Source: a virus
Virus record (IMG/VR): IMGVR_UViG_3300037485_001282
Location: 79,702 to 143,701 of that record
DNA: 64,000 bases
Strand: one strand, 5' to 3'
Shown here: piece after piece, positions 1 through 64,000 of the stretch
How the letters are laid out: each line of letters starts with the position of its first letter
Position numbering within the stretch: the stretch's first letter is position 1
Notes under the pieces: model-generated
What the model was told of the DNA's origin: nothing
Databases searched by the model: none
The model's input: only the letters and a program-made list of their open reading frames with translations
Translations under genes and position numbers: made by a program

Positions 1-115
1 CATTAGCGAAAAAGGTATTTGGTGCGTCTTCCATACCTATGTCATAAACTTCTTGTTCGACTGTCCCGTCCGAAACAAGTTCGATTGATTCTATTTCATC
101 TATATAATAATTCAT
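1..115 (-). CDS. 43: DNA polymerase gp43, C-terminal part (partial): begins with split-intein C-half
   Basis: Reading leftward from the ATG at 115-113 gives 38 residues that run off the window. They end VYDIGMEDAPNTFFAN, which fits intein block F (VYDL-V-HNFFAN type) just before the C-terminal splice junction. This is the C-half of the intein whose N-half ends the polymerase fragment at 1806-3941. The ATG follows the stop of the endonuclease gene by one base, and its GAGGAA ribosome site lies inside that gene's last codons, so the two are translationally coupled. The terminal HN and the C-extein lie outside the window; that the C-extein is the rest of the polymerase is inferred. Confidence 0.85.
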   Translation of the reverse strand, partial: MNYYIDEIESIELVSDGTVEQEVYDIGMEDAPNTFFAN

Positions 116-116
116 T

Positions 117-1766
117 TTATTCCTCATTCCAAATAAATTTTATGTGTCCGCAGTCCCATACTCTTCTATAGTTATTATTAATCATATTAGAAAATTCTGT
201 TAACGTTTCATCATAAATTGGTAATATTTTTTTTAAATTCTCTTTATAACATTTAAATCTACTTACATATATTTCTTCATCTTTAACATAAAAATAGTTT
301 GGAGAAGATAACCCACTATGTTTAAATCCAATATTTTCAAAATTTTTGCCATCAGATAATCTAAAATCGCACACAAATAGAACCTCTCTTGGGGTGAATT
401 TTTCTTTAAAATAATCAAACAATATTTTTTCGCTTTTGAAAATGCTTATGTTATTTAAATTACAATATCTTGTTATCTCCCACTGGTGTTTGGTGTTTGA
501 GCAAATACCCATTACTGATATTATCGCGTTGTTATAAAATAACCCAATTTTTATTTTTGATAATTTTACTCCATTTAAATTATTATGGGTACAAAAATTA
601 TTAAATTCTTTATCTGAAATTTCTTTAACTACACATTCGCTCGCGTCTATAATGTTGCTGATTTTATTTAATTTATTCTTTATTATCGATTTCCAAATCT
701 CCCTCTTCACAACATTTTTCCACTCAAATTCGAACATATGCAATAATTCTATATTTTTTTCTTTACATAATATTGTTTTATTTGCATGATAATTTTTCTC
801 TTTTTCAGTTTCTTCTTTATTGAACGAATGCCAATAATTACCATTGAATTCAATAGCCAGATTTTTATTTGGAACAAAAATATCAATTTCTTTCGGGGGT
901 ATAATATATCGCACATTTTCTACTATCGATTCATCGAGTTCCTTGATAAAATCACATACCTCTTTTTCTTGATGTGATCTAATTTGGCTGCAATATGGAC
1001 AACCATAGCCAGATTTATGATCATTTGGCGTTTGCCAAAATGACCCATGCTCTTTACATTTTATTTCTACTTTTTCTTTAGCTGATCGGTAAACGACAAA
1101 ACTATAATCATAAAGATCGCCATGTGATTTTTTAAAATCAACTATAGTTTCTTCTTGTGTTTTAAATGATCTTATGCTATTAAATTCGTTAGCGCATTTA
1201 GGGCAGCCATGTCCTAATAAGTGAATAGATGGTAATTGAAAGAATACACCGTGCTTTTTGCAGTGTATTTCTAATTTTTTGTCTTCCGTAAAGTTATTTA
1301 CGTAAGAATATAAGTTATTGTGTTTTTTATTAAGTAACTCATCCCATTTCTCGAACGAATAACTCAGCGCCTTACTAATGTTTTCTCTTTTGCATATTGG
1401 ACAACCTATTCCCCTAAAATGAGGAGCAGGGGCTTGCCAAAAAGAGCCATGCTTTTTACATATTATTTCTACTTTTTCCGAACAAGATACATATTTTACT
1501 TTTGAGTAGTCATATTTGTATTTGTGTTTTTCGTTAGATTTTTCTATAAACATTTCGTTGGTGAATGTTCTTTTAAGGGCATATGATTCTCTTCTACAAA
1601 TTGGGCACCCTAGGGTTCTACTAATATCTGCGTTTCTTTTTTTAAATTTTATACTGTGTTTATTACAAAACAGTTCTATTATTTTCTTGTCGTGGTCTAA
1701 AATTTTAATTACACTCACATGCGGCAAATGTTTTTCCACTCTAATTTTTATCTGATCAATGTTCAT
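117..1766 (-). CDS. Homing endonuclease (EDxHD/Vsr-like) inside the fractured polymerase gene
   Basis: This 549-residue protein lies between the two halves of the split polymerase gene and is not part of either. The N-terminal half holds four repeats of the type CKKHGSFWQ...GCPIC, each with a CxxC pair, probably small zinc-binding DNA-recognition modules. Residues about 300-360 read EIDIFVPNKNLAIEFNGNYW then H, the nuclease core of the Vsr-like EDxHD homing endonucleases. The C-terminal part resembles that of the endonuclease at 30330-32123. Free-standing endonucleases of this family are known inside genes fractured by split inteins. The role, cutting an intact polymerase allele to spread the insertion, is inferred. 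It has its own late promoter at 1785-1792. Confidence 0.85.
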   Translation of the reverse strand: MNIDQIKIRVEKHLPHVSVIKILDHDKKIIELFCNKHSIKFKKRNADISRTLGCPICRRESYALKRTFTNEMFIEKSNEKHKYKYDYSKVKYVSCSEKVEIICKKHGSFWQAPAPHFRGIGCPICKRENISKALSYSFEKWDELLNKKHNNLYSYVNNFTEDKKLEIHCKKHGVFFQLPSIHLLGHGCPKCANEFNSIRSFKTQEETIVDFKKSHGDLYDYSFVVYRSAKEKVEIKCKEHGSFWQTPNDHKSGYGCPYCSQIRSHQEKEVCDFIKELDESIVENVRYIIPPKEIDIFVPNKNLAIEFNGNYWHSFNKEETEKEKNYHANKTILCKEKNIELLHMFEFEWKNVVKREIWKSIIKNKLNKISNIIDASECVVKEISDKEFNNFCTHNNLNGVKLSKIKIGLFYNNAIISVMGICSNTKHQWEITRYCNLNNISIFKSEKILFDYFKEKFTPREVLFVCDFRLSDGKNFENIGFKHSGLSSPNYFYVKDEEIYVSRFKCYKENLKKILPIYDETLTEFSNMINNNYRRVWDCGHIKFIWNEE

Positions 1767-1784
1767 AAGGTATATCCTTAATCA

Positions 1785-1792
1785 TATTTATA
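1785..1792 (-). promoter_or_regulatory. T4-type late promoter for the endonuclease in gene 43
   Basis: On the minus strand the octamer reads TATAAATA, the exact T4 late -10 sequence. It ends 18 bases before the endonuclease ATG (1766), with a possible AAGGAT ribosome site between. It lies in the gap after the polymerase N-part, so the endonuclease can be expressed late and independently. Confidence 0.75.
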
Positions 1793-1805
1793 TAAATTTT
1801 AACAT

Positions 1806-3941
1806 TTATATGACTATAATTTTATCTCCAATTTTTAGGTTATGTGATTCTTTGTTTACCATGTTACTATTGGCGTCAATAGTAATTAACGGATGATCAG
1901 ATGTAACTGTAATTGTTTTTCCTGATTTCGTTTTTATCTTATATAATTTCTTTTTTGTCAGATGCTTTTCTATATATTTGACTTTGCCAGAAATTACATT
2001 TGATATGGTCGAATCAAACATAGGTAAAAGTAAGTTATTAGGGAAAACGAATTCTCTTCCATCATAATTTTTCTTGAAATTGATTGGTTCTTCTGTTTTT
2101 AATTCGGAAAAAATATCTTCTATTGCTATGTTTCTATTTTTACCTAAGTCATTGATAACCATGGACTTAGCCACGGAATCGGTATCTGCGTATATACAAA
2201 CATCATTAACGTTAATTGCGTTGTGTCTTTTCGCTAATTCCGTATCTTTAAATTTAGTTAAAAAATAGTTCTGAACCGTATCATTTACTGTTTTCGTTAT
2301 AGATTGTCCAGTTAAAGTCACCGCCATAGCATTATCTAGGTCATAAAATCTTGAATAAGGTGTCGATAAAAACCCATAAACAGAGTTCAAAAGCAGTTTG
2401 TAGTTGATTTGACGAGCATCGTGGGCGCTATATTCTGCTTTATTATTGTTTCTTTCTGCTTCTAACATTAACTCTTTATAATATTTTCTTTTATCAAACC
2501 ATTCAGAAATAAACGAAGGAACAATACCTTTAACATCTTGGCGATAGATAGCCCCATTGCCAGCCAAGCAGAAATTCTTTGCTTTAATTAACTTTGCTAG
2601 TTCCCTTATAGAAGTTTCTATGCCACTAAAAGTTACTAAATAGTCATCTATATCTTTACCAGCGATTAACTTACGTAAATCTGGAACATATTGACCATCG
2701 ACTCTTCCTATTTTAGTTTCTGGGCTAATGTTCCAACCCATCATAATAGAAGGATACAATGAAGTAGCATCGAAAGATACCGTCCATTCATGTAGTCCCT
2801 TTATAGGATCTTTAACGTAACCACCTGGAAACTTTTTAGGTTCTATGTCTCGTTTCACATCTGGAAGAACAATATTTTTCTTTGATAGTTCCGATAAGAA
2901 GGCACCATCAAGGACTCTAACAGTTTTCTGATAGAACTCGAAAGGAACTCGGCAACCATAGCAGAAACTGAAGAGAATATTTAGGAACTTCTTTTTTGCT
3001 TCTAGTTTCTTTAGGAGTCTAACGTCATGGACATTATACTCTACATATTTCTGCCAGTCGTTATTATAGAGATCAACTAGAGTTCCTGTGTATTCTAGTT
3101 TACGTTCCCCTAGTTCCTCTTCAGCAATAGAATCTAATTTCCAGCTTGGTCTAGCGGAAAAGGTATATGTTTTAAATACTTCTAACATATCAATACAAGA
3201 GATGCCAGCAATTGAATAAGTTTTCTTAATTTTTCCATTTTTCAAAGTAGTTTCTATTTCTTTAACTACTCCAATGGGACTTAAGTCACTTGCAGCGTCT
3301 TCGTGGAAGATTTTGTTAATTCTATTTACTATGTAGGGAATATCGAAAAAGTTACTATTCCAGCCACTAAGGAAATCTGGGTGACTGTTTCTAACAAAGG
3401 TCATGAATTGGTTTAGTAATTCATTTTCATTTGATATGATAGTTTTTTCGTATTTCTCGTTTGCTTCATCTAGGAAACTTGTATTAAAGTCTCTTTCAGC
3501 AAATATAAAGTATTTTTGCTGTTTAGTTGACCAAACAGTAATAATAGTTATTGGGAAGTTAGCATCTTCTGGTTTAGGGAATCCTTTTTCAGAATGCACC
3601 TCAATATCCAATAACCATATATCGAAGTCAGGAATGGTTAGTTCCTGACCTAGATAGTGGCTAACTATAAACTTAGTTTCTAGTGGAATGTCTGATTCAA
3701 ACAGTTCCATTCCACTTGCTTTAAGTCTTTCGATTTTCTTTTTATATGCGTAGATGGTATCTGTTTCTATTTTTCTTGCTGGATCACCGAAAATAGTTTT
3801 ATATTCTGGATTCTTTAAGAGTTTATCTTTCAAGAAAAAGAATAGAGGAGCGGGAAGACGCTTATGAACTTTATGTCCATCTTCATATTCCCACAGATTT
3901 ATTTCTGACTTTCGGTAATCAACAAAAATATTAGAATACAT
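1806..3941 (-). CDS. 43: DNA polymerase gp43, N-terminal part fused to split-intein N-half
   Basis: Residues 1-588 are a family B DNA polymerase of T4 type: exonuclease motifs at D112/E114, D200 and Y302/D306, motif A DATSLYPS at 391-398, motif B around KLLLNSVYG (515-523), and motif C stopping at YADTD (584-588). The next residue, Ser589, starts an intein N-half of 123 residues with block A (SVAKSMVI) and block B (TVTSDHPLIT). The protein then stops and an endonuclease gene follows; the intein C-half starts at 115. The chain lacks the polymerase thumb, so trans-splicing should be needed for a full enzyme. The start overlaps the upstream stop (TGATG) with an AAGGA ribosome site. Confidence 0.95.
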   Translation of the reverse strand: MYSNIFVDYRKSEINLWEYEDGHKVHKRLPAPLFFFLKDKLLKNPEYKTIFGDPARKIETDTIYAYKKKIERLKASGMELFESDIPLETKFIVSHYLGQELTIPDFDIWLLDIEVHSEKGFPKPEDANFPITIITVWSTKQQKYFIFAERDFNTSFLDEANEKYEKTIISNENELLNQFMTFVRNSHPDFLSGWNSNFFDIPYIVNRINKIFHEDAASDLSPIGVVKEIETTLKNGKIKKTYSIAGISCIDMLEVFKTYTFSARPSWKLDSIAEEELGERKLEYTGTLVDLYNNDWQKYVEYNVHDVRLLKKLEAKKKFLNILFSFCYGCRVPFEFYQKTVRVLDGAFLSELSKKNIVLPDVKRDIEPKKFPGGYVKDPIKGLHEWTVSFDATSLYPSIMMGWNISPETKIGRVDGQYVPDLRKLIAGKDIDDYLVTFSGIETSIRELAKLIKAKNFCLAGNGAIYRQDVKGIVPSFISEWFDKRKYYKELMLEAERNNNKAEYSAHDARQINYKLLLNSVYGFLSTPYSRFYDLDNAMAVTLTGQSITKTVNDTVQNYFLTKFKDTELAKRHNAINVNDVCIYADTDSVAKSMVINDLGKNRNIAIEDIFSELKTEEPINFKKNYDGREFVFPNNLLLPMFDSTISNVISGKVKYIEKHLTKKKLYKIKTKSGKTITVTSDHPLITIDANSNMVNKESHNLKIGDKIIVI

Positions 3942-4264
3942 CAGGCATCCTTATTTTCTACTATGTCGAAATTAGCTGCTGATGGATTAGCTTCCATCCA
4001 CTTAGCAAAATCTAATGGATCAACTCCAATTTGCAATAGAACATCTCTAGCAAATAAACGAGAGTCACCATATAAAGAAGCATTAAGATTCTTTAAGAAA
4101 GAATTGGCATGTTCAAAGTGAATATGCGTTCTCTTTTCGGTAACGTCATCTTGATAGAACTCGGTTCTATTAGTTGAGATCTTTCCATTATCCATGATTT
4201 CGATCTGGATACGGAATTGCACCTTGGGCTTGGGTGGCTTTTTTTCTTTAGGTTCTTTTGGCAT
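3941..4264 (-). CDS. Small basic protein of unknown function upstream of DNA polymerase
   Basis: This 107-residue protein is not recognised. The N-terminus is lysine and proline rich (MPKEPKEKKPPKPK); the rest looks like a small folded domain. I chose the ATG at 4264 because GGAGG stands seven bases before it; a start 11 codons upstream would lack a site. It overlaps the polymerase start by one base, so the two are co-transcribed and probably translationally coupled. In T4 the repressor RegA holds this position, but I see no RegA similarity, so a role in replication or polymerase control is only a positional guess. Confidence 0.7.
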   Translation of the reverse strand: MPKEPKEKKPPKPKVQFRIQIEIMDNGKISTNRTEFYQDDVTEKRTHIHFEHANSFLKNLNASLYGDSRLFARDVLLQIGVDPLDFAKWMEANPSAANFDIVENKDA

Positions 4265-4287
4265 TATGTGCCTCCTTGTGGGGAGCA

Positions 4288-4315
4288 ATAATACCATAAC
4301 TTTTTCATTTGTAAA
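4288..4315 (-). promoter_or_regulatory. Sigma70-type promoter for the polymerase operon
   Basis: Minus strand TTTACA (4315-4310), 16-base spacer, TATTAT (4293-4288), placed 24 bases before the ATG at 4264. This would give early or middle expression of the small gene and polymerase by host RNA polymerase. Confidence 0.6.
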
Positions 4316-4331
4316 TAGGCAGTTTTTAAAT

Positions 4332-5420
4332 CTATTTTATTTTGAATGTTTTCTCGTATAATCCGTAGTTTTCTGGATTTTCCATCCAGCGTTTATTAAG
4401 TTCGGTTTTTCCTGCTTCGAGACTATTATTCTTAAAGTTCAAATCTTTTTCGAACTTTTTAAGAGCCTGATACCACTCATCTACTCTGTTTTCAACGGAA
4501 ACTACTCCGTTAATTAAATCATACGGCCCAATGCCCTTTCCTATTGATGAACATAGACAAGGGAGACCCATTGCAGAAAATTCTAATAGTTTTAAATCAG
4601 ACTTAGCGTAATTGAAAATATGGTCTTTAATGGGTATTATTCCAACATCAGCGTTTATTTCATCCATTTTTTGTGGATAGTCATAAAAATCTTCCCATTC
4701 ATGGAACTCAACCTTACCTAAAAGTTCTGGTGGCATTGTTCCCATAAATACCCATTCAAATTCGTTAATAGTTTTATAAATTAAAGGCAAAAGAAACTCC
4801 ATATCCCCGCCTTTTGCTATATGACTTGAGGATCCAGACCAAAATATACGCATTTTTTTACTTGTATTAAATTTATTTCGCTTTCCACAACCGTACCAAA
4901 GATGCTTTGGTAAAAAATTAGGAATAACTACTGAATTTTTTACATTATGCTTTTCTTCATAATAGTCTTTTAAAAACTGGGTACTAAAAGTAACTACATC
5001 CGACATATTAAATAAATCTATTAAGTTATTTTTTCTGGTTTGAGTGTAGTATCTATAAGCCTCTATGTTACAAGGCTCTATCTCATGAACCAAGTCATCT
5101 AGATCAAAAGTTATTCTAGTTTTAAAGTTGTTTTTAGTGATTAGTTTCTTGTATTCGTAGATATAGGATTTTTGGCGATGAGTTGTTTGTCGCTGAAATC
5201 TTAGCCAATCCATATTAGAAATATATGTTATATCAAAATTAAATCCGAATAAAAAGGGACTAACAAAGTTAGATTTAGAAATTAAATAAGAAAACGGAAT
5301 AAAGGTTCTATAAAAACCGCACCCAGCCGTATCGCTTGGGAAATTTAATACACAAGTATGTGGTGGTTTAGGTGATTTAAAAAGTTTTTGTAGATCTGTT
5401 TTAGCTTGGTCTGATGGCAT
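4332..5420 (-). CDS. Glycosyltransferase, GT-B/GT4-like
   Basis: This 362-residue protein looks like a GT-B fold glycosyltransferase. Its N-terminal half includes a phrase typical of the acceptor domain (VLNFPSDTAGCGFYR). The C-terminal half has VVIPNFL, then RIFWSGSSSHIAKGGD, and a nucleotide-sugar region ADVGIIPIKD...KLLEFSAMGLPCLCS, which is the GT4-type donor-binding pattern. The substrate cannot be told; virion proteins, DNA or cell surface are all possible. A second, unrelated glycosyltransferase lies at 13062-14156. The start has AAGGAAC before it. The gene is divergent from gp55. Confidence 0.75.
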   Translation of the reverse strand: MPSDQAKTDLQKLFKSPKPPHTCVLNFPSDTAGCGFYRTFIPFSYLISKSNFVSPFLFGFNFDITYISNMDWLRFQRQTTHRQKSYIYEYKKLITKNNFKTRITFDLDDLVHEIEPCNIEAYRYYTQTRKNNLIDLFNMSDVVTFSTQFLKDYYEEKHNVKNSVVIPNFLPKHLWYGCGKRNKFNTSKKMRIFWSGSSSHIAKGGDMEFLLPLIYKTINEFEWVFMGTMPPELLGKVEFHEWEDFYDYPQKMDEINADVGIIPIKDHIFNYAKSDLKLLEFSAMGLPCLCSSIGKGIGPYDLINGVVSVENRVDEWYQALKKFEKDLNFKNNSLEAGKTELNKRWMENPENYGLYEKTFKIK

Positions 5421-5428
5421 TTTGTTCC

Positions 5429-5457
5429 TTTAAAAGTTTTTGTAAAATGGGTATAAT
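5429..5457 (+). promoter_or_regulatory. Possible sigma70-type promoter for gp55
   Basis: A perfect TATAAT (5452-5457) lies 20 bases before the gp55 ATG. The best -35 is a weak TTTAAA (5429-5434) at 17-base spacing. Confidence 0.4.
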
Positions 5458-5477
5458 AATTATTAAGTGAGGAAAAT

Positions 5478-5948
5478 ATGAAAAAAGCAAAGTCTCCGAG
5501 AATTTTTAATTCGATTAGAAAAAGTCGATCTTCTTCAACCCCAGATAGATATTATATCGATAAAAATGAATATTTGAGGGAGTTACTTAAATTCAAGAAA
5601 ACTGGGAAATCTTCTGAACGATTGGGTGAATTATTTAAACTACATGTAGATAAGATGGGAACATCTTTTGCTTTTAAGAACTATACCTACTTAGATGAGA
5701 TGAAATCAGATGCTTTAATCTTTCTTTTAAAATATGCTAATAGATTCGATCCCGAGTTTATATCTGACAAAGTTCAAGGAACTACTTGCTTTTCATATTG
5801 TTCTACTATAATATACAGAGCTTTCATTCAGACGATAAACCGAGAACAAAAATACGCCAATTTAAAAAATGATATTATTCAGAATCAAGATCATTTAAAT
5901 GGTAGTGCGCCAAAGGCAAGTATTTTTGATGAGATGACATTAGATTAA
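5478..5948 (+). CDS. 55: Late-transcription sigma factor gp55
   Basis: This 156-residue protein fits gp55, the T4 late sigma factor that binds host RNA polymerase core and recognises TATAAATA. The central part (about 60-125: SFAFKNYTYLDEMKSDALIF...FSYCSTIIYRAFIQTINRE) follows the sigma region 2 pattern seen in T4 gp55. T4 gp55 is 185 residues; this one is shorter. The C-terminus, KASIFDEMTLD, looks like a T4 sliding-clamp binding peptide, as expected because the clamp activates late transcription. The many TATAAATA boxes in this window are its likely targets. gp47 follows after 11 bases. Confidence 0.88.
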   Translation: MKKAKSPRIFNSIRKSRSSSTPDRYYIDKNEYLRELLKFKKTGKSSERLGELFKLHVDKMGTSFAFKNYTYLDEMKSDALIFLLKYANRFDPEFISDKVQGTTCFSYCSTIIYRAFIQTINREQKYANLKNDIIQNQDHLNGSAPKASIFDEMTLD

Positions 5949-5959
5949 AGGATTTTATA

Positions 5960-7072
5960 ATGACATATAAGTTAGGAATCTTAAGTGACTTCCATTTAGG
6001 ATATAAAAATAACAGTGAAAACTACCTAACTATTATGGAAAATTATTTTCTGAAGACGCTTCCCTCGATACTTAAAGAAAATAAAATAAGTGATGTTCGA
6101 TTATTGGGGGATATATTTGATAATAGAAACACGATTAATGTAAGAACATTAAATATTGCTTTAAATATATTTAGATGGTATCAAACTAATTTACCACACG
6201 TTAAGTGGTCAATAGTTGTTGGAAATCACGATATTTACTATCATAATCGTTTAGATGTTAACTCTCTAGAGGTTTTTAGAGAGTTAAATAATATTAATAT
6301 AATTGATAAATTGACTATTGAAAAAATAGGAAATAAATCTATTGTTAGCGTTCCTTGGATTATAGATGGAGCAGAAGCGGATATTAAGTTTAAGGAGCTA
6401 ACAAACGGTACTAATATCTATGATCTGTGTTTAGGGCATTTCGATATTCAAGGATGTGAAATGCAAAGAGGACACGTATCTGAACATGGAATCCCCAAAG
6501 GAACATTTAAGAGTTTCAAAAAATTATTTTCTGGACATTTTCATATTAGAAACACAGGTAAAGATGATAAGATTACCTTTTGTGGTTGTCCCTATCAATT
6601 AACTTGGGGTGATTATGATAATACTAAAGGTTTCCATATTTACGATATAGATACTAATGAGACCACATTTATAGAAAATACAGATTCTCCTCAGTTTATT
6701 AAAATTACGGTCGAAGACTTTATTAGTAAAAACGTAGAGAAGATAAAAAAAGTAACTGGAAATTTTGTTAAGTTAATTATAGAAAAGCAAATAAAAGAAA
6801 GTGATACTATAAAGTTAATTCAGAGAATAGAGTCACTAAAGCCACTAAAATTAGATATAGAAAATAATACTTTAATATCTCTTGCTGAATCAGAAGAAGC
6901 AACTAAACTTGTAGAAAAATATAAAGATACTAATTTAATGTCTGGGGATTCTAATCTTTTCATGACTGATTACGTCGAAAATATTTTAGAAGTTAACGAT
7001 AAGGACATTAAGAAAGAATATTTAATTTCAATTCTTAATGATTTCTACCAAAAAGTAATAAAGGAAAAATAA
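5960..7072 (+). CDS. 47: Recombination endonuclease subunit gp47 (SbcD/Mre11-like)
   Basis: This 370-residue protein is the nuclease subunit of the gp46/gp47 complex, which trims DNA ends for recombination-dependent replication. The calcineurin-type metallophosphatase motifs are clear: LSDFHLG (8-14), LLGDIFDNR (near 48-56), VVGNHD (near 86-91) and the later LGHFDIQG and SGHFH. Its stop directly abuts the gp46 start, matching the T4 order 47-46. Ribosome site AAAGGA precedes the ATG. Length is close to T4 gp47 (339). Confidence 0.93.
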   Translation: MTYKLGILSDFHLGYKNNSENYLTIMENYFLKTLPSILKENKISDVRLLGDIFDNRNTINVRTLNIALNIFRWYQTNLPHVKWSIVVGNHDIYYHNRLDVNSLEVFRELNNINIIDKLTIEKIGNKSIVSVPWIIDGAEADIKFKELTNGTNIYDLCLGHFDIQGCEMQRGHVSEHGIPKGTFKSFKKLFSGHFHIRNTGKDDKITFCGCPYQLTWGDYDNTKGFHIYDIDTNETTFIENTDSPQFIKITVEDFISKNVEKIKKVTGNFVKLIIEKQIKESDTIKLIQRIESLKPLKLDIENNTLISLAESEEATKLVEKYKDTNLMSGDSNLFMTDYVENILEVNDKDIKKEYLISILNDFYQKVIKEK

Positions 7073-7312
7073 ATGGCTAATTTAGAATTTAAAGACATTA
7101 CCGTTAAGAACTTCATGAGTTTCGGTAATGTTGAGACTACTCTTGACTATAAGACTGGGCTTAATCTAGTTACTGGGAAAATAGAAGGCACTAATGCGGC
7201 AAATGGGGCAGGTAAATGTTTAAAAAAATCTACGGAAATTTTAGTAGATTTTGAAGATGATGCGACCAAAAAAGCATTTGAAAATTATATTCTAAGTTCC
7301 GAATATAAATAG
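7073..7312 (+). CDS. 46: Recombination endonuclease gp46, N-terminal fragment with 31-residue split-intein N-half
   Basis: Residues 1-48 are the start of an SMC-like ATPase, ending inside the Walker A loop as GTNAANGAGK. Cys49 then begins an intein N-half (CLKKSTEILV is block A), which stops at residue 79 after only 31 intein residues. Block B is not here; it lies in the downstream partner at 8316. A split between blocks A and B is atypical. The native P-loop has Ser after GK, and the partner supplies it (SHN then SCLLSDATSF). Without splicing neither product has a whole ATP site. The homing endonuclease gene follows after 18 bases. Confidence 0.93.
   Translation: MANLEFKDITVKNFMSFGNVETTLDYKTGLNLVTGKIEGTNAANGAGKCLKKSTEILVDFEDDATKKAFENYILSSEYK
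7304..7311 (+). promoter_or_regulatory. T4-type late promoter for the endonuclease in gene 46
   Basis: An exact TATAAATA overlaps the last codons and stop of the gp46 N-fragment and ends 19 bases before the endonuclease ATG (7331). This matches the arrangement in the polymerase gene (1785-1792). Confidence 0.75.
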
Positions 7313-7330
7313 TGGTATAGGAGATTCCCG

Positions 7331-8344
7331 ATGCCATTATCGAAAAAACAACAAACGGTTAAAAAAGAAAATTCAAAACGAGGGCCAACTTTTAGTCCGT
7401 TTTCTAAAGAATTCTATATGCATTATAAAGGCATGACCTTGGAAGAGGCAACTAAAGAAGCCAAAACAAAAAGACCATGTAATGTTGAATATTGGATTAA
7501 AAAAGGATTCAGTGTTGATGCCTCAATATTAAAAGTAAAAGATCATCAGAAAAAAACATCTATTATAAGAGTTGAAAAAGTTAATAATGGTGAACTTATA
7601 TATTTTGGGCCAAATCAGACAGAATATTGGAAAAATAGAGGGTTTACCGACGAAGAAGCAATATTAAAAGTTTCAGAAAGACAATCTACTTTTTCTAAGG
7701 TAAAATTAATAGAAAAATTGGGAGAAGAAAGGGGATTGGCGAGATGGAAAGAGAGACAGATTAAGTGGCAAAAAACACTGGGGGAGAAATCTAAAGAAGA
7801 AATATCTGAAATTAATAGAAAGAAATTAGTTACGCTGTCTAATATGCAAGAAAAATATGGTGAAGTGTTGGGTGAAGAAAAATATAATATCTGGAAAAAC
7901 AGTCATAACATGTTTTCCTCAAAAGAAGCAACTGAGTTTTTCAAAAAAATAACTGATTATATAGTTGATAATTTTCAAGTAAATAGAAAACAAATATATT
8001 TTGAGGACAATGATAATAATGAAATGTTCCTAAAAGACAACGACGGAAAACATTTTTTATATGATTATTGCGTTCGAGATTTATTTTTAATAATAGAATA
8101 CCATGGAATAAAATTTCACCCAAATAAAGATAAACTATCCGAAGAAGAGTGGGCCGAGTGGAAATGTCTTTTTTCAGAAAATACAGCAGAATATGTTTAT
8201 TCAAGAGATCAATATAAGAAAAAATTGGCTATGGACTGTGGATTTTCTTTTTTCGAAGTTTTCTCAGACGATCCAGACAAATTTAACAGAGTAATAGAAT
8301 TTATAAGGAAACATCATGAAGACAACAATAGGCACGATAAATGA
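7331..8344 (+). CDS. Homing endonuclease inside the fractured gp46 gene
   Basis: This 337-residue protein sits between the two halves of gp46. Residues about 20-110 contain two or three repeats of the type EYWIKKGFSVDASILKV / EYWKNRGFTDEEAILKV, likely DNA-recognition modules. The C-terminal part reads YDYCVRDLFLIIEYHGIKFH, a Vsr-like endonuclease core, followed by GFSFFEVFSDD. It is therefore likely a free-standing homing endonuclease, of a different subtype from the one in the polymerase gene, which carries CxxC modules. The start is set by TAGGAG eight bases upstream. Its end overlaps the gp46 C-part by 29 bases, and it has its own late promoter at 7304. Confidence 0.8.
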   Translation: MPLSKKQQTVKKENSKRGPTFSPFSKEFYMHYKGMTLEEATKEAKTKRPCNVEYWIKKGFSVDASILKVKDHQKKTSIIRVEKVNNGELIYFGPNQTEYWKNRGFTDEEAILKVSERQSTFSKVKLIEKLGEERGLARWKERQIKWQKTLGEKSKEEISEINRKKLVTLSNMQEKYGEVLGEEKYNIWKNSHNMFSSKEATEFFKKITDYIVDNFQVNRKQIYFEDNDNNEMFLKDNDGKHFLYDYCVRDLFLIIEYHGIKFHPNKDKLSEEEWAEWKCLFSENTAEYVYSRDQYKKKLAMDCGFSFFEVFSDDPDKFNRVIEFIRKHHEDNNRHDK

Positions 8345-10340
8345 TTTCTACGAAAAATTTCCAGAATATAAAGGGAAAATTTCAGTAAAAACCCCATATG
8401 GATTTAAGAAAATCTTAGAAGCGAAGATTACTGATTACTCAGTTCCTATGGAATTAGTCACTGAATCAGGTAAGCAAATAGTAGGTTCTAAAAAGCATCT
8501 AGTAAAAAACGCAGATGACCAATGGGTTACTTTAAGCGACTATAAAATTGATGATTTAATTAAAACTGAAAGCGGAATTGAAAAAATTACGTCACTCAAG
8601 TCGCTCCAAGTTGCTGAGTATCTTTATGATATTCAAGTAGCTGAAGTTGAGCAATATTACTCAAATGGAATATTAAGTCACAATAGTTGCTTATTATCCG
8701 ATGCGACCTCGTTTGCTTTATATGGTAAAGTAATGCGAGGAGCTAAAGTTACTAAGGATCTTATAGTAAATAAGTTTAATAAAAAAGACTGCGTAGTTAA
8801 GTTAAATTTACTTATCGATGGGGAACCTTATAAAATTGTTCGTTCAATTAAACCAACGGAACTTAAAGTTTATTTTGGTGAATCGCAAGAAGAAATGAAA
8901 TTCGATTCAATGGCGCATACTCAAGAGTGGCTAGAAAAGAAACTTGGTATTTCTCATTTATGCTTTAATAATATAATCGTTCTTAACGTTGCTTCTTCAG
9001 TTCCTTTCTTAGATATGGACGCTGCTAAAAAGAGAGAAGTAATAGAAAATGTTCTTCAATTAAATTCTTATTCTAAAATGGCAAATATGGCTAAAGATTT
9101 TTACTTAGATCTAAAGACAAATATAAAAGTCTATGATACCGAATACAAATCATCTTTAAGAGACTTGGAAACTGCTAAAGGAACTCAGGAGAAACTATTA
9201 AAGGAACAAATGGAATTCGATAGTAGAAAAAAAGTTGCTACCGATAGAATTAAAAATCAAATCGAAGCTACTTCTAAGGAACTTGAAGAAACTAAGGTAA
9301 AGATAGTAAATAAAGATTACAATGAGAAAATAACGGAACTCCAAGGAACTAGAGATAAATTAATTTCGGAAATTAATAACTGCCAGAATAAAATAAACTT
9401 AAGTAAATCTGATTTAGATAATAGTAACGCTGCTATTAAGAGATTAGTCGAGAAACCATATTGTCCAACTTGTCATACTCCTACCGATAATCCACTTATA
9501 GTTGACTTTTTAAATTCTCTAAAAGACAAAGTATCTAAAAATACTTCAATTATAGAAGAACAGAATAACCTAAAGGAAACTAATAGAACTAAAGTTACTA
9601 AGATAGAAGAAACTATAAGTAAAGCGAAGACAATAATTAACGATCAGATACGTTTAAAGCAGCGAGTAGGAATATTAACTTCTCAACTTGAATCTTTTAA
9701 TAAGGAACTCACAACAGAAAATTCTAGAGAGTTTTCAGTTAATGTTATATCAAACGATGATATTAAGTTATTAGAAGAAAAGGTTAAGCAGAAAGAGAAA
9801 ATATTAGATACCGCTAATACTGATTTCAAGCACTATGAAGTTATTAGAAACATATTGGGAGAAGAGGGTCTTAGAAAATTCGTAGTTTCTAAAATTCTTC
9901 CATTATTTAATACCAAGTTAAATGAGTATTTAAAGATTCTTGGATCTGAATATACGGTTGCTTTTAATATGAACTTAGAAGAAAAGATAATGAACTGCAT
10001 TAAAGAAGAAAGACCATATTCTTCATTTTCTAGTGGAGAAAAGAAGCGAATAGATCTCAGTGTATTATTGTCACTAATGGATATTTCTAGATTGCAGAAC
10101 TCGGTAGATACTAATATTTTAGTTCTTGATGAAGTTCTAGATACTAGTATGTGTTCCGATGGTGTTGAAAATTTCTTAGAACATCTTAAAGAAGGATTTA
10201 AACAAGCTTATCCAGATAAGTGCGTTTATGTAATTTCTCATAGAAAAGAAATTTCGAACGATGTCTTTGATAGAAAAATTTCGTTAATTAAGAGAAAAGG
10301 ATTTACTGAAATCGAATCAATTACTGAATTTTCTCGCTAG
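8316..10340 (+). CDS. 46: Recombination endonuclease gp46, C-terminal part preceded by 123-residue split-intein C-half
   Basis: Residues 1-123 are the larger intein part: block B-like TESGKQIVGSKKHLV (49-63), block F YLYDIQVAEVEQYYSNG and block G ILSHN (119-123). The extein starts at Ser124 and continues gp46: coiled coil, zinc hook CPTC near residue 385, signature SFSSGEKKRIDLS and Walker B ILVLDEVLD. Splicing to the 48-residue N-extein would give about 599 residues, against 560 in T4. gp46 is the ATPase partner of gp47. The ATG has AAGGAAAC upstream within the endonuclease gene. The 3' end overlaps the convergent gene at 10321 by 20 bases. Confidence 0.95.
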   Translation: MKTTIGTINDFYEKFPEYKGKISVKTPYGFKKILEAKITDYSVPMELVTESGKQIVGSKKHLVKNADDQWVTLSDYKIDDLIKTESGIEKITSLKSLQVAEYLYDIQVAEVEQYYSNGILSHNSCLLSDATSFALYGKVMRGAKVTKDLIVNKFNKKDCVVKLNLLIDGEPYKIVRSIKPTELKVYFGESQEEMKFDSMAHTQEWLEKKLGISHLCFNNIIVLNVASSVPFLDMDAAKKREVIENVLQLNSYSKMANMAKDFYLDLKTNIKVYDTEYKSSLRDLETAKGTQEKLLKEQMEFDSRKKVATDRIKNQIEATSKELEETKVKIVNKDYNEKITELQGTRDKLISEINNCQNKINLSKSDLDNSNAAIKRLVEKPYCPTCHTPTDNPLIVDFLNSLKDKVSKNTSIIEEQNNLKETNRTKVTKIEETISKAKTIINDQIRLKQRVGILTSQLESFNKELTTENSREFSVNVISNDDIKLLEEKVKQKEKILDTANTDFKHYEVIRNILGEEGLRKFVVSKILPLFNTKLNEYLKILGSEYTVAFNMNLEEKIMNCIKEERPYSSFSSGEKKRIDLSVLLSLMDISRLQNSVDTNILVLDEVLDTSMCSDGVENFLEHLKEGFKQAYPDKCVYVISHRKEISNDVFDRKISLIKRKGFTEIESITEFSR

Positions 10341-12558
10341 ATTGAAGTTTCCTAAGAAGGCTTAATATTTTTTCTGAATTATAATAATGAGTAGTACCGT
10401 AGAATTGATTTAAAATTTCTTTATTTTCTATCGGTTTGTTGTTTATCATAAAATCTTTTATTACCAAATATGGTCCATCGTAATATTGCGAGAGGACCAT
10501 TTTTGTTCCTTCTCTGAATTTATTAATTAGATCATAGTCAATTTCAATATCATTTGAGTTGAAATCTAATTTCTTTGTATAGTAAATCATTAAACTTTTA
10601 AAACTATTTAAAACTTCAGCGTATTGGCGTAATAAACCAATCTTATCTGAATTTTTAGCAATTAATTTATCTAAAATTTGAACTCGTCTAAAAATTCTAT
10701 TGATACTCCAATACTTTCTTCTCGTTTCGTCCTTTAAGTTTTCTTTCAATAAACTAACCATTTGGTCCATTTCTTCGTCGATACTAACCGCATAAGAATC
10801 AGCCATTATAGATAATCGTTTGTTTGAACCACCTGCTTTTGTTTTTCTTTCTGATGGATCTTTTCTTCTCATTTCTTTTTGTTTGAATGAAATTATTCCA
10901 TAACTTTCATTATTTTCGTCTGTTAACTGAAGAATAAACTGATTTACTTTCTTCGGTCTTCCCATTACACTCTTGCCAGTTCTCTTGGCTTGTCTCTTTT
11001 TATAAATTTCATAATCAGAATCATCATTTATATCCAATACAGACGCTTTGATGTTACGTGAACGCATGTATTCGGATATTAAAGTACTAAAAACTCTAAT
11101 CTTACCCTTATCCTGCGCTATAGACACTAGAGTAGAATCTTCGTGTCCATGTGCGTACATGTCAATAATAGTAAAAATAAACTTTATTAACTTATCGTTG
11201 CTTGTAAATTCTATGGATTGAAAATATGATTTCATATTATCCATCAATAACGAGGAATCACAAATAATTGCTTCACCAGTTGGCGATGGTTTAAAAATTT
11301 CGTCCCATTTCAATGCCGAAAAATCTAAACCAGATTGCTCAAATATCCATTTTAAATTACTTCTATTTTCTTCATTGAAAACAAAAGTAGCTACATCGGT
11401 TCTATTGGATGCTTTTAGTGAAAAATTATAAACTTTCGAAGTTTTAACTCCGTTTCTTGAAAGTGCTTCAAATTCAATTAACTTAATTTCAGCATCTTTC
11501 TTAATTTTACCAGCCAATTCAGGATCGAAAGCACCTAAGTCACCTGTGGAAGAAATTTTCAAATCAATAATATCAATTTCGCCATTATTAGCTAAATGTT
11601 CTAAATATTCTCTGGATTCAATGATCTCTGGAATATTTACTAATTGTTCCAAGTATGTTTCAATCATAGAAAAAAGATCGCTAAACTCTGGTCTTGAGTG
11701 ATCGTTTAAAATAGTTCTAATATCATCTAGTAACTCTGGAGTGTGGCTTAACTTTAATGAAACTTTAATGTCATCTTTGCTATCTGTTACTTTAAAGGAT
11801 ACTTCGTTACTTTCATTTAACTTACTAGGGACTACAACGAAACTAAAAAGAGCAGAGATTCCACCTTGTCCCCTTAGTGATCCTTTAGTTTCAGTAACTA
11901 CTATTTCTGGATTATTTAGTGACTCTCTTTTACTAGCAGCGTTAACTCTAATATACTGTCTAGCAGAACCTTCGGTCTTTTCCTCTGTAGGTAAATGATG
12001 AGATGCTCTGAACATTTTAGCATAGTAATATACTTTGTTACCATTAATTTCATCTTCGCCTTCAGTAGTAAACTTCTGAGGATCCTCTGAATTTTTATTA
12101 ACATTGAAATCTTTTAAAACTTTATTCTTAATGTCATTTATTTTCTCCGTAATTCCCAATTTCTCATAGTACTTTTCTGATTGAGTTTCACTATAAAATA
12201 ATTTATGCTCAAATGTGTCACTCTTAGGTTTAATTTCCTTAGTGGAAGATGTTCTTTTTTGAAGGTCGATCTGTTTAGTTAGAAATATTGCATTTTGGTC
12301 ACTAATTTTACTATCGTAAACTACTATTTCCTTTGCTTCGTTATTACATACATAAGTTAATCCATTAAGAATATCATTAGATGATGTTTCCTCAGATACA
12401 AAGAAATCAGCTATACATATAGGAAACACTAGTTCACTAGCGCCACCCATAAAGTTCCTATGAGTTTTAAGTAATTCCTCATTTTCAAAAATTTTAGTTT
12501 TACTTAAATGGTAAATCTCGTTAATCTTAGTTAAGAAAGTATCTCTGTAATTTTTCAT
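10321..12558 (-). CDS. Large protein of unknown function (745 residues)
   Basis: I do not recognise this protein. It is hydrophilic, with no signal peptide or membrane segment. The N-terminal 450 residues look like mixed alpha/beta domains. Near residue 545 there is a basic stretch with GRPKK, the core of an AT-hook, followed by lysine and arginine rich sequence (KEMRRKDPSERKTKAGGSNK), so DNA binding is possible. The C-terminal 170 residues look helical. AAGGAACT precedes the start, and a near-consensus late promoter (GATAAATA, minus strand, 12578-12585) lies 20 bases upstream. It stands alone: a 500-base non-coding stretch is upstream and convergent gp46 downstream. Confidence 0.75.
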   Translation of the reverse strand: MKNYRDTFLTKINEIYHLSKTKIFENEELLKTHRNFMGGASELVFPICIADFFVSEETSSNDILNGLTYVCNNEAKEIVVYDSKISDQNAIFLTKQIDLQKRTSSTKEIKPKSDTFEHKLFYSETQSEKYYEKLGITEKINDIKNKVLKDFNVNKNSEDPQKFTTEGEDEINGNKVYYYAKMFRASHHLPTEEKTEGSARQYIRVNAASKRESLNNPEIVVTETKGSLRGQGGISALFSFVVVPSKLNESNEVSFKVTDSKDDIKVSLKLSHTPELLDDIRTILNDHSRPEFSDLFSMIETYLEQLVNIPEIIESREYLEHLANNGEIDIIDLKISSTGDLGAFDPELAGKIKKDAEIKLIEFEALSRNGVKTSKVYNFSLKASNRTDVATFVFNEENRSNLKWIFEQSGLDFSALKWDEIFKPSPTGEAIICDSSLLMDNMKSYFQSIEFTSNDKLIKFIFTIIDMYAHGHEDSTLVSIAQDKGKIRVFSTLISEYMRSRNIKASVLDINDDSDYEIYKKRQAKRTGKSVMGRPKKVNQFILQLTDENNESYGIISFKQKEMRRKDPSERKTKAGGSNKRLSIMADSYAVSIDEEMDQMVSLLKENLKDETRRKYWSINRIFRRVQILDKLIAKNSDKIGLLRQYAEVLNSFKSLMIYYTKKLDFNSNDIEIDYDLINKFREGTKMVLSQYYDGPYLVIKDFMINNKPIENKEILNQFYGTTHYYNSEKILSLLRKLQSSEKIQ

Positions 12559-12577
12559 GAGCTATAGTTCCTTGTCT

Positions 12578-12585
12578 TATTTATC
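12578..12585 (-). promoter_or_regulatory. Possible late promoter (one mismatch)
   Basis: The minus strand reads GATAAATA, one base from TATAAATA, 20 bases before the ATG at 12558. The same variant occurs before the gp67-like gene (26483). Confidence 0.4.
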
Positions 12586-12629
12586 ATTTTAGTAACTATG
12601 TATTTTACCCATTATCCATTCTCAACCAC

Positions 12630-12776
12630 TCAGTTACTTTAGTTACTTTAGTTAATTTTAATTTCATAAACTTATGATTGTAAATATGTAGTTACTTTAG
12701 TTACTATTAGTTACTCTGTAGTATGTTTAATTTTGGTTTCTTCTAATAGTAACTGAGCTACTATTAAGTAACTATA
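12630..12776. repeat. Cluster of TAGTTACT direct and inverted repeats
   Basis: CAGTTACTTTAGTTACTTTA begins at 12631. A second run of three TAGTTACT-like units is at 12689-12716. Inverted copies (AATAGTAACT, ACTATTAAGTAACTA) lie at 12745-12774, including the palindrome AATAGT...ACTATT. The spacing is irregular, so they look like binding-site iterons rather than a tandem array. Confidence 0.6.
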
Positions 12777-13061
12777 CACTTTTCCTAAGTTGCTTTGCGA
12801 AATTTCATTATATATTATCTTTATGTAGTTGACTTGTTCTGCGTCTTATAACCATTAAAGATATTAGGTTATAGTCTGAGCTTGGTTGTGCTTACATTAC
12901 TGTAAGACAATATAGGAGGTTATTAGCCTAACTCTTCAGTTCACTAGGAAAGTCGATCCCGTGCCTATACCTTTGAATCCTTTTCTCTAAAGGAACTCCC
13001 TTTTCTGGGCTTAAAAATATTCACTAAACTTTATACTCCCTAGTGACTAAGAGTTTTATTT

Positions 13062-14156
13062 TTAATCTACACCAATCTCAATAGGTAAATTTGAATTATA
13101 TTTTTTATTAACATCAGTAAAAATTAAGGCTAACCATTTCCTTTCAGGTCCATAGAAAGAAGCGGTTGTAGTTCTAAAATAAGGAAATCTATTTCTCCAC
13201 TTTTTGAATAATTTAGTTCCTTGAGTCAAATATGCTTTTTGGTTAACTTCATTTAATAAATTCTTTTGTCCGTCTGATAAATGGAAACAATCAGCATCTA
13301 TAGCAAAATTTTTATATCCTTGATTTATACAATTTAAGCAAATATCAGCACCATAGAAGTGATAATGATCGAAAGTTACTTCATCAAATAAAATATTTAA
13401 ATTAGAACTACAAGCCAATACACATTCATCTAGTGTCTGAACCTCTTTATATGCTCCATTATTTTGGCGCATTATCTGAGCATAAGAAATTTCTTTTCCA
13501 TTATATGTAGTAGCCGTATTAGACAAATAGATAGCACCAGATTCAGTAAATACACCCATGTTGCTTTTACTAGTTCCAGCTATCCCAAGAAATCCTATCT
13601 TCATTCCAGTAGTTTCAAATTTAATAAAGTGACTATAAATTTTCTGAAGCCAATTAGTAGGAACTATTAGATCCTGATGGCAAAATAATAGATACTCAGA
13701 GTTACTTAAGGATCTACCGAAGTTAAGCATCTCAGCGGAACTATTAAATTCATTATTAAAATTAAAAATACTGATTATCTCAAAAGTTACGTTAGTCTCT
13801 TGGTTTCTTAAAGAATTTAAAAAGCCAATATATTGTTCCTTATTGTTGATAGGAACTATAATTGAAAATTTGGTTCTATTAAGTTTCTTAAGATACTTAG
13901 ATTTGCTAAAAGGAACTGAAATATCGATAGCATTTAGTTCATCTAAAGCAACTTGAAGTATCTTAGAATTTTCTTCGTTATTATTCATTTTATTAATTTC
14001 ATTTATTATATTCTCGTTTTTTATAATTTCTTTTAAACCATTATAATATGCAAGTTCAAAATTTCCAGTTATTTTTTCCCCAGGTCGAATAAAGTGCTTT
14101 TTCCCCTGATGAATTACAGAGATTCCTCGTTTTGTGATGTTTTTAAATATTGGCAT
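13062..14156 (-). CDS. Glycosyltransferase, GT2-like (GT-A fold)
   Basis: This 364-residue protein has an N-terminal region of about 95 residues of unknown role, then a family 2 glycosyltransferase domain: FSIIVPINNKEQYIGFLNSL, then SEYLLFCHQDLIVP, where the family's DxD metal site appears as a variant (HQD). Further on are HFYGADICLNCINQGYKNFA and DADCFHLS. Phage proteins of this kind often sit in late or accessory regions; the acceptor is unknown. The ribosome site before the ATG is weak. UvsW ends 20 bases upstream on the same strand, so they may be co-transcribed. Confidence 0.75.
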   Translation of the reverse strand: MPIFKNITKRGISVIHQGKKHFIRPGEKITGNFELAYYNGLKEIIKNENIINEINKMNNNEENSKILQVALDELNAIDISVPFSKSKYLKKLNRTKFSIIVPINNKEQYIGFLNSLRNQETNVTFEIISIFNFNNEFNSSAEMLNFGRSLSNSEYLLFCHQDLIVPTNWLQKIYSHFIKFETTGMKIGFLGIAGTSKSNMGVFTESGAIYLSNTATTYNGKEISYAQIMRQNNGAYKEVQTLDECVLACSSNLNILFDEVTFDHYHFYGADICLNCINQGYKNFAIDADCFHLSDGQKNLLNEVNQKAYLTQGTKLFKKWRNRFPYFRTTTASFYGPERKWLALIFTDVNKKYNSNLPIEIGVD

Positions 14157-14176
14157 TTTATTTCTAGAAAAATAGT

Positions 14177-15616
14177 TTAGATCGGAATTTCAAAAATCTT
14201 AAAAGGAAATTCGTTCTTCTTATAGTAGCTTATTCGATGCCATAAATGCTTTTCGGATAGATTTAGGTTCTCAGTTATATCATATAATTGAAGTTTATTT
14301 TTAGTAATATGCATTCTTAAACCACGACCAACCGATTGAAGAGTCTGGATTTTTGATTTTCCAGCAGCCCCGAAGATTACCACATGAAGCCTATTAATAG
14401 AAATTCCAGTAGAGAAAACACCAGTAGTGGCTACAGTAATTATTCCGCTTTCTTCATTCATCTTATGTCGAATACCAGATCTTAGATCCTTTTCAGTATC
14501 TCCACATATAAAGTTGCATTTACACCCAGATTCTTCTAAGATTTTTAAAAGAGTTTTACCGTGATCTACTCTTCTCACTAAAATTAAAATATTTTCGTTT
14601 TTATTTGCGTGTTTCTTCGCTATGTTACAAATAGCCAAGTTTCTTTTCTTATCATCTATCAAAAATTGCTTCTGATCAGCATACTCTTTTACATTAATAG
14701 CATCTAGTATCTCGTTCTTATACAGGAATTTAACTATAGAAATGTTAATATCCGAGATTTGCTTTAATTTGATTAGATCCTTAGCAAATACTTGGTCAAC
14801 TACTGGACCCAAAGCACCCTCAACTGACCAATAGTTACATTTATGGTCTGGCATAGTTCCTGTAGTTCCTATTTTGTACTCAGCGTTAATTGAATACTCA
14901 GAAACTTTTTTAATTTCATCCGATTTAACTCCATGACACTCATCAACAAACAAAGCAAAGCACTGTTCAAGTAAATCTTTTTTATCGTATATTGATTGCC
15001 AAGTACTTATAGTTACTTGAGTCTTAAAGTTCTTCTCTTTCCCATAAAAATTACCTAATATTTCCTCTTTCATCCCATAAGAAACTAAATCTTCCCTCAT
15101 CTGGGAAATTAAGTCAATCGTAGGGACTATAAGAATTATTTTCTTTCCAGGATTCTTATGAACTAGGTAGTTTATCATAAGGAAAATAGAAAGTGACTTA
15201 CCAGATCCTGTACAATGTTCTAAAATGGCTCTCCTCTTATAAAGAGCCTTCAAAGAACCTCTGATTTGATACTCTCTCGGTATCATCTCTGGATTAATGT
15301 TACTCTCAGTTATATCATTAAATTCCTTTATAAAAGAAACTTGATCTACTTTAGGAGCTATTAATTTAGGATCTATTTTAGGTTTATCTTCTTCATCTTT
15401 AAAGTAATTGATGATCTTTTGAAGATGACCCAGTTCAAATAGACCATTCCGCTTAACAAAAAGAATATTACCATCCCATTGCCCAGCTTTGTACTTCGGC
15501 ATAAACTGATAATTTTCAGCCTTAATGGAAAATCTTCTAATAATGCCACTCATTATTAAAGCATCATCAGATAATATTCGACCGTGAGTATTATTAACTT
15601 TTAAAATTTCTATCAT
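14177..15616 (-). CDS. uvsW: UvsW-like helicase (recombination and R-loop unwinding)
   Basis: This 479-residue superfamily 2 helicase fits T4 UvsW (503 residues), which unwinds R-loops and moves branches in late replication and recombination. Visible motifs are Walker A CTGSGKS (near 134-140), LIVPTIDLISQM (Ia), DECH (II, near 228), TGTMPD (III), ATTGVFSTGI and QSVGRGLR (VI). The N-terminal 110 residues match the small DNA-binding domain of UvsW. It overlaps the downstream end of the UvsY-like gene at 15613 by four bases, in keeping with the T4 uvsW-uvsY neighbourhood. Confidence 0.92.
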   Translation of the reverse strand: MIEILKVNNTHGRILSDDALIMSGIIRRFSIKAENYQFMPKYKAGQWDGNILFVKRNGLFELGHLQKIINYFKDEEDKPKIDPKLIAPKVDQVSFIKEFNDITESNINPEMIPREYQIRGSLKALYKRRAILEHCTGSGKSLSIFLMINYLVHKNPGKKIILIVPTIDLISQMREDLVSYGMKEEILGNFYGKEKNFKTQVTISTWQSIYDKKDLLEQCFALFVDECHGVKSDEIKKVSEYSINAEYKIGTTGTMPDHKCNYWSVEGALGPVVDQVFAKDLIKLKQISDINISIVKFLYKNEILDAINVKEYADQKQFLIDDKKRNLAICNIAKKHANKNENILILVRRVDHGKTLLKILEESGCKCNFICGDTEKDLRSGIRHKMNEESGIITVATTGVFSTGISINRLHVVIFGAAGKSKIQTLQSVGRGLRMHITKNKLQLYDITENLNLSEKHLWHRISYYKKNEFPFKIFEIPI

Positions 15617-16068
15617 TTCATTCCCAGCGTAAGTTTATGGTATTCACGCAGTTCCTTTAAACTATATATAGTCTTATGCAACGAATCGTACTTTTTAGTT
15701 AATAAATTAACTACGTCTTCCTGATAGTCAAAAGCAGTTTTAATCTTTACCCAGTTTTCATTTTTATAAACATATTGCTCTAAATCTCCTTTTTTAAGCG
15801 CCATTCCATTTTTAAACTTTAGATCATGAGTTATGTTACCTTTAATTTCTTCTTTTTTTAACGTTAGCGCCTTTAAAAGTAACTTCTCGGTACTCAATAA
15901 ACATAGACACTCACCTATTTCCTTAAAGTTCCTTAGATACTCTGATTTTAGATCCATCTCGTTAATAGGATGGTCATACATAGCAATATACTCCTGAGAT
16001 TTTAACTCGAAGTATGCGTCAATTTCATCTAAAGTTGATTCAGTAACTTGTAATAGACTCATTTCCAA
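15613..16068 (-). CDS. UvsY-like protein, first copy (probable recombination mediator)
   Basis: This 151-residue helical protein lies directly before uvsW, where T4 has uvsY. Its length is near that of UvsY (137). The layout also fits: an N-terminal helical region, a middle segment with many lysines, then a C-terminal region WVKIKTAFDYQEDVVNLLTK ending in a helix. UvsY helps load UvsX on single-stranded DNA. The next upstream gene (16059-16532) has the same layout and a similar C-terminal segment, so the two may be duplicates. Assignment rests on position, size and pattern, not a clear motif. Confidence 0.5.
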   Translation of the reverse strand: MEMSLLQVTESTLDEIDAYFELKSQEYIAMYDHPINEMDLKSEYLRNFKEIGECLCLLSTEKLLLKALTLKKEEIKGNITHDLKFKNGMALKKGDLEQYVYKNENWVKIKTAFDYQEDVVNLLTKKYDSLHKTIYSLKELREYHKLTLGMK

Positions 16069-16532
16069 ACCCGATCAAAGTTCTGTAAGTAACTAACTAC
16101 CTTCAGTTTACTAGCAAGAGAATCAAGTAACTTATCAAAGTATTCACAAATTATTTCTTGGTAATCTTTGAAAATTTTTATTTTCTGATAGTTTATGTTG
16201 GTGTAGATCCATTCCTTTATTTCATATTCGCTACTAAATGTTCTACTAACTTCTTTTCCGTCTGGTCTAGTAACTATTACTCTCCCTTCCTTTGCCTTCG
16301 TGTATAGCGAAGTATAAAGTTTCTGGGTTTCTCTGGTTATTTTAACTAAAGCAGTTTTCGCTTTCATCCACTCAGATCTAACTGAATGGAGTTTATATAT
16401 CGTAGCGACATATTCTCCGCTGATTTCATTTTGGTCGATTATGAATAGACTCTCATATTTACTATGAAGGGCTTCTATTTTTTCCTCGAAAAACTTTTGT
16501 ATTTCCTCAAATGATTTACTTGATAAATTCAT
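16059..16532 (-). CDS. UvsY-like protein, second copy (probable recombination mediator)
   Basis: This 157-residue, mostly helical, charged protein overlaps the next gene by ten bases. It shares with it the pattern KIKIFKDYQEIICEYFDKLL near the C-terminus (KIKTAFDYQEDVVNLLTK in the neighbour). Both resemble the C-terminal half of T4 UvsY in pattern. A KEGRVIVTRPDGKE loop in the middle is specific to this copy. It is first in an operon with the 151-residue gene and uvsW, read from a promoter at 16552-16560. It could instead be an unrelated helical protein. Confidence 0.45.
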   Translation of the reverse strand: MNLSSKSFEEIQKFFEEKIEALHSKYESLFIIDQNEISGEYVATIYKLHSVRSEWMKAKTALVKITRETQKLYTSLYTKAKEGRVIVTRPDGKEVSRTFSSEYEIKEWIYTNINYQKIKIFKDYQEIICEYFDKLLDSLASKLKVVSYLQNFDRVWK

Positions 16533-16548
16533 TAAGATTTCCTATAAT
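16520..16548 (+). promoter_or_regulatory. Sigma70-type promoter, rightward
   Basis: TTGATA (16520-16525), 17-base spacer, TATAAT (16543-16548), 27 bases before the ATG at 16576. It overlaps the start of the divergent gene at 16532. Confidence 0.65.
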
Positions 16549-16551
16549 ATG

Positions 16552-16560
16552 ATTATATCA
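16552..16560 (-). promoter_or_regulatory. Extended -10 promoter, leftward, for the UvsY-like/UvsW operon
   Basis: The minus strand reads TGATATAAT, an extended -10 (TGnTATAAT), 20 bases before the ATG at 16532. Its -10 box lies four bases from that of the rightward promoter, so the two could compete for RNA polymerase. Confidence 0.5.
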
Positions 16561-16575
16561 ATTATGGGGGAATTT

Positions 16576-16935
16576 ATGTCAAATATAAACTTAAAGCTAG
16601 AAGAAGAGATTTTTAAAGTTGAGAAAGAAAAGGTTGACCCTTTAGAGAAGAATAAAATAATGGAGATACTTAATCTTTTAAAAAACATTGATCATGACCT
16701 TAAACCGATATTAAACATCATTCAAAGGTTTATAGATGAATCGGATGATCAGACACTGAACACTCTAATGATTATTAAATTATTAAAATTCTACGGGATT
16801 AATAATAAGGACATTCTGACTGTCAGACAAAAAATGCTTCTGGTTGACAGGGAATTAGTAAAGGTTCCATATTTGAAGAAGAATCAAGTCGAATGTATTA
16901 ATATTTTATTAAAATCCTTTAATTTTGACTTTTAA
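16576..16935 (+). CDS. Small protein of unknown function, helical
   Basis: This 119-residue protein is not recognised. It is charged and mostly helical, without a membrane segment. I chose the ATG at 16576 because GGGGGAA lies just before it; an ATG at 16549 would sit right behind the -10 box with no ribosome site. It ends LLKSFNFDF, a C-terminal hydrophobic-acidic tail loosely like the clamp-binding tails of T4 late-transcription proteins (T4 gp33 ends in LDFLL). A gp33-like role is therefore imaginable but weakly supported. It is read from its own sigma70-type promoter. Confidence 0.6.
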   Translation: MSNINLKLEEEIFKVEKEKVDPLEKNKIMEILNLLKNIDHDLKPILNIIQRFIDESDDQTLNTLMIIKLLKFYGINNKDILTVRQKMLLVDRELVKVPYLKKNQVECINILLKSFNFDF

Positions 16936-16946
16936 GTACTAATTTT

Positions 16947-16954
16947 TATAAATA
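16947..16954 (+). promoter_or_regulatory. T4-type late promoter
   Basis: Exact TATAAATA 26 bases before the ATG at 16981. Confidence 0.8.
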
Positions 16955-16980
16955 TATAATTGAAAGTTAATGAGAGGTCT

Positions 16981-17820
16981 ATGGAAAAATTCAAAGATTT
17001 TTACGCCACCAATGATGATAAATCACTTTTTAAAAAAATTGATGTGGTGCTATTTTTGGGTGATTATGATCCTATTACTAAAGACGAATACAGTAGAATA
17101 AAACAATTCATATCTGAAGTAGTTAGAAGCCCAACACATATTTCAAAATTTTCCGAAAAAGTTGACGTTGGGTTGTTAATAAACTGTGAAAAGATAGACG
17201 CTAAACTAGAAACCAGAAACAATAATGATTTAAACTTTGAAGAAAAAAACTATATAACAACTAAAATATTCGGTTTAAAGTGTTATCCAGTCAATTTAGA
17301 CAAGTTGTTTATTTCTAGTCTTTTAGAAACAGATGATAGCGGGGATACCGAAAAGTATATTTCGGAAATTACAGATCAATTAAAAAAATATTTTCATAAA
17401 CAAAACATACTTATAGTATTAAGTCACACAGATAGAAACTTTGAAGAGGTATTGTTCAGAATAAAAGAAATAGTTTCTTCAGATAACATCAATATTGACT
17501 TTTTGATTTTTAACCATAAACCAGAGATTAATGAGCTAGGTCTTCCATTTGATGGAAAACTAATTAAGTCTGTGGTTTTGTTGGACTATGAAAAACCAAA
17601 TCCAGAAGACTTAAAGGCATTTTCAGCTAAAAATGGACTATTAGATTACGTTGACGAAATACGAAAAATACATTTTAAATCACTAGGTAATAATTATTCT
17701 TTAATTTTTGAGTTGCTTTTCCCTGACTTGCAGTTTTATGTAAACGAAAAAAGTGATACTAAAGAATCTAATTGTAAATTTTTAATGGATTTACTACGCA
17801 ATATGTATCTGAAAAAGTGA
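16981..17820 (+). CDS. Nucleotidyltransferase-like protein, probably catalytically degenerate
   Basis: This 279-residue protein begins, after about 25 residues, with VVLFLGDYDPITKDEYSRIK. That resembles the first strand, loop and helix of HIGH-motif nucleotidyltransferases (F-G-R-F-x-P-x-T-x-G-H), but the HxGH histidines are missing (ITKDEY). The later alternation of strands and helices (ILIVLSHTDRNFEEV, IDFLIFNHKPEI) fits a Rossmann-like fold. A structural or nucleotide-binding role seems more likely than catalysis. The ATG at 16981 is preferred over an upstream TTG because GAGAGG lies before it and the late promoter is at the right distance. Confidence 0.55.
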   Translation: MEKFKDFYATNDDKSLFKKIDVVLFLGDYDPITKDEYSRIKQFISEVVRSPTHISKFSEKVDVGLLINCEKIDAKLETRNNNDLNFEEKNYITTKIFGLKCYPVNLDKLFISSLLETDDSGDTEKYISEITDQLKKYFHKQNILIVLSHTDRNFEEVLFRIKEIVSSDNINIDFLIFNHKPEINELGLPFDGKLIKSVVLLDYEKPNPEDLKAFSAKNGLLDYVDEIRKIHFKSLGNNYSLIFELLFPDLQFYVNEKSDTKESNCKFLMDLLRNMYLKK

Positions 17821-17827
17821 TTAACTT

Positions 17828-17835
17828 TATAAATA
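17828..17835 (+). promoter_or_regulatory. T4-type late promoter
   Basis: Exact TATAAATA 22 bases before the ATG at 17858. Confidence 0.85.
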
Positions 17836-17857
17836 ACTATTAATTCAGGAGATGCCA

Positions 17858-19390
17858 ATGAAATGCCCCTTTTGCGGTTCCAATAAATTAGAAGAGACTG
17901 CTAACTTTAATGAGTTTTCTTGTAAACTATGTAATTGTGAGTTTAGAGACGAGAAACCAGGATACACGACATTCGAGGAAGGGAAATACGAAAACTTCTG
18001 CGAAAATGTTGCTGACTGTGTACTACAAGAAGCATCTGGCGGCATAACTCACGTTATAAACGCTATAGCAAAAGAAGCATCTCAGGCTGGAATCGAATAT
18101 ATTGACATTCCTATTGAAAGACTTCAGGATCTTTATGAGTCGGTTAAAAATGAATCTAGTTTGGGCATCATAGATTCGTTCGACCTCAAGTATATTAAAG
18201 AAGGAATGGATAAGTTTATCGTATTGGGTGAGAATATCCTTAAGAGAACCGATTTAGAAATCAATATGGAAAGATTTTCTTACTTGAAGGAAAACCAATT
18301 ATCCACTATTTCAGTTAAGCCACTTGGTCCTGTGGGCGGCGGAAAAAGAAAAGAAGTTATTGCTGGTGCTGTTGAAGAAGAAATAACTCCTGAAGTTAAT
18401 ATAGTCGATGATGAAACAATAGAAGCAATAGCAGATGATAGTTTAGATGAATTAAAATCAATGTATAGCGATTCTCCAGAAGGAACCTTTGATTTCGAGA
18501 TACAATATATCATTGAAGTTGCCAAAAAATATTGGCCAGAGATCGAAACATATTCTCCCGAAACTTTAGACAAAATAAAGACAGTTTTAGACCAAAAAGC
18601 AAATGCTGGATCAAGTCAAGATTTCACAGAAAATGAAGGTGACATTGATACATCTAACATGCATAATTGGGTGTCTATAATTGGTGATGTTGCGATGGAA
18701 GTAGAAGACAAAATTAGAAATCCAGACCATCAAATGACAGCAGATGAAGCAAGAGGTTTAATAAGACAAGAAGCTATTAAGATGGGGGTCAGTGAGAATA
18801 AGGTTGACGAGCAGTTTATTGATAGAGTTATTAAGTACATTAAATCTAGATCATATGAAGAGTTTGGTCCTGGTGAACTTGACTGGTTAGATGACCGAAG
18901 TATAAAAGAAACCCCAAATTATTCTGGAGACACAGACTTATCTCATTTATCATCAGTTGGGTCAGACGAAGATCCTAATTCACCAGAAGCCCAAGGAATA
19001 GAAGACGATTCTGAGTTTTACGATGATAAGATTGGTGGAGTTAGTGATTTTGCTTCTGATATTAAAGAACCAAAGAATCCAATTGATATTGATTCGGCTA
19101 TTACTATTATCAAATCAGAGGGACTACAAGACGATTTGGAGATTTATAAGCGTCTATTGGAACTAGTAGGTAATATTAGTGGCGAAGAAGCAGATAAAGT
19201 ATTAGATACTGTTAGAGGTATTTCTGTTGGAGTTCGAGAAGATAGTCTAACTGGAACTGGAATTGGAGACGGAACCAACGATATTGGCGCTAATCCAGAT
19301 GAGTTAGATATAGATGAATCCAATTTAATGGAAGCAGTCGAACATATAGTTTCTAAAGCAACTAAGGTAGAAGAACTAAGGGATCTATGA
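17858..19390 (+). CDS. Zinc-ribbon-headed acidic late protein of unknown function
   Basis: This 510-residue protein begins with a zinc ribbon: CPFCGS near residues 3-8 and CKLCNC near 22-27. The rest is acidic and unrecognised, with probable helical segments (VAKKYWPEIETYSPETLDKI, then DEARGLIRQEAIKMGVSENK) joined by Asp/Ser-rich linkers. I chose the ATG at 17858 because AGGAG lies six bases before it; the ATG two codons earlier touches that site. A strong late promoter suggests a virion or assembly role. Its stop overlaps the next start (ATGA), so the pair is translationally coupled. Confidence 0.7.
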   Translation: MKCPFCGSNKLEETANFNEFSCKLCNCEFRDEKPGYTTFEEGKYENFCENVADCVLQEASGGITHVINAIAKEASQAGIEYIDIPIERLQDLYESVKNESSLGIIDSFDLKYIKEGMDKFIVLGENILKRTDLEINMERFSYLKENQLSTISVKPLGPVGGGKRKEVIAGAVEEEITPEVNIVDDETIEAIADDSLDELKSMYSDSPEGTFDFEIQYIIEVAKKYWPEIETYSPETLDKIKTVLDQKANAGSSQDFTENEGDIDTSNMHNWVSIIGDVAMEVEDKIRNPDHQMTADEARGLIRQEAIKMGVSENKVDEQFIDRVIKYIKSRSYEEFGPGELDWLDDRSIKETPNYSGDTDLSHLSSVGSDEDPNSPEAQGIEDDSEFYDDKIGGVSDFASDIKEPKNPIDIDSAITIIKSEGLQDDLEIYKRLLELVGNISGEEADKVLDTVRGISVGVREDSLTGTGIGDGTNDIGANPDELDIDESNLMEAVEHIVSKATKVEELRDL

Positions 19391-20928
19391 AAAGAGTCGA
19401 TGAAGCGGATAAAAATGATAAAGAGACTATAGGCGGTCCCGCTGGTTCTGTAGTGGGACGAGGAGCATCTGCTGTTGGTGGTGCTTTAAAAACAGTTGGA
19501 ACAGCTTTTAAAAAAGATATATTTAAGAATGCTGGTGAAATAGAGAGCGTTGTTGATGCTGTATGGGATAGATTATCACAAGACCCAGAGTTTATGCGTA
19601 AGCATGGTAGAATTAAAGGTAAATTTGATAAAGCTAAAGATATTAAAGAAGTTATTTTGATAATTAAAAATGACCAACGTGGATCTGTTGATTTTTTGGT
19701 TTCAACAATACAGCATTCTTATGGAAAATTTACTAAAAATAAAATAGAAACAGCTAGAGGTTGGCTCCGAAGTTATTTAAAGGCCGATGGACCTGGATTT
19801 AATCAACTCAGTAAACAAGAACAAGATAATATAAACCAAACAATAGAAAATGTATTAAAAGCAGCATTTCCAGCGGAATATGTGCCACCAAAAAATACAA
19901 ACCAACCACAAAAAAAATCTAAAAAAGCTACACAGCCAAAACAAAATCAGCCAGCGCCAGTAATAAATAAGCCAGCAAAGCCAATACCAGAGGAACGCAA
20001 CATGACATTTAAATCATTTTTCGAATCAGAAAATATCAAGGAAGAAGAAGATATTCAGAAACTTGATGCTGAAGTAAATAAAGACAAAGAAAAACTAGCG
20101 GATACTCAGGTAAAGAAAGCCCAAGCGATTCAAAAAGTTACTAAGGATAATATCGCAAAGAGTACCAATAAAAAGGAAGAAAATCCTTTAGCTGAAGGTG
20201 TATATGCTGGAGCCGATGGTATCAATAAAAAGATTCCATTTACTCAAGACCCACTCCTAAAGAAAGCAGAAGACTCCAAAGAAAAAGAAGATCCTATTAA
20301 AGATGCTGGTGAAGAAAGACGTAAGAAACTCGAAAGAATAACGAAGGAATTACAAGAATTGGCAAATGAAGTTTCTTCAGATGTAAACTCAAATATTAAC
20401 GAAGAACCACCATTAAGTGTATTAGCCGCTAAAGAGAAATTTGCTTTAGATGAAGCGGCACATCAATGGGAACAAATGCAATGTGCAATGGGTGAATGCG
20501 GAGTCGAGAATCAACTTCCAGTAGAAATAACTGCCCAAAGTATGATTGATTCTGGTGAGTTTAATAATGCTGGGTTAGAACAAAGCGAAACTACAGCACA
20601 AGTAGCTGATAGAGCAAGTATTTACGGATTTATTAAGAGTAATAATCTAACAGGAATCCCAAGAGACCAATCATTGAATATCCTTTTAGGTCAATTCGGA
20701 AACTCATCCACAGAACTTTCACAAATTTTAAGTGACGCTATCTTATCTGATGGCGAACCTTCCGATATTGATAACTCTTATGGTTACACAGATTCACTCA
20801 GACAAATCAGTTCCCCAGAAGTACAACCTGCTCCAGTTGATTGGGATGACTCCGAAAGAAGCCACCTTAATAGACTCCAGGATACTTGGAAGGACATGGA
20901 AGCTAAATTTAACTTAAAAGATCTTTGA
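19387..20928 (+). CDS. Late protein of unknown function, charged with low-complexity middle
   Basis: This 513-residue protein is not recognised. A glycine and alanine rich N-terminus (GGPAGSVVGRGASAVGGALK) is followed by a helical domain to about 160. A Pro/Lys/Gln linker runs from about 175 to 205, then a highly charged coiled-coil-like region, then a C-terminal domain with MQCAMGECG. Inside the gene, GAGGAAC followed by ATG at 20001 could start a shorter product (MTFKSFFESENIK), but this is only a possibility. It is coupled to the zinc-ribbon gene by an ATGA overlap. Confidence 0.65.
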   Translation: MKRVDEADKNDKETIGGPAGSVVGRGASAVGGALKTVGTAFKKDIFKNAGEIESVVDAVWDRLSQDPEFMRKHGRIKGKFDKAKDIKEVILIIKNDQRGSVDFLVSTIQHSYGKFTKNKIETARGWLRSYLKADGPGFNQLSKQEQDNINQTIENVLKAAFPAEYVPPKNTNQPQKKSKKATQPKQNQPAPVINKPAKPIPEERNMTFKSFFESENIKEEEDIQKLDAEVNKDKEKLADTQVKKAQAIQKVTKDNIAKSTNKKEENPLAEGVYAGADGINKKIPFTQDPLLKKAEDSKEKEDPIKDAGEERRKKLERITKELQELANEVSSDVNSNINEEPPLSVLAAKEKFALDEAAHQWEQMQCAMGECGVENQLPVEITAQSMIDSGEFNNAGLEQSETTAQVADRASIYGFIKSNNLTGIPRDQSLNILLGQFGNSSTELSQILSDAILSDGEPSDIDNSYGYTDSLRQISSPEVQPAPVDWDDSERSHLNRLQDTWKDMEAKFNLKDL

Positions 20929-20951
20929 GTTCCCGATATAATAGGGACTCA
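20926..20951 (+). promoter_or_regulatory. Perfect -10 box inside an inverted repeat (possible operator)
   Basis: TATAAT (20937-20942) is flanked by TGAGTTCCC (20926-20934) and GGGACTCA (20944-20951), an inverted repeat with one bulged base. The -35 region is weak (TTAAAA). It lies 12 bases before the nuclease ATG at 20963 and could be an operator or a hairpin in the leader. Confidence 0.45.
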
Positions 20952-20962
20952 AAGGAACTAAA

Positions 20963-21565
20963 ATGGATCTAGATTTAGAAGAAGCACCTGAAAGTCCCTA
21001 TAATAAGGAACCTAAGCCAAGAGTAAATTCTAAGAAAAAAGGCAATAGATGGGAACTTCAGTTAACGAAGATCCTTGGAGAAATCTTTGGAGATGAGTTC
21101 CGAAGAGTTCCTATGTCTGGTGCCTTTTGTGGTGGAATAAATAGATTTAGAAACCAATCAGTAAATCAAGATGCTAAAAATGCTCTAACAGGTGACTTAA
21201 TAGTTCCTACTTGGTTCCCTTTCTCAGTCGAAGCAAAGAACTATGAAGATTCTCCTAAGATGCATAATCTGTTATCTATAGGAGATAAAGATTTAGATAA
21301 GTGGATCGAACAGGCAAAAGAAGAATCTAAAATGTCCAAAAGAGACTGGATAGTTATTTTTAATATAACATCTAAACGAAGAAGCTTTGTCGCTGTAGAT
21401 TATAAAAAGTTCCTAGAAGTTACTAAAAGTTCCTTGAGTTCCTCTATAGTTTATAAAGATACTATAATATTTGATATGGAAGATTTTCTAAATAAAATGG
21501 CTATATATTACTTTCCAGAAAATTGGCGCGAAATAAGAGACTCCAATAAAATTAAAAATATTTAA
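20963..21565 (+). CDS. PD-(D/E)XK nuclease, Holliday-junction-resolvase-like
   Basis: This 200-residue protein has the pattern of archaeal-type Holliday junction resolvases and related phage nucleases. It has KGNRWELQLTKIL with Glu31, then FRRVPMSGAF, then GDLIV with Asp78, then VEAKNY with Glu90 and Lys92. These make the E-D-ExK metal site. A resolvase or debranching role in packaging or recombination is likely; T4 uses an unrelated enzyme (gp49). The start has AAAGGAACT before it. A possible operator-like promoter lies just upstream. Confidence 0.75.
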   Translation: MDLDLEEAPESPYNKEPKPRVNSKKKGNRWELQLTKILGEIFGDEFRRVPMSGAFCGGINRFRNQSVNQDAKNALTGDLIVPTWFPFSVEAKNYEDSPKMHNLLSIGDKDLDKWIEQAKEESKMSKRDWIVIFNITSKRRSFVAVDYKKFLEVTKSSLSSSIVYKDTIIFDMEDFLNKMAIYYFPENWREIRDSNKIKNI

Positions 21566-21571
21566 CTCTAT

Positions 21572-21579
21572 TATAAATA
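21572..21579 (+). promoter_or_regulatory. T4-type late promoter
   Basis: Exact TATAAATA 20 bases before the ATG at 21600. Confidence 0.85.
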
Positions 21580-21599
21580 ATAGTCACTAGGAGCAAAAA

Positions 21600-22241
21600 A
21601 TGATTATAAATGATGTTGATTTAAATAAAGCATATGCGCTAATTGAAGCTGCTGAATACGGCACTAAAAAGGTTGAAGTTAAGAAAGACGAAGGAGCTAA
21701 AGATGCTCCTAAGAAATTCGAAGCAGATGCAACTGTTAAGGCTGAGAAAAATAAGAGAGACGAAAAAGCATCTAAAGCTCCTCAGAAGTTCGAAGGAAAT
21801 AAAGATACTGCTGGTGACAAGAAGAACGAAAAAGATAAAGAAGGCGCAAAAGATGCTCCTAAGAAATACGAAACAGTTAAAGAATTTCAACAAAGACTCA
21901 AGGAATCCCTTGGGCTTTTAGATAATCTAAAAAAAACAAGTGAAATAACTGAGACTGCTTTAGTTCCACCAGATAATGGTTCACAAGCTGGACCATATAA
22001 ATTTAGAGGAACTTCAGCAAAACCATTTATTAATGCTGTTTTGAGTTATTCATATGAAGGAGCCGAGCCATGTATGGTAGTTGCTAACGTTGCTACTAAA
22101 GAAGGAATGGCTACTTATAAATATAGAGTGTCTTTAAATGAGTTTGTAGAGTATATAAATGGAATTGATTCTGGTGCATTAAATATTGGAAAAGTAATGG
22201 CTGACATCAAAGATAAATTAATTTCCAAAGATTTAGTATAA
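21600..22241 (+). CDS. Late protein with GAKDAPKKFE repeats, probable virion component
   Basis: This 213-residue protein has a lysine-rich repeat region (about 25-95) in which GAKDAPKKFE, SKAPQKFEG and GAKDAPKKYE recur. A short helix, EFQQRLKESLGLL, follows, then a C-terminal domain of about 100 residues. Near the N-terminus LIEAAE fits the L/I-x-E cleavage pattern of the T4 prohead protease, so it might be a processed internal head protein; that is inference. The next gene shares the repeat and helix motifs, so the two are relatives. TAGGAG precedes the start. Confidence 0.65.
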   Translation: MIINDVDLNKAYALIEAAEYGTKKVEVKKDEGAKDAPKKFEADATVKAEKNKRDEKASKAPQKFEGNKDTAGDKKNEKDKEGAKDAPKKYETVKEFQQRLKESLGLLDNLKKTSEITETALVPPDNGSQAGPYKFRGTSAKPFINAVLSYSYEGAEPCMVVANVATKEGMATYKYRVSLNEFVEYINGIDSGALNIGKVMADIKDKLISKDLV

Positions 22242-22244
22242 ATA
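22237..22244 (+). promoter_or_regulatory. T4-type late promoter
   Basis: Exact TATAAATA overlapping the upstream stop codon, 22 bases before the ATG at 22267. Confidence 0.85.
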
Positions 22245-22266
22245 AATAACGAAGAAGGAATAACCC

Positions 22267-22725
22267 ATGGAAAAAGCAAAAACCCTCGTTGATATTATCA
22301 AAGAACGCCAAGCCCTTAAAGAATCCGAAACGATTAAAGGCGCTACAAATTCTGGTAAATCAACCCTCAAAGACGAAGAAGGTGGTTCCAAGCCAGCAGA
22401 AGGCGCAACTGTTAAACCAGTTACCGCTGGAGATGGCGTAAAGGACGCACCAAAAGATTTCACCCCAAAGAATGGTGACATCGGCAACACCAAATCAGTT
22501 GCCCGTGAAGAAGGCGCTAAAGCAGGCGTAAAGGAAACTGGAGAAGGCGATAAGAACATCGGCAATAAAGCCGCTGTCGAAGGAGCCAAGCCAGTTGATC
22601 GTAAAGAAGGCGCTGGGGGTGCCCCAAAGGAATTCTTAGCTGATTTCCGTAAGCAAGTCCGTTCAGCCCTCGGTCTCCCTTTAGATTCCGAAAAGAACCA
22701 AGGCAACAAGGGTCTCAACAAGTAA
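22267..22725 (+). CDS. Abundant late protein with GxKDAPK motifs, probable virion component
   Basis: This 152-residue protein is disordered-looking, rich in Gly, Lys, Glu and Ala. GVKDAPKDFT and GAGGAPKEF are followed by FRKQVRSALGLPL, matching the motif order of the preceding protein (GAKDAPKKYE then FQQRLKESLGLL). Codon choice is unlike most neighbours: many C-ending codons (GGC, AAC, ACC, GCC), as in the capsid gene gp23. That suggests very high expression. A strong late promoter is in front and a strong terminator behind. An internal or decoration head protein is the best guess; LKES near residue 20 could be a prohead protease site. Confidence 0.65.
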   Translation: MEKAKTLVDIIKERQALKESETIKGATNSGKSTLKDEEGGSKPAEGATVKPVTAGDGVKDAPKDFTPKNGDIGNTKSVAREEGAKAGVKETGEGDKNIGNKAAVEGAKPVDRKEGAGGAPKEFLADFRKQVRSALGLPLDSEKNQGNKGLNK

Positions 22726-22756
22726 TTTTATAAAAATTGATTTAAAGATTTTTTCA

Positions 22757-22791
22757 CCAACGTCAGTTATTTTAATTGACGTTGGTTTTTT
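22757..22791 (+). terminator. Rho-independent terminator
   Basis: CCAACGTCAGTTA and TAATTGACGTTGG pair over 13 bases with a TTT loop, followed by TTTTTT. Its 3' arm contains the -35 box of the next promoter. Confidence 0.9.
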
Positions 22792-22803
22792 GTTTGTTAT
22801 AAT
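22776..22803 (+). promoter_or_regulatory. Sigma70-type promoter for RNase H, overlapping a terminator
   Basis: TTGACG (22776-22781), 16-base spacer, extended -10 TGTTATAAT (TATAAT at 22798-22803), 21 bases before the ATG at 22825. The -35 box is part of the terminator stem at 22757-22791. Confidence 0.75.
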
Positions 22804-22824
22804 GGTCCTCTTCAGGAGACCATT

Positions 22825-23712
22825 ATGAAGAATCTTTTAATAGATATTAGTCCACTTGCTTACAGAACTCTTTTCGCAAATAAAGAAGATTTTAAGATGC
22901 TTGGGGAAAATATTTTAAGACATAATTTACTAGGATCAATTTTTTACTATATTGATAGATTTAAGCCTAATAAAGTTTTTGTTTGCTTCGAATGTGACGG
23001 AAAGAATTGGCGTAAAGAAAAATTCGACTTCTATAAAGCACAACGAAAAGAAGCAAGAGAAAAACAAGATGTTAACTGGGATGAGTTCTATTCGTTCACT
23101 TCTAGTTTCTATAATGAACTAAAAGAAAATTTTCCTTTCTACGTCCTCAAACACAATAAACTAGAAGCAGATGATATTGTTTCTATTCTAGTAAAGAAGT
23201 TTCTAGGTAACGATAATATAATGATTACCAACGACGGTGACTATAAGCAACTATTAAAGTACCCTGGAGTTAAATTTTTCGATTCTATGAAAGGGGTATT
23301 TAATGAATGCGACTCACCTAATAAATTCCTAGAAACTAAAATAATAATGGGCGATAGATCAGATAATATCCCACCAATTAGACCAAGATTCGGTGAGAAA
23401 ACCGCTGAGAAACTTATAGAATCTGAAGAAATTTATAAGATGCTTAAAGAAGTAGATCCAGATGGAAGCCCATGTGAACTAAAAAGAAACTATGATCGTA
23501 ATAAGTTACTAATTGATCTAGAAAATACCCCAAGAGACTTAGTTGAAAGCCTAGAAAATATGGTAGATGAATACCAGCCACCATCAAGTAAATATATGGT
23601 TACTTATTTTAGAACTAAGCGACTCGTAGAACATCTTGGAAATATTTCGAAAATAAGACAAAACTTAGAATCTTTGGTCAGCGAAGAAGCTCAGTTAGAT
23701 TTTGCTTTTTAG
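22825..23712 (+). CDS. rnh: RNase H / 5' nuclease (FEN-1 family)
   Basis: This 295-residue protein fits T4 RNase H (305 residues), which removes RNA primers from lagging-strand fragments. Visible are the N-terminal LLIDISPLAYR, the acidic cluster KLEADDIVS (near 112-119), ITNDGDYKQLL (near 133-143) and MGDRSDNIPP, which holds the metal-binding Asp residues, then a helix-hairpin-helix region FGEKTAEKLI. The C-terminus EEAQLDFAF resembles sliding-clamp binding tails of T4 proteins. CAGGAGACC precedes the ATG. Its 3' end overlaps convergent gp4 by 35 bases. Confidence 0.9.
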   Translation: MKNLLIDISPLAYRTLFANKEDFKMLGENILRHNLLGSIFYYIDRFKPNKVFVCFECDGKNWRKEKFDFYKAQRKEAREKQDVNWDEFYSFTSSFYNELKENFPFYVLKHNKLEADDIVSILVKKFLGNDNIMITNDGDYKQLLKYPGVKFFDSMKGVFNECDSPNKFLETKIIMGDRSDNIPPIRPRFGEKTAEKLIESEEIYKMLKEVDPDGSPCELKRNYDRNKLLIDLENTPRDLVESLENMVDEYQPPSSKYMVTYFRTKRLVEHLGNISKIRQNLESLVSEEAQLDFAF

Positions 23713-24184
23713 CTTCTTTAAAAGATGATCCCTCTAAGTAAATAATCTTAAAATTCCATTTATGTGCCTTACAATAAGCCCTTGCGGCTTCCCATTTGGC
23801 GCTATTGAGAATCCATCGCTCCTGTTGCTCCCTAAGAGTCTTCCGTCGTTTCTTCTCAGTTACGATGGGTGGCTCCGTTTCGTGCTTTGGCTTAATCTCT
23901 ATTAACTCAATCCTAGTCCCCGAAGAATCCCTTATCTTACATAGGAAATCTGGATGATATTTCCAGATAGTTCCTGTTAAGGGATTTAAATAGGGAATCT
24001 CTGGTTTCTCCGAAATCCACTCAAGAACATTGGGGGAATTATCAAGGAACTGGGCCATTTTAAATTCCCAATTGCTACGCAGGAAAGGAAGCGTCTTTCC
24101 TTTATATTTCTCTTTGTTTTTAGGAGAGTAGAATCCCTGGTGTAATTTTGATTTTTTATTTGGAGAAAATCTTAGGTTTGACAT
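23678..24184 (-). CDS. 4: Head completion nuclease gp4 (TnsA-like fold)
   Basis: This 168-residue protein fits T4 gp4 (head completion, formerly gp50/4). SNWEFKMAQFLDNSPNVLEW, then SEKPEIPYLNP, then KYHPDFLCKI and LIEIKPKHE give the E...PD...ExK nuclease pattern shared with TnsA-like enzymes. T4 gp4 acts on filled heads before tail joining. The gene runs opposite to the head operon. The ATG at 24184 lies six bases after a minus-strand late promoter box, with no ribosome site, so its late message would be leaderless. No other upstream start exists. Confidence 0.78.
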   Translation of the reverse strand: MSNLRFSPNKKSKLHQGFYSPKNKEKYKGKTLPFLRSNWEFKMAQFLDNSPNVLEWISEKPEIPYLNPLTGTIWKYHPDFLCKIRDSSGTRIELIEIKPKHETEPPIVTEKKRRKTLREQQERWILNSAKWEAARAYCKAHKWNFKIIYLEGSSFKEAKKQNLTELLR

Positions 24185-24189
24185 ATATT

Positions 24190-24197
24190 TATTTATA
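24190..24197 (-). promoter_or_regulatory. T4-type late promoter, leftward, for gp4
   Basis: The minus strand reads TATAAATA, ending five bases before the gp4 ATG (24184). It is part of a back-to-back pair with 24201-24208. Confidence 0.75.
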
Positions 24198-24200
24198 AAT

Positions 24201-24208
24201 TATAAATA
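24201..24208 (+). promoter_or_regulatory. T4-type late promoter, rightward
   Basis: Exact TATAAATA ending six bases before the ATG at 24215. Transcription should start at or next to the ATG, giving a leaderless message. Confidence 0.8.
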
Positions 24209-24214
24209 GAAGAC

Positions 24215-24913
24215 ATGCGTTCTATCGGAGCAAATGTCTCTTTTAACTTACGTGACCCTAGTGTTCTTACGAACATTAGGGTTTCTTCGTTTATAAATTC
24301 AGCCAACAATGCCAAGGTTGAATTAGATAATAAAAAATATACTAATAATATCTCAGAGGAAATAAGGTCTGGGGAGTTTATTTCTTTTAAACTGAACTCA
24401 CCATTAAAGGAAATTGACCCAACTATAGTAAATACGAGTAGCAAGCAAAATAACTATAACGAAAAGAAACTTATTAATAGATTTGGCATATTTGTTAAAA
24501 GCGAACCTAGAAATAAACAAATTCACTACATTGAACTTAAATTTTACTTAATGAATCAGAAAGACGAAAATAAAAAACTAATAACTCAATCCGAGGGACT
24601 TAACTTCATAGTTAATCAATATATTCCATTTATGTTCAAAACTATAGATGGACTTCAATATGTACTAGATTTCGAAAAATGGGATATTTTAGGGGAAGGT
24701 ATATTAGAACTTAAAAACAACTTCCAATCGTATATGGATATTAATAAGTTACTTCAATCAAAGAACCCAATTCATAAGCACGTTCAAGGATTTTATAGAA
24801 AATTTAATATAAACGACATAAAGCAACTTAAAAAGGTAACTACTATTGACGAGATAAAAGATGAGATGAAAAATATATATGTTTATAATATAGCAGGACA
24901 TAAAGGAAACTAA
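24215..24913 (+). CDS. Late protein of unknown function before the portal gene
   Basis: This 232-residue protein is not recognised. Its position before the portal and behind a late promoter suggests a head or neck role. The first half looks like beta structure (GEFISFKLNSPL, QIHYIELKFYLM); the second half ends in a helical tail. No signal peptide or membrane segment is seen. The ATG lies six bases after the late promoter, and no ribosome site can be found. Three bases separate it from gp20, whose ribosome site (AAAGGAAAC) lies in its last codons. Confidence 0.65.
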   Translation: MRSIGANVSFNLRDPSVLTNIRVSSFINSANNAKVELDNKKYTNNISEEIRSGEFISFKLNSPLKEIDPTIVNTSSKQNNYNEKKLINRFGIFVKSEPRNKQIHYIELKFYLMNQKDENKKLITQSEGLNFIVNQYIPFMFKTIDGLQYVLDFEKWDILGEGILELKNNFQSYMDINKLLQSKNPIHKHVQGFYRKFNINDIKQLKKVTTIDEIKDEMKNIYVYNIAGHKGN

Positions 24914-24916
24914 AAA

Positions 24917-26491
24917 ATGGCTTTAAGAAACTTTTTTAATTTTGGAAGAAACACCAGAGGTAAGCAGGTCAGTGACGCTTTCTCCCCCAAAGAAAAGGAA
25001 AATCTTTTCAAGGTCCGTCAAGGAATATTTAATGCACTAGAAAATAATAATGATAACGCAAAAGGGAAAACTGAAAAAGTTGGAATCTCGGATATTCAAG
25101 ATTTTTCTGGTATAGGCGATTTTGGCGGAATGATGAATGTTTACTCAAAGTACATTTATCAATCAGAAGCAAATAAACAGCAACGAGTAGAAATTTATAG
25201 AGAAATGTCTAAGTTCCCAGAAATTGCCTTTGCTATAGACGAATATGTAGATGAAGCAGTTAATTTCGATAGTGAAGGTTGTAAATTCTGTACTCTTAAA
25301 ATCAATAACGAATATATCAAAAAAGACGAAGAAATGGCAAAAACCATTCAATCAGAGTGGGACCATCTTGTATATGAAATTATGAAAGCAGATGAACAAG
25401 TAGCTAATTGGTTCCGAGAATATCTTATTGATGGCGAAATTGCTTTCGAGAAAATCTTCGATAACGATGAACCAGAAAAGGGAATCACAAAAGTTAAAAA
25501 ATTATTAACAACTAGAATCCATCCAATTTGGGAAGATATAGAAACAGACGAAATTCAGTTTTTTGCCTATAAAGGACAATCAGAGTTACTATCATTAAAT
25601 AGACAACAAATAGCCTACGCAAACTCTGGCTTATATAACTTCAACTCAACTGAAGATGATAAAATGGTTCTTAGTATCTTAGAAGCGTCTAAAATATCTT
25701 ATAGACGCTTAAAGTTACTAGAAGATGCTTTAGTCATTTATAGAATCGTTAGAGCACCTGAACGTAGAGTATTTAATATAGCTTCTGGTAATCTCCCAAC
25801 ACACAAAGCAGAATCATATCTAAAAAATCTAATGACAAAGTATCGTCAGAGAAAATATTATGATCCTAAAACTGGAGACGTTGGTGAAGGCTTAGATCCA
25901 ATGGCTATGACGGAAGACTATTGGTTCCTTAAGTATCAAGACGGTAAAGGATCTACAGTAGAAACTTTAGCTGGTGGTGAATCTTTAGGAAAAATAGAAG
26001 ACGTTGAATATTTCCTCAAGAAACTCTATAGGGGCTTGAAGATTCCTAAGAGTAGATGGGGTGAAGACGATAAGTTTCAAATTGGTGGTGGTGACGGTGA
26101 AATTACTAGAGAAGAAGGAAAATTTGCTAAAGAAGTAAAACGTTACTGCAAACGATTTATGAATGTTTTTAAAGATACATTTATTACTCACTTGGAACTA
26201 AAAGGAATTTGGGCACAGTTTGGTTTAGAGCGAAAAGATATTCAAGTAAATATGACCAATAATAATTTATTTGATAAATACTTTGAAGCAAAAATAGAAG
26301 AAATTAAATTTAAGAACTTTAGAAACTTCGATGGTCTAATAGACGACGAAGAAGCTATTTTCTCAACGGAAATGATAGTTAAGAAGTATCTTAATGTATC
26401 TGATGAAGAATGGGATGAGCATATTCAGAAGAGAATGGCTGAGAAAATGGCTAAGGATATATTGAAGAAAGACGAAGAAACCGATAAATAA
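24917..26491 (+). CDS. 20: Portal protein gp20
   Basis: This 524-residue protein matches T4 gp20 (524 residues), the dodecameric portal through which DNA enters the head. Typical stretches are EIYREMSKFPEIAFAIDEYV, then ALVIYRIVRAPERRVFNIAS, then YLKNLMTKYRQRKYYDPKTG and the following region ending LDPMAMTEDYWF, then FLKKLYRGLKIPKSRWG. It heads the head-assembly gene order 20-67-21-22-23 seen in T4. The last codons are followed by a near-consensus late promoter for the next gene. Confidence 0.96.
   Translation: MALRNFFNFGRNTRGKQVSDAFSPKEKENLFKVRQGIFNALENNNDNAKGKTEKVGISDIQDFSGIGDFGGMMNVYSKYIYQSEANKQQRVEIYREMSKFPEIAFAIDEYVDEAVNFDSEGCKFCTLKINNEYIKKDEEMAKTIQSEWDHLVYEIMKADEQVANWFREYLIDGEIAFEKIFDNDEPEKGITKVKKLLTTRIHPIWEDIETDEIQFFAYKGQSELLSLNRQQIAYANSGLYNFNSTEDDKMVLSILEASKISYRRLKLLEDALVIYRIVRAPERRVFNIASGNLPTHKAESYLKNLMTKYRQRKYYDPKTGDVGEGLDPMAMTEDYWFLKYQDGKGSTVETLAGGESLGKIEDVEYFLKKLYRGLKIPKSRWGEDDKFQIGGGDGEITREEGKFAKEVKRYCKRFMNVFKDTFITHLELKGIWAQFGLERKDIQVNMTNNNLFDKYFEAKIEEIKFKNFRNFDGLIDDEEAIFSTEMIVKKYLNVSDEEWDEHIQKRMAEKMAKDILKKDEETDK
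26483..26490 (+). promoter_or_regulatory. Possible late promoter (one mismatch)
   Basis: GATAAATA overlaps the end of gp20 and lies 15 bases before the next ATG (26506). The same variant is at 12578-12585. Confidence 0.4.
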
Positions 26492-26505
26492 GAAAGAGGC
26501 AATAC

Positions 26506-26925
26506 ATGAAAAATAAGTATAAAGAAAAGTTTAATGAAAGTAATGCTCTCATAAAAACCATTTCTGTTAAAACAGGAATACCAACAAATCAATTGGAAGG
26601 ATTTTGGGATTTATCTGTTCAGAAAAACGAAAGTGGAAATAGAGACGAATTTTTTTGGAACAAGGTTATGGAAGACTTTCAGCGTTTAGTAGATCAAGTA
26701 GATATTCAGGAGGCAAAATATACCATGGACAATATTTCACAATACCAAGAACACGCTCACTCGTTTATCAATCATTTAATTGATGATAATCAAGTCGAGG
26801 CACAGAAAGCATTTGAACAAGTAGTTCAGGCTAAACTTTCTGGTATCATAGATGAAAAGAAAGAAAAGTTCTGTAAAGAAATTCTTTCTAAACAAGCAGA
26901 AAAAATTCAACGGGATTCCTTCTAA
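26506..26925 (+). CDS. Prohead core protein, gp67-like
   Basis: This 139-residue protein lies between portal and protease, where T4 has prohead core genes 67 and 68. The C-terminal part, FINHLIDDNQVEAQKAFEQV then KLSGIIDEKKEKFCKEI, follows the gp67 pattern (short helix, AxxxF, then a K-rich helix with DEKK). The N-terminal part (SALIKTISVKTGIP-like) is not in T4 gp67, so this may be a fused or longer version. The usual acidic tail of gp67 is missing. AAGAGGC precedes the ATG. Confidence 0.6.
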   Translation: MKNKYKEKFNESNALIKTISVKTGIPTNQLEGFWDLSVQKNESGNRDEFFWNKVMEDFQRLVDQVDIQEAKYTMDNISQYQEHAHSFINHLIDDNQVEAQKAFEQVVQAKLSGIIDEKKEKFCKEILSKQAEKIQRDSF

Positions 26926-26929
26926 AGTT

Positions 26930-26937
26930 TATAAATA
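26930..26937 (+). promoter_or_regulatory. T4-type late promoter
   Basis: Exact TATAAATA 17 bases before the gp21 ATG at 26955. Confidence 0.85.
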
Positions 26938-26954
26938 GATTTTAAAGGATTTTT

Positions 26955-27632
26955 ATGTTAAAACTTATAACAGAAGCATCGTCCCCTAATTACTTTGGTA
27001 TAAAAGATGTAATGATAGTTGAAAATACTACCATGGGCACTAAGGACATGTATATAACTGGTCCTTTTATGCAGAGTAAAGTAAAGAATCGAAATGGTAG
27101 AATCTACGATAAGAGAGTTTTAGAAGAAGCAGTTAAGAGATATGTTGCCGATAGAATGTCAGGCCCGAAACTAAGATCATATGGTGAACTTGGACACCCA
27201 GAAGGAGTAGAAATTAACCCAGAGCGGATTAGTCATATAACTACTGAGTTGACTTGGAATGGCGATGATGTAATTGGAAAGGCTAAATTAGTAGAAACTA
27301 CATATGGGAAAATTGCAATTTCTTTGTTAAGAGCAGATGGTCAGTTGGGTGTGTCTTCTAGAGGATTGGGTGAATTAGTAAAAGAAGTAGTTAACGCCTT
27401 TGAGTTAATCGCTGTAGATATTGTTATAGATCCTTCTGCTCCTGATGGGTTCGTCCAAGGTATTTTAGAGGGTAAAGAATACATAATCGAAGGTGGAAGC
27501 TATACGGAACATTCTATCAATAAAAGCGTTAGAGCGTTTGGAAAATTTGAAAAATCATTAACTACGTTACCTAAAAAAGACGTAAATTCCTATTATTTAA
27601 AGCAAATTGAGAATTTCCTTAAAGAAATTTGA
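26955..27632 (+). CDS. 21: Prohead core protease gp21
   Basis: This 225-residue protein fits T4 gp21, the serine protease that cleaves head proteins after L/I-x-E during maturation. The catalytic region is visible: GELGHPEG with His81, and LGVSSRGLGEL with the nucleophilic Ser at 134 or 135. An N-terminal segment KVKNRNGRIYDKRVLEEAV is characteristic. Length is close to T4 (212). It has its own late promoter, AAAGGAT as ribosome site, and is followed by gp22. Confidence 0.94.
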   Translation: MLKLITEASSPNYFGIKDVMIVENTTMGTKDMYITGPFMQSKVKNRNGRIYDKRVLEEAVKRYVADRMSGPKLRSYGELGHPEGVEINPERISHITTELTWNGDDVIGKAKLVETTYGKIAISLLRADGQLGVSSRGLGELVKEVVNAFELIAVDIVIDPSAPDGFVQGILEGKEYIIEGGSYTEHSINKSVRAFGKFEKSLTTLPKKDVNSYYLKQIENFLKEI

Positions 27633-27641
27633 TCAACTCAT

Positions 27642-27649
27642 TATAAATA
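27642..27649 (+). promoter_or_regulatory. T4-type late promoter
   Basis: Exact TATAAATA 23 bases before the gp22 ATG at 27673. Confidence 0.85.
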
Positions 27650-27672
27650 ATATTCAATCAAAAGGATTAACC

Positions 27673-28731
27673 ATGAGCGACAAAAATATTGCAGATAAAT
27701 TACTCGAATCCACTGACGCTGAATTGCTCTCTCCAGAAACCAAAGAGAAAGTTAATAGCATGATTGAGGCGAAAGTAGAGGCTAGATTAGCCGAAGCAAC
27801 AAAACAGTTAAAAGACAAAGAAAAGAACCTCAAGGCTTGGTTAGAAGAACAAAATAGACAATTGAAAGAAAAAGAAGCTGCATTAGAAGAAGTCGCTGAA
27901 TCATTCGCAAAACAATGTGCAGATGAAATGATCCAAAAAGAAGCGATCATGTTTGAGTCTTTACAGGAACTAAAGCAAAGATCCGAAGAAATTGTCGCTG
28001 AATCTTGTGCTGAATTTAAAAAGAATATTTTAGAAACCACTCTTCAAGAATGCGGAGAATACAAATCAGCAATCGAAGAAGAAACAATAACACATATCTC
28101 GGAATACAAAAAATTGCAAGAGGCGGCTCTTGCTAAAGAAGTTGATAATGCTAAGGCAACTATAGTTGACCGTATGAGTAAGTATTTAGATACTAAAGTA
28201 CAAGACGCTATTCCAGCCAAAGTAATGGAAGCCGCTGTAGAAGTTGCTGCATATAGACCCTTGGTTGAAAGTATGATCAAGACTTTCGCACAAGGTTATG
28301 TCAAATTTGATTCGACTGGTTATACAGCGATCAAAGAGGCAAAAGCAGAGGCATTAAAACTTTCGGAAAGCGTAACAGCTAAATCGAAAGATAACGTGAG
28401 GTTAGCAGCTAAGGTTAAAGAACTAGAAAGATCGCAGAAAATTCTTTCATTGTGTGAAAGTCTAACTGCAAAACAACGAGTCCAGGCCAAGATACTCTTA
28501 GAGAAAGTCGAAACTGATAATCTCGATGAAGCCTTCAATAAAATGAAGAAAAATCTAATCGAAGAGTCAGTGAGAGTTCAGCCCCAGGCTCAAAAAATTA
28601 CTGAATCTGCTAAAAAGCAATTGGAAAAAATCCAAGAATCAGTAATCGCTCCAGACGCACCAGAAGCTTCAGATGTGTCATCTGAAATCTCTTCATGGGC
28701 AAAAGATCTTAATAGAAATTACGAAAAATAA
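27673..28731 (+). CDS. 22: Prohead scaffold core protein gp22
   Basis: This 352-residue protein lies between gp21 and gp23, as in T4, and has gp22's character: very helical, rich in Glu, Lys and Ala, with a long coiled coil (residues about 30-110). Later segments such as ARLAAKVKELERSQK-like and CESLTAKQRVQAKILLEKVE are typical of T4-like scaffold proteins. It would form the prohead core and be degraded by gp21. I chose the ATG at 27673 with AAAGGA before it; an upstream in-frame start would lie before the late promoter. Confidence 0.85.
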   Translation: MSDKNIADKLLESTDAELLSPETKEKVNSMIEAKVEARLAEATKQLKDKEKNLKAWLEEQNRQLKEKEAALEEVAESFAKQCADEMIQKEAIMFESLQELKQRSEEIVAESCAEFKKNILETTLQECGEYKSAIEEETITHISEYKKLQEAALAKEVDNAKATIVDRMSKYLDTKVQDAIPAKVMEAAVEVAAYRPLVESMIKTFAQGYVKFDSTGYTAIKEAKAEALKLSESVTAKSKDNVRLAAKVKELERSQKILSLCESLTAKQRVQAKILLEKVETDNLDEAFNKMKKNLIEESVRVQPQAQKITESAKKQLEKIQESVIAPDAPEASDVSSEISSWAKDLNRNYEK

Positions 28732-28740
28732 AATTTCTAT

Positions 28741-28748
28741 TATAAATA
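28741..28748 (+). promoter_or_regulatory. T4-type late promoter
   Basis: Exact TATAAATA 32 bases before the gp23 ATG at 28781. Confidence 0.88.
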
Positions 28749-28780
28749 GTATTTAACCTTAAAAGGAAAAAGGAAAAATC

Positions 28781-30193
28781 ATGAATCACAAGTTAGCAGA
28801 ATCTTTAATCAAAAAGTGGAAACCCATGTTGGGCCACATTCGTTCTAGTCAGAAGCAAGCACACACTGCTGCTCTTCTCGAACAAGAACATCGTTATTTC
28901 AACAACAAGCTCAGCGAAGCTTATGGTGGAGCAACTGTATCTGGTCCTGGTGGGGCTGGTACTCTTGATTCAACCGCAAGTTGCGACGGCACCGCTGGTA
29001 TCGCTCGTTTCAAGCAAATCGCTATGCCTTTAGTTGCTCGCGTGTTCCCAGAACTCGTTACCAACGACTTGGTTGGCGTTCAACCAATGTTTACCCCAGT
29101 TGGTCTTGCTTATGCTCTTCGTTATCGTTATCAAACCACTGCTGGCGGCGCTACTGCTGGTCAGGAAGCTGGTTATAACACCGTTAACGCTCTCTTCTCA
29201 GGTTCAAGTCCTGCTTCAGCAACTGCTCTCCCCACCTCTGGTGATTTAGCAAGTGTAGCTGAATGGGCAACCCGTGTTGATAGTGGTAACATCCAAGGTG
29301 GCGATCAAGCACTTGGCAAGCGCGGTGGATATGATACATTCGTTGGTGAAAAACTTGGCGAATCTTATATTTGTAATGACAGCCCAGATGGCATTCGCTA
29401 CATGGGTCTCTCAGTTGAAGCTCAGGAAATCGTTGCTAAGACCCGTAAATTAGCAGCACGTTGGACTCATGAAGCCCAACAAGATCTCCAGAACATGCAT
29501 CAGATCGACGTTGCACAAGAACTCAGCGACTTGCTTGCTTATGAAGTTGCTGCTGAAATTGATGCCGAAGTCAAGAACAACATCATCGAACTCTCGAAGC
29601 TCGGTGGCGTATTTACTTGGAACTACGGCACCGCTGGTGCAGCTAATGGTTCCGCTGATGGTCGTTGGGAACAAGAAAAATTCCGTACCCTCTACACTGT
29701 ATTGTTAAAAGCATCAAATGAAATTGCCGTTGCTACTCGTCGTGGCGCTGGTAACTTCGTCCTCGCATCCCCAGCCGTTGTTGCTGCTCTCGAAGCTCTC
29801 GAAGCTTTCGCCGCATCTTCAGTTGCTACACAGTTGACCACAGAAGTCTCTGGTGTTGCTAAGGTTGGTCAGATTGGTCGTTTCACTGTTTATCGTGACC
29901 AATTCGCTCGCGTTGACTACGCTGTTGTTGGTTATAAAGGCCCAAGAGACAATGACGCTGGTTTAGTCTATTGTCCTTACGTCCCACTCATGTTCGTTAA
30001 TGCAGTTGGACAAGATAGTTTCAACCCCCGAATTGGCGTTTTGACCCGTTATGGCATCGCTAACAACCTTTTCGGTTCTGAGAATTACTATCGTTATATT
30101 TTGATTCGTAACTTGGCAAATAGTTCACTCGCACCAAGTGTTCCTTCTTCAACTGGTTTTAGAACTGTAACAGATGGCACCAGCCCATTCTGA
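28781..30193 (+). CDS. 23: Major capsid protein gp23
   Basis: This 470-residue protein is the T4-type major capsid protein (521 in T4). Key stretches are MPLVARVFPELVTNDLVGVQ, then GLAYALRYRYQ, then SRKLAARWTHEAQQDL-like, and YAVVGYKGPRDNDAGLVYCP, then FNPRIGVLTRYGIANNLF. Cleavage by gp21 is expected between Glu46 and Ala47 (NNKLSE/AYGG), as T4 cuts after FLTE. Codons are strongly biased to C-ending forms, fitting very high expression. A late promoter lies in front and a GNRA-loop terminator behind. Residues about 304-386 recur as a separate small protein at 54158-54541. Confidence 0.97.
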   Translation: MNHKLAESLIKKWKPMLGHIRSSQKQAHTAALLEQEHRYFNNKLSEAYGGATVSGPGGAGTLDSTASCDGTAGIARFKQIAMPLVARVFPELVTNDLVGVQPMFTPVGLAYALRYRYQTTAGGATAGQEAGYNTVNALFSGSSPASATALPTSGDLASVAEWATRVDSGNIQGGDQALGKRGGYDTFVGEKLGESYICNDSPDGIRYMGLSVEAQEIVAKTRKLAARWTHEAQQDLQNMHQIDVAQELSDLLAYEVAAEIDAEVKNNIIELSKLGGVFTWNYGTAGAANGSADGRWEQEKFRTLYTVLLKASNEIAVATRRGAGNFVLASPAVVAALEALEAFAASSVATQLTTEVSGVAKVGQIGRFTVYRDQFARVDYAVVGYKGPRDNDAGLVYCPYVPLMFVNAVGQDSFNPRIGVLTRYGIANNLFGSENYYRYILIRNLANSSLAPSVPSSTGFRTVTDGTSPF

Positions 30194-30217
30194 TTAGTTT
30201 AATATTGTAGTGTTCAA

Positions 30218-30247
30218 AATAAGCCACCGCAAGGTGGCTTATTTTTT
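30218..30247 (+). terminator. Rho-independent terminator after gp23
   Basis: AAATAAGCCACC and GGTGGCTTATTT pair over 12 bases with a GCAA tetraloop and run into TTTTTT. Confidence 0.93.
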
Positions 30248-30282
30248 GTCTATTTTTATTTTAATCGTTAAAAATAAATCCA

Positions 30283-30310
30283 TTGACTTTCGTCTTTTTA
30301 GGTTTATAAT
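30283..30310 (+). promoter_or_regulatory. Sigma70-type promoter for the endonuclease
   Basis: TTGACT (30283-30288), 16-base spacer, TATAAT (30305-30310), 19 bases before the ATG at 30330. It is one of the best sigma70 promoters in the window. Confidence 0.8.
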
Positions 30311-30329
30311 TTGGCTTAAGGAAAATTTT

Positions 30330-32123
30330 ATGCCAAGACCAAGATCTTCTTTTGATGACTTTAAATACCTTTATGAAGGAACTAAATACGAGGTAGATAC
30401 TTCAAAGCATTTTACCGTAAACACGTCAATCACAATAACTTGTGATAAAGGACATAAGTTCCGTTCAAGCGTGACTAAGGTAAAATCTTTGGGGAAAGAT
30501 CCAAAAATATGCCCCCATTGCATAAATGAATCTAAAAACAATGAAGTAAGAATATCTTTCACCGATATTAGTGATTTTTTTAAAGAAACTAACTGGGAAG
30601 TAGTCTATGAAAACGATTTTTATAGTAAATGGGAAGGACGAATTACTCTAAAATGCAAAAACGATGGGAACATTCAGTATATAAAATCTATAAAATATTG
30701 GAACGATAATCGCACAATACCATTATGCGATAGATGCAAGGAAATAAACACCGAAAAGAAGTTAGGTGTTTTCTTAGAGAAACTAGAAGAAAAAGTAAAT
30801 ATCACTCATGAAAAAACAGAACTAAAGCCAGAATACACTGGGATTGATACTCTACCACCACAATTAAAGGAAAGATACTTAGCACAAACTCAGTGGAGAT
30901 TAATAGAATATATTAATACTAAAACTTTTGCTATTTTTCAATGCATCAAATGTGGCTTTATTAAAAAAGCACTACCATATAACTGTTTATTGGCGGTTAG
31001 AGATAGATGCGAGAATTGTATGAGAATTGAAATGAGAGATAATGTTTACAATAAAATGTATGAGCAGTGTAAAGAATCATTAATTTTACCAATAGAAAAC
31101 ACACCATATGTTGCACCGAGAGACTATATTCGTTTTAAATGTGAAAAATGCAATCACGAATTCGAACAGAAATGGTATAACATAAACAGCGAATGTGGTA
31201 GAAACAAATTAAGTTGTCCTAACTGTTTTAAGAACATAAAGCGAAAAGAGGAAACTGAATTTGCTGATTATATTAGAGAATTGGTAGGGGCAGATAAAGT
31301 AACCCAAGATACTAAAAAAATAATTGCTCCATATGAACTAGATGTATATATCGAAGAACTTAAATTAGCATTTGAATACTGTGGAAACATATGGCACTCA
31401 GAATTGTATAGAGATGATCCAGATGTTCATAAAAAGAAACATGAACTTTGTGAAACGAATGGAATTAGATTAATAACTTTATTTGCCGATGAATGGAAAG
31501 ATTCTAGGAACATCTGTGAGTCCAGAATTAAAAATCTGCTAGGTCTTCTAACAAATAAAATCCCAGCAAGAAAATGTGAAGTTAAAGAGGTAGATACTTC
31601 AGTAGCTTTAAGTTTCTGTGATGAAAATCACCTCCAAGGAAAAGGTCAGTGCCGAGAAGCATATGGTCTTTACTTTGAAGGTTCTTTAGTTTCTATAATG
31701 ACCTTTTCAGTTCCTTCTATTTCCAAATCTGGTTCAACTAGGAACTATGATTGGGAACTTAATAGGTTCTGTTCGAAACTAGATACCGTAGTTATTGGTG
31801 GTGCTAATAGGTTAATAGAAGCCTTTAAGGAAAAACACCAAGGACAGACTATAGTAACTTTTTGTGACTTAAGATGGGGAAACGGGAAAGTCTATGAGAA
31901 CATGGGATTTACTTTTGATTACAAGACAGATCCTAATTATTACTACGTAGGCGCTATAACTAACTGGAAGAGGAAGCACCGATTTAACTTTACTAGAGAG
32001 CGCCTTAGAGAGATCTTTAAAGTAACTGACGAGACTAAGACCGAGCGAATGATAGCAGAGGAAAATGAACTTTTTAGGATCTACGATTGTGGACATAATA
32101 GATACTCGTTGAAAATAAGTTAA
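30330..32123 (+). CDS. Free-standing homing endonuclease (EDxHD/Vsr-like) after the capsid gene
   Basis: This 597-residue protein is related to the endonuclease at 117-1766. Several CxxC zinc modules come first (CPHC, CDRC, CIKCGF, CENC, CEKCNHEF, CPNC). Then follow ELDVYIEELKLAFEYCGN and IWHSE, the Vsr-like core, and GIRLITLFADEW. The C-terminal domain (about 430-597, GLYFEGSLVSIMTF ... CDLRWGNGKVYENMGF) is also shared. It lies between the gp23 terminator and the neck genes with its own sigma70 promoter, not in a broken gene. I chose the ATG at 30330 (AAGGAAAA upstream); a longer frame from 30210 would cross terminator and promoter. Confidence 0.82.
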   Translation: MPRPRSSFDDFKYLYEGTKYEVDTSKHFTVNTSITITCDKGHKFRSSVTKVKSLGKDPKICPHCINESKNNEVRISFTDISDFFKETNWEVVYENDFYSKWEGRITLKCKNDGNIQYIKSIKYWNDNRTIPLCDRCKEINTEKKLGVFLEKLEEKVNITHEKTELKPEYTGIDTLPPQLKERYLAQTQWRLIEYINTKTFAIFQCIKCGFIKKALPYNCLLAVRDRCENCMRIEMRDNVYNKMYEQCKESLILPIENTPYVAPRDYIRFKCEKCNHEFEQKWYNINSECGRNKLSCPNCFKNIKRKEETEFADYIRELVGADKVTQDTKKIIAPYELDVYIEELKLAFEYCGNIWHSELYRDDPDVHKKKHELCETNGIRLITLFADEWKDSRNICESRIKNLLGLLTNKIPARKCEVKEVDTSVALSFCDENHLQGKGQCREAYGLYFEGSLVSIMTFSVPSISKSGSTRNYDWELNRFCSKLDTVVIGGANRLIEAFKEKHQGQTIVTFCDLRWGNGKVYENMGFTFDYKTDPNYYYVGAITNWKRKHRFNFTRERLREIFKVTDETKTERMIAEENELFRIYDCGHNRYSLKIS

Positions 32124-32136
32124 AAGAAGGTATAAT
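32109..32136 (+). promoter_or_regulatory. Sigma70-type promoter
   Basis: TTGAAA (32109-32114), 16-base spacer, TATAAT (32131-32136), 20 bases before the ATG at 32157. It overlaps the end of the endonuclease gene. Confidence 0.65.
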
Positions 32137-32156
32137 AGTTTTTTGAAAGGAACTCT

Positions 32157-32447
32157 ATGTCAGTTTTAATTAATAAAGTCAAATCGGAGAAGATAGCGAA
32201 GGGTCAGTTACTTTTTGAGCATCCAGCTACAAAGGTAAAGGAAAAGTCGCCTCAAGGAACTAAAAAGCCAGTTAAGAAGATACTGGAGCCAGAGACCGAG
32301 AAGGAACTTGAGCAGCTTTACGATACTATTTTGGGATTAGTAACTAATAGCGAATATTGGGCAACTGTATCTGACGTTGATTTAAAAGTCGCTTCTGAGT
32401 TAATTTTGGCTGAATATGAGAAGAGAGCAACTAAGGCTAAGGGGTGA
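32157..32447 (+). CDS. Small protein of unknown function
   Basis: This 96-residue protein is not recognised. The N-terminal half is lysine-rich and looks disordered (TKVKEKSPQGTKKPVKK). The C-terminal half is helical (EKELEQLYDTILGLV, VDLKVASELILAEYEKRA). AAAGGAACT stands before the ATG, and a sigma70-type promoter lies upstream. It is followed by a second small helical protein after three bases, so the two probably form a unit expressed before the neck genes. Confidence 0.6.
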   Translation: MSVLINKVKSEKIAKGQLLFEHPATKVKEKSPQGTKKPVKKILEPETEKELEQLYDTILGLVTNSEYWATVSDVDLKVASELILAEYEKRATKAKG

Positions 32448-32450
32448 TCC

Positions 32451-32726
32451 ATGGAATTAAATCCAGTACAGAAGATGGACTTTGTTAATCCTAATAATGA
32501 ACGTGAGTTGCTAAATGCGTCTATAGCCAATGTAGAGGAAATGTTGGATGAATTGGCTACTGGATTACATTTAGCTGAGGATCGTCAATTAACTCTCATT
32601 AAAACTGGAGATATTAAGTCTTCTATTTATGATGATACCAAAGAAGCTATTGAGGATCTTAAAAGAGAAATCCACGACAATAAGATTGAATTGAAGCGAC
32701 TAAGGGATCTTAGAGCTAAAATTTAA
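32451..32726 (+). CDS. Small coiled-coil protein of unknown function
   Basis: This 91-residue protein is not recognised. It is almost all helix with a heptad-like pattern (SIANVEEMLDELATGLHLAE, then DDTKEAIEDLKREIHDNKIE, then LKRLRDLRAKI), suggesting a coiled-coil dimer. The ribosome site AAGGGGTGA is inside the preceding gene's end. A late promoter follows five bases after its stop. Confidence 0.6.
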   Translation: MELNPVQKMDFVNPNNERELLNASIANVEEMLDELATGLHLAEDRQLTLIKTGDIKSSIYDDTKEAIEDLKREIHDNKIELKRLRDLRAKI

Positions 32727-32730
32727 ATTT

Positions 32731-32738
32731 CTATAAAT
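32731..32738 (+). promoter_or_regulatory. T4-type late promoter for the neck operon
   Basis: Exact TATAAATA 16 bases before the ATG at 32755. Confidence 0.85.
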
Positions 32739-32754
32739 AACAACTGGAGCAAAT

Positions 32755-33309
32755 ATGGCACTGGCAGTTTACAAACGAATTCGCCCAGACGCTTACCCAT
32801 TAAATATTGGTGGGCGTAGGGTTTATATTAAGGGTGGAGAAACGGTAGTAGTCGAACAGGCTCAGATGATGGGTGTGTCGGGCTTTGCTTTCGTTAGATT
32901 ATACAACGATGATAGACACTATGGGAAGCCAGAATCCTCCGTAACTGCTAATGTAAGAGTAAATAACTTAGAAAACCCACAAAATAGAAACTTTTCTTTT
33001 GAAATTCAGGAACTTAGGAACTTTAATACACAAGAAGTTCCTATTGAGTCTCTTAATAAAGCAACTTATGGTGTTCAAGAAGTTCCAGAAGTACCAAGAG
33101 TTGAGATAATTGAAGAGACTAATAAGGAACTAGGATTTTCTAAGGAAATAGTAGCACATTTGAAATCATTTGATAATAAGAAGTGGCTATCATTAAAGAA
33201 AGATGAAGTTATTAAGTTCTTTAAAGATGCTGGAGTTACTTTTGATCATATACCAAACGAAAAATGGGAACTTGTTAAATATTTGAAGACACTAATTAAG
33301 GAACTATAA
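32755..33309 (+). CDS. Late protein of unknown function before gp13
   Basis: This 184-residue protein is not recognised. The first 100 residues look like beta strands (VYKRIRPDAYPLNIGGRRVY, then GGETVVVEQAQ). A linker with EVPEVPRVEI follows, then a C-terminal helical domain of about 60 residues (LKSFDNKKWLSLKKDEVIKF, then FFKDAGVTFDHIPNEKWELV) that resembles small SAP- or LEM-like helix-loop-helix folds. It is the first gene of the neck operon and directly abuts gp13, so a connector or head-surface role is plausible but unproven. Confidence 0.6.
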   Translation: MALAVYKRIRPDAYPLNIGGRRVYIKGGETVVVEQAQMMGVSGFAFVRLYNDDRHYGKPESSVTANVRVNNLENPQNRNFSFEIQELRNFNTQEVPIESLNKATYGVQEVPEVPRVEIIEETNKELGFSKEIVAHLKSFDNKKWLSLKKDEVIKFFKDAGVTFDHIPNEKWELVKYLKTLIKEL

Positions 33310-34266
33310 ATGAAAGTCAGGACGAAGGAAGATTTAGCAATTTGGATTAGGCGATCATTAGGTGAGCCAACAGTGAATCTTCCCATTGCTCCTGAGCAAC
33401 TTGATGATTGCATAGATGAGGCTATAGAGTTCTTTACAGAGAGATGTACTGGTCATGGGTCCGAGGAAAGCTATATTGCTATATTGCCAGTGGTTAGGGC
33501 TATAGAGGCTGCTGGACTACCTTCTACAAACGCTAGAGTTAGTGGAAGTGCTCATGGGGTTGCTGAGATACTTTATCAAGCAGAATATCAACTACCAAGG
33601 AATGTTTTGGCTATTGGTGAGCCTTTAGATAATACTGCTACTACTCCAGCAATTAATGGACAATGGGTGACTGCTGGCGGTGGATATGCTTCTAATGATC
33701 CAATGTTAAATTTTGCATTTGCTTCGGCAGAAACATTCAATTCCCCAACTCTTGGTGGAATTGCTGGATCCGCTATGGCTGCTGGGTTGTTTTTCCCTGG
33801 AACCGTCTGGGCTGATTTCTCTGGATTTAACTCATATGGTTCAAGAGGTGGTTCCCGTGGTCAAGGTGGTGGAGTTGATTTAGTTACATATGAACTTGGC
33901 TTAGAATATATGGAAATGATGAAGCAACGTTATACCATTCATATGTCCTGTCAGTTTATGGAAGCGCAGAGAAAAGTTAGAATTTCTCCTAGACCAAATT
34001 GCTTTGGTATGTTAGTTATTCCTGTTTGGGTTCGTGTTGCTGATGCGGATCTTTATGATCATATTTGGATTCGTCGTTATGCAAGAGCATTAACTATGAG
34101 AAATATTGGTATGAATACTGGGTTCTTTACTGGCGCTAAATTTCCTGGTGGTGTTGAAATTAATTCTAAGAAATTCGAAGAAGAAGGCGAAAAAGAAATC
34201 GAAAAATTAGAACAACAGATAAAAGACTTCGATTATGGAGAACCTGGATCTTTCAGAATAGGCTGA
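33310..34266 (+). CDS. 13: Neck protein gp13
   Basis: This 318-residue protein fits T4 gp13 (309 residues), which closes the filled head. The N-terminus EDLAIWIRRSLGEPTVNLPI then APEQLDDCIDEAIEFFTE matches gp13's [20 protein letters not shown] then DQIYDCIQRALELY. The C-terminal YARALTMRNIGMNTGFFTGA then FPGGVEINSKKFEEEGEKEI also follows gp13. The middle differs and is rich in Gly and Ser (GGSRGQGGG). Its ATG abuts the preceding stop, with AAGGAACT before it. Confidence 0.9.
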   Translation: MKVRTKEDLAIWIRRSLGEPTVNLPIAPEQLDDCIDEAIEFFTERCTGHGSEESYIAILPVVRAIEAAGLPSTNARVSGSAHGVAEILYQAEYQLPRNVLAIGEPLDNTATTPAINGQWVTAGGGYASNDPMLNFAFASAETFNSPTLGGIAGSAMAAGLFFPGTVWADFSGFNSYGSRGGSRGQGGGVDLVTYELGLEYMEMMKQRYTIHMSCQFMEAQRKVRISPRPNCFGMLVIPVWVRVADADLYDHIWIRRYARALTMRNIGMNTGFFTGAKFPGGVEINSKKFEEEGEKEIEKLEQQIKDFDYGEPGSFRIG

Positions 34267-34284
34267 TTTTAGTTAGGGGAAATA

Positions 34285-35052
34285 ATGGCGGGACTAGATA
34301 ATCCACTTCAGTATAAGCAGTATTATAATCAGTTCTCTGGTCCTTGGAAGCAGAAGAATACTATAGAAATGTATGATAATGCATTGGCTCAGTATTTTGG
34401 TGTTTATGGTATTCCTATTGATTATTACCCAGTTGAAGTAAATTACAACAAAGATAGAATATTTGGCGAAGATACCGCTAAAAGATATATTCACAAGAGA
34501 CAGTTAACTTGTGTAGTTAAAGACGGTGCTTTTGAGGAAAATTTAGTTTATAATGGGTTCGGTGAAATAACTCAAGTAGAGTTTCAAATTTATATTCATT
34601 TACCTACGTTTAGAAAATTAGTAAATAGAGATCCTCTTGCTAGTGATAACTTTTATTTACCTAATAGTAGCAATATAGGCTATGAAGTAGTACATGTTGA
34701 CTGGATGACGTTGGGGCTTGATGGAAATATTTTCGGGCAAAAAAGTACTTATATTTTAACCTGTAAATCCAGAGAATATTCTGAAGAACAATATGGTCTT
34801 CTTGACCAAAGTGGTAATTTAATTTCTAATGCTCCAGCAGATGCATATGTTCCAGATGGATCCTTAAGAATACAAGATAAATATAATGTTCCAATTCCAA
34901 AGACAACTCAAGCAACTAATTCTAATGATAAGAATGCGTCAGATAACAACGAAATAGCAAATATTACTGAAGGAATAGAAAATCAAACAACTGGTGTTAG
35001 AGAGGGTGGGTTAACATTTAAGAAAAATAAGATTTACTGGGGCGATTGGTGA
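34285..35052 (+). CDS. 14: Neck protein gp14
   Basis: This 255-residue protein follows gp13 and matches T4 gp14 (256 residues). Shared features are an N-terminal ALAQYFGVYGIPIDYYPVEV (T4: SIQMRGVECYYVPREYV), then RIFGEDTAKRYIHKR (T4: LIFGEDLKNKF), a central beta region and a C-terminal part ending in EGIENQ and WGDW. gp14 completes the neck with gp13. The C-terminal 60 residues are Asn-rich and look flexible. AGGGGAA precedes the start. Confidence 0.88.
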   Translation: MAGLDNPLQYKQYYNQFSGPWKQKNTIEMYDNALAQYFGVYGIPIDYYPVEVNYNKDRIFGEDTAKRYIHKRQLTCVVKDGAFEENLVYNGFGEITQVEFQIYIHLPTFRKLVNRDPLASDNFYLPNSSNIGYEVVHVDWMTLGLDGNIFGQKSTYILTCKSREYSEEQYGLLDQSGNLISNAPADAYVPDGSLRIQDKYNVPIPKTTQATNSNDKNASDNNEIANITEGIENQTTGVREGGLTFKKNKIYWGDW

Positions 35053-35067
35053 ACTAAAGGAACTAAC

Positions 35068-35745
35068 ATGAAATCAGAGCTACTTATGCAAAAGAGAATA
35101 CTAAGTCTATTTAAAGAATCTAACGCTCTTAAAGGCGGACTAGCTGATGGGAAAACAGTAAACGATATTGCCAAGAAGCATAATGTTCCTATCGAAGTTA
35201 TTTTGCATCAGGAGCAACTAGGTCTTAGTGTAGAGAAGGAACACGCTGATGATATATATCTTCGTGGAGAGATAGTAAGAGATCACCTATGGGAAGATCC
35301 TTATTATTATGATAAACTCAGTAAAGCAAAATTAGAAAGTACTTCTGTTTTAGATGAAATGCCTTATTTTCACGATGTTCCTAGTGAAAACCACGTATCC
35401 TTAGATTTACAAATAGAAAAATTTGATATAAAGGAACTAAAATTAGCTTTAACTCAGTTATTCATGGGAGAAAAGCCATTTGGTGATAACATTAAACAAC
35501 CAGAAGTTATAATAGATGACCCCGATAAGTTCAAAGAAATGTTACTTAACTTCACCGATGATATAACCGAACCAGCAAATCAGTTCTTAGTCCAATTTAT
35601 AAGAAAATATAACCCATTTAATATATCATCTAAGTTTAGACCAAATGTAACATTAAAGAATATAACAAAGTACGAAAAGCAATATGTAGTAAATTACGTT
35701 AACCAAGCTTATTCAGATGCTATGGAAAATAAACATGTTAGATAA
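35068..35745 (+). CDS. DUF5661-like protein of unknown function in the neck operon
   Basis: This 225-residue protein has an N-terminal segment GGLADGKTVNDIAKKHNVPI, then LGLSVEKEHADDIYLRGEIV, then RDHLWEDPYYYDKLSK. That pattern (G-K-x-x-D-I-A, then V-E-x-E-H, then D-H-L-x-E-D-P-x-Y-Y) is the DUF5661 type found in many phages, with unknown function. The remaining 140 residues are unrecognised. It sits between gp14 and gp15 in place of any T4 gene. AAGGAACTAAC precedes the start. Confidence 0.65.
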   Translation: MKSELLMQKRILSLFKESNALKGGLADGKTVNDIAKKHNVPIEVILHQEQLGLSVEKEHADDIYLRGEIVRDHLWEDPYYYDKLSKAKLESTSVLDEMPYFHDVPSENHVSLDLQIEKFDIKELKLALTQLFMGEKPFGDNIKQPEVIIDDPDKFKEMLLNFTDDITEPANQFLVQFIRKYNPFNISSKFRPNVTLKNITKYEKQYVVNYVNQAYSDAMENKHVR

Positions 35746-35953
35746 TATCAATAAGATTATAGCTAGTTACGATGAAGAGATAAAGATCTGCAAAAGCGCC
35801 TTAAAGGAACTAAAAGAAACTGATTTTGCTGAAATGATTCTCTATAAGACGCAACTAAGTGAAAAAAGAATGATACTCCAGACGCTAAAGAATTTAGTTC
35901 ACATCGATAGTTCCAGAGTAATTGATACCGAAAGAATATATAAGAAACCATGA
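35735..35953 (+). CDS. Small helical protein of unknown function
   Basis: This 72-residue protein is not recognised; it is predicted to be two long helices (NINKIIASYDEEIKICKSAL, then EMILYKTQLSEKRMILQTLK). I chose the ATG at 35735 since an upstream ATG at 35717 is buried in the preceding gene without a better ribosome site. It overlaps the preceding gene by 11 bases and the gp15 start by four (ATGA), so it is translated as part of the neck operon. Confidence 0.6.
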   Translation: MLDNINKIIASYDEEIKICKSALKELKETDFAEMILYKTQLSEKRMILQTLKNLVHIDSSRVIDTERIYKKP

Positions 35954-37347
35954 AGAATTTCTACTTTTCAAATATACTTTATAACGGAATTTCCAGCTTT
36001 GCCGATATATTCAATGATATGTCAGTTTGGGTCTATGATGCTGACGGAAGAGCAACTAGATCCAAGAAAGTTCCTGTAATTATCGCGCCAAAGGAAAAAG
36101 TAGTTTCTGCGTTAATGAAAGGAAATTTCGGAACTGATTCGAGTAACCAAGGAGTTACTATTGAAAACTATCTCCCACAGATTTCGATTTTCTGGAATAA
36201 CCTTTCTTTAGATACTGAAAGAATGGCTGGTCAGAGAAACCAAAGAAGATTATATACAGAAGTATCAGATAGAAACGAAGATGGTTGCGACGAAAGTTAC
36301 GTTCATACAGATATTAAAACGGTTCCCTATAAAATGGGATTTGAAGTTACTTTATGGACTAAGTACGAATCAGATATGGCGCAGTTACTAGAAAATATTC
36401 TTCCATTTTTCCACCCAGAAGCTTATGTAAGTATATATGAAAAAGGAGTAGGACTAGAAAGGCAATGTAAAGTAACTAAGGAAAGTGAAAGTTTAAACTT
36501 CACCTATGATCTAAACCAACCAGATAGAAGAGTTCTCCAATCAACGCTAACTTTCTCAATGGAAATAAACTTCTATAAACCAGAAAACCCAATAGCTAAA
36601 CCAATCCAAAAAATGTACATGAATATCGCAGAACCTAAAGAAAATGGTAAAGCCCACGGTGAGAAACTAGTAGTAGAAGCAGCTTCAGAACCTGGAATGT
36701 GCTTCCATGACTTAGATTCAAAAACAAGATCATTCATTAAAGAATTTAACCTAGAAGATCAAATATATACCTCACAATTTTACCCAGACGTAAATGGCAT
36801 AGTTCCTCAACCAAAAGAGATTCTACCAACTCACCTTCCTAAAGAATTCATAGATACTCTCCTTAGAAGAGATCCTAATTACGGTTCCCAAGATATTACC
36901 AACATAGTCACTACAGACAACGTTACTACCGATGAACTTCTAGTAACTAATATGAACGTAAAGAAATCTTCGATAATAAGTTCCTATGTAGTTACTCCTA
37001 ATGGTTTCCCTATATTAACTTCAAGTATCTCAAGAGTTGATACTGGGAAATTTACTATAAAATTATCAGAAGTTCCTACAAGCAACTTGTATAAGATAGT
37101 TTATAGAATAGAACCTATAGGCGACTTAATAGTTAATATTCCAATAGGCTCTAATACAGTCACTATAGTTAATGAGAGAATTAAAGCTACTTCAATCCCC
37201 GTTGTGCAAATATATAATACTACAGAAGCCCCTAATATTGCTATTGAGGGGATCTTAAGTATCTCTGATGGGAGTTTTTCAATTAGATTATCAAGTACCC
37301 CAGCAGTTGATGGTTATAAAGTTACTTGGTCAGTGGAGGAACCTTGA
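35950..37347 (+). CDS. 15: Tail sheath terminator/stabiliser gp15, with extra C-terminal domain
   Basis: Residues 1-230 match T4 gp15 (272 residues), which caps the tail tube and sheath and joins the head: NDMSVWVYDADGRATRSKKV, PQISIFWNNLSLDTERM, YKMGFEVTLWTKYESDMAQL then LENILPFFHPEA, and LTFSMEINFYKP. The protein is 465 residues, so about 200 residues are added. The extra part ends in two similar beta-rich units (SSIISSYVVTPNGFPI... and the later IAIEGILSISDGSFSIRLSS). These look like Ig-like or fibronectin-like decorations. Its TGA overlaps the TTG start of gp16. Confidence 0.88.
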   Translation: MKNFYFSNILYNGISSFADIFNDMSVWVYDADGRATRSKKVPVIIAPKEKVVSALMKGNFGTDSSNQGVTIENYLPQISIFWNNLSLDTERMAGQRNQRRLYTEVSDRNEDGCDESYVHTDIKTVPYKMGFEVTLWTKYESDMAQLLENILPFFHPEAYVSIYEKGVGLERQCKVTKESESLNFTYDLNQPDRRVLQSTLTFSMEINFYKPENPIAKPIQKMYMNIAEPKENGKAHGEKLVVEAASEPGMCFHDLDSKTRSFIKEFNLEDQIYTSQFYPDVNGIVPQPKEILPTHLPKEFIDTLLRRDPNYGSQDITNIVTTDNVTTDELLVTNMNVKKSSIISSYVVTPNGFPILTSSISRVDTGKFTIKLSEVPTSNLYKIVYRIEPIGDLIVNIPIGSNTVTIVNERIKATSIPVVQIYNTTEAPNIAIEGILSISDGSFSIRLSSTPAVDGYKVTWSVEEP

Positions 37348-37871
37348 GTCAATTAGATGCTAGTATAAACGATATTCTTGACATTAAAGATACTATAGGA
37401 GACTTAGTTTCTGATAGCGAAACTGATACTAAAGTATCCGATGAAGAGAAACAGTTTAAAGAGAGAATGAAGAAAATAGAGCAACTTAAAGAAGAACTTA
37501 AGACAAAAAACTCTGTAGATGATGAAGAGTTTATTAAATCGTCACTTAAGAAAATAGTTAATCTTGGAGTTGTAGCTGCTGAGTCACTTGGAATGGAACT
37601 CGAAGCACATCCTGATGGTAGAGGAACTGAATGTTTAGCTACTGTGCTTAATGCAGCAACTACGGCTGTTAAGGAACTCAATAATGTAAACACTGATAAA
37701 GAGAAGATTAAAATATCTAGAGAAACTTTGGATATGAAAAAGATTAGTAACCCAGGTAATCAAAAAATAACTCAAAACAATAACTTCTTTGGTAACCCAT
37801 CAGATTTACTAGATATGATGAAAAAAGGCGCTATGAAAACGGTAGATGCTCAAGTAGAAAAGATTAGTTAG
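37344..37871 (+). CDS. 16: Small terminase subunit gp16 (TTG start)
   Basis: This 175-residue protein fits T4 gp16 (164 residues), which forms rings and regulates packaging by gp17. The C-terminal FFGNPSDLLDMMKKG matches the T4 VFMGSPTELMDEIGD, and the middle ALNAATTAVKEL-like helices fit the ring core. The best start is TTG at 37344, five bases after GGAGGAA-type sequence and overlapping the gp15 stop as TTGA. An earlier TTG at 37326 lacks a site. A strong terminator follows. Confidence 0.85.
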   Translation: MSQLDASINDILDIKDTIGDLVSDSETDTKVSDEEKQFKERMKKIEQLKEELKTKNSVDDEEFIKSSLKKIVNLGVVAAESLGMELEAHPDGRGTECLATVLNAATTAVKELNNVNTDKEKIKISRETLDMKKISNPGNQKITQNNNFFGNPSDLLDMMKKGAMKTVDAQVEKIS

Positions 37872-37898
37872 ATTTAATAGTCAATAAAAGTAACTTAT

Positions 37899-37931
37899 AG
37901 GAACTACCAGTAACTTGGTAGTTCCTTTTTT
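37899..37931 (+). terminator. Rho-independent terminator after gp16
   Basis: AGGAACTACCA and TGGTAGTTCCT pair perfectly over 11 bases with loop GTAACT, followed by TTTTT. The arms are themselves copies of the AGGAACT/AGTTCCT heptamer. Confidence 0.92.
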
Positions 37932-37975
37932 ATTTGGAACTTAAAGTTAATTATAGTTCCTATAGTAACTTATAT

Positions 37976-37983
37976 TATAAATA
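37976..37983 (+). promoter_or_regulatory. T4-type late promoter
   Basis: Exact TATAAATA 17 bases before the gp17 ATG at 38001. Confidence 0.85.
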
Positions 37984-38000
37984 AGAATAGGGAACCTGAA

Positions 38001-39635
38001 ATGCCAATTAGTTACAATGTTAAGGGAATGAAAAGACCAAACGAGGTGACTGAATATACTCCAGAAATGCTTCAGGAGTATGTTAAATGCGCCACCGATA
38101 TTATTTATTTTGCGGAGAATTATTACTATATAACATCTACACATAACAATAAAGGAAAACAGTTAGTTGAATTATATGATTTCCAGAAGGATATTTTACA
38201 TGGATTAGTTAACAACGATCATGTTATTCTTAATGCAGCTAGACAGGTTGGTAAATCTACGTGTTCTTGTATTTTTTTATTGTGGTATGCTTTATTTAAT
38301 AAAGATATTGAAATTGCGATATTGGCTAATAAACAAAGAACAGCAACCGAATTAATGGGTGACGTAAAAAATGCTTATTTGGAGTTACCTAATTGGCTAA
38401 AACCAGCGCCATTGAAATATGATGAACTAAACATTGAATTTGATAGTGGAACTAAAATTATTGCGGCAGCAACATCAAAAGACGCTATACGTGGTAGGTC
38501 CATATCAGCCCTACTAATTGATGAGTTCGCACATTTACCAACCAACATAGCCGAAGAGTTCTGGACTGCTGTTTTGCCAACAATTTCCAACGGTGGTAAG
38601 TGTATAGTTGTATCAACCCCCAACGGCGCTGGTGGATTATTCTACGATCTATGGAGAAAAGCAACACTTAAGATAGAAGATTGTGATTTTATTCCGTTTA
38701 AGGCGCGATGGGATGTAGTTCCTGGTAGAGACGAATCATGGAAGAAGAAAATGATGTCTTCTATGAACTCTATCGTTAAGTTTAATCAGGAATTTGAATG
38801 TAACTTCTCAGGATCTTCCAATACACTTATAGAAGGAAATACGTTGGAACGTTTAGTTTCTCAAGTTCCTTTATTAGTGCCTGAAGAGGGATACAGTATT
38901 TGGAAGGCACCTCAGAGGAATCGAATTTACTTAGCGTCTTGTGACGTTGCTAAAGGTGTTAATAGTGACTTCTCGGTAGTTGACATTTATGATGTTACTA
39001 CTTGGCATGTTAATGGAAGATATGATCAAGTTGCTCAGCTACGAACTAATTCACTTGCGTTACTTCCAGAGTTTAAACCCAAAGTAGTTCAGATTTGTCG
39101 TCAGTGGAATAATTGTGCTCTAATAATCGAGAATAATAACTTAGGCGATGTATTAGCTAAAGCGATTCATGAAGAAGATGAATACGAGAATCTTTATTAT
39201 GACTATGACCGAAAGGAAATAGGAGTAAATGCTAATGTTAAAACGAAACCATTAGCTTGTAGGCACTATAAAGAAGATTTAGAGACTAGCGTATTAACTA
39301 TAAGATCTACTGATACTATAAAGGAACTGGCAACATTCGAAGAAGTAATGAGTGGGGTATTTAAGGCGCGTAAAGGAAACGCTTTTCATGATGATACAGT
39401 AACTGTAGGATATTGGGCTGCTTATTGTTTGAGATCGAAGTGGTGGGAAGATCATTTGCATGATATTAGAAAAAATAGCAAAGTAGCTTTATTAGGAAGT
39501 GGATCTAAGAGTTCTCTGATAAATACTCAAGTTAAGGATCCTGACGAAGAAAGTATGAGTAGATTCATGAATATGTTTGACGACAACTTTGAAGACGAAT
39601 TAAAAGGATTTACTGCTGGTCTTGGGAAATTCTGA
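38001..39635 (+). CDS. 17: Large terminase subunit gp17
   Basis: This 544-residue protein matches T4 gp17 (610), the packaging motor and headful nuclease. The ATPase has an upstream adenine-binding DFQKDILHG, Walker A ARQVGKST (80-87), Walker B LLIDEFAH (with Asp174/Glu175) and the coupling motif VSTPNGAGG. The nuclease domain starts with ASCDVAKG...DFSVVDIYD, and has a later acidic AFHDDTVTVG. Length lacks T4's N-terminal extension. A late promoter is upstream, and GGGAAC may serve as its ribosome site. Confidence 0.97.
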   Translation: MPISYNVKGMKRPNEVTEYTPEMLQEYVKCATDIIYFAENYYYITSTHNNKGKQLVELYDFQKDILHGLVNNDHVILNAARQVGKSTCSCIFLLWYALFNKDIEIAILANKQRTATELMGDVKNAYLELPNWLKPAPLKYDELNIEFDSGTKIIAAATSKDAIRGRSISALLIDEFAHLPTNIAEEFWTAVLPTISNGGKCIVVSTPNGAGGLFYDLWRKATLKIEDCDFIPFKARWDVVPGRDESWKKKMMSSMNSIVKFNQEFECNFSGSSNTLIEGNTLERLVSQVPLLVPEEGYSIWKAPQRNRIYLASCDVAKGVNSDFSVVDIYDVTTWHVNGRYDQVAQLRTNSLALLPEFKPKVVQICRQWNNCALIIENNNLGDVLAKAIHEEDEYENLYYDYDRKEIGVNANVKTKPLACRHYKEDLETSVLTIRSTDTIKELATFEEVMSGVFKARKGNAFHDDTVTVGYWAAYCLRSKWWEDHLHDIRKNSKVALLGSGSKSSLINTQVKDPDEESMSRFMNMFDDNFEDELKGFTAGLGKF

Positions 39636-39645
39636 TTTTTAAAAT

Positions 39646-39653
39646 TATAAATA
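39646..39653 (+). promoter_or_regulatory. T4-type late promoter, first of two before gp18
   Basis: Exact TATAAATA in the gap between gp17 and gp18, 88 bases before the gp18 ATG. Confidence 0.75.
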
Positions 39654-39704
39654 AGATGAAAACCACACATTATAGCATAAAAATAAAAATATTTACTGCT
39701 CGCT

Positions 39705-39712
39705 TATAAATA
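39705..39712 (+). promoter_or_regulatory. T4-type late promoter, second of two before gp18
   Basis: Exact TATAAATA 29 bases before the gp18 ATG at 39742. Two copies in tandem fit the high demand for sheath protein. Confidence 0.85.
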
Positions 39713-39741
39713 AACATAAGAGAAACTATAAGGAGCTTGGT

Positions 39742-41745
39742 ATGGCACTTTCACCTGGAATCGAATCGATTGAACGCGATATAACAGTAAGAATTCCAAC
39801 AGTAACATCAAGTGTTGGTGCGATTGTTATTGCTGCTGAGAAGGGTGCTATAAACAAGCCCCTTTTAATTAACGACGAAAAACAATATAGAGAAACTTTT
39901 GGTGAGCCTGATGATGTCAATTATCGTCACTGGTTTACTGGAGCAGCTTTCCTAAAATCGTCTGATCAACTTTGGGTTGTTCGTACTGAAGATAAGACAA
40001 AAATGGTTGCTGGTTTAACTATCGGAACTTCTGGTGGTCTTACTTCTTGTGGAACTCCTCTAATCAGTTCTTACCCAACACCAAAAGCATCCGAATACTT
40101 CCCATTAAGTTACGATAATGTCAGTGACGAGGAAGCAAAAGTTGGATCTGTTCCAGTATTCAATACTGGAAACGGCAAAGAAATTTTCCACATTTATGCT
40201 GTTGGTGCTGGTCCATATTACGAAGGAGTTGAAGTTGTTACAATCAACTCTCTCGACTATAAGACACTTTTAGAACTTAAAGAAGAATATGTTCAAGCCA
40301 CAACTACTCAACAAAAACAAGCAGTTGCTAAGAAATACTACACTGGAACTCCAGCAACTTCTGCTGATGCAATTTGGGCTGGTTCTACTGCCCCAGCATC
40401 TGGCGATGCTTACTACGTTGACAGCGGCAACTATCTTGCTTGCTCATTAATTAAAGACGATGTTATTTCTTCCGAAGTTGTTGATAATCAAGTAGTTTGG
40501 TCAGTTGATACTGGTCTTTTGAATACTTATACTTCATTCTCATTCGGCCCACAAGCAAATTACGACTCAAACACCAGAGTATATAGTAATAGTGATGAGT
40601 TCGCAGTCATGGTATTTGATCCAAACGGCAATCTCGCTGAACAATATATTGTATCAAATGAAATCGATAAGTTAAATGACGCTGGTCAGAAAATGTTCGC
40701 TCCAGATGTAATCAATGAAAGCAGTAACTTCATTTATTTCTTCATCGGTGGGGATCCTTCTGAGGCTGGTGGAATTGAGCCAGTAACAACTGGTAAAGTT
40801 AACTTGGCTGGCGCTGACGCATTAACCACAGACTTGTCACAATTAAGTGGCGAGATCGAAGAACAATGGAGAGAATGGTTTGCTAATAAAGAAACCTATC
40901 AAATCGACTTAACTTTCGATCCCGACTATCCAACTGTTCTCAAACAAGCATTGGACGATATTAGCAAAAATATTCGTAAAGACTGTTTTACCCTTTTGAA
41001 TGTTCCTGAAAGCGTAATGGTAAATACTTCTACTCATCGCCCAATCGCACAATATATTACTTCAATGAAGAACTATGTTGCAAATACTCTTAATATTGAT
41101 TCATCTTACTCAGCAATTTATGGACAATATTTCAAGATTTATGATAGATTCAATGAAAAGAACCGTTGGGTTCCTGTTACTGGATATGTCGCTGCTAATA
41201 TAGCAACTTCGGATTTCAGTACTGCACAATGGAATGCTCCTGCTGGTTTTGCTAGAGGCGTAATTGACGGAATAGTTGATGTTGCAATTACTCCATCCCA
41301 AGCACAGCGCGATGTTATGTACTCAAATAAGATCAATGCTATTGTTAACTTTAATGGTCAAGGCATCGTTATTTGGGGACAAAAGACTATGCAAGGTCGC
41401 CCAAGTGCATTCGATAGAATCAATGTTCGTAGATTGTTCCTACACCTCGAAAGAAGTATCGAAAAGTTAGCTAGATATTTCATCTTCGAAATTAACGACG
41501 AAACCACAAGATCAAGATTCCGTGGAATTGTTAATGGTTTCTTGGCAGAAATCAAATCTCGTAGAGGCGTAACTGATTTCTTAGTAGTTTGTGACTCAAC
41601 TAATAACGGTCCAGATGTTATTGATCGAAATGAATTTGTTGCTGAAATTTTAGTTAAGCCAAGCAGAGCAATCGAATTCGTTAGACTCGTATTTACTGCT
41701 GTTAGTACTGGGGTTAGTTTCTCAGAAGTAGTTGGTAGAGGTTGA
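39742..41745 (+). CDS. 18: Tail sheath protein gp18
   Basis: This 667-residue protein fits T4 gp18 (659), the contractile sheath subunit. The start SPGIESIERDITVRIPTVTS then GAIVIAAEKGAINKPLLI, with the following ETFGEPDD, is the standard sheath N-terminus. The C-terminal domain has GIVIWGQKTMQGRPSAFDRI then NVRRLFLHLERSIEKLARYF and ILVKPSRAIEFVRLVFTAVS. AAGGAG lies before the ATG. Codons lean toward C-ending forms in parts, consistent with high expression. Confidence 0.96.
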   Translation: MALSPGIESIERDITVRIPTVTSSVGAIVIAAEKGAINKPLLINDEKQYRETFGEPDDVNYRHWFTGAAFLKSSDQLWVVRTEDKTKMVAGLTIGTSGGLTSCGTPLISSYPTPKASEYFPLSYDNVSDEEAKVGSVPVFNTGNGKEIFHIYAVGAGPYYEGVEVVTINSLDYKTLLELKEEYVQATTTQQKQAVAKKYYTGTPATSADAIWAGSTAPASGDAYYVDSGNYLACSLIKDDVISSEVVDNQVVWSVDTGLLNTYTSFSFGPQANYDSNTRVYSNSDEFAVMVFDPNGNLAEQYIVSNEIDKLNDAGQKMFAPDVINESSNFIYFFIGGDPSEAGGIEPVTTGKVNLAGADALTTDLSQLSGEIEEQWREWFANKETYQIDLTFDPDYPTVLKQALDDISKNIRKDCFTLLNVPESVMVNTSTHRPIAQYITSMKNYVANTLNIDSSYSAIYGQYFKIYDRFNEKNRWVPVTGYVAANIATSDFSTAQWNAPAGFARGVIDGIVDVAITPSQAQRDVMYSNKINAIVNFNGQGIVIWGQKTMQGRPSAFDRINVRRLFLHLERSIEKLARYFIFEINDETTRSRFRGIVNGFLAEIKSRRGVTDFLVVCDSTNNGPDVIDRNEFVAEILVKPSRAIEFVRLVFTAVSTGVSFSEVVGRG

Positions 41746-41788
41746 ATTAGGTAGGTCAGATTAGATTAAATAAACACAGGAGAAAACC

Positions 41789-42451
41789 ATGCCATTCCCA
41801 TCAGACGTAGAATCAATGAATCTTTATAGTTTCCGTCAAACTATTAGAGATGTTAGTCGTCCTTATCTGTTTATGGTCGAGATGCCAAATATTGATACTA
41901 GTGCCGCTAAGTTAACCGCTTTTGCGAGAACTACATCATTACCAAAGTATTCTCTTTCTACAATTGATATTCCGTTTCAATCACAGAAACTTAAATTGGC
42001 TGGTCCAGCTAACATTGAAGGAACTTGGCAGGTTGAGTTTCTCTGTGACGAACTACATACTTTACGAAATAAATTCCTTAGTTGGGCTCAGATTGGGTTC
42101 GATATTCAAAGACTTCAAGCTGGTGCTCCGTCTTCTTATAAGTATGATTTAGCTAAAGTTGTTCAATTAGCTCGTAATGGCGCTAGAATTGCACAATATC
42201 AGTTCGTTGGCCTATTCCCAACTTCAGTTGGTGAAATTCAATTATCACACGAAGAACAAGGTTACGCTAAGTTCCCAGTAGAATTCGCGTATGATTACTA
42301 TACTATCGATCAAGCAAATTCATTTGACGTTAACTCAAGTGCATTCCAAATTGGCGCTACTGGTATTGGTGCTACTACTGACTTGGCTGCATTGGCTGGC
42401 GCAACTAATATCAATGAAGTAACTGGTACTATTGGTAACAACGGGGGCTGA
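41789..42451 (+). CDS. 19: Tail tube protein gp19, first copy
   Basis: This 220-residue protein matches T4 gp19 (163), the tube inside the sheath. FRQTIRDVSRPYLFMVEMPN, TTSLPKYSLSTIDIPFQSQK, then IEGTWQVEFLCDELHTLRNK and VEFAYDYYTID are typical. It is longer than T4 gp19 by a Gly/Ala/Thr-rich tail. AGGAGAAAAC precedes the start. A strong terminator separates it from a second copy at 42524. It is likely the main tube protein because it follows the sheath directly and is followed by the terminator. Confidence 0.93.
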   Translation: MPFPSDVESMNLYSFRQTIRDVSRPYLFMVEMPNIDTSAAKLTAFARTTSLPKYSLSTIDIPFQSQKLKLAGPANIEGTWQVEFLCDELHTLRNKFLSWAQIGFDIQRLQAGAPSSYKYDLAKVVQLARNGARIAQYQFVGLFPTSVGEIQLSHEEQGYAKFPVEFAYDYYTIDQANSFDVNSSAFQIGATGIGATTDLAALAGATNINEVTGTIGNNGG

Positions 42452-42473
42452 GATTAATTTTTAAGATCGATTT

Positions 42474-42514
42474 ATTAGCCCTAGATCGAATTAAACGATC
42501 TGGGGCTAATTTTT
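42474..42514 (+). terminator. Rho-independent terminator between the two tube genes
   Basis: ATTAGCCCTAGATCG and CGATCTGGGGCTAAT pair over 15 bases (one G-T) with a seven-base loop and TTTTT after. Confidence 0.93.
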
Positions 42515-42523
42515 AAGGAAAAA

Positions 42524-43234
42524 ATGCCATTCCCATCTAATAATCTTTACAATAAAGATAACGACATGAATCTTCTTGATTTCAGGAAGATAATTAATGA
42601 CGTTTCTAGATCTTATTTGTTTATGTTGGAGATGCCGAACATCGATACCGATGCGAGAAAATTAACATCATTCGCTAGATCAACGACAATGCCTGGATAT
42701 AATATCGAAGAAACTTCTTTTAAATTTCAAACAGCTACAATAAAACTAGGCTATGGGGCTACTTTTAATGATTGGACCGTTGAATTTTTAAACGATCAAG
42801 TTTATTCTTTAAGAAGTAAATTTTTGGCTTGGATGTCGCAAATATATGATCCAGTTAGAGTTATGTCAATGTCAGCCAATTCCTATAAGTATGATGGTGT
42901 TAAAATTCATCAATTATCTAGAACTGGGAAAAAAGTTCAAACATGTCAATTTGTTGGGCTATTTCCTAAATCAATATCAGATATTAACTTAAAACACGAT
43001 GCGACTGAATTGCAGACATTTACGGTTAATTTCGCTTATGATTATTTTACTATTGATTCTGGAAACCCTCTGGAAGCGACAATAGACCTCGCTACAGGAA
43101 ATACGGACGGAAATGGTATAGGATTGAGTGGGATCGTGGGAAGAGCGCCAGCAGCGGGAACTCCGCAAAATAACGTAGCTGGAGTATTTGATGTATATGG
43201 TGGAATGAAGAAAGCAAAATCCGCATTAATATAA
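42524..43234 (+). CDS. Tail tube protein gp19 paralogue, second copy
   Basis: This 236-residue protein is clearly related to the preceding tube protein. Both share DFRKIINDVSRSYLFMLEMP versus SFRQTIRDVSRPYLFMVEMP, TTMPGYNIEETSFKFQTATI, FNDWTVEFLNDQVYSLRSKF, and FAYDYFTID. It differs in a longer N-terminus and C-terminal tail. It lies behind a strong terminator with only AAGGAAAA as ribosome site, so it should be made at a lower level. It might form a special ring (tube tip or initiator) rather than the tube body; that is inference. TnpB follows. Confidence 0.85.
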   Translation: MPFPSNNLYNKDNDMNLLDFRKIINDVSRSYLFMLEMPNIDTDARKLTSFARSTTMPGYNIEETSFKFQTATIKLGYGATFNDWTVEFLNDQVYSLRSKFLAWMSQIYDPVRVMSMSANSYKYDGVKIHQLSRTGKKVQTCQFVGLFPKSISDINLKHDATELQTFTVNFAYDYFTIDSGNPLEATIDLATGNTDGNGIGLSGIVGRAPAAGTPQNNVAGVFDVYGGMKKAKSALI

Positions 43235-43252
43235 AAAATATCTTTTATATTG
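43227..43252. repeat. AT-rich hairpin at the left side of the TnpB insertion
   Basis: AATATAAAA (43228-43236) and TTTTATATT (43243-43251) pair perfectly with a six-base loop. It overlaps the stop of the gp19 paralogue. It may be the left-end hairpin of the IS200/IS605-type element, though a weak terminator is also possible. Confidence 0.4.
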
Positions 43253-43279
43253 TCAATAAAATTTAGTTTATGATATAAT
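43250..43279 (+). promoter_or_regulatory. Sigma70-type promoter for tnpB
   Basis: TTGTCA (43250-43255), 18-base spacer, extended -10 TGATATAAT (TATAAT at 43274-43279), only six bases before the ATG at 43286. The message would be leaderless or nearly so. Confidence 0.6.
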
Positions 43280-43285
43280 ATTACC

Positions 43286-44416
43286 ATGAACCTGACCATT
43301 AAATGTAAACTATTAGCTAACCAAGAACAACATCAGCAATTGCGGGACGTAATGATAGCATTTAATAATGCTTGTAACTGGGTTAGTGAAGTTTGTTTTA
43401 ATAAAAAGATTTTTAATAAGTTCGGACTACATAAAGAAGTTTATTACGAAACAAGACAGCGTTTTAATCTTTCTAGTCAGATGGTTATTCGAGTAATAGG
43501 CAAAGTAGCGGATAGTTATAAAGATTTTAAAAAGCGAGAAACCCAGCACGAATTTAAAGATTTAGGGGCAATCGATTACGACGAAAGAAATTTCGGAGTC
43601 AAAAAAGATGGAATTTCTATTTCTATCTTAGGTGGAAGAACAATAATGGATTATCGTTCAAGAAAACCTCTCTCAGAATACAAAATTTGTAGCCAGTGCA
43701 AACTATCCTATGATAAGCCAAAGAACAAGTTTTATGTTTTGTTGTCGGTTGAAGAGATGGAACCAGTTCCAGATAAAGTTGAAAATTTTATTGGTGTTGA
43801 TATGGGAATTGTTAAGTTGGCAACTTGTTCTGATGGAGAAATTTTTACTGGTGAAGCAGTTGAGAATCATAGAGTTAAACTAACATTATTAAAGACGAAA
43901 TTGCAGAGTAAGGGAAGTAAGTCAGCGAAACGGCATTTAAAAAAGATTTCGAGAAAAGAAGGAAGGTTTAAGAGAGATGTAAATCATTGTATTAGCAAGA
44001 AGATAGTAAAGAAAGCAAAGGCACTTGGCGTCGGGGTAAAGATCGAAGATCTTTCTTTTGACAACAAAGAACCAGTTATGAAGTTTAACCAGAAACAGCG
44101 TGATAATAACGCTAAGATGGGTAAATGGGCTTTCGGTCAATTGACCAACTATCTTGGGTATAAGGGGAAAAGAGCAGGAGTTCCTGTTTTGTTTGTTAAT
44201 CCCGCTTATACTTCGCAAAAATGCAGCAAGTGTGGACATACTGAAGAAGATAACCGTCTGTCCCAATCTGAATTCTGTTGTATATCCTGTGGATACAAAG
44301 AAAACGCAGATATTAATGCTGCAATTAATATTTCTCGGGCTGCCGTCAACCAGCCTATTGTAGCCACTAGAAAAAGTGCGTTACAAGCCCCGCTATTAAT
44401 TGGTGTGGGTAGTTGA
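43286..44416 (+). CDS. tnpB: TnpB, RNA-guided nuclease of IS200/IS605 type
   Basis: This 376-residue protein is a full-length TnpB. The RuvC-like catalytic residues are present: Asp172 in IGVDMGIVKLA, Glu254 in VKIEDLSF and Asp342 in ENADINAAINI. A zinc ribbon lies between (Cys313, Cys316 and Cys332, Cys335). TnpB cuts DNA matching a guide encoded next to the right end of its element. All key residues are intact, so it is probably active. It sits alone among tail genes with its own promoter. The guide RNA is expected to come from the 3' end of the gene and run into 44418 onwards. Confidence 0.92.
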   Translation: MNLTIKCKLLANQEQHQQLRDVMIAFNNACNWVSEVCFNKKIFNKFGLHKEVYYETRQRFNLSSQMVIRVIGKVADSYKDFKKRETQHEFKDLGAIDYDERNFGVKKDGISISILGGRTIMDYRSRKPLSEYKICSQCKLSYDKPKNKFYVLLSVEEMEPVPDKVENFIGVDMGIVKLATCSDGEIFTGEAVENHRVKLTLLKTKLQSKGSKSAKRHLKKISRKEGRFKRDVNHCISKKIVKKAKALGVGVKIEDLSFDNKEPVMKFNQKQRDNNAKMGKWAFGQLTNYLGYKGKRAGVPVLFVNPAYTSQKCSKCGHTEEDNRLSQSEFCCISCGYKENADINAAINISRAAVNQPIVATRKSALQAPLLIGVGS

Positions 44417-44440
44417 CGATCGAGATGCCAAAAGATTAAA
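44330..44440 (+). ncRNA. Predicted omega/reRNA region of TnpB (approximate limits)
   Basis: In IS200/IS605 elements the TnpB guide RNA is made from the 3' end of tnpB and the right end, with the guide in the flank. Here the right end finishes at TAGTTGAC (44410-44417), so the guide should begin about 44418 (GATCGAGATGCC). Limits are inferred, not seen. Confidence 0.4.
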
Positions 44441-44467
44441 GACAAAAACCAACAAGGAGACATTCAA

Positions 44468-45265
44468 ATGTCAGATCGACCAACTTTTTCAGCTAGTGAC
44501 TTAAAGAAACTATTAGCTACTAAATCTTCCCCAGAGAATGTAGTAAAACTATGCTACAGTCAAAGAGAAGTTTATATTAAGCCAATTAAGATTAAGGATA
44601 AGAAAGAAATCTTAAAGTCCATTGAAACTAAGAATGAAGTAGTTATCAATAAAGCCTTTGATGATATTTTGGAAAAATTCGTAGAAGCCGTAGATGGTCA
44701 AGAGTTTACTATTGGTGAACTTACGACTCAGGAACGTCAGCAACTTTTAGTTCATATTAAAGTCGCCGCTTCGGGAACTAACGCTAATATTATGCACGAA
44801 TGTCCAGCATGTGGCGACGTTAATCAGAATATTAAATATGATTTATCAAAAATGTACGTGAAGAACTACGTGAAGCCAGAAACTGGAGAAGAGATAATTA
44901 TTTCCACTCTCTCAGGAACCATTAAGGTTAAATTAGGTCCAGTTACAAGAAATAAAGAAATTGAGATTGAAAACTATATTAAGCGAAACAAGATAACGCA
45001 AACAACCGAAAAGAACTTCGTCATGATGGCTGCTGCTATTAAATCAATTTCTATTGTTCAGGATGATATAGAGAATGAAGTTAGCATGAGTATGGCGGAA
45101 TTAATTGATATTTTCGATAGTTTACCAGAGAATGAACTTGAGAAAATAATGAATTATTTCAAGTCTTCTGACTTCGGAGCAAAAATGCCGTTTGATTTTA
45201 AGTGTCAAAAATGTGGACACGAATCAGAACAAGAGGTCAACGTTATAGCTTTTTTTATCAATTGA
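44468..45265 (+). CDS. gp26/gp51-like baseplate or tail-assembly chaperone with zinc site
   Basis: This 265-residue protein resembles the T4 baseplate hub family of gp26/gp51: an N-terminal beta region (YIKPIKIKDKKEILKSIETK), a helical body, and two CxxC pairs (HECPACG near residue 113, FKCQKCGHES near 247) that could bind one zinc. It directly precedes an overlapping small gene and the tape measure gene, the position of tail-assembly chaperones in other phages. Near its end GCT TTT TTT ATC contains a T TTT TTT slippery site (45250-45256); a -1 shift would fuse it to the next frame. CAAGGAGAC precedes the ATG. Confidence 0.7.
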   Translation: MSDRPTFSASDLKKLLATKSSPENVVKLCYSQREVYIKPIKIKDKKEILKSIETKNEVVINKAFDDILEKFVEAVDGQEFTIGELTTQERQQLLVHIKVAASGTNANIMHECPACGDVNQNIKYDLSKMYVKNYVKPETGEEIIISTLSGTIKVKLGPVTRNKEIEIENYIKRNKITQTTEKNFVMMAAAIKSISIVQDDIENEVSMSMAELIDIFDSLPENELEKIMNYFKSSDFGAKMPFDFKCQKCGHESEQEVNVIAFFIN

Positions 45266-45294
45266 TGCTAATGAACTCCTGTTACCAGCAGGAG
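45250..45294 (+). promoter_or_regulatory. Candidate -1 ribosomal frameshift site
   Basis: T TTT TTT (45250-45256) is in the correct phase for a -1 shift from the 265-residue gene. Past the shift the frame continues TAT CAA TTG ATG into the 92-residue frame. An AGAGGT about 13 bases upstream could act as an internal Shine-Dalgarno stimulator. A hairpin CTCCTG/CAGGAG (45276-45294) lies 19 bases downstream, farther than usual. Confidence 0.55.
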
Positions 45295-45543
45295 CTTAAT
45301 TATGAAATAGAGTTACTCTGTTGGGGTGATAAGTTATTTACTTACTCCGAAGTAGAAAATCTAGATACTCATGAGTTTGAAGTGTTTAGGACTATCTTTA
45401 AGGAAAAAGCAGAGTCAGAAGCTAAAGCCAAGCAAGAGTTCATTAAAAATACTTTTGAATTTGCTAGAAAATGCGTAGAAGTCATTTGTAAAACTATTTC
45501 AGGTGCGTTCGGAACAAAAACGACTTCTAATAAAGTTAATTGA
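45265..45543 (+). CDS. Small tail-assembly protein, likely made as a -1 frameshift fusion
   Basis: This frame gives 92 residues from the ATG at 45265, overlapping the preceding stop as TGATG. It is open well upstream of that point (to 45202) in the -1 frame. The ATG has no ribosome site. The protein (YEIELLCWGDKLFTYSEVEN, then helical with KAESEAKAKQEF) lies just before the tape measure gene, like the T part of GT-type tail chaperones. It may be made as a fusion via the slippery site at 45250 or by coupled re-initiation. Confidence 0.6.
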   Translation: MLMNSCYQQELNYEIELLCWGDKLFTYSEVENLDTHEFEVFRTIFKEKAESEAKAKQEFIKNTFEFARKCVEVICKTISGAFGTKTTSNKVN

Positions 45544-45554
45544 TTTTTAATTTT

Positions 45555-45562
45555 TATAAATA
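45555..45562 (+). promoter_or_regulatory. T4-type late promoter
   Basis: Exact TATAAATA only nine bases before the tape measure ATG at 45572; the leader would be about three bases long. Confidence 0.75.
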
Positions 45563-45571
45563 AAGATAATT

Positions 45572-48500
45572 ATGGCTTCAAATTTCACCACAGATCAACT
45601 TAAAAAGATGCTTCAAGAGAACCAAGCGAAATTGGATTCTCTTGACTCATCTGATATAGTTGCTTCTAAGGAACTAAAAAAGTCTATTGATAAGATCTCT
45701 AAGTTACTTTTAAGGACCGAGAAAGGTATCTTAAAGGAACTTAAAGAATCTAATAAAAAGAATCAAAAGAAAAAAGATGACTCAGTAGATATTAAACGTT
45801 TAGCCGAAGAAAATAAAAAGGATCTTAAGAATAGGTTTTCTGAGTTTTATCAGAGAAATCAATTAAATAGAAAAGCTATCAACGATTCATATATTAGAAA
45901 AATCGACGATATAAATCATAGATATAAAAAGGATCTTAGAAAAGCGTTTTCTACTTTAAATGAAAATTTGCACGCAGATATTTTAGTAAATCAGAAAGTT
46001 ATTGAAAAATATCTTAATAGATTTGCTGACTATATGACCGAAAAAATAACGAAAGTATTTAATGTTGCTTTTAGTTATTTAAAAAACGCTACATTAAACG
46101 CTTTTAGTAAAATTAAAGGATTAGTCACATCATTAGGAGATAAGTTAGGTTCTGTTATTAAAGGTACTTGGGAGAAACTTAAAGGAGCTATATTTCATCC
46201 AATTGATTCAGTTAAGACTATAATTAGTAACTCTTTAAGTTATGTTTGGCAAGGTATAAAGAAAATAGGATCATTAATAAAAGATGCTTTCGTGTTTGTG
46301 ATAAAGAAAATTTGGGAAGGACTTAAATGGGTAGCTGGGGTTATTTGGGGAGTTATTAAAATTGGATTTAAATTAATGTGGACTATATTATCTGGTATTG
46401 GAAAATTCGTATTCTCCATGTTTAAGTGGATAAGCACATTTTTACTAAAGGTTATATGGGGAACTTTGGTTAAGATAACATCCTTTTTATTGTCTGCTAT
46501 TTGGGAAGGAATTAAAACAGTAGGTTCTTTTTTAATGTCTGTTATGTGGGCGACTATAAAAGGAATCGCTAAAACCGTTTTCCAAATAGCTTTTACAATA
46601 GTTAAAACAATTGCCAATATGGTAGTGACGTTAATTACATCGGCATTAGCTCCTTGGTTGGGGCTAATAGCTCTTGTAGGTGCTGGTGTTTACCTTTTAG
46701 GTTACTGGATGGGTTGGTGGGGTAGCAAGGGAAACAGTGAAACATCGAAAGCAGGAATTAATGTTGGTGGAAAAGAAATAAAACAAGGTGGAATATTTGA
46801 AACTATTGGAAATTGGGTTAAGAAAGCACTGGGGATAGGTGAGTCTTTTGCTGTTTGGTTATGTGATCAAATAGTATGGGCTTGGGATAAACTGTGGGTG
46901 GTTATTAAGAAGACGTGGGGGATTACCACTGACTTTGGTGGTTGGATTCTTGATCAGCTTAAGATTTTTTGGAACTGGGCAACATCAAAAGAAAAAAGAG
47001 ACGATTATAGACTTTTTGAAAAAAATATTGAGTTTTATGAAAAACAATTAGAAAACTTAATGATGCTAGATCCAGACAAGATAAAGGAATATACAGAAAA
47101 CCTAAAAGCTGATAAAGTTTCATTAGAAAAACTATCAGACACAATGCCTTTATTATCTAAGCTCATTATAAAAATAGAAGATATGTGGACGAAGTATATT
47201 AAACCAATAATCAATGATGTAATTAAAAAGATAGAATCGGCGTGGGAGTGGATAAGTAGTTTAGTAAAAGGAAAAGGTAGTTGGTCTTCGCCCGATGAAA
47301 ATAGTATATTGGGGTCTATATATAAATCATTATTTGGAACAAATTCAATTAACTGGGCGTCTCCGTCATATGATAGTTTATTGGGTCAAATTTATAACAT
47401 AATATTTGGTAAAAACACTATTGATTTTAAATCAAGTCTGGGATTAGTTGGGTTTATATATAGCACAATATATGATATTAATTTCTTTATTATAGATTCG
47501 ATAGAAAAATACATACTTCCTGTTTTTAATTCGATAATGGATTTTCTTTCTAATATCATAGAAATCATTAGTCCAGATTATGCTGAAAAAGTTAGTCAAA
47601 TTTCTGGTTCGGTTAAATTAAATATATCTAATAGAGTTTCTGAAGCTAAAGGATTTCAATTAACAAACACCAAAGAAAAAATATCCGAGTTATCCGAATC
47701 CATAAAATCGCCAAGTAACGGTGAGTCAAAAGAACATTTTGAAAAAAGAAAAGAAGAAACAGAAAAACTAATAAAGGCATTGGAATCTAAAGTTGGCGGA
47801 AGGGAAAAATCAGATAACGAAAAGAAGCGAGCGGAGAAATCATTTGCTATTGCGTTAAGAAACACCACAAAAGTACTATCTGGATTACAAGTTTCGGTAA
47901 GTTCTTTATTAGGATCTACGTTAGACGAAAATCAAATTAAGGCGTTATCGAATAGACCAAGAAATTTTTGGAAAAGTAGGGGATTTGATACTGATTTTGT
48001 AAATACTCCATTAGATGCTTATTCAGAGTTGAGAGATTTATATTTAGCTAAGGATAAAAGTTACTATGGTAAAAACCTAAAAAACCTTCAAGCGGATTTT
48101 AATAAAAACAATCCAGATTGGAAAAAGTATATAGACAAAGATTTAATTGGAAAATTAAATACTATGCGGTCTAGTATAGACGAAAACAGATTACAAATTC
48201 AAGAATCACTAGATAATATGTATGAACAGAAGGCATCTAGTTTGGCTACTGGGTGGAGTTTTGGAAAAAAAGAATTAAATTGGTATAAAAAAGACGCCGA
48301 AAAATATATGGATGAAAATTTATATAAAATATTTACTGGTGACGCATTTAATTCTTATTTAAATCCGATGTCAAGATTTTTTACTAAGATACGAGAAATC
48401 GATCCTCAGTACGGATTAGCTAGAGGCGGTATAGTTAAACCACAACCACATGGAGTTAACATTATAGCTGCTGAGGCAGGTTCTCCAGAGGTAATATTGC

Positions 48501-48748
48501 CGCTTAATCGCCAGGGTCTATCTTTTATTGACGAGATTTCAAAGCGACTTGATTATACTTCAGAGCATAAAGAAGATATGGTAAAAGATATAGTAAATCA
48601 AATAACTAAAGTTATTAAAGATAACGTTAAAGCCGATAAAAAAGAAACTTATGCTACTTCTTCTAAGCAACCTATTTTCCTTGAAGATAATTCCGATGGT
48701 TCCCAATTAACTAAATTATTAGCTATGGGTATGTTAAATGGAAGGTAA
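45572..48748 (+). CDS. Tape measure protein (gp29-like role)
   Basis: This 1058-residue protein is the longest in the window. It has a charged helical N-terminus (to about 150). A hydrophobic, tryptophan-rich middle (about 205-400) has repeated units like GVIWGVIKIGFKLMW and VMWATIKGIAKTVF and probable membrane helices. Then comes a helical region, and a C-terminal segment RGGIVKPQPHGVNIIAAEAG then SPEVILPLNRQ, the GxPEAVLPL signature of tape measure proteins. T4 gp29 is 590 residues, so the tail may be longer if length scales. It follows the chaperone pair and precedes baseplate genes. A late promoter lies just upstream. Confidence 0.82.
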   Translation: MASNFTTDQLKKMLQENQAKLDSLDSSDIVASKELKKSIDKISKLLLRTEKGILKELKESNKKNQKKKDDSVDIKRLAEENKKDLKNRFSEFYQRNQLNRKAINDSYIRKIDDINHRYKKDLRKAFSTLNENLHADILVNQKVIEKYLNRFADYMTEKITKVFNVAFSYLKNATLNAFSKIKGLVTSLGDKLGSVIKGTWEKLKGAIFHPIDSVKTIISNSLSYVWQGIKKIGSLIKDAFVFVIKKIWEGLKWVAGVIWGVIKIGFKLMWTILSGIGKFVFSMFKWISTFLLKVIWGTLVKITSFLLSAIWEGIKTVGSFLMSVMWATIKGIAKTVFQIAFTIVKTIANMVVTLITSALAPWLGLIALVGAGVYLLGYWMGWWGSKGNSETSKAGINVGGKEIKQGGIFETIGNWVKKALGIGESFAVWLCDQIVWAWDKLWVVIKKTWGITTDFGGWILDQLKIFWNWATSKEKRDDYRLFEKNIEFYEKQLENLMMLDPDKIKEYTENLKADKVSLEKLSDTMPLLSKLIIKIEDMWTKYIKPIINDVIKKIESAWEWISSLVKGKGSWSSPDENSILGSIYKSLFGTNSINWASPSYDSLLGQIYNIIFGKNTIDFKSSLGLVGFIYSTIYDINFFIIDSIEKYILPVFNSIMDFLSNIIEIISPDYAEKVSQISGSVKLNISNRVSEAKGFQLTNTKEKISELSESIKSPSNGESKEHFEKRKEETEKLIKALESKVGGREKSDNEKKRAEKSFAIALRNTTKVLSGLQVSVSSLLGSTLDENQIKALSNRPRNFWKSRGFDTDFVNTPLDAYSELRDLYLAKDKSYYGKNLKNLQADFNKNNPDWKKYIDKDLIGKLNTMRSSIDENRLQIQESLDNMYEQKASSLATGWSFGKKELNWYKKDAEKYMDENLYKIFTGDAFNSYLNPMSRFFTKIREIDPQYGLARGGIVKPQPHGVNIIAAEAGSPEVILPLNRQGLSFIDEISKRLDYTSEHKEDMVKDIVNQITKVIKDNVKADKKETYATSSKQPIFLEDNSDGSQLTKLLAMGMLNGR

Positions 48749-48755
48749 TTAAAAT

Positions 48756-50171
48756 ATGAGCGACCCGAGTTTTGATAATAAATCGGGATATTCCCCGAAA
48801 TCAATTTTTTTCCCAACAACAGAATCATGTTGGGAGTTTGGAATTCAGCGACATCCTAGATCAATGATTCCCATATTAGATTCGTTGACTCCATATAAGT
48901 TTCTTAGAGGAGTTCAGTTTGATACTAAGGTATTTCAATTATCCGAACTATTATCTTTACTTAATATTTTCAATAAACCACCATCATCTGAAATAGTACT
49001 AAAAGTAACTACTGATCTTGAAGACGTAAAGAAAGCATTAATGGCGGTTGCGCCGTTTCCAAAAGCAACGAAGATAGGCAGTAAAACATCATTCTCCACA
49101 GATATAAAGACTATTTTTACTCAAGCTCAAGTTGATGCTATTTACACTATAGCAAAAACTACATATCAGAGCTTATATCAATATCAAATAAGCATATTAC
49201 CAAATTGGCAGGATTCGATGCCAGCTATAACTATATCACATGACTGGGGCGCTGGTGACGATATTTTAACTAACGTAATGAATTCGGTTAACACTATGTA
49301 CAAGAACATCAATGAAATAGGAAGGTCTATTGGTGGAGTTAGATCAAGTATTCCATATATAAAAGATAGATATAAATCAACTAAACTAACCGAGTTTACT
49401 ATACCAATATTGTTATTTACAAAAGATAATTTTGTTAGAGATATTTTTAACCCATTAATGGCTTTAATATATTTTTCATCTGCTAGAAGCAACGATGATT
49501 CTGTTAGTCAATTTCAATCAATTTTAGATCAGGCTGCTGTGTGGTTAGAGAAAAAAATATCAGAGGAAGTTGATGCTAGACTCAAGCAAGGAGCAGTTGA
49601 TGCTTTGGAGTGGATCAAGGGCGGCATTGATGCGGCAAACGCCATAGTTGGAACCAAATCTATGACTGTATTGCCGCCACCAACATGGTCGGTTTCTTCC
49701 GATGATAAAACCATCAATATGGCTAGAGCAGCTATAGTGTCAGTTAGTTATCAATTTAAGGGTCCATATATAAAGGCTGGATATAAGGGTTTATTTGGGC
49801 AACTTTTTGGCTCGCTTGGTCCGATGGGAGACATTGGCGCATCTTTGGATAGATTATTAAGAGACGAATATGTTAAAATATTTAAGTTTAAAGATAATGC
49901 TTTTCCAAGTATCTGTGAGATTAATATAACGCTTAAAGAAACTGCTTTTATAGATGGGGACGAATATTATAAAAAAGCACTTAATATGGATGTTGGGACT
50001 ATTTCTATTTCTTCCGCAGCAGAAACATCAACGAGTGTAATGATTGCGTCTGGAATAGCTCAGAATATTGGAGTTGTTCTTCCAGAAACAAGAGGAACTG
50101 GTGATTTACTCGGTGGGGGTAAATGGGTTCCTCCAGGGGAATCTTTAACAGGAATTCCTGGTTTTTTATGA
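48756..50171 (+). CDS. Baseplate tube-cap protein, gp48-like
   Basis: This 471-residue protein follows the tape measure and precedes gp53. The C-terminal AFPSICEINITLKETAFIDG recalls the tube-initiator fold end of T4 gp48 (PSTFTLEITMREIITL). The middle VSVSYQFKGPYIKAGYKGLF and PTWSVSSDDKTINMARAAIV fit a tube-like beta domain, with a long helical insertion (about 245-300). A cap or initiator of the tail tube is likely; gp54 or another hub protein cannot be excluded. The ribosome site is weak, so coupling to the tape measure gene is likely. Confidence 0.5.
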   Translation: MSDPSFDNKSGYSPKSIFFPTTESCWEFGIQRHPRSMIPILDSLTPYKFLRGVQFDTKVFQLSELLSLLNIFNKPPSSEIVLKVTTDLEDVKKALMAVAPFPKATKIGSKTSFSTDIKTIFTQAQVDAIYTIAKTTYQSLYQYQISILPNWQDSMPAITISHDWGAGDDILTNVMNSVNTMYKNINEIGRSIGGVRSSIPYIKDRYKSTKLTEFTIPILLFTKDNFVRDIFNPLMALIYFSSARSNDDSVSQFQSILDQAAVWLEKKISEEVDARLKQGAVDALEWIKGGIDAANAIVGTKSMTVLPPPTWSVSSDDKTINMARAAIVSVSYQFKGPYIKAGYKGLFGQLFGSLGPMGDIGASLDRLLRDEYVKIFKFKDNAFPSICEINITLKETAFIDGDEYYKKALNMDVGTISISSAAETSTSVMIASGIAQNIGVVLPETRGTGDLLGGGKWVPPGESLTGIPGFL

Positions 50172-50180
50172 AAGGCGTTT

Positions 50181-50606
50181 ATGAATAACTTTTTAAATTC
50201 AATGATGGGATCCAATAATTTTTCGTCTATATTTTCAAAATGGATATACGATAAGAACCAAATATCTGGTGTTACTCTTGATATTTGGAAACCACTAGTT
50301 CTAAAAATTTCACAAGAAGAAAAATATAATACTCAAATATTTACTGATTACAGAGTATTATCTACTGATTATAATCTCGAAACCATATCTAATAATTTAT
50401 ATAAAAAAGCTTCTTTATGGTGGACTATACTTTTAGCAAATCAAGAGGACGATCCTTTTGATTTTTTACAAAACGTCAGAGATAACGAGGAAGGTAAATA
50501 TATAAATTCTGAAATAAAAGTTTTCACCTCAACTGGTCTCACTAAACTATTAAATATTTCTTATAATCTGGATAATATTAATAACATACTTAAAGAAAGA
50601 CAATAA
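50181..50606 (+). CDS. 53: Baseplate wedge protein gp53
   Basis: This 141-residue protein fits T4 gp53 (196), which joins baseplate wedges. The match is in TDYRVLSTDYNLETISNNLY then KKASLWWTILLANQEDDPFD (T4: YRLRTYYIKGSPRPEELANA then NPQLYWVLLMCNDNYDP). It lacks T4's C-terminal half. AAGGCG precedes the ATG. Its stop overlaps the next ATG (TAATG). Confidence 0.75.
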   Translation: MNNFLNSMMGSNNFSSIFSKWIYDKNQISGVTLDIWKPLVLKISQEEKYNTQIFTDYRVLSTDYNLETISNNLYKKASLWWTILLANQEDDPFDFLQNVRDNEEGKYINSEIKVFTSTGLTKLLNISYNLDNINNILKERQ

Positions 50607-51973
50607 TGTCAGAATCTTCCCAATTATTTCAGACAGAATTAGCACACTGTGGATATGAAGTTAGATATTTTTCATCAAAATATCCAATATTTAACCCAGA
50701 CGCAGAATTAGGAGCATACACGATAACATCGTGGGTGAGGGGGTTTGAAATAGAGGATTCGATGGATTATAGTTTTAGAATAGGAAAACTATACGTGAAT
50801 TTTGCACTAGGGATGCAAAAAATAGTCCAGTTTACAGGCAATGATTTTATTATAATAAAATATGCATCAAATTTCGAATTTTCGAAAGCAAACGTATCAT
50901 CAAAAAACATTATTTTTAGAGTTTTGAATATAACTGAAGAAGTACCAGCTTCATTGGAAAATAATAATGAAAAATATAAAGTACAGACTTTGTGTTTTAG
51001 TTTAGCAGAAGCTCCTTACTATGATATATTATTAAAAAAATCTTATTTCAAAACATTTCCGTGGAATGATGATTCGCTGTTATCTAGTGGTTATTCTGGG
51101 ATTTCATCTATCGTAAGAGAAACAATTCAAGATGTTCTTAATAAAGAAGGTCTAGATATAGAATTAAATATAGAGGAAACTGATGATACACTAACTCCAG
51201 AAAAGAACATAAATTTTTATAATCCAAGTTGGCCACTTTTAAAGTCAATTAATTATCTTAAACGGTTTGCTTCGTCGTTAGTTGGTGGAAATTCTTATTA
51301 TAATTTTTCATGTAAAGACGGAAGAATCGATTTCATATCAATTGATTCCCTATATAATTCAAAGATAAACGATTTAGCAAAAACAGTTTATATATCAAGA
51401 GACTATGATGAGAAATATGATAGTAAAGTGAAATTAGTAAATAGCACAAACCAAATTCTTCATCATAAATATGATTGGTATAATGGAACTGACTTGGCTT
51501 TCAATGGGTTAGGTGGACAAACCGTATTTTCTAAAGACTACAAATCATCGCATAATTTTGTCTCACATGATTTTAAACTTTTTAAGAAACAAGAGACACC
51601 CAAAGACGCATATTGGTTACATAGTCAAGATCACGGAGATCAGTGGTCTGATATATCATATTCTCCTTTACATTTACCACATTTAATTCAAAATTTAAAA
51701 AGATATGAATTTTCTAAAAAAGCATTTAATTCGGTTAAAGTTGATATTATTTGTTACGTTAGTTCTCAAAGAAACGTGGGAGATATTTCAACTTTATGTA
51801 TTCCGTCTGAGAAGGGAATAATTGACCCTAATTTTGGTAATAACTTACTTCTTTGGAAAATAGTAGATAAGGTTGGGTTAGGGGATAGTTCGTATTCGAT
51901 ATTAACATTTAAAAAGAATTCATTTACTGGAGCGAACGGTGGTAATTTTGGTGAATTGATAAATATATTGTGA
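50606..51973 (+). CDS. Baseplate hub protein, gp27-like
   Basis: This 455-residue protein is probably the hub component corresponding to T4 gp27 (391). The order of features fits the hub fold: an N-terminal barrel (TITSWVRGFEIEDSMDYSFR), a linker, a middle domain beginning VRETIQDVLNKEGLDIELNI, then INYLKRFASSLVGGNSYYNF, which is like the gp27 and gpD hub phrase (xxxFLxxLAxxxGxxF), and a C-terminal barrel. It overlaps gp53 by one base. Which other T4 baseplate protein it could be is uncertain. Confidence 0.55.
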   Translation: MSESSQLFQTELAHCGYEVRYFSSKYPIFNPDAELGAYTITSWVRGFEIEDSMDYSFRIGKLYVNFALGMQKIVQFTGNDFIIIKYASNFEFSKANVSSKNIIFRVLNITEEVPASLENNNEKYKVQTLCFSLAEAPYYDILLKKSYFKTFPWNDDSLLSSGYSGISSIVRETIQDVLNKEGLDIELNIEETDDTLTPEKNINFYNPSWPLLKSINYLKRFASSLVGGNSYYNFSCKDGRIDFISIDSLYNSKINDLAKTVYISRDYDEKYDSKVKLVNSTNQILHHKYDWYNGTDLAFNGLGGQTVFSKDYKSSHNFVSHDFKLFKKQETPKDAYWLHSQDHGDQWSDISYSPLHLPHLIQNLKRYEFSKKAFNSVKVDIICYVSSQRNVGDISTLCIPSEKGIIDPNFGNNLLLWKIVDKVGLGDSSYSILTFKKNSFTGANGGNFGELINIL

Positions 51974-52000
51974 ATAGGGTTAATAACAAAAGAGGATAGA

Positions 52001-52303
52001 ATGCCTAAATATAATTGGTCTGCGTGGGATTTTCATGTACCAGGAGAGATACGAGATAACTTTGATGATTATCGAGCAGATGATACGTGTCCAGACGCAA
52101 ATAACACAGAAACGCCAGCGCCTATTAATTCGCTTTCAGTAGAAGATGAACAGATTAGAACCAGATATAGACCAGTTTATTTTCCACCAGGATCCACAGA
52201 AGATATATCACAAGAAAAAGCGCCACCAAGAATAGATTCGTTTAATATTTACTCTACAATCCAGACAGAAGTTTTTATTTTCGGAAACCAACAAGGAATG
52301 TGA
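52001..52303 (+). CDS. Small proline-rich protein of unknown function in the baseplate operon
   Basis: This 100-residue acidic protein is not recognised. It is rich in Asp, Pro and Thr and looks largely extended (DTCPDANNTETPAPINSL). AGAGG stands before its start. It lies in a run of four small genes between hub and tube-like genes, so a tail role is likely. The next gene starts one base after its stop. Confidence 0.55.
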   Translation: MPKYNWSAWDFHVPGEIRDNFDDYRADDTCPDANNTETPAPINSLSVEDEQIRTRYRPVYFPPGSTEDISQEKAPPRIDSFNIYSTIQTEVFIFGNQQGM

Positions 52304-52304
52304 A

Positions 52305-52805
52305 ATGCTATCATCAGATTCAAATTTTAGGCAGGGTGAGAATATTACCATAGAGGTTTCCAACAAGCCATATGTGGATTTTTCTATTCCCCCAATGTCA
52401 AATAACTATCGTTGGGTAGATTTCTCTAACATTAAGATTTACGCTCCACCAGACAATATTTTATATCAAGAAACTAATTTAATAGAGTTACCAAATAATG
52501 AGTTAATGGTAGATGCTCCTTTAAAGATTAATCCAAGGAAAGTTGGTTGGTATTTCTATCGTTACCAGTTACCTTGTGATGCTGCTATTGGAGTATGGAG
52601 AGTAATTATTTCTTTATCATCTTTTGTCCCAACAGGAACCCCAACAGACTCAACATCCATATGTACCACTGGAGCGCCTATTACGGGCACACCAATCACA
52701 GGTGCCCCACTTTCAGGCGATCAATTTCAAGTTCCTGAAGGTTACGAATTAGCAACTACAGTTTCTACTCAGTATTTTAGGGTACTACAAAGGACAATAC
52801 TATAA
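52305..52805 (+). CDS. Beta-rich protein of unknown function with TGxPITG repeats
   Basis: This 166-residue protein is not recognised. The first 110 residues look like a beta sandwich (NITIEVSNKPYVDFSIPP, then GWYFYRYQLPCDAAIGVWRV), the style of Ig-like or carbohydrate-binding domains. A Thr/Gly/Pro linker with TGAPITGTPITGAPLSG follows. The repeated units suggest local DNA repeat expansion. It starts one base after the previous stop and ends overlapping the next ATG (TAATG). Confidence 0.55.
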   Translation: MLSSDSNFRQGENITIEVSNKPYVDFSIPPMSNNYRWVDFSNIKIYAPPDNILYQETNLIELPNNELMVDAPLKINPRKVGWYFYRYQLPCDAAIGVWRVIISLSSFVPTGTPTDSTSICTTGAPITGTPITGAPLSGDQFQVPEGYELATTVSTQYFRVLQRTIL

Positions 52806-53014
52806 TGGAAAAGTTACAAGAGATGAATCAGAATTTACCATGTGATAAAAGGGTTGGCTACGGTACTACTGGGTGCTCATGTGATGGATCGTTAAAAGAG
52901 AATAGAGACAAAGTAAAGTGTGGTTACTATAATCAGGATGTTAGATGGGATAGATGTATTAACTGTAAACATCAGTTCCTATATGTTAAAATGTTAGAAG
53001 CTAGAAGGAACTAA
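52805..53014 (+). CDS. Small cysteine-rich protein
   Basis: This 69-residue protein has six cysteines (13, 24, 26, 39, 51, 54): LPCDKRVGYGTTGCSCDG, then KVKCGYY and RCINCKH. They could bind zinc or an iron-sulfur cluster, or form disulfides outside. It is not recognised otherwise. It overlaps the preceding stop, has a site one codon earlier, and is followed by a tube-like gene after one base. Confidence 0.6.
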   Translation: MEKLQEMNQNLPCDKRVGYGTTGCSCDGSLKENRDKVKCGYYNQDVRWDRCINCKHQFLYVKMLEARRN

Positions 53015-53015
53015 A

Positions 53016-53651
53016 ATGACCTGTAAAGTCATATACAACAATGAGTTAATACTGAACAACTCACACACTAATAACTATATTTTTGTGTTAGACAGAGTTC
53101 CTACTAGTTTCTTAATATCCAAGTTTTCTAAAGATGCTTTAATTAAGGTAGATGCTACATTAGGATCTTTGAGTAACTCGGATGTAATTAGAGAAGCTAA
53201 TCAGGATGTTCAAAATTTAGCTTTATTTACTCAGACAGTTAATTTACCTGAGATGGACTTAGGTTTCTCTGATATTCCTACTCAATTTGCTACTATTCAT
53301 GAAGCGACTGGATTGATTGACTTTGGGGAACTATCAACTACTTTTTTAAATGATGAAAATTGGTTTATCTATAAAATGTTAACTTATTGGTTACTAGCGG
53401 GGCATAATCCTGAGAGATACAATAAACGTAACTCGGTTCAGCATTGGAAGGACTTTTACGTAAATGCCTACCTAATAATCTTAAATAATAACCGTGAGAA
53501 AATAATGGAATTTAAATTTACCGATGTGCATCCTAAGACTATGGGATCTATTGAGTTAAAGGATTCCGAGGCATCTAGAATTATGCTTCCAGTAACGTGG
53601 AAATATACTGATTACGTTATTTCCGATGATCTAGTAATTACTCGGGTTTGA
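53016..53651 (+). CDS. Tail-tube-fold protein (third gp19-like protein)
   Basis: This 211-residue protein has the tube-fold pattern: LFTQTVNLPEMDLGFSDIPT (compare FARTTSLPKYSLSTIDIPFQ), then ELSTTFLNDENWFIYKMLTY (compare WQVEFLCDELHTLRNKF), then KFTDVHPKTMGSIELKD and LPVTWKYTDYVI (compare VEFAYDYYTI). It is thus a diverged relative of gp19 and could be the tube initiator (gp54 role), as it belongs to the baseplate operon. AAGGAACTAAA precedes the ATG. Confidence 0.65.
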   Translation: MTCKVIYNNELILNNSHTNNYIFVLDRVPTSFLISKFSKDALIKVDATLGSLSNSDVIREANQDVQNLALFTQTVNLPEMDLGFSDIPTQFATIHEATGLIDFGELSTTFLNDENWFIYKMLTYWLLAGHNPERYNKRNSVQHWKDFYVNAYLIILNNNREKIMEFKFTDVHPKTMGSIELKDSEASRIMLPVTWKYTDYVISDDLVITRV

Positions 53652-53675
53652 CTTTTTAATTTTAGTCACTATAAT
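53648..53675 (+). promoter_or_regulatory. Sigma70-type promoter for dUTPase
   Basis: TTGACT (53648-53653), 16-base spacer, TATAAT (53670-53675), 22 bases before the ATG at 53698. Confidence 0.75.
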
Positions 53676-53697
53676 GGTTGCCATAAAGGAAACGATT

Positions 53698-54147
53698 ATG
53701 GACGAAAATCATGTTTACAATTTTGGCGTATTCTTGGATCATCCAGAAGCCAAAGTTCCCACTAAAGCAAACCCTTCCGACGCTGGATTTGATCTTTATA
53801 GTGTAGAAGATGCTATTATTGACCCAGGAGCTAGGAAACTAGTAGATACTGGAATTATCTTAGAGATGCCCAATGGTTGGGAAGCTCAGATTAGACCACG
53901 ATCAGGTCACGCAGGTAAATTAGGATTATCTATAGTAAATACACCAGGAACGTGTGATGCTTCTTACAGGGGTCTTATTAAAGTAATCCTATACAATACC
54001 TCAAAAGAAACCATTAATCTCCCTAAAGGCTCTAAAATCGCTCAGATGGTATTTCAAAAGGTTCCTTTAGTTTCTCTTAATTTACTTAAAGAGAAGCCAA
54101 CAAATGACTCTAGAGGAACTAAGGGTTTCGGTAGTAGCGGAATTTGA
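53698..54147 (+). CDS. dut: dUTPase
   Basis: This 149-residue protein is a trimeric dUTPase, which hydrolyses dUTP to dUMP and limits uracil in DNA. All five motifs are present: SDAGFDLYS (I), IRPRSGHAGK (II), NTPGTCDASYRG (III, with Cys where Ile is common), GSKIAQMVFQKV (IV) and RGTKGFGSSG (V). I chose the ATG at 53698 with AAAGGAAAC before it; the one at 53674 overlaps the -10 box. A sigma70-type promoter in front marks it as an early gene placed among late ones. Confidence 0.95.
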   Translation: MDENHVYNFGVFLDHPEAKVPTKANPSDAGFDLYSVEDAIIDPGARKLVDTGIILEMPNGWEAQIRPRSGHAGKLGLSIVNTPGTCDASYRGLIKVILYNTSKETINLPKGSKIAQMVFQKVPLVSLNLLKEKPTNDSRGTKGFGSSGI

Positions 54148-54157
54148 AGGAACTAAC

Positions 54158-54541
54158 ATGTCAGTAGCTTTTAAAGAAATAATTGAATTATCTAAAAAGG
54201 AACCAATAAGGGAATTTAATTATACTAATTCAGATACAAGAGAGTTATATACGGTTCTTTTGAGAACATCCAACGAAATGGTGAATTGGTTTAAATTTGA
54301 TGTGGGGGATTTTCTTTTAGCATCTAGTCAGGTTATTGGTTTACTAAGAACAATAGGTGCCTTTAATAATAAACCCAAAGAACTTCACTATGATTATTCT
54401 CGCAGATATAATCAGAGTTACTTCAGGGGTTGTCTTGGTAGATTCTCTGTTTTTGAGTTTGATGTAGAAGAAGGTGACTATGCTGTAATTGGTAACCAAA
54501 GTAAATATTTGTATATTAAAGTTAATAATTTAAAAAAGTAA
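54158..54541 (+). CDS. Small capsid-like protein: fragment paralogue of gp23
   Basis: This 127-residue protein matches residues about 304-386 of this phage's gp23. LYTVLLRTSNEM...GDFLLASSQVIGLL...GAF matches LYTVLLKASNEI...GNFVLASPAVVAAL...EAF, with 18 of 40 identical by eye. LGRFSVFEFDVEEGDYAVIG matches IGRFTVYRDQFARVDYAVVG. It has 29 leading residues of its own. It may be a remnant of the vertex paralogue gp24, a decoration or a regulatory piece. I chose the ATG at 54158 (AAGGAACTAAC upstream). A terminator follows. Confidence 0.8.
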   Translation: MSVAFKEIIELSKKEPIREFNYTNSDTRELYTVLLRTSNEMVNWFKFDVGDFLLASSQVIGLLRTIGAFNNKPKELHYDYSRRYNQSYFRGCLGRFSVFEFDVEEGDYAVIGNQSKYLYIKVNNLKK

Positions 54542-54569
54542 CTTTAAAGTTCCTTTTAGTTCCTTAAAG

Positions 54570-54600
54570 ATCCCCTGAGAGCAACTCTTAGGGGATTTTT
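54570..54600 (+). terminator. Rho-independent terminator
   Basis: ATCCCCTGAGAG and CTCTTAGGGGAT pair over 12 bases (one G-T) with a CAA loop, then TTTTT. Confidence 0.93.
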
Positions 54601-54606
54601 GTTTTC

Positions 54607-54614
54607 TATAAATA
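54607..54614 (+). promoter_or_regulatory. T4-type late promoter
   Basis: Exact TATAAATA 20 bases before the ATG at 54635, right after the terminator. Confidence 0.85.
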
Positions 54615-54634
54615 AGGGCTTAGAGGAACTTAAA

Positions 54635-55510
54635 ATGAACTTGAAGGAACAGAAGCGACTAGAAGATACTTGGAAGGCACTTGAAGTTACATTATTGGAG
54701 AGACAGTCTTTAGAGACCAGAAGTAAGTTTGCCGATGATCAAATTGAATTACTGTCTGCGGAAATAATAGACGGTAACGTAACACTTTGTAATGGTCTTA
54801 ATGTAAACTTTGGTGGGTTCAAGAGTTTTACATTTACGGGAGTTAGAGTAAATATTGATATTGGGGAATATAAATTAAATTATTATATTGGAAATCTTTT
54901 TAAAGAATCTGGTGCTATTTTTGACAGGTATCCAGCATTTAAGCATGATATTGGAAACGATATAATAGTATTTTTAAGAATTGACGAGATTTCAAATACA
55001 GTGTTAGATTTGATGGAAAATCTATCTAATAGAAAAGTATTGAACTATAAATCAAATAGAAAGTTATTATCTGATACGGAATTTTCTCCTAGAGACTTTT
55101 TATTAGACATTAATGCTAATCAATGGAGATATATTGGTCATGAATTAGACCATGTATATCAGCATATAATTCAATCTGACGGAGACCCTAAAGATTCACT
55201 TAAGCAACAAGATTTACCGTGGAACGAGAGACACGAAGAACTTACAGCGGAATTAACATCTAGATTCTCGTATTTTAAAAAATTATTAAAGGTTGGACAT
55301 GATATTGATGAATTTTGGCCTAATACTAATAGTGGATATGAAGATATAATTATTAAATATTTTCCCAACTATTATGACACTAAAGGAGAAAATAGGAAAA
55401 AACTATTGAAAAGATTGTATCAATTAAGAGAACAACTAGTAAAAGTACAAAAGGTAATAAAAGATAGGAAAAATAAAGTTATTATAAATAAAGCAGGGAA
55501 AACTAAATGA
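54635..55510 (+). CDS. Putative zinc metalloprotease-like protein
   Basis: This 291-residue protein has YIGHELDHVYQH (167-177), an HExxH motif with His169, Glu170 and His173. A conserved-looking ERHEELTAEL (198-207) about 30 residues on could give the third ligand. This fits zincin metalloproteases, though the rest of the sequence is not recognised and catalysis is unproven. The C-terminus is a lysine-rich helix. I chose the ATG at 54635 (GAGGAACT upstream) because a frame from 54599 would start before the late promoter. It overlaps the next gene by four bases. Confidence 0.6.
   Translation: MNLKEQKRLEDTWKALEVTLLERQSLETRSKFADDQIELLSAEIIDGNVTLCNGLNVNFGGFKSFTFTGVRVNIDIGEYKLNYYIGNLFKESGAIFDRYPAFKHDIGNDIIVFLRIDEISNTVLDLMENLSNRKVLNYKSNRKLLSDTEFSPRDFLLDINANQWRYIGHELDHVYQHIIQSDGDPKDSLKQQDLPWNERHEELTAELTSRFSYFKKLLKVGHDIDEFWPNTNSGYEDIIIKYFPNYYDTKGENRKKLLKRLYQLREQLVKVQKVIKDRKNKVIINKAGKTK
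55493..55500 (+). promoter_or_regulatory. T4-type late promoter inside the preceding gene
   Basis: Exact TATAAATA within the last codons of the zincin-like gene, ending six bases before the ATG at 55507. Transcripts would be leaderless or nearly so. Confidence 0.6.
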
Positions 55511-56769
55511 CTGACCTAAATGAGTTTAGAGAAAAAATTAGAAAAATTTTTGATAGAACCCCCAAGAAAATTGAGGACAATATCGGAAGTAGTGGAAATG
55601 GTCAAATATTGTTTAATGAAGAGGAACCAGAAGAAGCTGCTCCAGAAATTCCACCACCTGATGAATCCGAAGATCAAGCGACCGATGCTGGATCTACAGA
55701 ACAACCAGAAAAACCAGAGCAACCAGAGCAGCCAGAAGAAGCGCCCCCAACAGACGCAACACAAAATCCTGCTCCAGCACCAGTTCCAACAATAAATCAG
55801 AATCAAAATGATGCTCAGAAACTTAAGCAAATGTTTTCTGACTCAGGTGATTTAGTATATGATTATAGTTTAACTAATGAATTTAATCAAAGACTGTTTA
55901 AATTTAAATTTACTTATTCTGGAATAGATATTAATCAACTAATGACATCTAATGATGAGAGAACTGTTGGAGCATTAAAATCAGAATTAGAAAATCGTCT
56001 TTCACCAGAACAAAGATTCTACTATATTAATAAATGGAAATCTTTACGAAAGAAGTATCCAGATATTGAAAAAAGGGAAAAAAATATCATCATTCACAAT
56101 ACAAATATAATGATGATGGTTAATGATGATTTTGGTGAAGAAATACCCTTACCTGAAGAGAAGAAAAAAGAAGCGTATGAAAAAATAGATAAACTATTAA
56201 TTCAAAAATTTGGTGATGAATGGTTAGACAATCAAGAAGCTTTGGATTTTTTAAAGAATATTAAGATTAACTTTTCTAACGATAAGCCAGTTAGAACCAA
56301 TCTATTATCTATTAGCATAATGGATCAGAAGGATAAAGTTACTAATTCAGATTTAGTTCCTTTTAATAAAATCTATATAGACATTCCAGTTTCTATAAGG
56401 AACTTTTTAAAATCTAACGAAACTAATGAGTTTTATAATAGTAGTTCAATATTTCAGAATCTAATATCCGACTTTAGAAACTATTCGAAAATATCTGGGA
56501 GTATGGATTCGGTTATTAAAGGAACACCAACTCAGGAACCAACGGAACAAGACCCTAACGCAACTGGAGATACTTCGGCTGATGGGGCTTCTGCTGGCAT
56601 GGGTGGAGGTATGAGTGGTGGGGGTGATGTTGGTGGATCAACTGATATTGGCGGGGATATGACTAATCCAGATGAAACTGATGTAGGAGACGAAACAGCG
56701 CCAACGGATACGGAAGAAGCCCCAGTCGATGACACCGAAGCAGCCCCAGAAACTTCAGAAGAAACCTGA
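55507..56769 (+). CDS. Acidic proline-rich late protein of unknown function
   Basis: This 420-residue protein is not recognised. Residues about 45-100 are a Pro/Glu linker with repeats (EQPEKPEQPEQPEE). The middle (110-345) looks like a folded domain with YDYSLTNEFNQRLFKFKFTY and helices. The C-terminal 75 residues are Gly, Asp, Glu and Thr rich (ADGASAGMGGGMSGGG), very acidic and probably disordered. Its ATG overlaps the previous gene (ATGA). A tail or virion role is suggested only by position and late promoters. Confidence 0.55.
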   Translation: MTDLNEFREKIRKIFDRTPKKIEDNIGSSGNGQILFNEEEPEEAAPEIPPPDESEDQATDAGSTEQPEKPEQPEQPEEAPPTDATQNPAPAPVPTINQNQNDAQKLKQMFSDSGDLVYDYSLTNEFNQRLFKFKFTYSGIDINQLMTSNDERTVGALKSELENRLSPEQRFYYINKWKSLRKKYPDIEKREKNIIIHNTNIMMMVNDDFGEEIPLPEEKKKEAYEKIDKLLIQKFGDEWLDNQEALDFLKNIKINFSNDKPVRTNLLSISIMDQKDKVTNSDLVPFNKIYIDIPVSIRNFLKSNETNEFYNSSSIFQNLISDFRNYSKISGSMDSVIKGTPTQEPTEQDPNATGDTSADGASAGMGGGMSGGGDVGGSTDIGGDMTNPDETDVGDETAPTDTEEAPVDDTEAAPETSEET

Positions 56770-56775
56770 TATAAT
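56767..56775 (+). promoter_or_regulatory. Possible extended -10 promoter
   Basis: TGATATAAT overlaps the stop of the preceding gene and lies 21 bases before the ATG at 56797. No good -35 is seen. Confidence 0.35.
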
Positions 56776-56796
56776 TGGATTTAGAAAGGCGATAAT

Positions 56797-57075
56797 ATGA
56801 CCAATAAATTAAATCCAGTTACACAGAAAATAGTAGAAAACTGTATAAACGAGGCTCTCCAAGAATATGTAAACGAAACTAAGTTGTTTACGGCAGACAC
56901 TTTACATTATATTAGAACAAAGATAACAACGCTCGTTCACGAAAGACTAGGTAAAGAAGAAATTAACAACATTGATGTTGGATTAGATCTATCAAAAGTA
57001 GAAGATATTAAATTTTTCTTTCAAGTAAATGTACCATCTGACAAAGCCGAAGAACACATTTTAAATAAAGATTGA
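56797..57075 (+). CDS. Small protein of unknown function
   Basis: This 92-residue protein is not recognised. The first half is helical (TQKIVENCINEALQEYVNE, then TADTLHYIRTKITTLVHERL). The second half, with NNIDVGLDLSKVEDIKFFFQ, looks like strand and helix and includes an acidic end. AAAGGCG precedes the ATG. It lies just before the serine-rich adhesin genes. Confidence 0.55.
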   Translation: MTNKLNPVTQKIVENCINEALQEYVNETKLFTADTLHYIRTKITTLVHERLGKEEINNIDVGLDLSKVEDIKFFFQVNVPSDKAEEHILNKD

Positions 57076-57082
57076 ATTAACG

Positions 57083-59062
57083 ATGCCCTTATATCGAAAA
57101 CAAAAGCCAAAAGTATTTAAAGAAGAAGGAGAGATTGTAGGAAATAACAATGCTCCACTGGGGTATCGTAATCCAGTTTCTGAACGGTCAATCGCTTTTG
57201 TTAACGGCACCCCTTCACCAGATGATAATGTTTTTTTGTTATCGGCATTAGAATCAGTAATGGGTTCTACTAATATAGACGGAACGAATCTACCAGTTTT
57301 GAACACAGAAACAACAGTAGAGAATTACATAAAACCGATATTTTTAGGAAGTAATGGACAGCCCTCTGAAGAGTTTCTTTATACCAACCCAACCGCTAAT
57401 CTGAATTTGACAAAAAACGCAGATTGTGTTACTACTTTTATGTTTGCCAATATTCAAGCAAAAAAGTCAGAGAGAGGATTTAAAGAACAATTACAAAAAA
57501 CCGATCCGAATATACCAAACTCTGTTACTAATAAAACACCTTCAGCTACATCAGAACAAAAATATCAACTAATGTTTATAGAACAAGGAGATGAGTTTAA
57601 TTCTAGGATAAGAATAAATTCATTCGATATTATTATTGATAATTTAGGTAAAGGGATTAATACAATTTTATCTTCTCCGTTGCAGTTAGATAATTGGTAT
57701 GATGGAAGATGGGTAGATTATAATATAGGAAATAATGTAACTATTGGCGCTACTAATGATCCAGTAAAGGAAAGAAAAGTTGGAGATAGATTAAATTGGT
57801 CATTTGGAAGTGTGTTTTTAGCAAAAACCTTTGGATCTATAACAAGAAACACAGAAGAAACCTTTAGGGAATTAAAATATACATTTGATAATGGAAAAAT
57901 AACATTAAGCGATTGGGATTTTTCAGTTGAAATTTCGCCTACTGAATTTTCAAGTAGATATGGTGAAAAAGTAAGTATAGTATATGGCAAAAAAGAAGAG
58001 ACGGAAATATTATCCAAAGACCAAATTTCAAGAGGAGTAGTTGGTCGTAAAATTTTTACGTTCCTAATGAATTCTCTTGAAGAAGGGGAGAATATTAGAA
58101 TAGAGGAAGCACATGGTGGAATTAAAATCGGCGTTGATTTTAATTATAATAAGATAACAAACTGGTATTCCCCATCTTCATCTAGTTCAGCAGATAATAT
58201 AATAAATCTTTCCCCAGGAAATACGTTGCATTATGATTTTGGAGATGGATTAGCGAATATTAGATTTAATGGAAGAAACGGTCAAGTTTCGTATGTTTCT
58301 ATTGGTGGAGACACAATACCAGTATCAACTGTAAACGGATTTTTTGTTTGGAACTACGGTACAATTAACGCATATACTTTTAAAATATTTAGAGAATGCC
58401 ATAACTTTAAATCATCATTGGGATATACATATCAGATATGTTTCGTTGGTTATCCTAGAATTATATTTTCGTTAGATATTTTATCTAGAAGTTCAAGTTC
58501 ATCATCATCGGAATCTTATTCTTCTAGTAGTTCGTTGTCTTCGGATTCGTCTGTAGCCGATGAATCATCGTCATCGTCCTTTGATAAAAATCATTCTTCA
58601 ACATCAAGTTCATCTTTGAGCTTATTGAGCTTATTAAGTGTATCATCTTTGTCTTCAAAATCATCACAATCAAGATCAAGTGATTCTTCGTCTTCATCTA
58701 ATTCTTCAAGTAGTTCATCATCGAAATCCTCCGTGTCTCTGTCATCTAATTCTTCAAGCAGCACGTCTTCTGTATCTGATGTATCTTCTAGTTCAAGATC
58801 CAACAATGACACTTCTTCACAGAGTGAGTCTTCGCTTTCAGATAATTCTAGTTCTTCTAGTAGCTCTAGTTCTTCAAATTCATCTTCGTCATCTTCCGAA
58901 TCGAATAGTTCAAATAGTTCTAGTTCATCTAGTTCCTCCAGTTCTTCTAATTCTTCTAGTTCAAGCTCTTCGAGTAGCAATTCTTCGAGTAGTTCAAGCT
59001 CCACGTCTTCTAATTCATCTAGTTCATCTCATTCTATTTCGTCTTCCTCCCAATCACCATAA
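57083..59062 (+). CDS. Tail adhesin/fibre protein ending in a long poly-serine tail
   Basis: This 659-residue protein has a beta-rich body (residues 1-465) and then a 190-residue Ser-rich tail (from about 468) with Ser runs broken by Asp, Asn and Glu. The serine codons are mixed (TCT, TCA, TCG, AGT, AGC), so the DNA is not a simple repeat. Poly-Ser stretches are normally linkers between domains; here the protein simply ends (TAA at 59060). The next gene starts in the same frame three bases later without a ribosome site, so the two look like one adhesin split by one stop. The start at 57083 has no clear ribosome site. Confidence 0.7.
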   Translation: MPLYRKQKPKVFKEEGEIVGNNNAPLGYRNPVSERSIAFVNGTPSPDDNVFLLSALESVMGSTNIDGTNLPVLNTETTVENYIKPIFLGSNGQPSEEFLYTNPTANLNLTKNADCVTTFMFANIQAKKSERGFKEQLQKTDPNIPNSVTNKTPSATSEQKYQLMFIEQGDEFNSRIRINSFDIIIDNLGKGINTILSSPLQLDNWYDGRWVDYNIGNNVTIGATNDPVKERKVGDRLNWSFGSVFLAKTFGSITRNTEETFRELKYTFDNGKITLSDWDFSVEISPTEFSSRYGEKVSIVYGKKEETEILSKDQISRGVVGRKIFTFLMNSLEEGENIRIEEAHGGIKIGVDFNYNKITNWYSPSSSSSADNIINLSPGNTLHYDFGDGLANIRFNGRNGQVSYVSIGGDTIPVSTVNGFFVWNYGTINAYTFKIFRECHNFKSSLGYTYQICFVGYPRIIFSLDILSRSSSSSSSESYSSSSSLSSDSSVADESSSSSFDKNHSSTSSSSLSLLSLLSVSSLSSKSSQSRSSDSSSSSNSSSSSSSKSSVSLSSNSSSSTSSVSDVSSSSRSNNDTSSQSESSLSDNSSSSSSSSSSNSSSSSSESNSSNSSSSSSSSSSSNSSSSSSSSSNSSSSSSSTSSNSSSSSHSISSSSQSP

Positions 59063-59065
59063 TTT

Positions 59066-61654
59066 ATGCCAAATAATGTAGTAAAAACATATGAAGTTGG
59101 AAACTTAGGCTCAACCCCCACAAATTTTTTTGTGGGGAAGACGCATCTTTCGTCTAACGAAAAACTACCAACTAATAACAACCAATCAGTGTTTTTATTT
59201 GCGTCATTAACTGCTGGAAAAAACGTAAGAATAGACCAAGCAACAGAAAAAGAACCACAAATATTCATAGACGCAAAATTCTATGACTTTAAACCGTATG
59301 GTTATTTAGTTAATTACTCAGCTAATAAGAATCTAGAACAACTACAAGAAAATTTTTCAAATCCAAATGTTAATTTAAAAACAATTTTAGACTCAGTAAG
59401 TTTTTTTAACTCAGACTTAGATATTAAGTTTAAAACACTATCAGCGAACAATGGAATTACCGTTGAAGATATTAACGATGAGTTAGTTTTAAAAGCAACA
59501 GAATATAAGATTCAAAATAAAACCGACGCAAAATCAATAAAATTATATACAAATACTTCAAAAGATACAGATGGAAACTTTAACTTTAATGTAAATAAAT
59601 TAATTGAAGGTAATTGTATTAAGTTTAGACAAATCCTAGAATTCGCTTGGAGCGATATAGTGTCATCGTCTAGTTCCTCAAGTTACTTTTTAACATCTAG
59701 TTCGAGTTCATCTAGTTCATCGGAATCGTCTAACTCAGAATCAACTAGTTCAGCTTCTGATACTTCTTCGTCATCAGATAGTTCACAGTCTTTAGATTGT
59801 TGTGGAACTAGTAAAATTAGCGCATATTTACTGACATTGGAATCTAGTTTTAATAATCCAAGTAATGTTTTTAACTTTACATATACGGATAATTGCTTTT
59901 ATTCGGAAATAAACCCAAGATCGTTCGTAGAGAAAAACTTCAGTGGAAACAGTACAGTTGAATCAAAAGAAATCAACTTTCCATTAAATATTTACTCACC
60001 AAGTAATGATACTTTTTTGTGGGTTTATGATAATTTCGTTGCGTTGGATGCTAAAAGAATAAATATTAAGTACTCACTAATTAAAGATAATAGTTACTTG
60101 GATGGCGTCTGCTTAACTTCTATTAAATATAAAAAATCAGACAATAGTTTATATAGTCACGAATTGAGAACACCAAGTGACCATGTTTATACCGCATATA
60201 ATAATATTACAATAGAGATCCCCATACATAATTTTAGCCAAGACGGGTATCCAGTCTCTTATAGTGACTTAGATACAATAGAAAATGTAGTTACTTCTAA
60301 TGTTAATCTTATAATAGATACTGAGTTCAATAATAACTTTAACTCATATAATCTGAACTCATCTGCTTTTAGCTTACAGTCAATATCTACTCTAAGTAAC
60401 TCTTATAAACTGATTTATTCGTTTGATGAAGGATCCAATACAGGAAATAGTGGAATCGTTGAAATTATAGTTACTAAATGTCCAGCGTTAAGTAACTCCC
60501 AGGAACTAGTAGGAACTTTAATCATATCTACTCAAAGTTGCTGTAATGAACAAACAGGCGAAAATCCTCTCATTAGACAATTTAGTTCCGAAAGCTCAAA
60601 TTCTTCTAGTAGCTCAAATAGTTCCTCAAGTTCCTCTAGTAACTCTAGCTCCTCAAGTTCATCTAATTCTAGTTCATCTAGTTCATCAAGTAACTCAAGT
60701 TCATCCAATAGTTCATCTAGTAGCTCATCAAGAGACTCATGGCCTCCTATAGCTGATGTGTGGACCTATATGACATCTTCATCATATGCGGCGATTGGTA
60801 ACGGAAATGGTAATAGATCATACGCTTATGCTGGTGAATTATATTCTGCGACATCAAAAGAAATTATTAAATATGATCCGATTTCAAATTTGGTGTCTAA
60901 AGTATCTGACTATCCGTTAAGGGCAACAAGATCTATAGGATACACAGTATTTTTAGATAATAAAATTTATTGCGGTTCATATACGTATGGATGTTCTCAA
61001 CCATATTATAGTGAGTTCTATTCATATGATCTTCTTTCTGGTGTTTGGACTAGATTAGCAGATAGACCAGGAGCATCTTATTGTCAAGCAGTAGCTACTA
61101 CCGATAATAATATAATAATGGTTATCGGTGAAGATTGGGCTTATCAGTGTTTTGGTGATGGCTGTTCTGATATGTGTCCTTATTTAACAAAAACGATTCA
61201 TTATTATAATCCAAATACTGGTGTTTGGTATGATGGTAATGAGTTTCCAGATTTATATGATTGGTATTATTTACATACATTAACAATAGATAATACTATA
61301 TATGGATTAGCTTCACATAGAAGATGTGGAAGAAGTTACTGTACTAATAATCCCGCTAAATTATATAAATTTCAAAACGGTAATTGGTCTTATTTTACTG
61401 ACGCTCCCCTATTTTGGGATTACTATAATTTAACGTGGGTAAATTATTACGGAACAATTTATATGGGCGCACAAACAGGAGGCGCTGTAGTTGGTAGAAA
61501 CTATGAGCGATGGTATATTTTTAATCCAATAGATATAACGTGGACCGAAAAACAGTATATTCCTGGTGGAGCTTGGCAATCTGCAAGTGGAGCAGATACT
61601 TTAGGGAGATACATATATGGATTCTGGGGTTGGGATGTTTGGCGGTACGGTTAA
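59066..61654 (+). CDS. Tail adhesin with poly-serine linkers and kelch-type beta-propeller
   Basis: This 862-residue protein has an N-terminal domain (1-190), a poly-Ser linker (about 197-246), a middle domain (250-500) and a second poly-Ser linker (507-557). It ends in a C-terminal kelch-like propeller (560-862). The propeller shows repeated blades: KEIIKYDPISNLVSKVSDYP, SEFYSYDLLSGVWTRLADRP, KTIHYYNPNTGVWYDGNEFP, AKLYKFQNGNWSYFTDAP. Such modules bind host surface molecules, so receptor binding is likely. The Ser codons are mixed. It is in frame with the preceding protein after one TAA. Confidence 0.75.
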   Translation: MPNNVVKTYEVGNLGSTPTNFFVGKTHLSSNEKLPTNNNQSVFLFASLTAGKNVRIDQATEKEPQIFIDAKFYDFKPYGYLVNYSANKNLEQLQENFSNPNVNLKTILDSVSFFNSDLDIKFKTLSANNGITVEDINDELVLKATEYKIQNKTDAKSIKLYTNTSKDTDGNFNFNVNKLIEGNCIKFRQILEFAWSDIVSSSSSSSYFLTSSSSSSSSSESSNSESTSSASDTSSSSDSSQSLDCCGTSKISAYLLTLESSFNNPSNVFNFTYTDNCFYSEINPRSFVEKNFSGNSTVESKEINFPLNIYSPSNDTFLWVYDNFVALDAKRINIKYSLIKDNSYLDGVCLTSIKYKKSDNSLYSHELRTPSDHVYTAYNNITIEIPIHNFSQDGYPVSYSDLDTIENVVTSNVNLIIDTEFNNNFNSYNLNSSAFSLQSISTLSNSYKLIYSFDEGSNTGNSGIVEIIVTKCPALSNSQELVGTLIISTQSCCNEQTGENPLIRQFSSESSNSSSSSNSSSSSSSNSSSSSSSNSSSSSSSSNSSSSNSSSSSSSRDSWPPIADVWTYMTSSSYAAIGNGNGNRSYAYAGELYSATSKEIIKYDPISNLVSKVSDYPLRATRSIGYTVFLDNKIYCGSYTYGCSQPYYSEFYSYDLLSGVWTRLADRPGASYCQAVATTDNNIIMVIGEDWAYQCFGDGCSDMCPYLTKTIHYYNPNTGVWYDGNEFPDLYDWYYLHTLTIDNTIYGLASHRRCGRSYCTNNPAKLYKFQNGNWSYFTDAPLFWDYYNLTWVNYYGTIYMGAQTGGAVVGRNYERWYIFNPIDITWTEKQYIPGGAWQSASGADTLGRYIYGFWGWDVWRYG

Positions 61655-61666
61655 TAAAGGAACTTT

Positions 61667-62575
61667 ATGGAACTATCAGATGATGATATAAGAAACTTAG
61701 TTACTAATAGCAACTTGAATTCAAATGAAGTTACTATTGATTTTATTAATAAGAGAATCTACGTTGATTCTATTAGAGATAATATTGAAGAGACTAAGCA
61801 GTTTATGATAGATAATAATTTTAGATATGTTGGAGAAACTATTCAGATTAAATACGACCACGAACATTGTGGTTGCTTAGAGAACAATGAAGTAACTTCA
61901 GTAGCTCAAGATCCAGAACCATGTTATATTCTTCAGTCTTCAAGTTCCCAATCATCAAATAATGTAGAATATTGCACAGACGTAGTATCTTTTAAGACTT
62001 ATTATGCTAATGAATTTACTAAGACAACAGGAGCAATAGAAACATTAACTTTAGATTCTACTTGTGAGGAGGGAAACTGTTCTTGGAAAAATGAACCAGA
62101 TCCTATTTTCGTTCAAGTATTTGACGCAACCAATCAAAGAATTTACTTTAAGCAAATAAATGAACTATCTCAGTTAAAAGTAGAGAAAGTAAATAACCAA
62201 GATAAGTATATTTTTAGAAAATTTAAAGAAATTTCATTTTTCAATACAACTACCGCTTCTCCTTCTGGTAACTATGAGGTTATCCTATCTGATTGTGCCT
62301 TATTGAGCCAAACAGAACCAGAGAGAAAAGATATTGAAATTATAGTACTTGAGAACTTTAAAGAAGACTTAAATAACTTAATATATAATTTCCCCAGAGT
62401 AAATGATTCAGACTTTAATACATATGCTCACATAGACCATGCCGCAAATAATTGCAATATGGGATCCACAGGAGACGCTGAAGGTAACTATACAGAAAAT
62501 CTGACCCTTTACAATGACTGGAGAAATATTTTATTAAGAAATGCAAACTGGACAGTCACCAAATTTACTTTTTAA
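61667..62575 (+). CDS. Probable tail appendage protein of unknown function
   Basis: This 302-residue protein is not recognised. It starts with a short domain (EVTIDFINKRIYVDSIRDNI), then HEHCGC, a short Ser stretch (LQSSSSQSSNN) like the adhesin linkers, and a C-terminal domain (ANEFTKTTGAIETLTLDSTC...) rich in Asn and Thr. By position after the adhesin and by the serine linker it is likely part of the tail-fibre complex. AAAGGAACT precedes the start. Confidence 0.55.
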   Translation: MELSDDDIRNLVTNSNLNSNEVTIDFINKRIYVDSIRDNIEETKQFMIDNNFRYVGETIQIKYDHEHCGCLENNEVTSVAQDPEPCYILQSSSSQSSNNVEYCTDVVSFKTYYANEFTKTTGAIETLTLDSTCEEGNCSWKNEPDPIFVQVFDATNQRIYFKQINELSQLKVEKVNNQDKYIFRKFKEISFFNTTTASPSGNYEVILSDCALLSQTEPERKDIEIIVLENFKEDLNNLIYNFPRVNDSDFNTYAHIDHAANNCNMGSTGDAEGNYTENLTLYNDWRNILLRNANWTVTKFTF

Positions 62576-62577
62576 TT

Positions 62578-62586
62578 TGCTATAAT
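62578..62586 (+). promoter_or_regulatory. Extended -10 promoter for the methyltransferase
   Basis: TGCTATAAT ends six bases before the ATG at 62593, so transcripts would start at or next to the ATG. No clear -35. Confidence 0.5.
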
Positions 62587-62592
62587 AAAGGG

Positions 62593-63195
62593 ATGAACGG
62601 TTTTTTTAGTAAATTTAAGTATCCAGAAGTTCCTAAAGTTCCTAAGAGCGACCATGGATGGTTCCCTAAGTGGAATGAGGAACTTTTAGTTCCTTTAGTG
62701 GCTAATAAGTTACTTATAGTCGAACTAGGTTCTTGGTTAGGAAAATCTACTAGGTACTGGTTAAATAACTCAAGAGCAAGAGTGATCTGTATAGATACTT
62801 GGTTAGGATCTATAGAACATCAAGGTAGAGAAGATGTTAAGGATAAATTACCTACTCTTTATGAGACTTTTTTAGTAAATCAAAGTGACTTTAAGGAACG
62901 AGTTTATCCACTAAGAGCATCTACGATTAAAGGGATGCTTGAAGTGGCTAAAAGTTCCTTGGAGCCTGATTTCATTTATATAGACGCTGATCATTCATAT
63001 GAAGCGGTTTTTAGTGACTTAACAGTTGCTTATAGTTTATTTCCAGATGCTTTGATTTGTGGTGACGATTGGAACTGGAAGAATAGGAACCAAAATAAAC
63101 GAAAGACTGTCCAGGAAGCAGTTAAAGAATTTTGTAGAGTAAATAAAAAGGAATATGTAAATAACCATTGGGCTTGGTGCCTTAAAGGAAATTAA
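62593..63195 (+). CDS. Class I SAM-dependent methyltransferase
   Basis: This 200-residue protein has the class I methyltransferase layout: IVELGSWLGKSTRYW (43-57, SAM-binding motif I), VICIDTWLGS (motif II), then PDFIYIDADHSYEAVFSDLT and ALICGDDWNW, the pattern of the family that includes phage and exopolysaccharide-cluster enzymes (Methyltransf_24 type). The substrate is unknown; modifying sugars or tail protein is one guess. The gene is rich in the AGTTCCT/AGGAACT heptamer (five copies in 62628-62959). Its ATG lies six bases after a -10 box, with AAAGGG too close to act well. Confidence 0.8.
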   Translation: MNGFFSKFKYPEVPKVPKSDHGWFPKWNEELLVPLVANKLLIVELGSWLGKSTRYWLNNSRARVICIDTWLGSIEHQGREDVKDKLPTLYETFLVNQSDFKERVYPLRASTIKGMLEVAKSSLEPDFIYIDADHSYEAVFSDLTVAYSLFPDALICGDDWNWKNRNQNKRKTVQEAVKEFCRVNKKEYVNNHWAWCLKGN

Positions 63196-63384
63196 ATGAA
63201 TAAACTAGATGAAAACATGCTTAATAAAATCTTAGTTGCTTTAGAGAAAAGTTTAATCCGAGAGGGTCATAAGGTTTCTAAGCAGCAACTTGAAGTTTTT
63301 AGGAATAGTATTAAAAATCAACTTGAAAGTTTATCCGATGAGCAAAGAAACCAGTTTATTGGTATGTTGTCAAGTAGATTATAA
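63196..63384 (+). CDS. Small protein of unknown function
   Basis: This 62-residue, helical, charged protein abuts the methyltransferase stop, with AAAGGAAA as ribosome site. Stretches such as NKILVALEKSLIREGHKVSK and LSDEQRNQFIGMLSS look like two helices. It is not recognised. A late promoter follows for the tail fibre gene. Confidence 0.5.
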   Translation: MNKLDENMLNKILVALEKSLIREGHKVSKQQLEVFRNSIKNQLESLSDEQRNQFIGMLSSRL

Positions 63385-63390
63385 TTTTTT

Positions 63391-63398
63391 TATAAATA
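63391..63398 (+). promoter_or_regulatory. T4-type late promoter
   Basis: Exact TATAAATA 16 bases before the ATG at 63415. Confidence 0.85.
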
Positions 63399-63414
63399 GA
63401 ATTGAGGATTACTA

Positions 63415-64000
63415 ATGGATATTTATGGTAACTTAAAAATAAATGGTATATTAGAAATAGCATCAACACCAGCATCTGGGTCAATAGTATTTCCTACTAA
63501 GATAGGAAATGTACAAGATGTTTTAATGGTTACTATAGATCCTCTTGGGTCAAAGCATTTACAATTTAAATCGTTTGCGGCTATTCTTGGTGAATCGCCT
63601 AGTACGAGTGGATTATATAATCTACAAAGTCAAATTAATGATCATGTTAATACAAATCACGTCAATACAGTAAATTCTATAGTCGGTGATGTTACAATAT
63701 ATCCAGGTACAAATATTAATATAACACGGGATGGACAGCACGTAGTTATAGATTCAACTATATCTGGCGGGGATATTCCACATAATACATTATTGAGTAT
63801 TCAAGGCGGAAGCACCAATAGTTATTACCATTTAACACAACAACAATATTCTGAATATATTGGTAAAACAGAAGTAAGTAGTGTGTCTGGAAACCTCCAA
63901 ACACAAATTAATACCAAGGCAAACTCTTCTGATTTAACGAATTACACATTATTGAGTACAACCTCAAGTGTGTCTGGAAACCTCCAAACACAAATTAATA
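63415..64000 (+). CDS. Tail fibre protein, N-terminal part (runs off the window)
   Basis: The frame from the ATG at 63415 (GAGGATTACTA upstream) stays open to the end, giving 195 residues. It begins MDIYGNLKINGILEIASTPA, the usual start of phage tail fibres with a head-binding or tip region, then SIVGDVTIYPGTNINITRDG and repeats SVSGNLQTQIN at residues about 153-163 and 185-195. The repeated SVSGNLQTQIN unit is encoded by near-identical DNA. The fibre body and C-terminus lie outside the window. Confidence 0.8.
   Translation, partial: MDIYGNLKINGILEIASTPASGSIVFPTKIGNVQDVLMVTIDPLGSKHLQFKSFAAILGESPSTSGLYNLQSQINDHVNTNHVNTVNSIVGDVTIYPGTNINITRDGQHVVIDSTISGGDIPHNTLLSIQGGSTNSYYHLTQQQYSEYIGKTEVSSVSGNLQTQINTKANSSDLTNYTLLSTTSSVSGNLQTQIN

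What the first reader, a model, noticed from the sequence alone, without database searches (positions are those of the whole stretch)
7073..10340. Fractured gp46 with a split intein cut between blocks A and B
Seen: the N-fragment ends in Walker A at GAGK, followed by only 31 intein residues holding block A. The partner at 8316 has a 123-residue intein part that carries block B, F and G, ending in SHN before the Ser of the P-loop. Known: most natural split inteins divide after block B, where a homing endonuclease domain would lie. A few atypical ones with short N-halves (AceL-TerL, VidaL) are known. Inference: a natural atypically split intein in a phage recombination ATPase, with an endonuclease gene between the parts, of about 154 residues in all.
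Basis: partly seen in the sequence, partly recalled or inferred. Interest (0 to 1): 0.9.

Follow-up and report, generated by a model that had tools for sequence, protein, structure and literature searches.

The report
Phage repair gene rejoined by split intein
A phage's DNA-recombination ATPase gene is broken in two by a gene for a likely DNA-cutting enzyme, and the two protein halves carry matching pieces of a self-excising protein (an unusually divided split intein) that should stitch them back together; it belongs to a known kind of arrangement, in a gene where my searches found no earlier report of it.

Summary
gp46 (Rad50/SbcC-like ATPase) is encoded by two ORFs: 7073-7312 (48 gp46 residues ending GAGK, then 31 intein residues with Cys1) and 8316-10340 (123 intein residues ending SHN, then gp46 from Ser+1). 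A 337-aa gene (7331-8344) lies between; its C-terminal domain models as Vsr/I-Bth0305I-like (moderate evidence). Without the intein pieces, 599 aa remain that align gaplessly at the junction with an intein-free relative (603 aa). Among 16 distinct complete gp46 P-loop inteins (window plus 15 in IMG/VR), 15 are split at the same place, 11 of them with a homologous gene in the gap; one is contiguous, indicating that no residues are lost at the split. The contiguous relative models as a HINT fold (pLDDT 95.6); VidaL is the nearest solved structure (Z 21.3). The split lies before helix alpha-1, as in VidaL (S1), not after it as in AceL-TerL (S2), and the N-piece carries an extra helix. Best reading: a working S1-split intein in a fractured gp46 gene with a free-standing homing endonuclease. 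New member of a known kind. Splicing and cleavage are inferred, not shown.

The parts
5960..7072 (+). gp47/SbcD-like nuclease gene directly upstream (context)
   Evidence: phrog_100 E=5.9e-76; its stop codon abuts the gp46 start
7073..7312 (+). N-part ORF: gp46 residues 1-48 plus N-intein, stop TAG
   Evidence: phrog_77 and phrog_21388 matches end at residue 48; a weaker match to phrog_25514 (unknown function, E=0.004) runs to residue 72
7217..7309 (+). N-intein, 31 aa (Cys1, block A, predicted extra helix)
   Evidence: comparison with the contiguous L032 intein
7331..8344 (+). Free-standing Vsr-like (putative homing) endonuclease gene, 337 aa
   Evidence: aligned with 10 gap genes of relatives; AF2 model; Foldseek and VIA-align matches to Vsr and I-Bth0305I; phrog_22677, unknown function
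7913..8335 (+). Catalytic-type domain of the endonuclease (about residues 195-335)
   Evidence: model range aligned to 1vsr, 3hrl and 3r3p; E256, G259, H263, N265 invariant in 11 of 11
8305..8309 (+). AAGGA, ribosome-binding-site-like, before the C-part start
   Evidence: read; inference
8316..10340 (+). C-part ORF: C-intein plus gp46 from Ser+1 to the end
8316..8684 (+). C-intein, 123 aa (helix alpha-1, block B His, block F, block G SHN)
   Evidence: PF14890 E=4.3e-07 on 8316-8690 (30.3 bits, under the curated cut-off of 35.8); profile E=1.3e-38; alignment A5
8685..10337 (+). C-extein of gp46, 551 aa, starting with the P-loop Ser
   Evidence: phrog_77 E=4.2e-83; 50% identity to L006 gp46 residues 49-598

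Best explanation
gp46 is a fractured gene. The two ORFs are translated separately; the 31-aa N-intein binds the 123-aa C-intein and they fold into one HINT domain. Cys1 of the N-intein makes the thioester with Lys48, Ser+1 of the C-part takes over the N-extein, the C-terminal Asn (helped by the preceding His) cyclises, and a 599-aa gp46 with an intact GAGKS P-loop is released. Neither part alone holds a whole Walker A motif, so gp46 ATPase should exist only after trans-splicing. The gene in the gap encodes a free-standing Vsr-like endonuclease that probably cuts intein-free gp46 alleles near the P-loop and so spreads the whole insert by recombination. Shown: anatomy, exact extein junction, homology, conservation of the split and its neighbours, predicted folds of a contiguous homologue and of the nuclease. 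Inferred: binding, splicing, cleavage, homing.
For: Exact anatomy. Gapless junction against intein-free L006; the gp46 C-part has one match in the 143.7-kb own record, no second copy. Same P-loop site and same split in 15 of 16 distinct complete gp46 inteins; in the contiguous one (L032, identical over the 4 kb compared to L033 from another sample) the sequence runs across the split position. Splicing residues kept in all 30 chosen rows of A5: block-B-type His, the Asp of block F, the S-H-N end. The contiguous homologue models as HINT at pLDDT 95.6; VidaL is the best match by sequence (E=1e-14), Foldseek (TM 0.81/0.84) and VIA-align (Z 21.3, rmsd 1.7 over 137, tied with NrdJ-1 at 21.2). Among seven close split relatives, pairwise dN/dS is below 1 wherever defined: N-intein 0.07-0.57 (18 of 21 pairs), C-intein 0.06-0.32 (21 of 21), nuclease 0.18-0.43 (10 of 10 pairs among the five that have it). 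Nuclease domain: 1vsr Z 8.4 (rmsd 3.4 over 108), 1cw0 Z 8.9 (rmsd 7.9 over 128), I-Bth0305I 3r3p Z 7.8 (rmsd 2.8 over 96).
Against: No splicing or cleavage data. The N-intein alone is not significant by profile (E=0.14). Foldseek E-values for the nuclease are weak (best 0.075), Z 7.8-8.9 is at the level that the tool says can be a common arrangement, and a mitoribosomal chain scores Z 8.3. A relative of the nuclease (Caulobacter phage Cr30) stands beside a TerL gene that shows no intein. The window's own two halves were not co-folded; the model is of L032, 42% identical to the window C-intein. Block B lacks the usual Thr (GSKKH). Selection was measured in relatives, with synonymous distances often near saturation, not in the window's own lineage.
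Confidence: 0.87

Rival explanations
1. A decayed intein: the nuclease gene broke the intein open, splicing is lost and gp46 is dead or works as two pieces.
For: The P-loop is cut in two and no function was tested; the N-intein has weak sequence similarity.
Against: The same split recurs in 15 of 16 gp46 inteins over large divergence, including four without a nuclease gene (L024, L034, L035, L038); splicing residues are kept; dN/dS is below 1 in relatives; the C-extein aligns over its whole length.
Confidence: 0.06
2. The gap is removed at RNA level (group I/II intron) or skipped by ribosomes, so the intein is made as one chain.
For: Nuclease genes often sit in introns (recalled); N-part and nuclease happen to share a reading frame, with a TAG between.
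Against: No Rfam match at gathering threshold over the window; the relaxed scan of 7050-8750 gave nine hits, none an intron family and none near its cut-off. The gap runs from 27 bases to over 1 kb among relatives and the nuclease gene is missing in four; each ORF has its own start with a purine-rich stretch before it.
Confidence: 0.03
3. Sequencing or assembly error broke one contiguous gp46-intein gene.
For: The record is one metagenomic assembly.
Against: Contigs of other IMG/VR samples carry the same layout; the gap holds a conserved 337-aa ORF.
Confidence: 0.01
4. The split intein splices, but the gene in the gap is a passenger of other or no function rather than the homing agent.
For: Four of 15 split relatives lack it; no cleavage test; the fold match is moderate; a relative in phage Cr30 lies beside an intein-free TerL.
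Against: Homologous genes in the same gap in 11 of 15. Of the 21 phage records with a relative I opened five: in PA5oct (UvsX), vB_VmeM-32 (DnaB), LR756500 (PhoH-like) and CP21 (DNA polymerase) it lies between intein-bearing ORFs, in Cr30 it does not. Part of it also matches gap genes of a split helicase gene in L013/L014. E and H of the catalytic-type motif are invariant.
Confidence: 0.25

Closest known systems
VidaL intein (PDB 6vgv)
   Same: Best match by sequence profile, Foldseek and VIA-align; natural atypical split with a short N-piece directly after strand beta-2 (S1; PMC13014065, passages); helix alpha-1 lies in the C-piece.
   Different: The VidaL N-piece is 16 aa; here 31 aa (23-31 in the family) because of an extra helix. 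Host gene gp46, inserted GK|S; the two UvsX inteins of this type seen here are inserted SG|SGK.
AceL-TerL / GOS-TerL / Cat split inteins (CatC 6dsl)
   Same: Natural split between blocks A and B, short N-piece (25 and 37 aa; PMC11766414, passages); CatC is second by sequence (E=1.5e-12).
   Different: AceL-TerL and GOS-TerL split after helix alpha-1 (S2); here alpha-1 is in the C-piece. Different host gene.
Fractured genes with gp41-1, NrdJ-1 and similar split inteins and free-standing Vsr-like endonucleases (Dassa et al. 2009; paper not held, recalled)
   Same: Host gene in two ORFs each with an intein part, a nuclease gene of Vsr type in the gap.
   Different: Those known inteins are split at the canonical site after block B (recalled); here before alpha-1, and the host gene is gp46.
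I-Bth0305I homing endonuclease catalytic domain (PDB 3r3p) and Vsr (1vsr, 1cw0)
   Same: Fold of the C-terminal domain of the gap gene.
   Different: Sequence identity 9-16% in these alignments; the long N-terminal region with repeated YW..KG(F/Y) motifs has no convincing match.

Membership tests
Intein (HINT splicing domain) | Cys/Ser at position 1 at the start of block A | tested here: met
   Cys49 after GAGK; Cys1 in 16 of 16 gp46 inteins (L035 read from the frame)
Intein (HINT splicing domain) | Block B His, block F, C-terminal HN followed by S/T/C | tested here: met
   H61, D105, S121-H122-N123 and Ser124 invariant in A1; A5; the usual block-B Thr is absent. Block names are recalled
Intein (HINT splicing domain) | HINT fold | tested here: met
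   For the contiguous homologue L032, not for the window's own halves: pLDDT 95.6, VidaL Z 21.3
Intein (HINT splicing domain) | Exteins join exactly into the host protein | tested here: met
   L006 residues 1-48 and 49-598 with no gap
Natural atypical (S1) split intein | Chain break between block A and helix alpha-1, complementary halves on two ORFs | tested here: met
   A5 alignment against contiguous L032; helix 34-44 of the L032 model, read as alpha-1, is in the C-piece
Natural atypical (S1) split intein | Trans-splicing activity | not testable with these tools
   needs an assay
Fractured gene | Nuclease-type gene lying free-standing between the two intein-bearing ORFs | tested here: met
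   in 11 of 15 split gp46 genes including the window
Vsr/I-Bth0305I-type homing endonuclease | Vsr-like fold with conserved acidic and His residues | tested here: inconclusive
   Vsr and I-Bth0305I lead the lists (Z 7.8-8.9; Foldseek E 0.075-0.27) and E256 and H263 are invariant in 11 of 11, but the scores are moderate and an unrelated chain scores Z 8.3
Vsr/I-Bth0305I-type homing endonuclease | Site-specific cleavage of the intein-free allele | not testable with these tools
   needs an assay
Self-splicing intron | Group I or II intron core in the gap | tested here: not met
   no intron family among Rfam matches

The most novel reading that the evidence does not exclude
S1-fractured inteins form one mobile lineage that sits in the P-loop of many phage ATPases (gp46, gp41/DnaB, UvsX, PhoH-like and helicase genes) and cycles between states: contiguous, split, split with a nuclease gene in the break, and back to contiguous by deletion (L032 lies inside the split clade). 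In gp46 this puts the element in charge of a recombination protein that its own homing may need: the nuclease cuts, and gp46, active only after trans-splicing, may help process the ends.
Probability: 0.3. Interest if true: 0.7.

Novelty: new member of a known kind. Interest (0 to 1): 0.52.

Why it matters
Natural inteins with very short N-pieces are few and useful for protein labelling (PMC13014065, passages, names VidaL, PolB16, AceL-TerL and GOS-TerL). Here are 15 homologous natural pairs split before alpha-1, with N-pieces of 23-31 aa, plus one contiguous natural version of the same intein, so the cost and effect of splitting can be compared within one family. The coexistence of contiguous, split and split-plus-nuclease alleles at one gp46 site makes the order of events in gene fracture testable.

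Tried and rejected
Introns: Rfam at gathering threshold and relaxed, no intron family. Sequence search of PDB with the nuclease alignment: two hits, E 0.3 and 0.61, not relevant. Pfam gave nothing for the gap gene up to E=1. Mixed N-piece and C-piece alignments by MAFFT (A3, A4) misplaced the short N-pieces and were dropped; A5 without separate N-piece rows was used for the model.

Re-fusion of L032: on C-intein data with a gp41 outgroup the alternative (15 split gp46 as one clade) is not rejected (p-AU 0.108); within an 11-row group the 9 split rows as one clade are rejected only weakly (p-AU 0.036 extein, 0.047 C-intein, 0.030 both), with a very long outgroup branch and after the group had been seen on a tree. 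C-intein and extein trees give L032 different partners.

Rows dropped before counts: of 61 loci, L026 and L027 (contigs of L002/L003), L050 and L052 (contigs of L004/L005) were left out or replaced by the earlier locus; L025 was counted with L024 (same C-intein), L030 and L031 with L029, L033 with L032; L078 is cut off and not counted. The scan works through peptide patterns, so relatives may be missed. The L035 N-piece was two residues short and corrected. For gp41 loci the split and nuclease states were only skimmed.

Cultured phages with this gp46 intein: searches of 50,697 phage records with C-intein plus extein start listed 12 of 709, 30 of 275 and 20 of 2323 matching records; none of the listed ones was a gp46 with the intein; unlisted rows were not seen.

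Literature: intein with gp46 and phage (5 papers), split intein with Rad50 and phage, intein with SbcC and phage, naturally split intein with phage and metagenom, Vsr with homing endonuclease and intein: listings only, plus passages of PMC2988022, PMC7090010, PMC11766414, PMC13014065 and PMC3229294. No split gp46 intein was seen in what I looked at. Dassa et al. 2009 and the AceL-TerL and VidaL primary papers were not read.
Full report
What is there. Window ORF 7073-7312 encodes 48 residues of gp46 ending in the Walker A lysine (NGAGK) followed by 31 residues beginning with Cys. ORF 8316-10340 begins with 123 residues ending SHN and continues with gp46 from the Ser that completes the P-loop. 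ORF 7331-8344 (337 aa) lies between and overlaps the C-part by 29 bases. gp47 (5960-7072) is directly upstream (phrog_100). The C-part is SbcC/gp46-like (phrog_77, E=4.2e-83); the N-part matches phrog_77 and phrog_21388 up to residue 48, and a family of unknown function, phrog_25514, weakly up to residue 72. The record is a 143.7-kb IMG/VR viral contig with one match to the gp46 C-part.

The junction is exact. An intein-free relative (L006, 603 aa) aligns with the window N-extein over 1-48, and the whole C-part aligns with it from Ser124 (L006 residue 49) to near the end, with no gap at the joint; no printed alignment includes intein residues, though the print for the C-part was cut after its best alignment. 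The spliced product would be 599 aa.

It is a family. A peptide-pattern scan with four C-inteins gave 61 loci in IMG/VR. Counting near-copies and duplicate contigs once and leaving out the cut L078, 15 distinct complete gp46 inteins plus the window remain. All 16 sit at GK|S or GK|T of the P-loop. Fifteen of 16 are split at the same position, with N-pieces of 23-31 aa. In 11 of these 15 a homologous 336-367-aa gene fills the gap (11 of 11 share E256, G259, H263, N265); in four (L024, L034, L035, L038) the gap is 27-271 bases with no such gene. One, L032 (identical over the 4 kb compared to L033 from another sample), is contiguous: the N-piece runs directly into EEITIGELN..., the segment with which split C-pieces begin, so nothing appears lost at the split. 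The C-exteins of L024, L029 and L038, the three tested, match phrog_77.

Fold. AlphaFold2 of the contiguous L032 intein reached mean pLDDT 95.6. VidaL is the top hit by sequence profile (E=1e-14), Foldseek (E=5e-11, TM 0.81/0.84) and VIA-align (Z 21.3, rmsd 1.7 over 137 residues; NrdJ-1 is tied at 21.2). The model has a strand (7-11), an extra helix (14-21), a loop at residues 22-30 in the block with mean pLDDT 89, then a short strand and helix 34-44. The family's split falls at about residues 29-32, before helix 34-44. PMC13014065 (passages) distinguishes natural atypical splits after beta-2 (S1: VidaL, PolB16) from those after alpha-1 (S2: AceL-TerL, GOS-TerL). The window is therefore S1-like, with an added helix in the N-piece; equating helix 34-44 with alpha-1 is my reading of the alignment.

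Is it kept functional? The His of block B, the Asp of block F and SHN are invariant in all 30 chosen rows of A5. Among seven close split relatives dN/dS is below 1 for N-piece, C-piece and nuclease in every defined pair (three of 21 N-piece pairs had saturated synonymous sites, and many other synonymous distances are high). The N-piece alone is short and weakly alike: profile E=0.14, but 0 of 2000 shuffles reach its best score and 2 of 2000 its mean score.

The gap gene. Pfam gives nothing; PHROG gives a family of unknown function. Its model is good in the C-terminal domain (block means of pLDDT 89-95 over residues 241-330; whole chain 78.9). Foldseek ranks Vsr endonuclease first (E=0.075, probability 0.99) and lists I-Bth0305I (E=0.27, probability 0.87). 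VIA-align gives 1cw0 (Vsr) Z 8.9 with rmsd 7.9, 3hrl (putative endonuclease-like protein) Z 8.8 with rmsd 2.4, 1vsr Z 8.4 with rmsd 3.4 and I-Bth0305I Z 7.8 with rmsd 2.8. This is moderate evidence; a mitoribosome chain scores Z 8.3. Together with its place between intein parts it makes a Vsr-like homing endonuclease the likely reading.

Wider setting. The same layout occurs in other phage ATPase genes: UvsX of cultured Pseudomonas phage PA5oct (17-aa N-piece counted from Cys, 477-aa gene in between, C-part), DnaB of cultured Vibrio phage vB_VmeM-32, many DnaB/gp41 loci with N-pieces of about 55-72 aa, a PhoH-like gene in LR756500 and a helicase gene in L013/L014. The DnaB label for vB_VmeM-32 and the PhoH and helicase labels are mine, by eye. 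Contiguous relatives were seen in TerL of Klebsiella phage Menlow, in UvsX (my label) of Salicola phage SCTP-2 and in several gp41 loci. Against a strict link, the Cr30 relative of the nuclease lies between small and large terminase genes with no intein in sight.

Evolution. On the C-intein tree, among 16 gp46 rows, presence of the gap gene (L032 counted as absent) changes at least four times and split/contiguous once. L032 nests within split relatives, which suggests re-fusion by deletion of the gap, but support is only moderate (p-AU 0.108 in one test; 0.030-0.047 in three).

Verdict. It is a new member, in a host gene where my searches found no earlier report, of the known fractured-gene split-intein arrangement, with an S1-type split like VidaL's. 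My estimates: 0.97 that these are intein parts, 0.87 that they trans-splice, about 0.6 that the gap gene is an active homing endonuclease. PMC2988022 (passage) lists gp46 and gp47 as possible helpers of intron homing in T4, which makes the idea of an element lodged in its own homing machinery worth testing.

Noticed in passing
window 1-3941, - strand, and L021 2828-3829, - strand: A second fractured gene in the same phage: family-B DNA polymerase (label mine) ending YADTD|S... with a canonical-type N-intein (ORF 1806-3941), a 549-aa gene with an IEFNGNYWH motif (117-1766), and a C-part with a C-intein ending VHN that starts near window 127 and runs out of the window.
   Followed up: partly
L022 (own record 43000-49000), - strand: A third fractured gene in the same phage: a ribonucleotide-reductase-like gene (label mine) split by a canonical-type intein with a 413-aa gene (IEFNGDYWH motif) in the gap; its C-part also holds a separate contiguous mini-intein.
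   Followed up: partly
   Followed up: partly
L092 2111-3133 (Caulobacter phage Cr30): A relative of the gap gene lies between terminase small- and large-subunit genes; the large subunit shows no intein by eye.
   Followed up: no
L012 (Campylobacter phage vB_CcoM-IBB_35 TerL): TerL carries a contiguous intein and further intein parts split around other ORFs, one annotated as a homing endonuclease.
   Followed up: no
L013 4159-6876 and L014 3389-6249: A helicase-like gene split with a short N-intein (CLDPNTEIEVDIPGYTEQEI...) and a gap gene that matches the middle of the window's nuclease (residues 94-189) but has a GIY-YIG-looking C-terminus by eye.
   Followed up: no
L035 3404-4720: The gp46 N-part with its N-intein is carried on one 438-aa ORF together with a metallo-phosphoesterase (phrog_1649), as if gp47 and the N-part of gp46 were fused.
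   Followed up: no
window 10321-12558, - strand: 745-aa ORF without a clear PHROG family, convergent with gp46 and overlapping its end by 20 bases; a similar ORF lies at the same place in L006 by eye.
   Followed up: no

Follow-up and report, generated by a model that had tools for sequence, protein, structure and literature searches.

The gene considered here, P0001, lies in a 64,000-nucleotide stretch of DNA (the window) that forms part of a 143,701-base virus record (G000), and it encodes a protein related to one part of gp23, the major capsid protein (MCP) of the same phage (Table 1). The start codon, boundaries, and 127-residue length assigned to it in an earlier note, made from the letters of the DNA alone, are correct, and the terminator that the note placed behind the gene is present. 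P0001 directly follows a dUTPase gene, with a gap of 10 bases between the two, and the terminator is in turn followed by a candidate late promoter and by a gene whose 291-residue product carries an HEXXH motif (HELDH, residues 169-173). No family match was found for this product, and its gene is absent from the relatives searched; in the G000 record, just two ORFs of at least 100 aa contain HEXXH, and a weak tblastn match to the protein in a 462-kb phage is without the motif. Just upstream of the dUTPase gene lies the third of three tail-tube-like paralogues (PHROG_45; 53016-53651, the others at 41789-42451 and 42524-43234), and further downstream a gene at 57083-59062 encodes a 659-aa protein whose C-terminal end is a long serine-rich, low-complexity tract.

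Table 1. Features of the P0001 locus, the gp23 gene, and other small ORFs carrying gp23 pieces. Positions are those of the window unless a contig is named; equivalent local coordinates are in brackets.
Feature	Position	Strand	Remarks
Sigma70-type promoter TTGACT-16-TATAAT	53648..53675	+	11/12 consensus match; just before dUTPase
dUTPase gene	53698..54147	+	Likely start ATG 53698, preceded by AAAGGAAA
Ribosome-binding-site-like GAAGGAAC	54146..54153	+	Just 5' of the P0001 ATG; AAGGAAC-type sequence also before neighbouring genes
P0001, gp23 A-domain fragment gene	54158..54541	+	127 aa; ATG start at 54158
Intrinsic terminator closing the dUTPase-P0001 unit	54565..54601	+	
Putative late promoter of T4 type, TATAAATA, ahead of the next gene	54607..54614	+	After the P0001 terminator
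Next gene 3' of P0001	54635..55510	+	291 aa; GHELDHVYQH (HEXXH); metallopeptidase-like by motif only
Putative late-type promoter TATAAATA	28741..28748	+	32 bases upstream of gp23
gp23 (MCP), full-length relative of P0001	28781..30193	+	470 aa
Second G000 gp23 piece	G000:5148-5576 (L075:5148-5576)	-	142 aa; ETQEIKATRRMLDVKWSIEATQDL vs gp23 EAQEIVAKTRKLAARWTHEAQQDL; outside the window
G020 gp23 piece	G020:198632-198997 (within L106)		121 aa; profile positions 76-147, segment around GVQPM
G020 gp23 piece	G020:189744-190103 (L098:3745-4104)		119 aa; C-terminal strands
G053 gp23 piece	G053:77715-77960 (L194:5716-5961)		81 aa; EIVGIQPMDDPIGQAF, gp23 segment around GVQPM

The TTGACT..TATAAT promoter ahead of the dUTPase gene is one of six near-identical sites that the 143.7-kb record contains, compared with zero to three in shuffled sequence, and strong sigma70-type sites precede several genes in G000, including an inserted gene for a TnpB-family RNA-guided endonuclease among the tail genes (43286-44416; NF040570, E 1.7e-58). 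A probable endonuclease-like gene with zinc-ribbon stretches, located directly 3' of gp23 (30327-32123) and related to 117-1766 on the minus strand, also has its own sigma70-type promoter. The gp23 gene and the HEXXH gene each stand behind a late-type TATAAATA. The bare motif is found 20 times in the window versus 13.8 expected, with no clear enrichment over chance; its interpretation as a promoter is based on where it lies. Taken together, the type of promoter, the dUTPase partner, and a terminator followed by a late-type promoter suggest that dUTPase and P0001 form an early or middle unit and that P0001 would be expressed before the late genes. No terminator was found between the upstream tail gene and this unit, so late tail-gene transcripts could also read into it.

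The homology of P0001 to gp23 far exceeds chance. BLASTP aligns residues 8-112 with residues 268-384 of the window's own MCP (E 3e-9, 34/119 identical), and identity between the two proteins is about 30% overall. The earlier note had described the resemblance as starting at residue 30, with about 45% identity in the first 40 matched residues; the homology itself stands and the identity is close to our own count (about 43% over residues 28-67, by eye), but the match begins earlier, at residue 8 (IIELSK). The profile searches against the gp23 family that the note had proposed as a check agree with the relationship. PHROG_138 ("major head protein") is the sole PHROG profile to match P0001 (E 3.4e-5), Pfam Gp23 (PF07068) matches at E 3.4e-4 with 20.6 bits, below its curated cut-off of 24.4 bits, and a profile of own-lineage MCPs, built mostly from those of the phage group to which G000 belongs, scores 30.7 bits (29.6 bits in a second build), where the top score among 20,000 shuffles of P0001 was 12.6 bits. 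The G000 record holds one full-length gp23; no second full-length relative was found in it, and a search there for gp24 found none. T4 Inh is an inhibitor of the gp21 head protease and a minor head protein that regulates capsid maturation. It was considered as a model for P0001 but rejected as a gp23 relative, scoring -1.8 bits on the MCP profile, and the PHROG search gave no match between P0001 and the Inh family.

The alignment and the predicted secondary structure of P0001 delimit one unit, which starts in the last part of the spine helix and extends across the axial (A) domain. In the predicted model of the MCP (mean pLDDT 54.9, with the C-terminal half better), the elements are the spine helix at 244-275, a strand at 277-281, a helix at 294-319, a strand at 326-329, a helix at 331-338, and strands at 359-365, 368-373, and 380-384, followed by long strands that were assigned to the P domain. 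The P0001 model (mean pLDDT 76.7, pTM 0.74) has helix 5-12, strand 18-22, helix 27-45, strand 52-55, helix 57-64, and strands 88-93, 96-100, 107-112, and 117-124, and their order is that of the MCP model from the end of helix 244-275 to strand 380-384. The best PDB matches found for it by Foldseek are T4 gp24 and gp23 (E from 3.2e-4), with gp24 the best; the alignment used for folding P0001 included 24 MCP segments, however, so this resemblance agrees with the homology but is not independent of the MCP alignment. In terms of the HK97 fold, we take P0001 to be an A domain plus a stub of the spine helix. The N-arm, E-loop, and P domain are absent, and the whole HK97 fold expected of the gp23 family is not present. 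In addition, the (A/G)RWxxEKF motif that is invariant in T4-type MCPs is deleted and the MCP-invariant TRRGxGN is replaced by FKFDVGD; gp24 is also without both motifs. BFVD entry A0A8D9CCE8, a protein of 130 aa from an uncultured marine phage, has a P0001-like predicted fold along its whole length (E 1.4e-3, TM 0.56/0.55) and may be another stand-alone A-domain-like protein.

P0001 is a real, long-diverged gene encoding a stand-alone gp23 A domain. Codon statistics give its frame +0.21 bits per codon and are negative for the other five frames, and when neutral drift of the MCP segment to 33% identity was simulated, the frame stayed open in only 0.35% of simulations. The GC content is 30%, similar to fast-changing neighbours, compared with 47% for gp23. 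The earlier description of the gene as a fragment paralogue and not a simple deletion is thus borne out, as the gene is intact, has a ribosome-binding site and a terminator within a promoter-led unit, and yields a model like T4 gp24 and gp23.

The dUTPase gene is kept at the same spot in G004 and G020. In G004, what comes directly after it is a terminator, then TATAAATA and a homologue of the gene at 55507-56769, so that P0001 and the HEXXH gene are both missing. P0001 is absent from the syntenic locus of the nearest relative, and neither gene is present at the remaining syntenic loci examined. Patterns derived from P0001 found no relative in IMG/VR and GTDB in scans that depended on an exact 8-residue match and would overlook divergent copies. 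A tblastn search of 50,697 phage records gave only weak matches to gp24/gp23 (E 0.3 and up), and neighbouring proteins used as single queries gave no matches. In pairwise comparison, P0001 scores best against MCPs from its own group (up to 50.8 bits, versus 34.7 for RB49 gp24 and 26.6 for T4 gp23), which favours duplication within its own lineage. In trees, which had no power to date the duplication, P0001 sits on a very long branch; one tree joins it with gp24 (93/89, long branches flagged), and placement with the MCPs of its own group is not rejected (p-AU 0.22). On the sequence scores, we favour an origin from the MCP of its own phage group, while leaving room for a gp24-like origin.

P0001 is not the only small gene with a piece of gp23. 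A survey of all ORFs of at least 40 aa in seven large contigs with an MCP profile recovered the seven MCPs, P0001, and four other small ORFs with E values of roughly 2e-4 or lower (9e-5 in G000, 3e-6 and 1.5e-5 in G020, and 2e-4 in G053), versus E 0.03 for the best reversed-sequence decoy. The second G000 piece, missed by an all-against-all phmmer comparison and detected by the profile scan, shares its strand with another TTGACT..TATAAT promoter situated about 5.4 kb upstream of it, and the interval contains no TATAAATA. Two of the pieces, one each in G020 and G053, are N-terminal and cover the segment that presumably holds Gol in T4. Both G020 ORFs stand inside a long array of small ORFs, in which (L098:2066-7913) many ORFs start with a common motif, for example MKxNRxTY, and several are paralogous. 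In G011, a 144-aa ORF downstream of gp23 (L068:527-961) gives a weak alignment that spans the entire A domain (10.4 bits); this score is borderline, with one in 10,000 shuffles above it, and the ORF is a possible second A-domain gene.

Seventeen other core-protein profiles, taken through the same procedure in the seven contigs, identified no dispersed small ORF, and an MCP profile rebuilt by the shallower procedure used for these 17 proteins still found four small ORFs, P0001 included. In T4, RB49, and one cyanophage, the MCP profile found only gp23 and, where present, gp24. Small genes with gp23 pieces occur in three of the seven large contigs, a small sample in which contigs may be partial. 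There is an apparent bias of such pieces to the MCP, and the occurrence of small gp23 pieces elsewhere, with none from the 17 other core proteins, suggests capsid mimics rather than building blocks. The pieces other than P0001 are short, at 17-90 aa, and could be remnants.

Our preferred, though tentative, explanation is that P0001 is a non-virion mimic of gp23 made before the late genes and that it most plausibly serves as a decoy for defences that sense the MCP. Transcription together with dUTPase ahead of the late genes, as the promoter type suggests, would place a soluble capsid-like domain in the cell before gp23 is synthesized. The inter-capsomer contacts of T4 involve the P domain and the N-arm (PMC9958956), so a free A domain should not form a shell alone, and with the shell-building parts missing, P0001 would most likely act off the virion. 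There it would occupy a partner otherwise bound by the real gp23, the most plausible being an immune sensor like Lit or CapRel, encoded by the host or a prophage, that is triggered by the MCP and that P0001 might titrate without triggering. CapRel(SJ46) is triggered directly by a phage MCP, binding mainly its P domain with an additional A-domain loop contact (PMC9712102), a setting in which a mimic would pay, and in the case of Lit, an HEXXH protease, activation comes from a segment of gp23 (PMC3014915). The same precedents also count against a decoy, as the A domain alone is not what the known MCP sensors contact: for CapRel the main contact is the P domain, and for Lit it is the Gol segment. 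The sensor for P0001 is only postulated; moreover, at about 30% identity to its own MCP, P0001 need not have retained a surface epitope. A wider form of this explanation would have the T4-related group carry sets of small accessory genes, each with a different segment of the phage's own MCP (the A domain, the Gol-containing N-terminal segment, a P-domain helix, or the C-terminal strands), that act before capsid synthesis as decoys and blind capsid-sensing defences, which we regard as rather unlikely.

An action on capsid assembly, which the note had raised as poisoning, is unlikely in our view but deserves serious weight. The free A domain could insert into or cap gp23 capsomers and delay, reshape, or block the assembly of the phage's own heads or of those that a satellite or a competing phage would build. 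In T4, capsomers are held together by contacts of the A domain, and the gp23 mutations that bypass gp24 fall in the A-domain interface (PMC9958956), while SaPIbov5 Ccm provides a precedent for a phage capsid-protein homologue with a role beyond normal head building, as it redirects capsid shape (PMC8569155). Ccm, however, is described as a capsid-protein homologue and not as a single domain, and it belongs to a satellite, whereas P0001 is one domain encoded in the phage itself. Such a modulator would also need to spare the phage's own late assembly, and loops and motifs conserved in MCPs are altered in P0001. An unlikely, although by no means negligible, alternative is that P0001 is what is left of a duplicated gp23/gp24-like gene, with little or no function. 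Its absence from the syntenic loci of relatives, the varying place and segment of the other gp23 pieces, and the inability of the trees to place it would fit a remnant, but a frame of 127 codons still open at about 30% identity is a rare outcome of simulated neutral drift, the gene has expression signals and a base composition matching local genes, and among 18 core proteins, dispersed pieces were found for the MCP only.

The earlier note had raised vertex filling or decoration as roles for P0001, and such a minor virion component, in effect a reduced gp24, now appears improbable. T4 gp24 (PF07068 family) is, like P0001, a gp23 paralogue without the RW..E and TRRG motifs; it is the best PDB fold match and, on long branches, the partner of P0001 in one tree, and no other gp24 was found in the G000 record. 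It is, however, full-length at 427 aa, has the complete HK97 fold, and is encoded beside gene 23, whereas P0001 is a single domain about 24 kb from gene 23 in what appears to be an early-type dUTPase unit and not a late-promoter unit. The MCP-invariant motifs are lost, and the P domain, N-arm, and E-loop, the carriers of inter-capsomer contacts in T4 (PMC9958956), are absent. The relatives searched, several of them fragmentary records, have neither P0001 nor gp24, so vertices there would be built without P0001. Finally, a phage-borne pair like Gol and Lit, with P0001 as either the activator or the cleavage substrate of the neighbouring HEXXH protein, is very improbable, for although a gp23 piece acts alone in host immunity through an HEXXH protease in that system (PMC3014915), the two genes are missing together in G004, and HEXXH is scarce in G000, P0001 is the A domain and not the Gol region (part of the first quarter of full-length gp23), the genes lie in different transcription units, and Lit homology of the neighbour was rejected, as Peptidase_U49 (PF10463) gave no match at E up to 10.

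What is new here is the natural occurrence, in an early-type unit, of a capsid paralogue consisting of a single domain, together with an apparent MCP-only bias of small-ORF pieces, and the latter can be tested in more phages. Even if P0001 proves to be an assembly modulator, a natural single-domain HK97-fold capsid paralogue would be a useful tool for the study of capsid assembly. MCPs count among the triggers known for bacterial immunity to phages, and the escape described is by capsid point mutations. If P0001 does act as a decoy against sensors of the MCP, a free capsid domain produced ahead of the capsid itself would constitute a different route of escape and would offer a ready reagent for finding capsid sensors.
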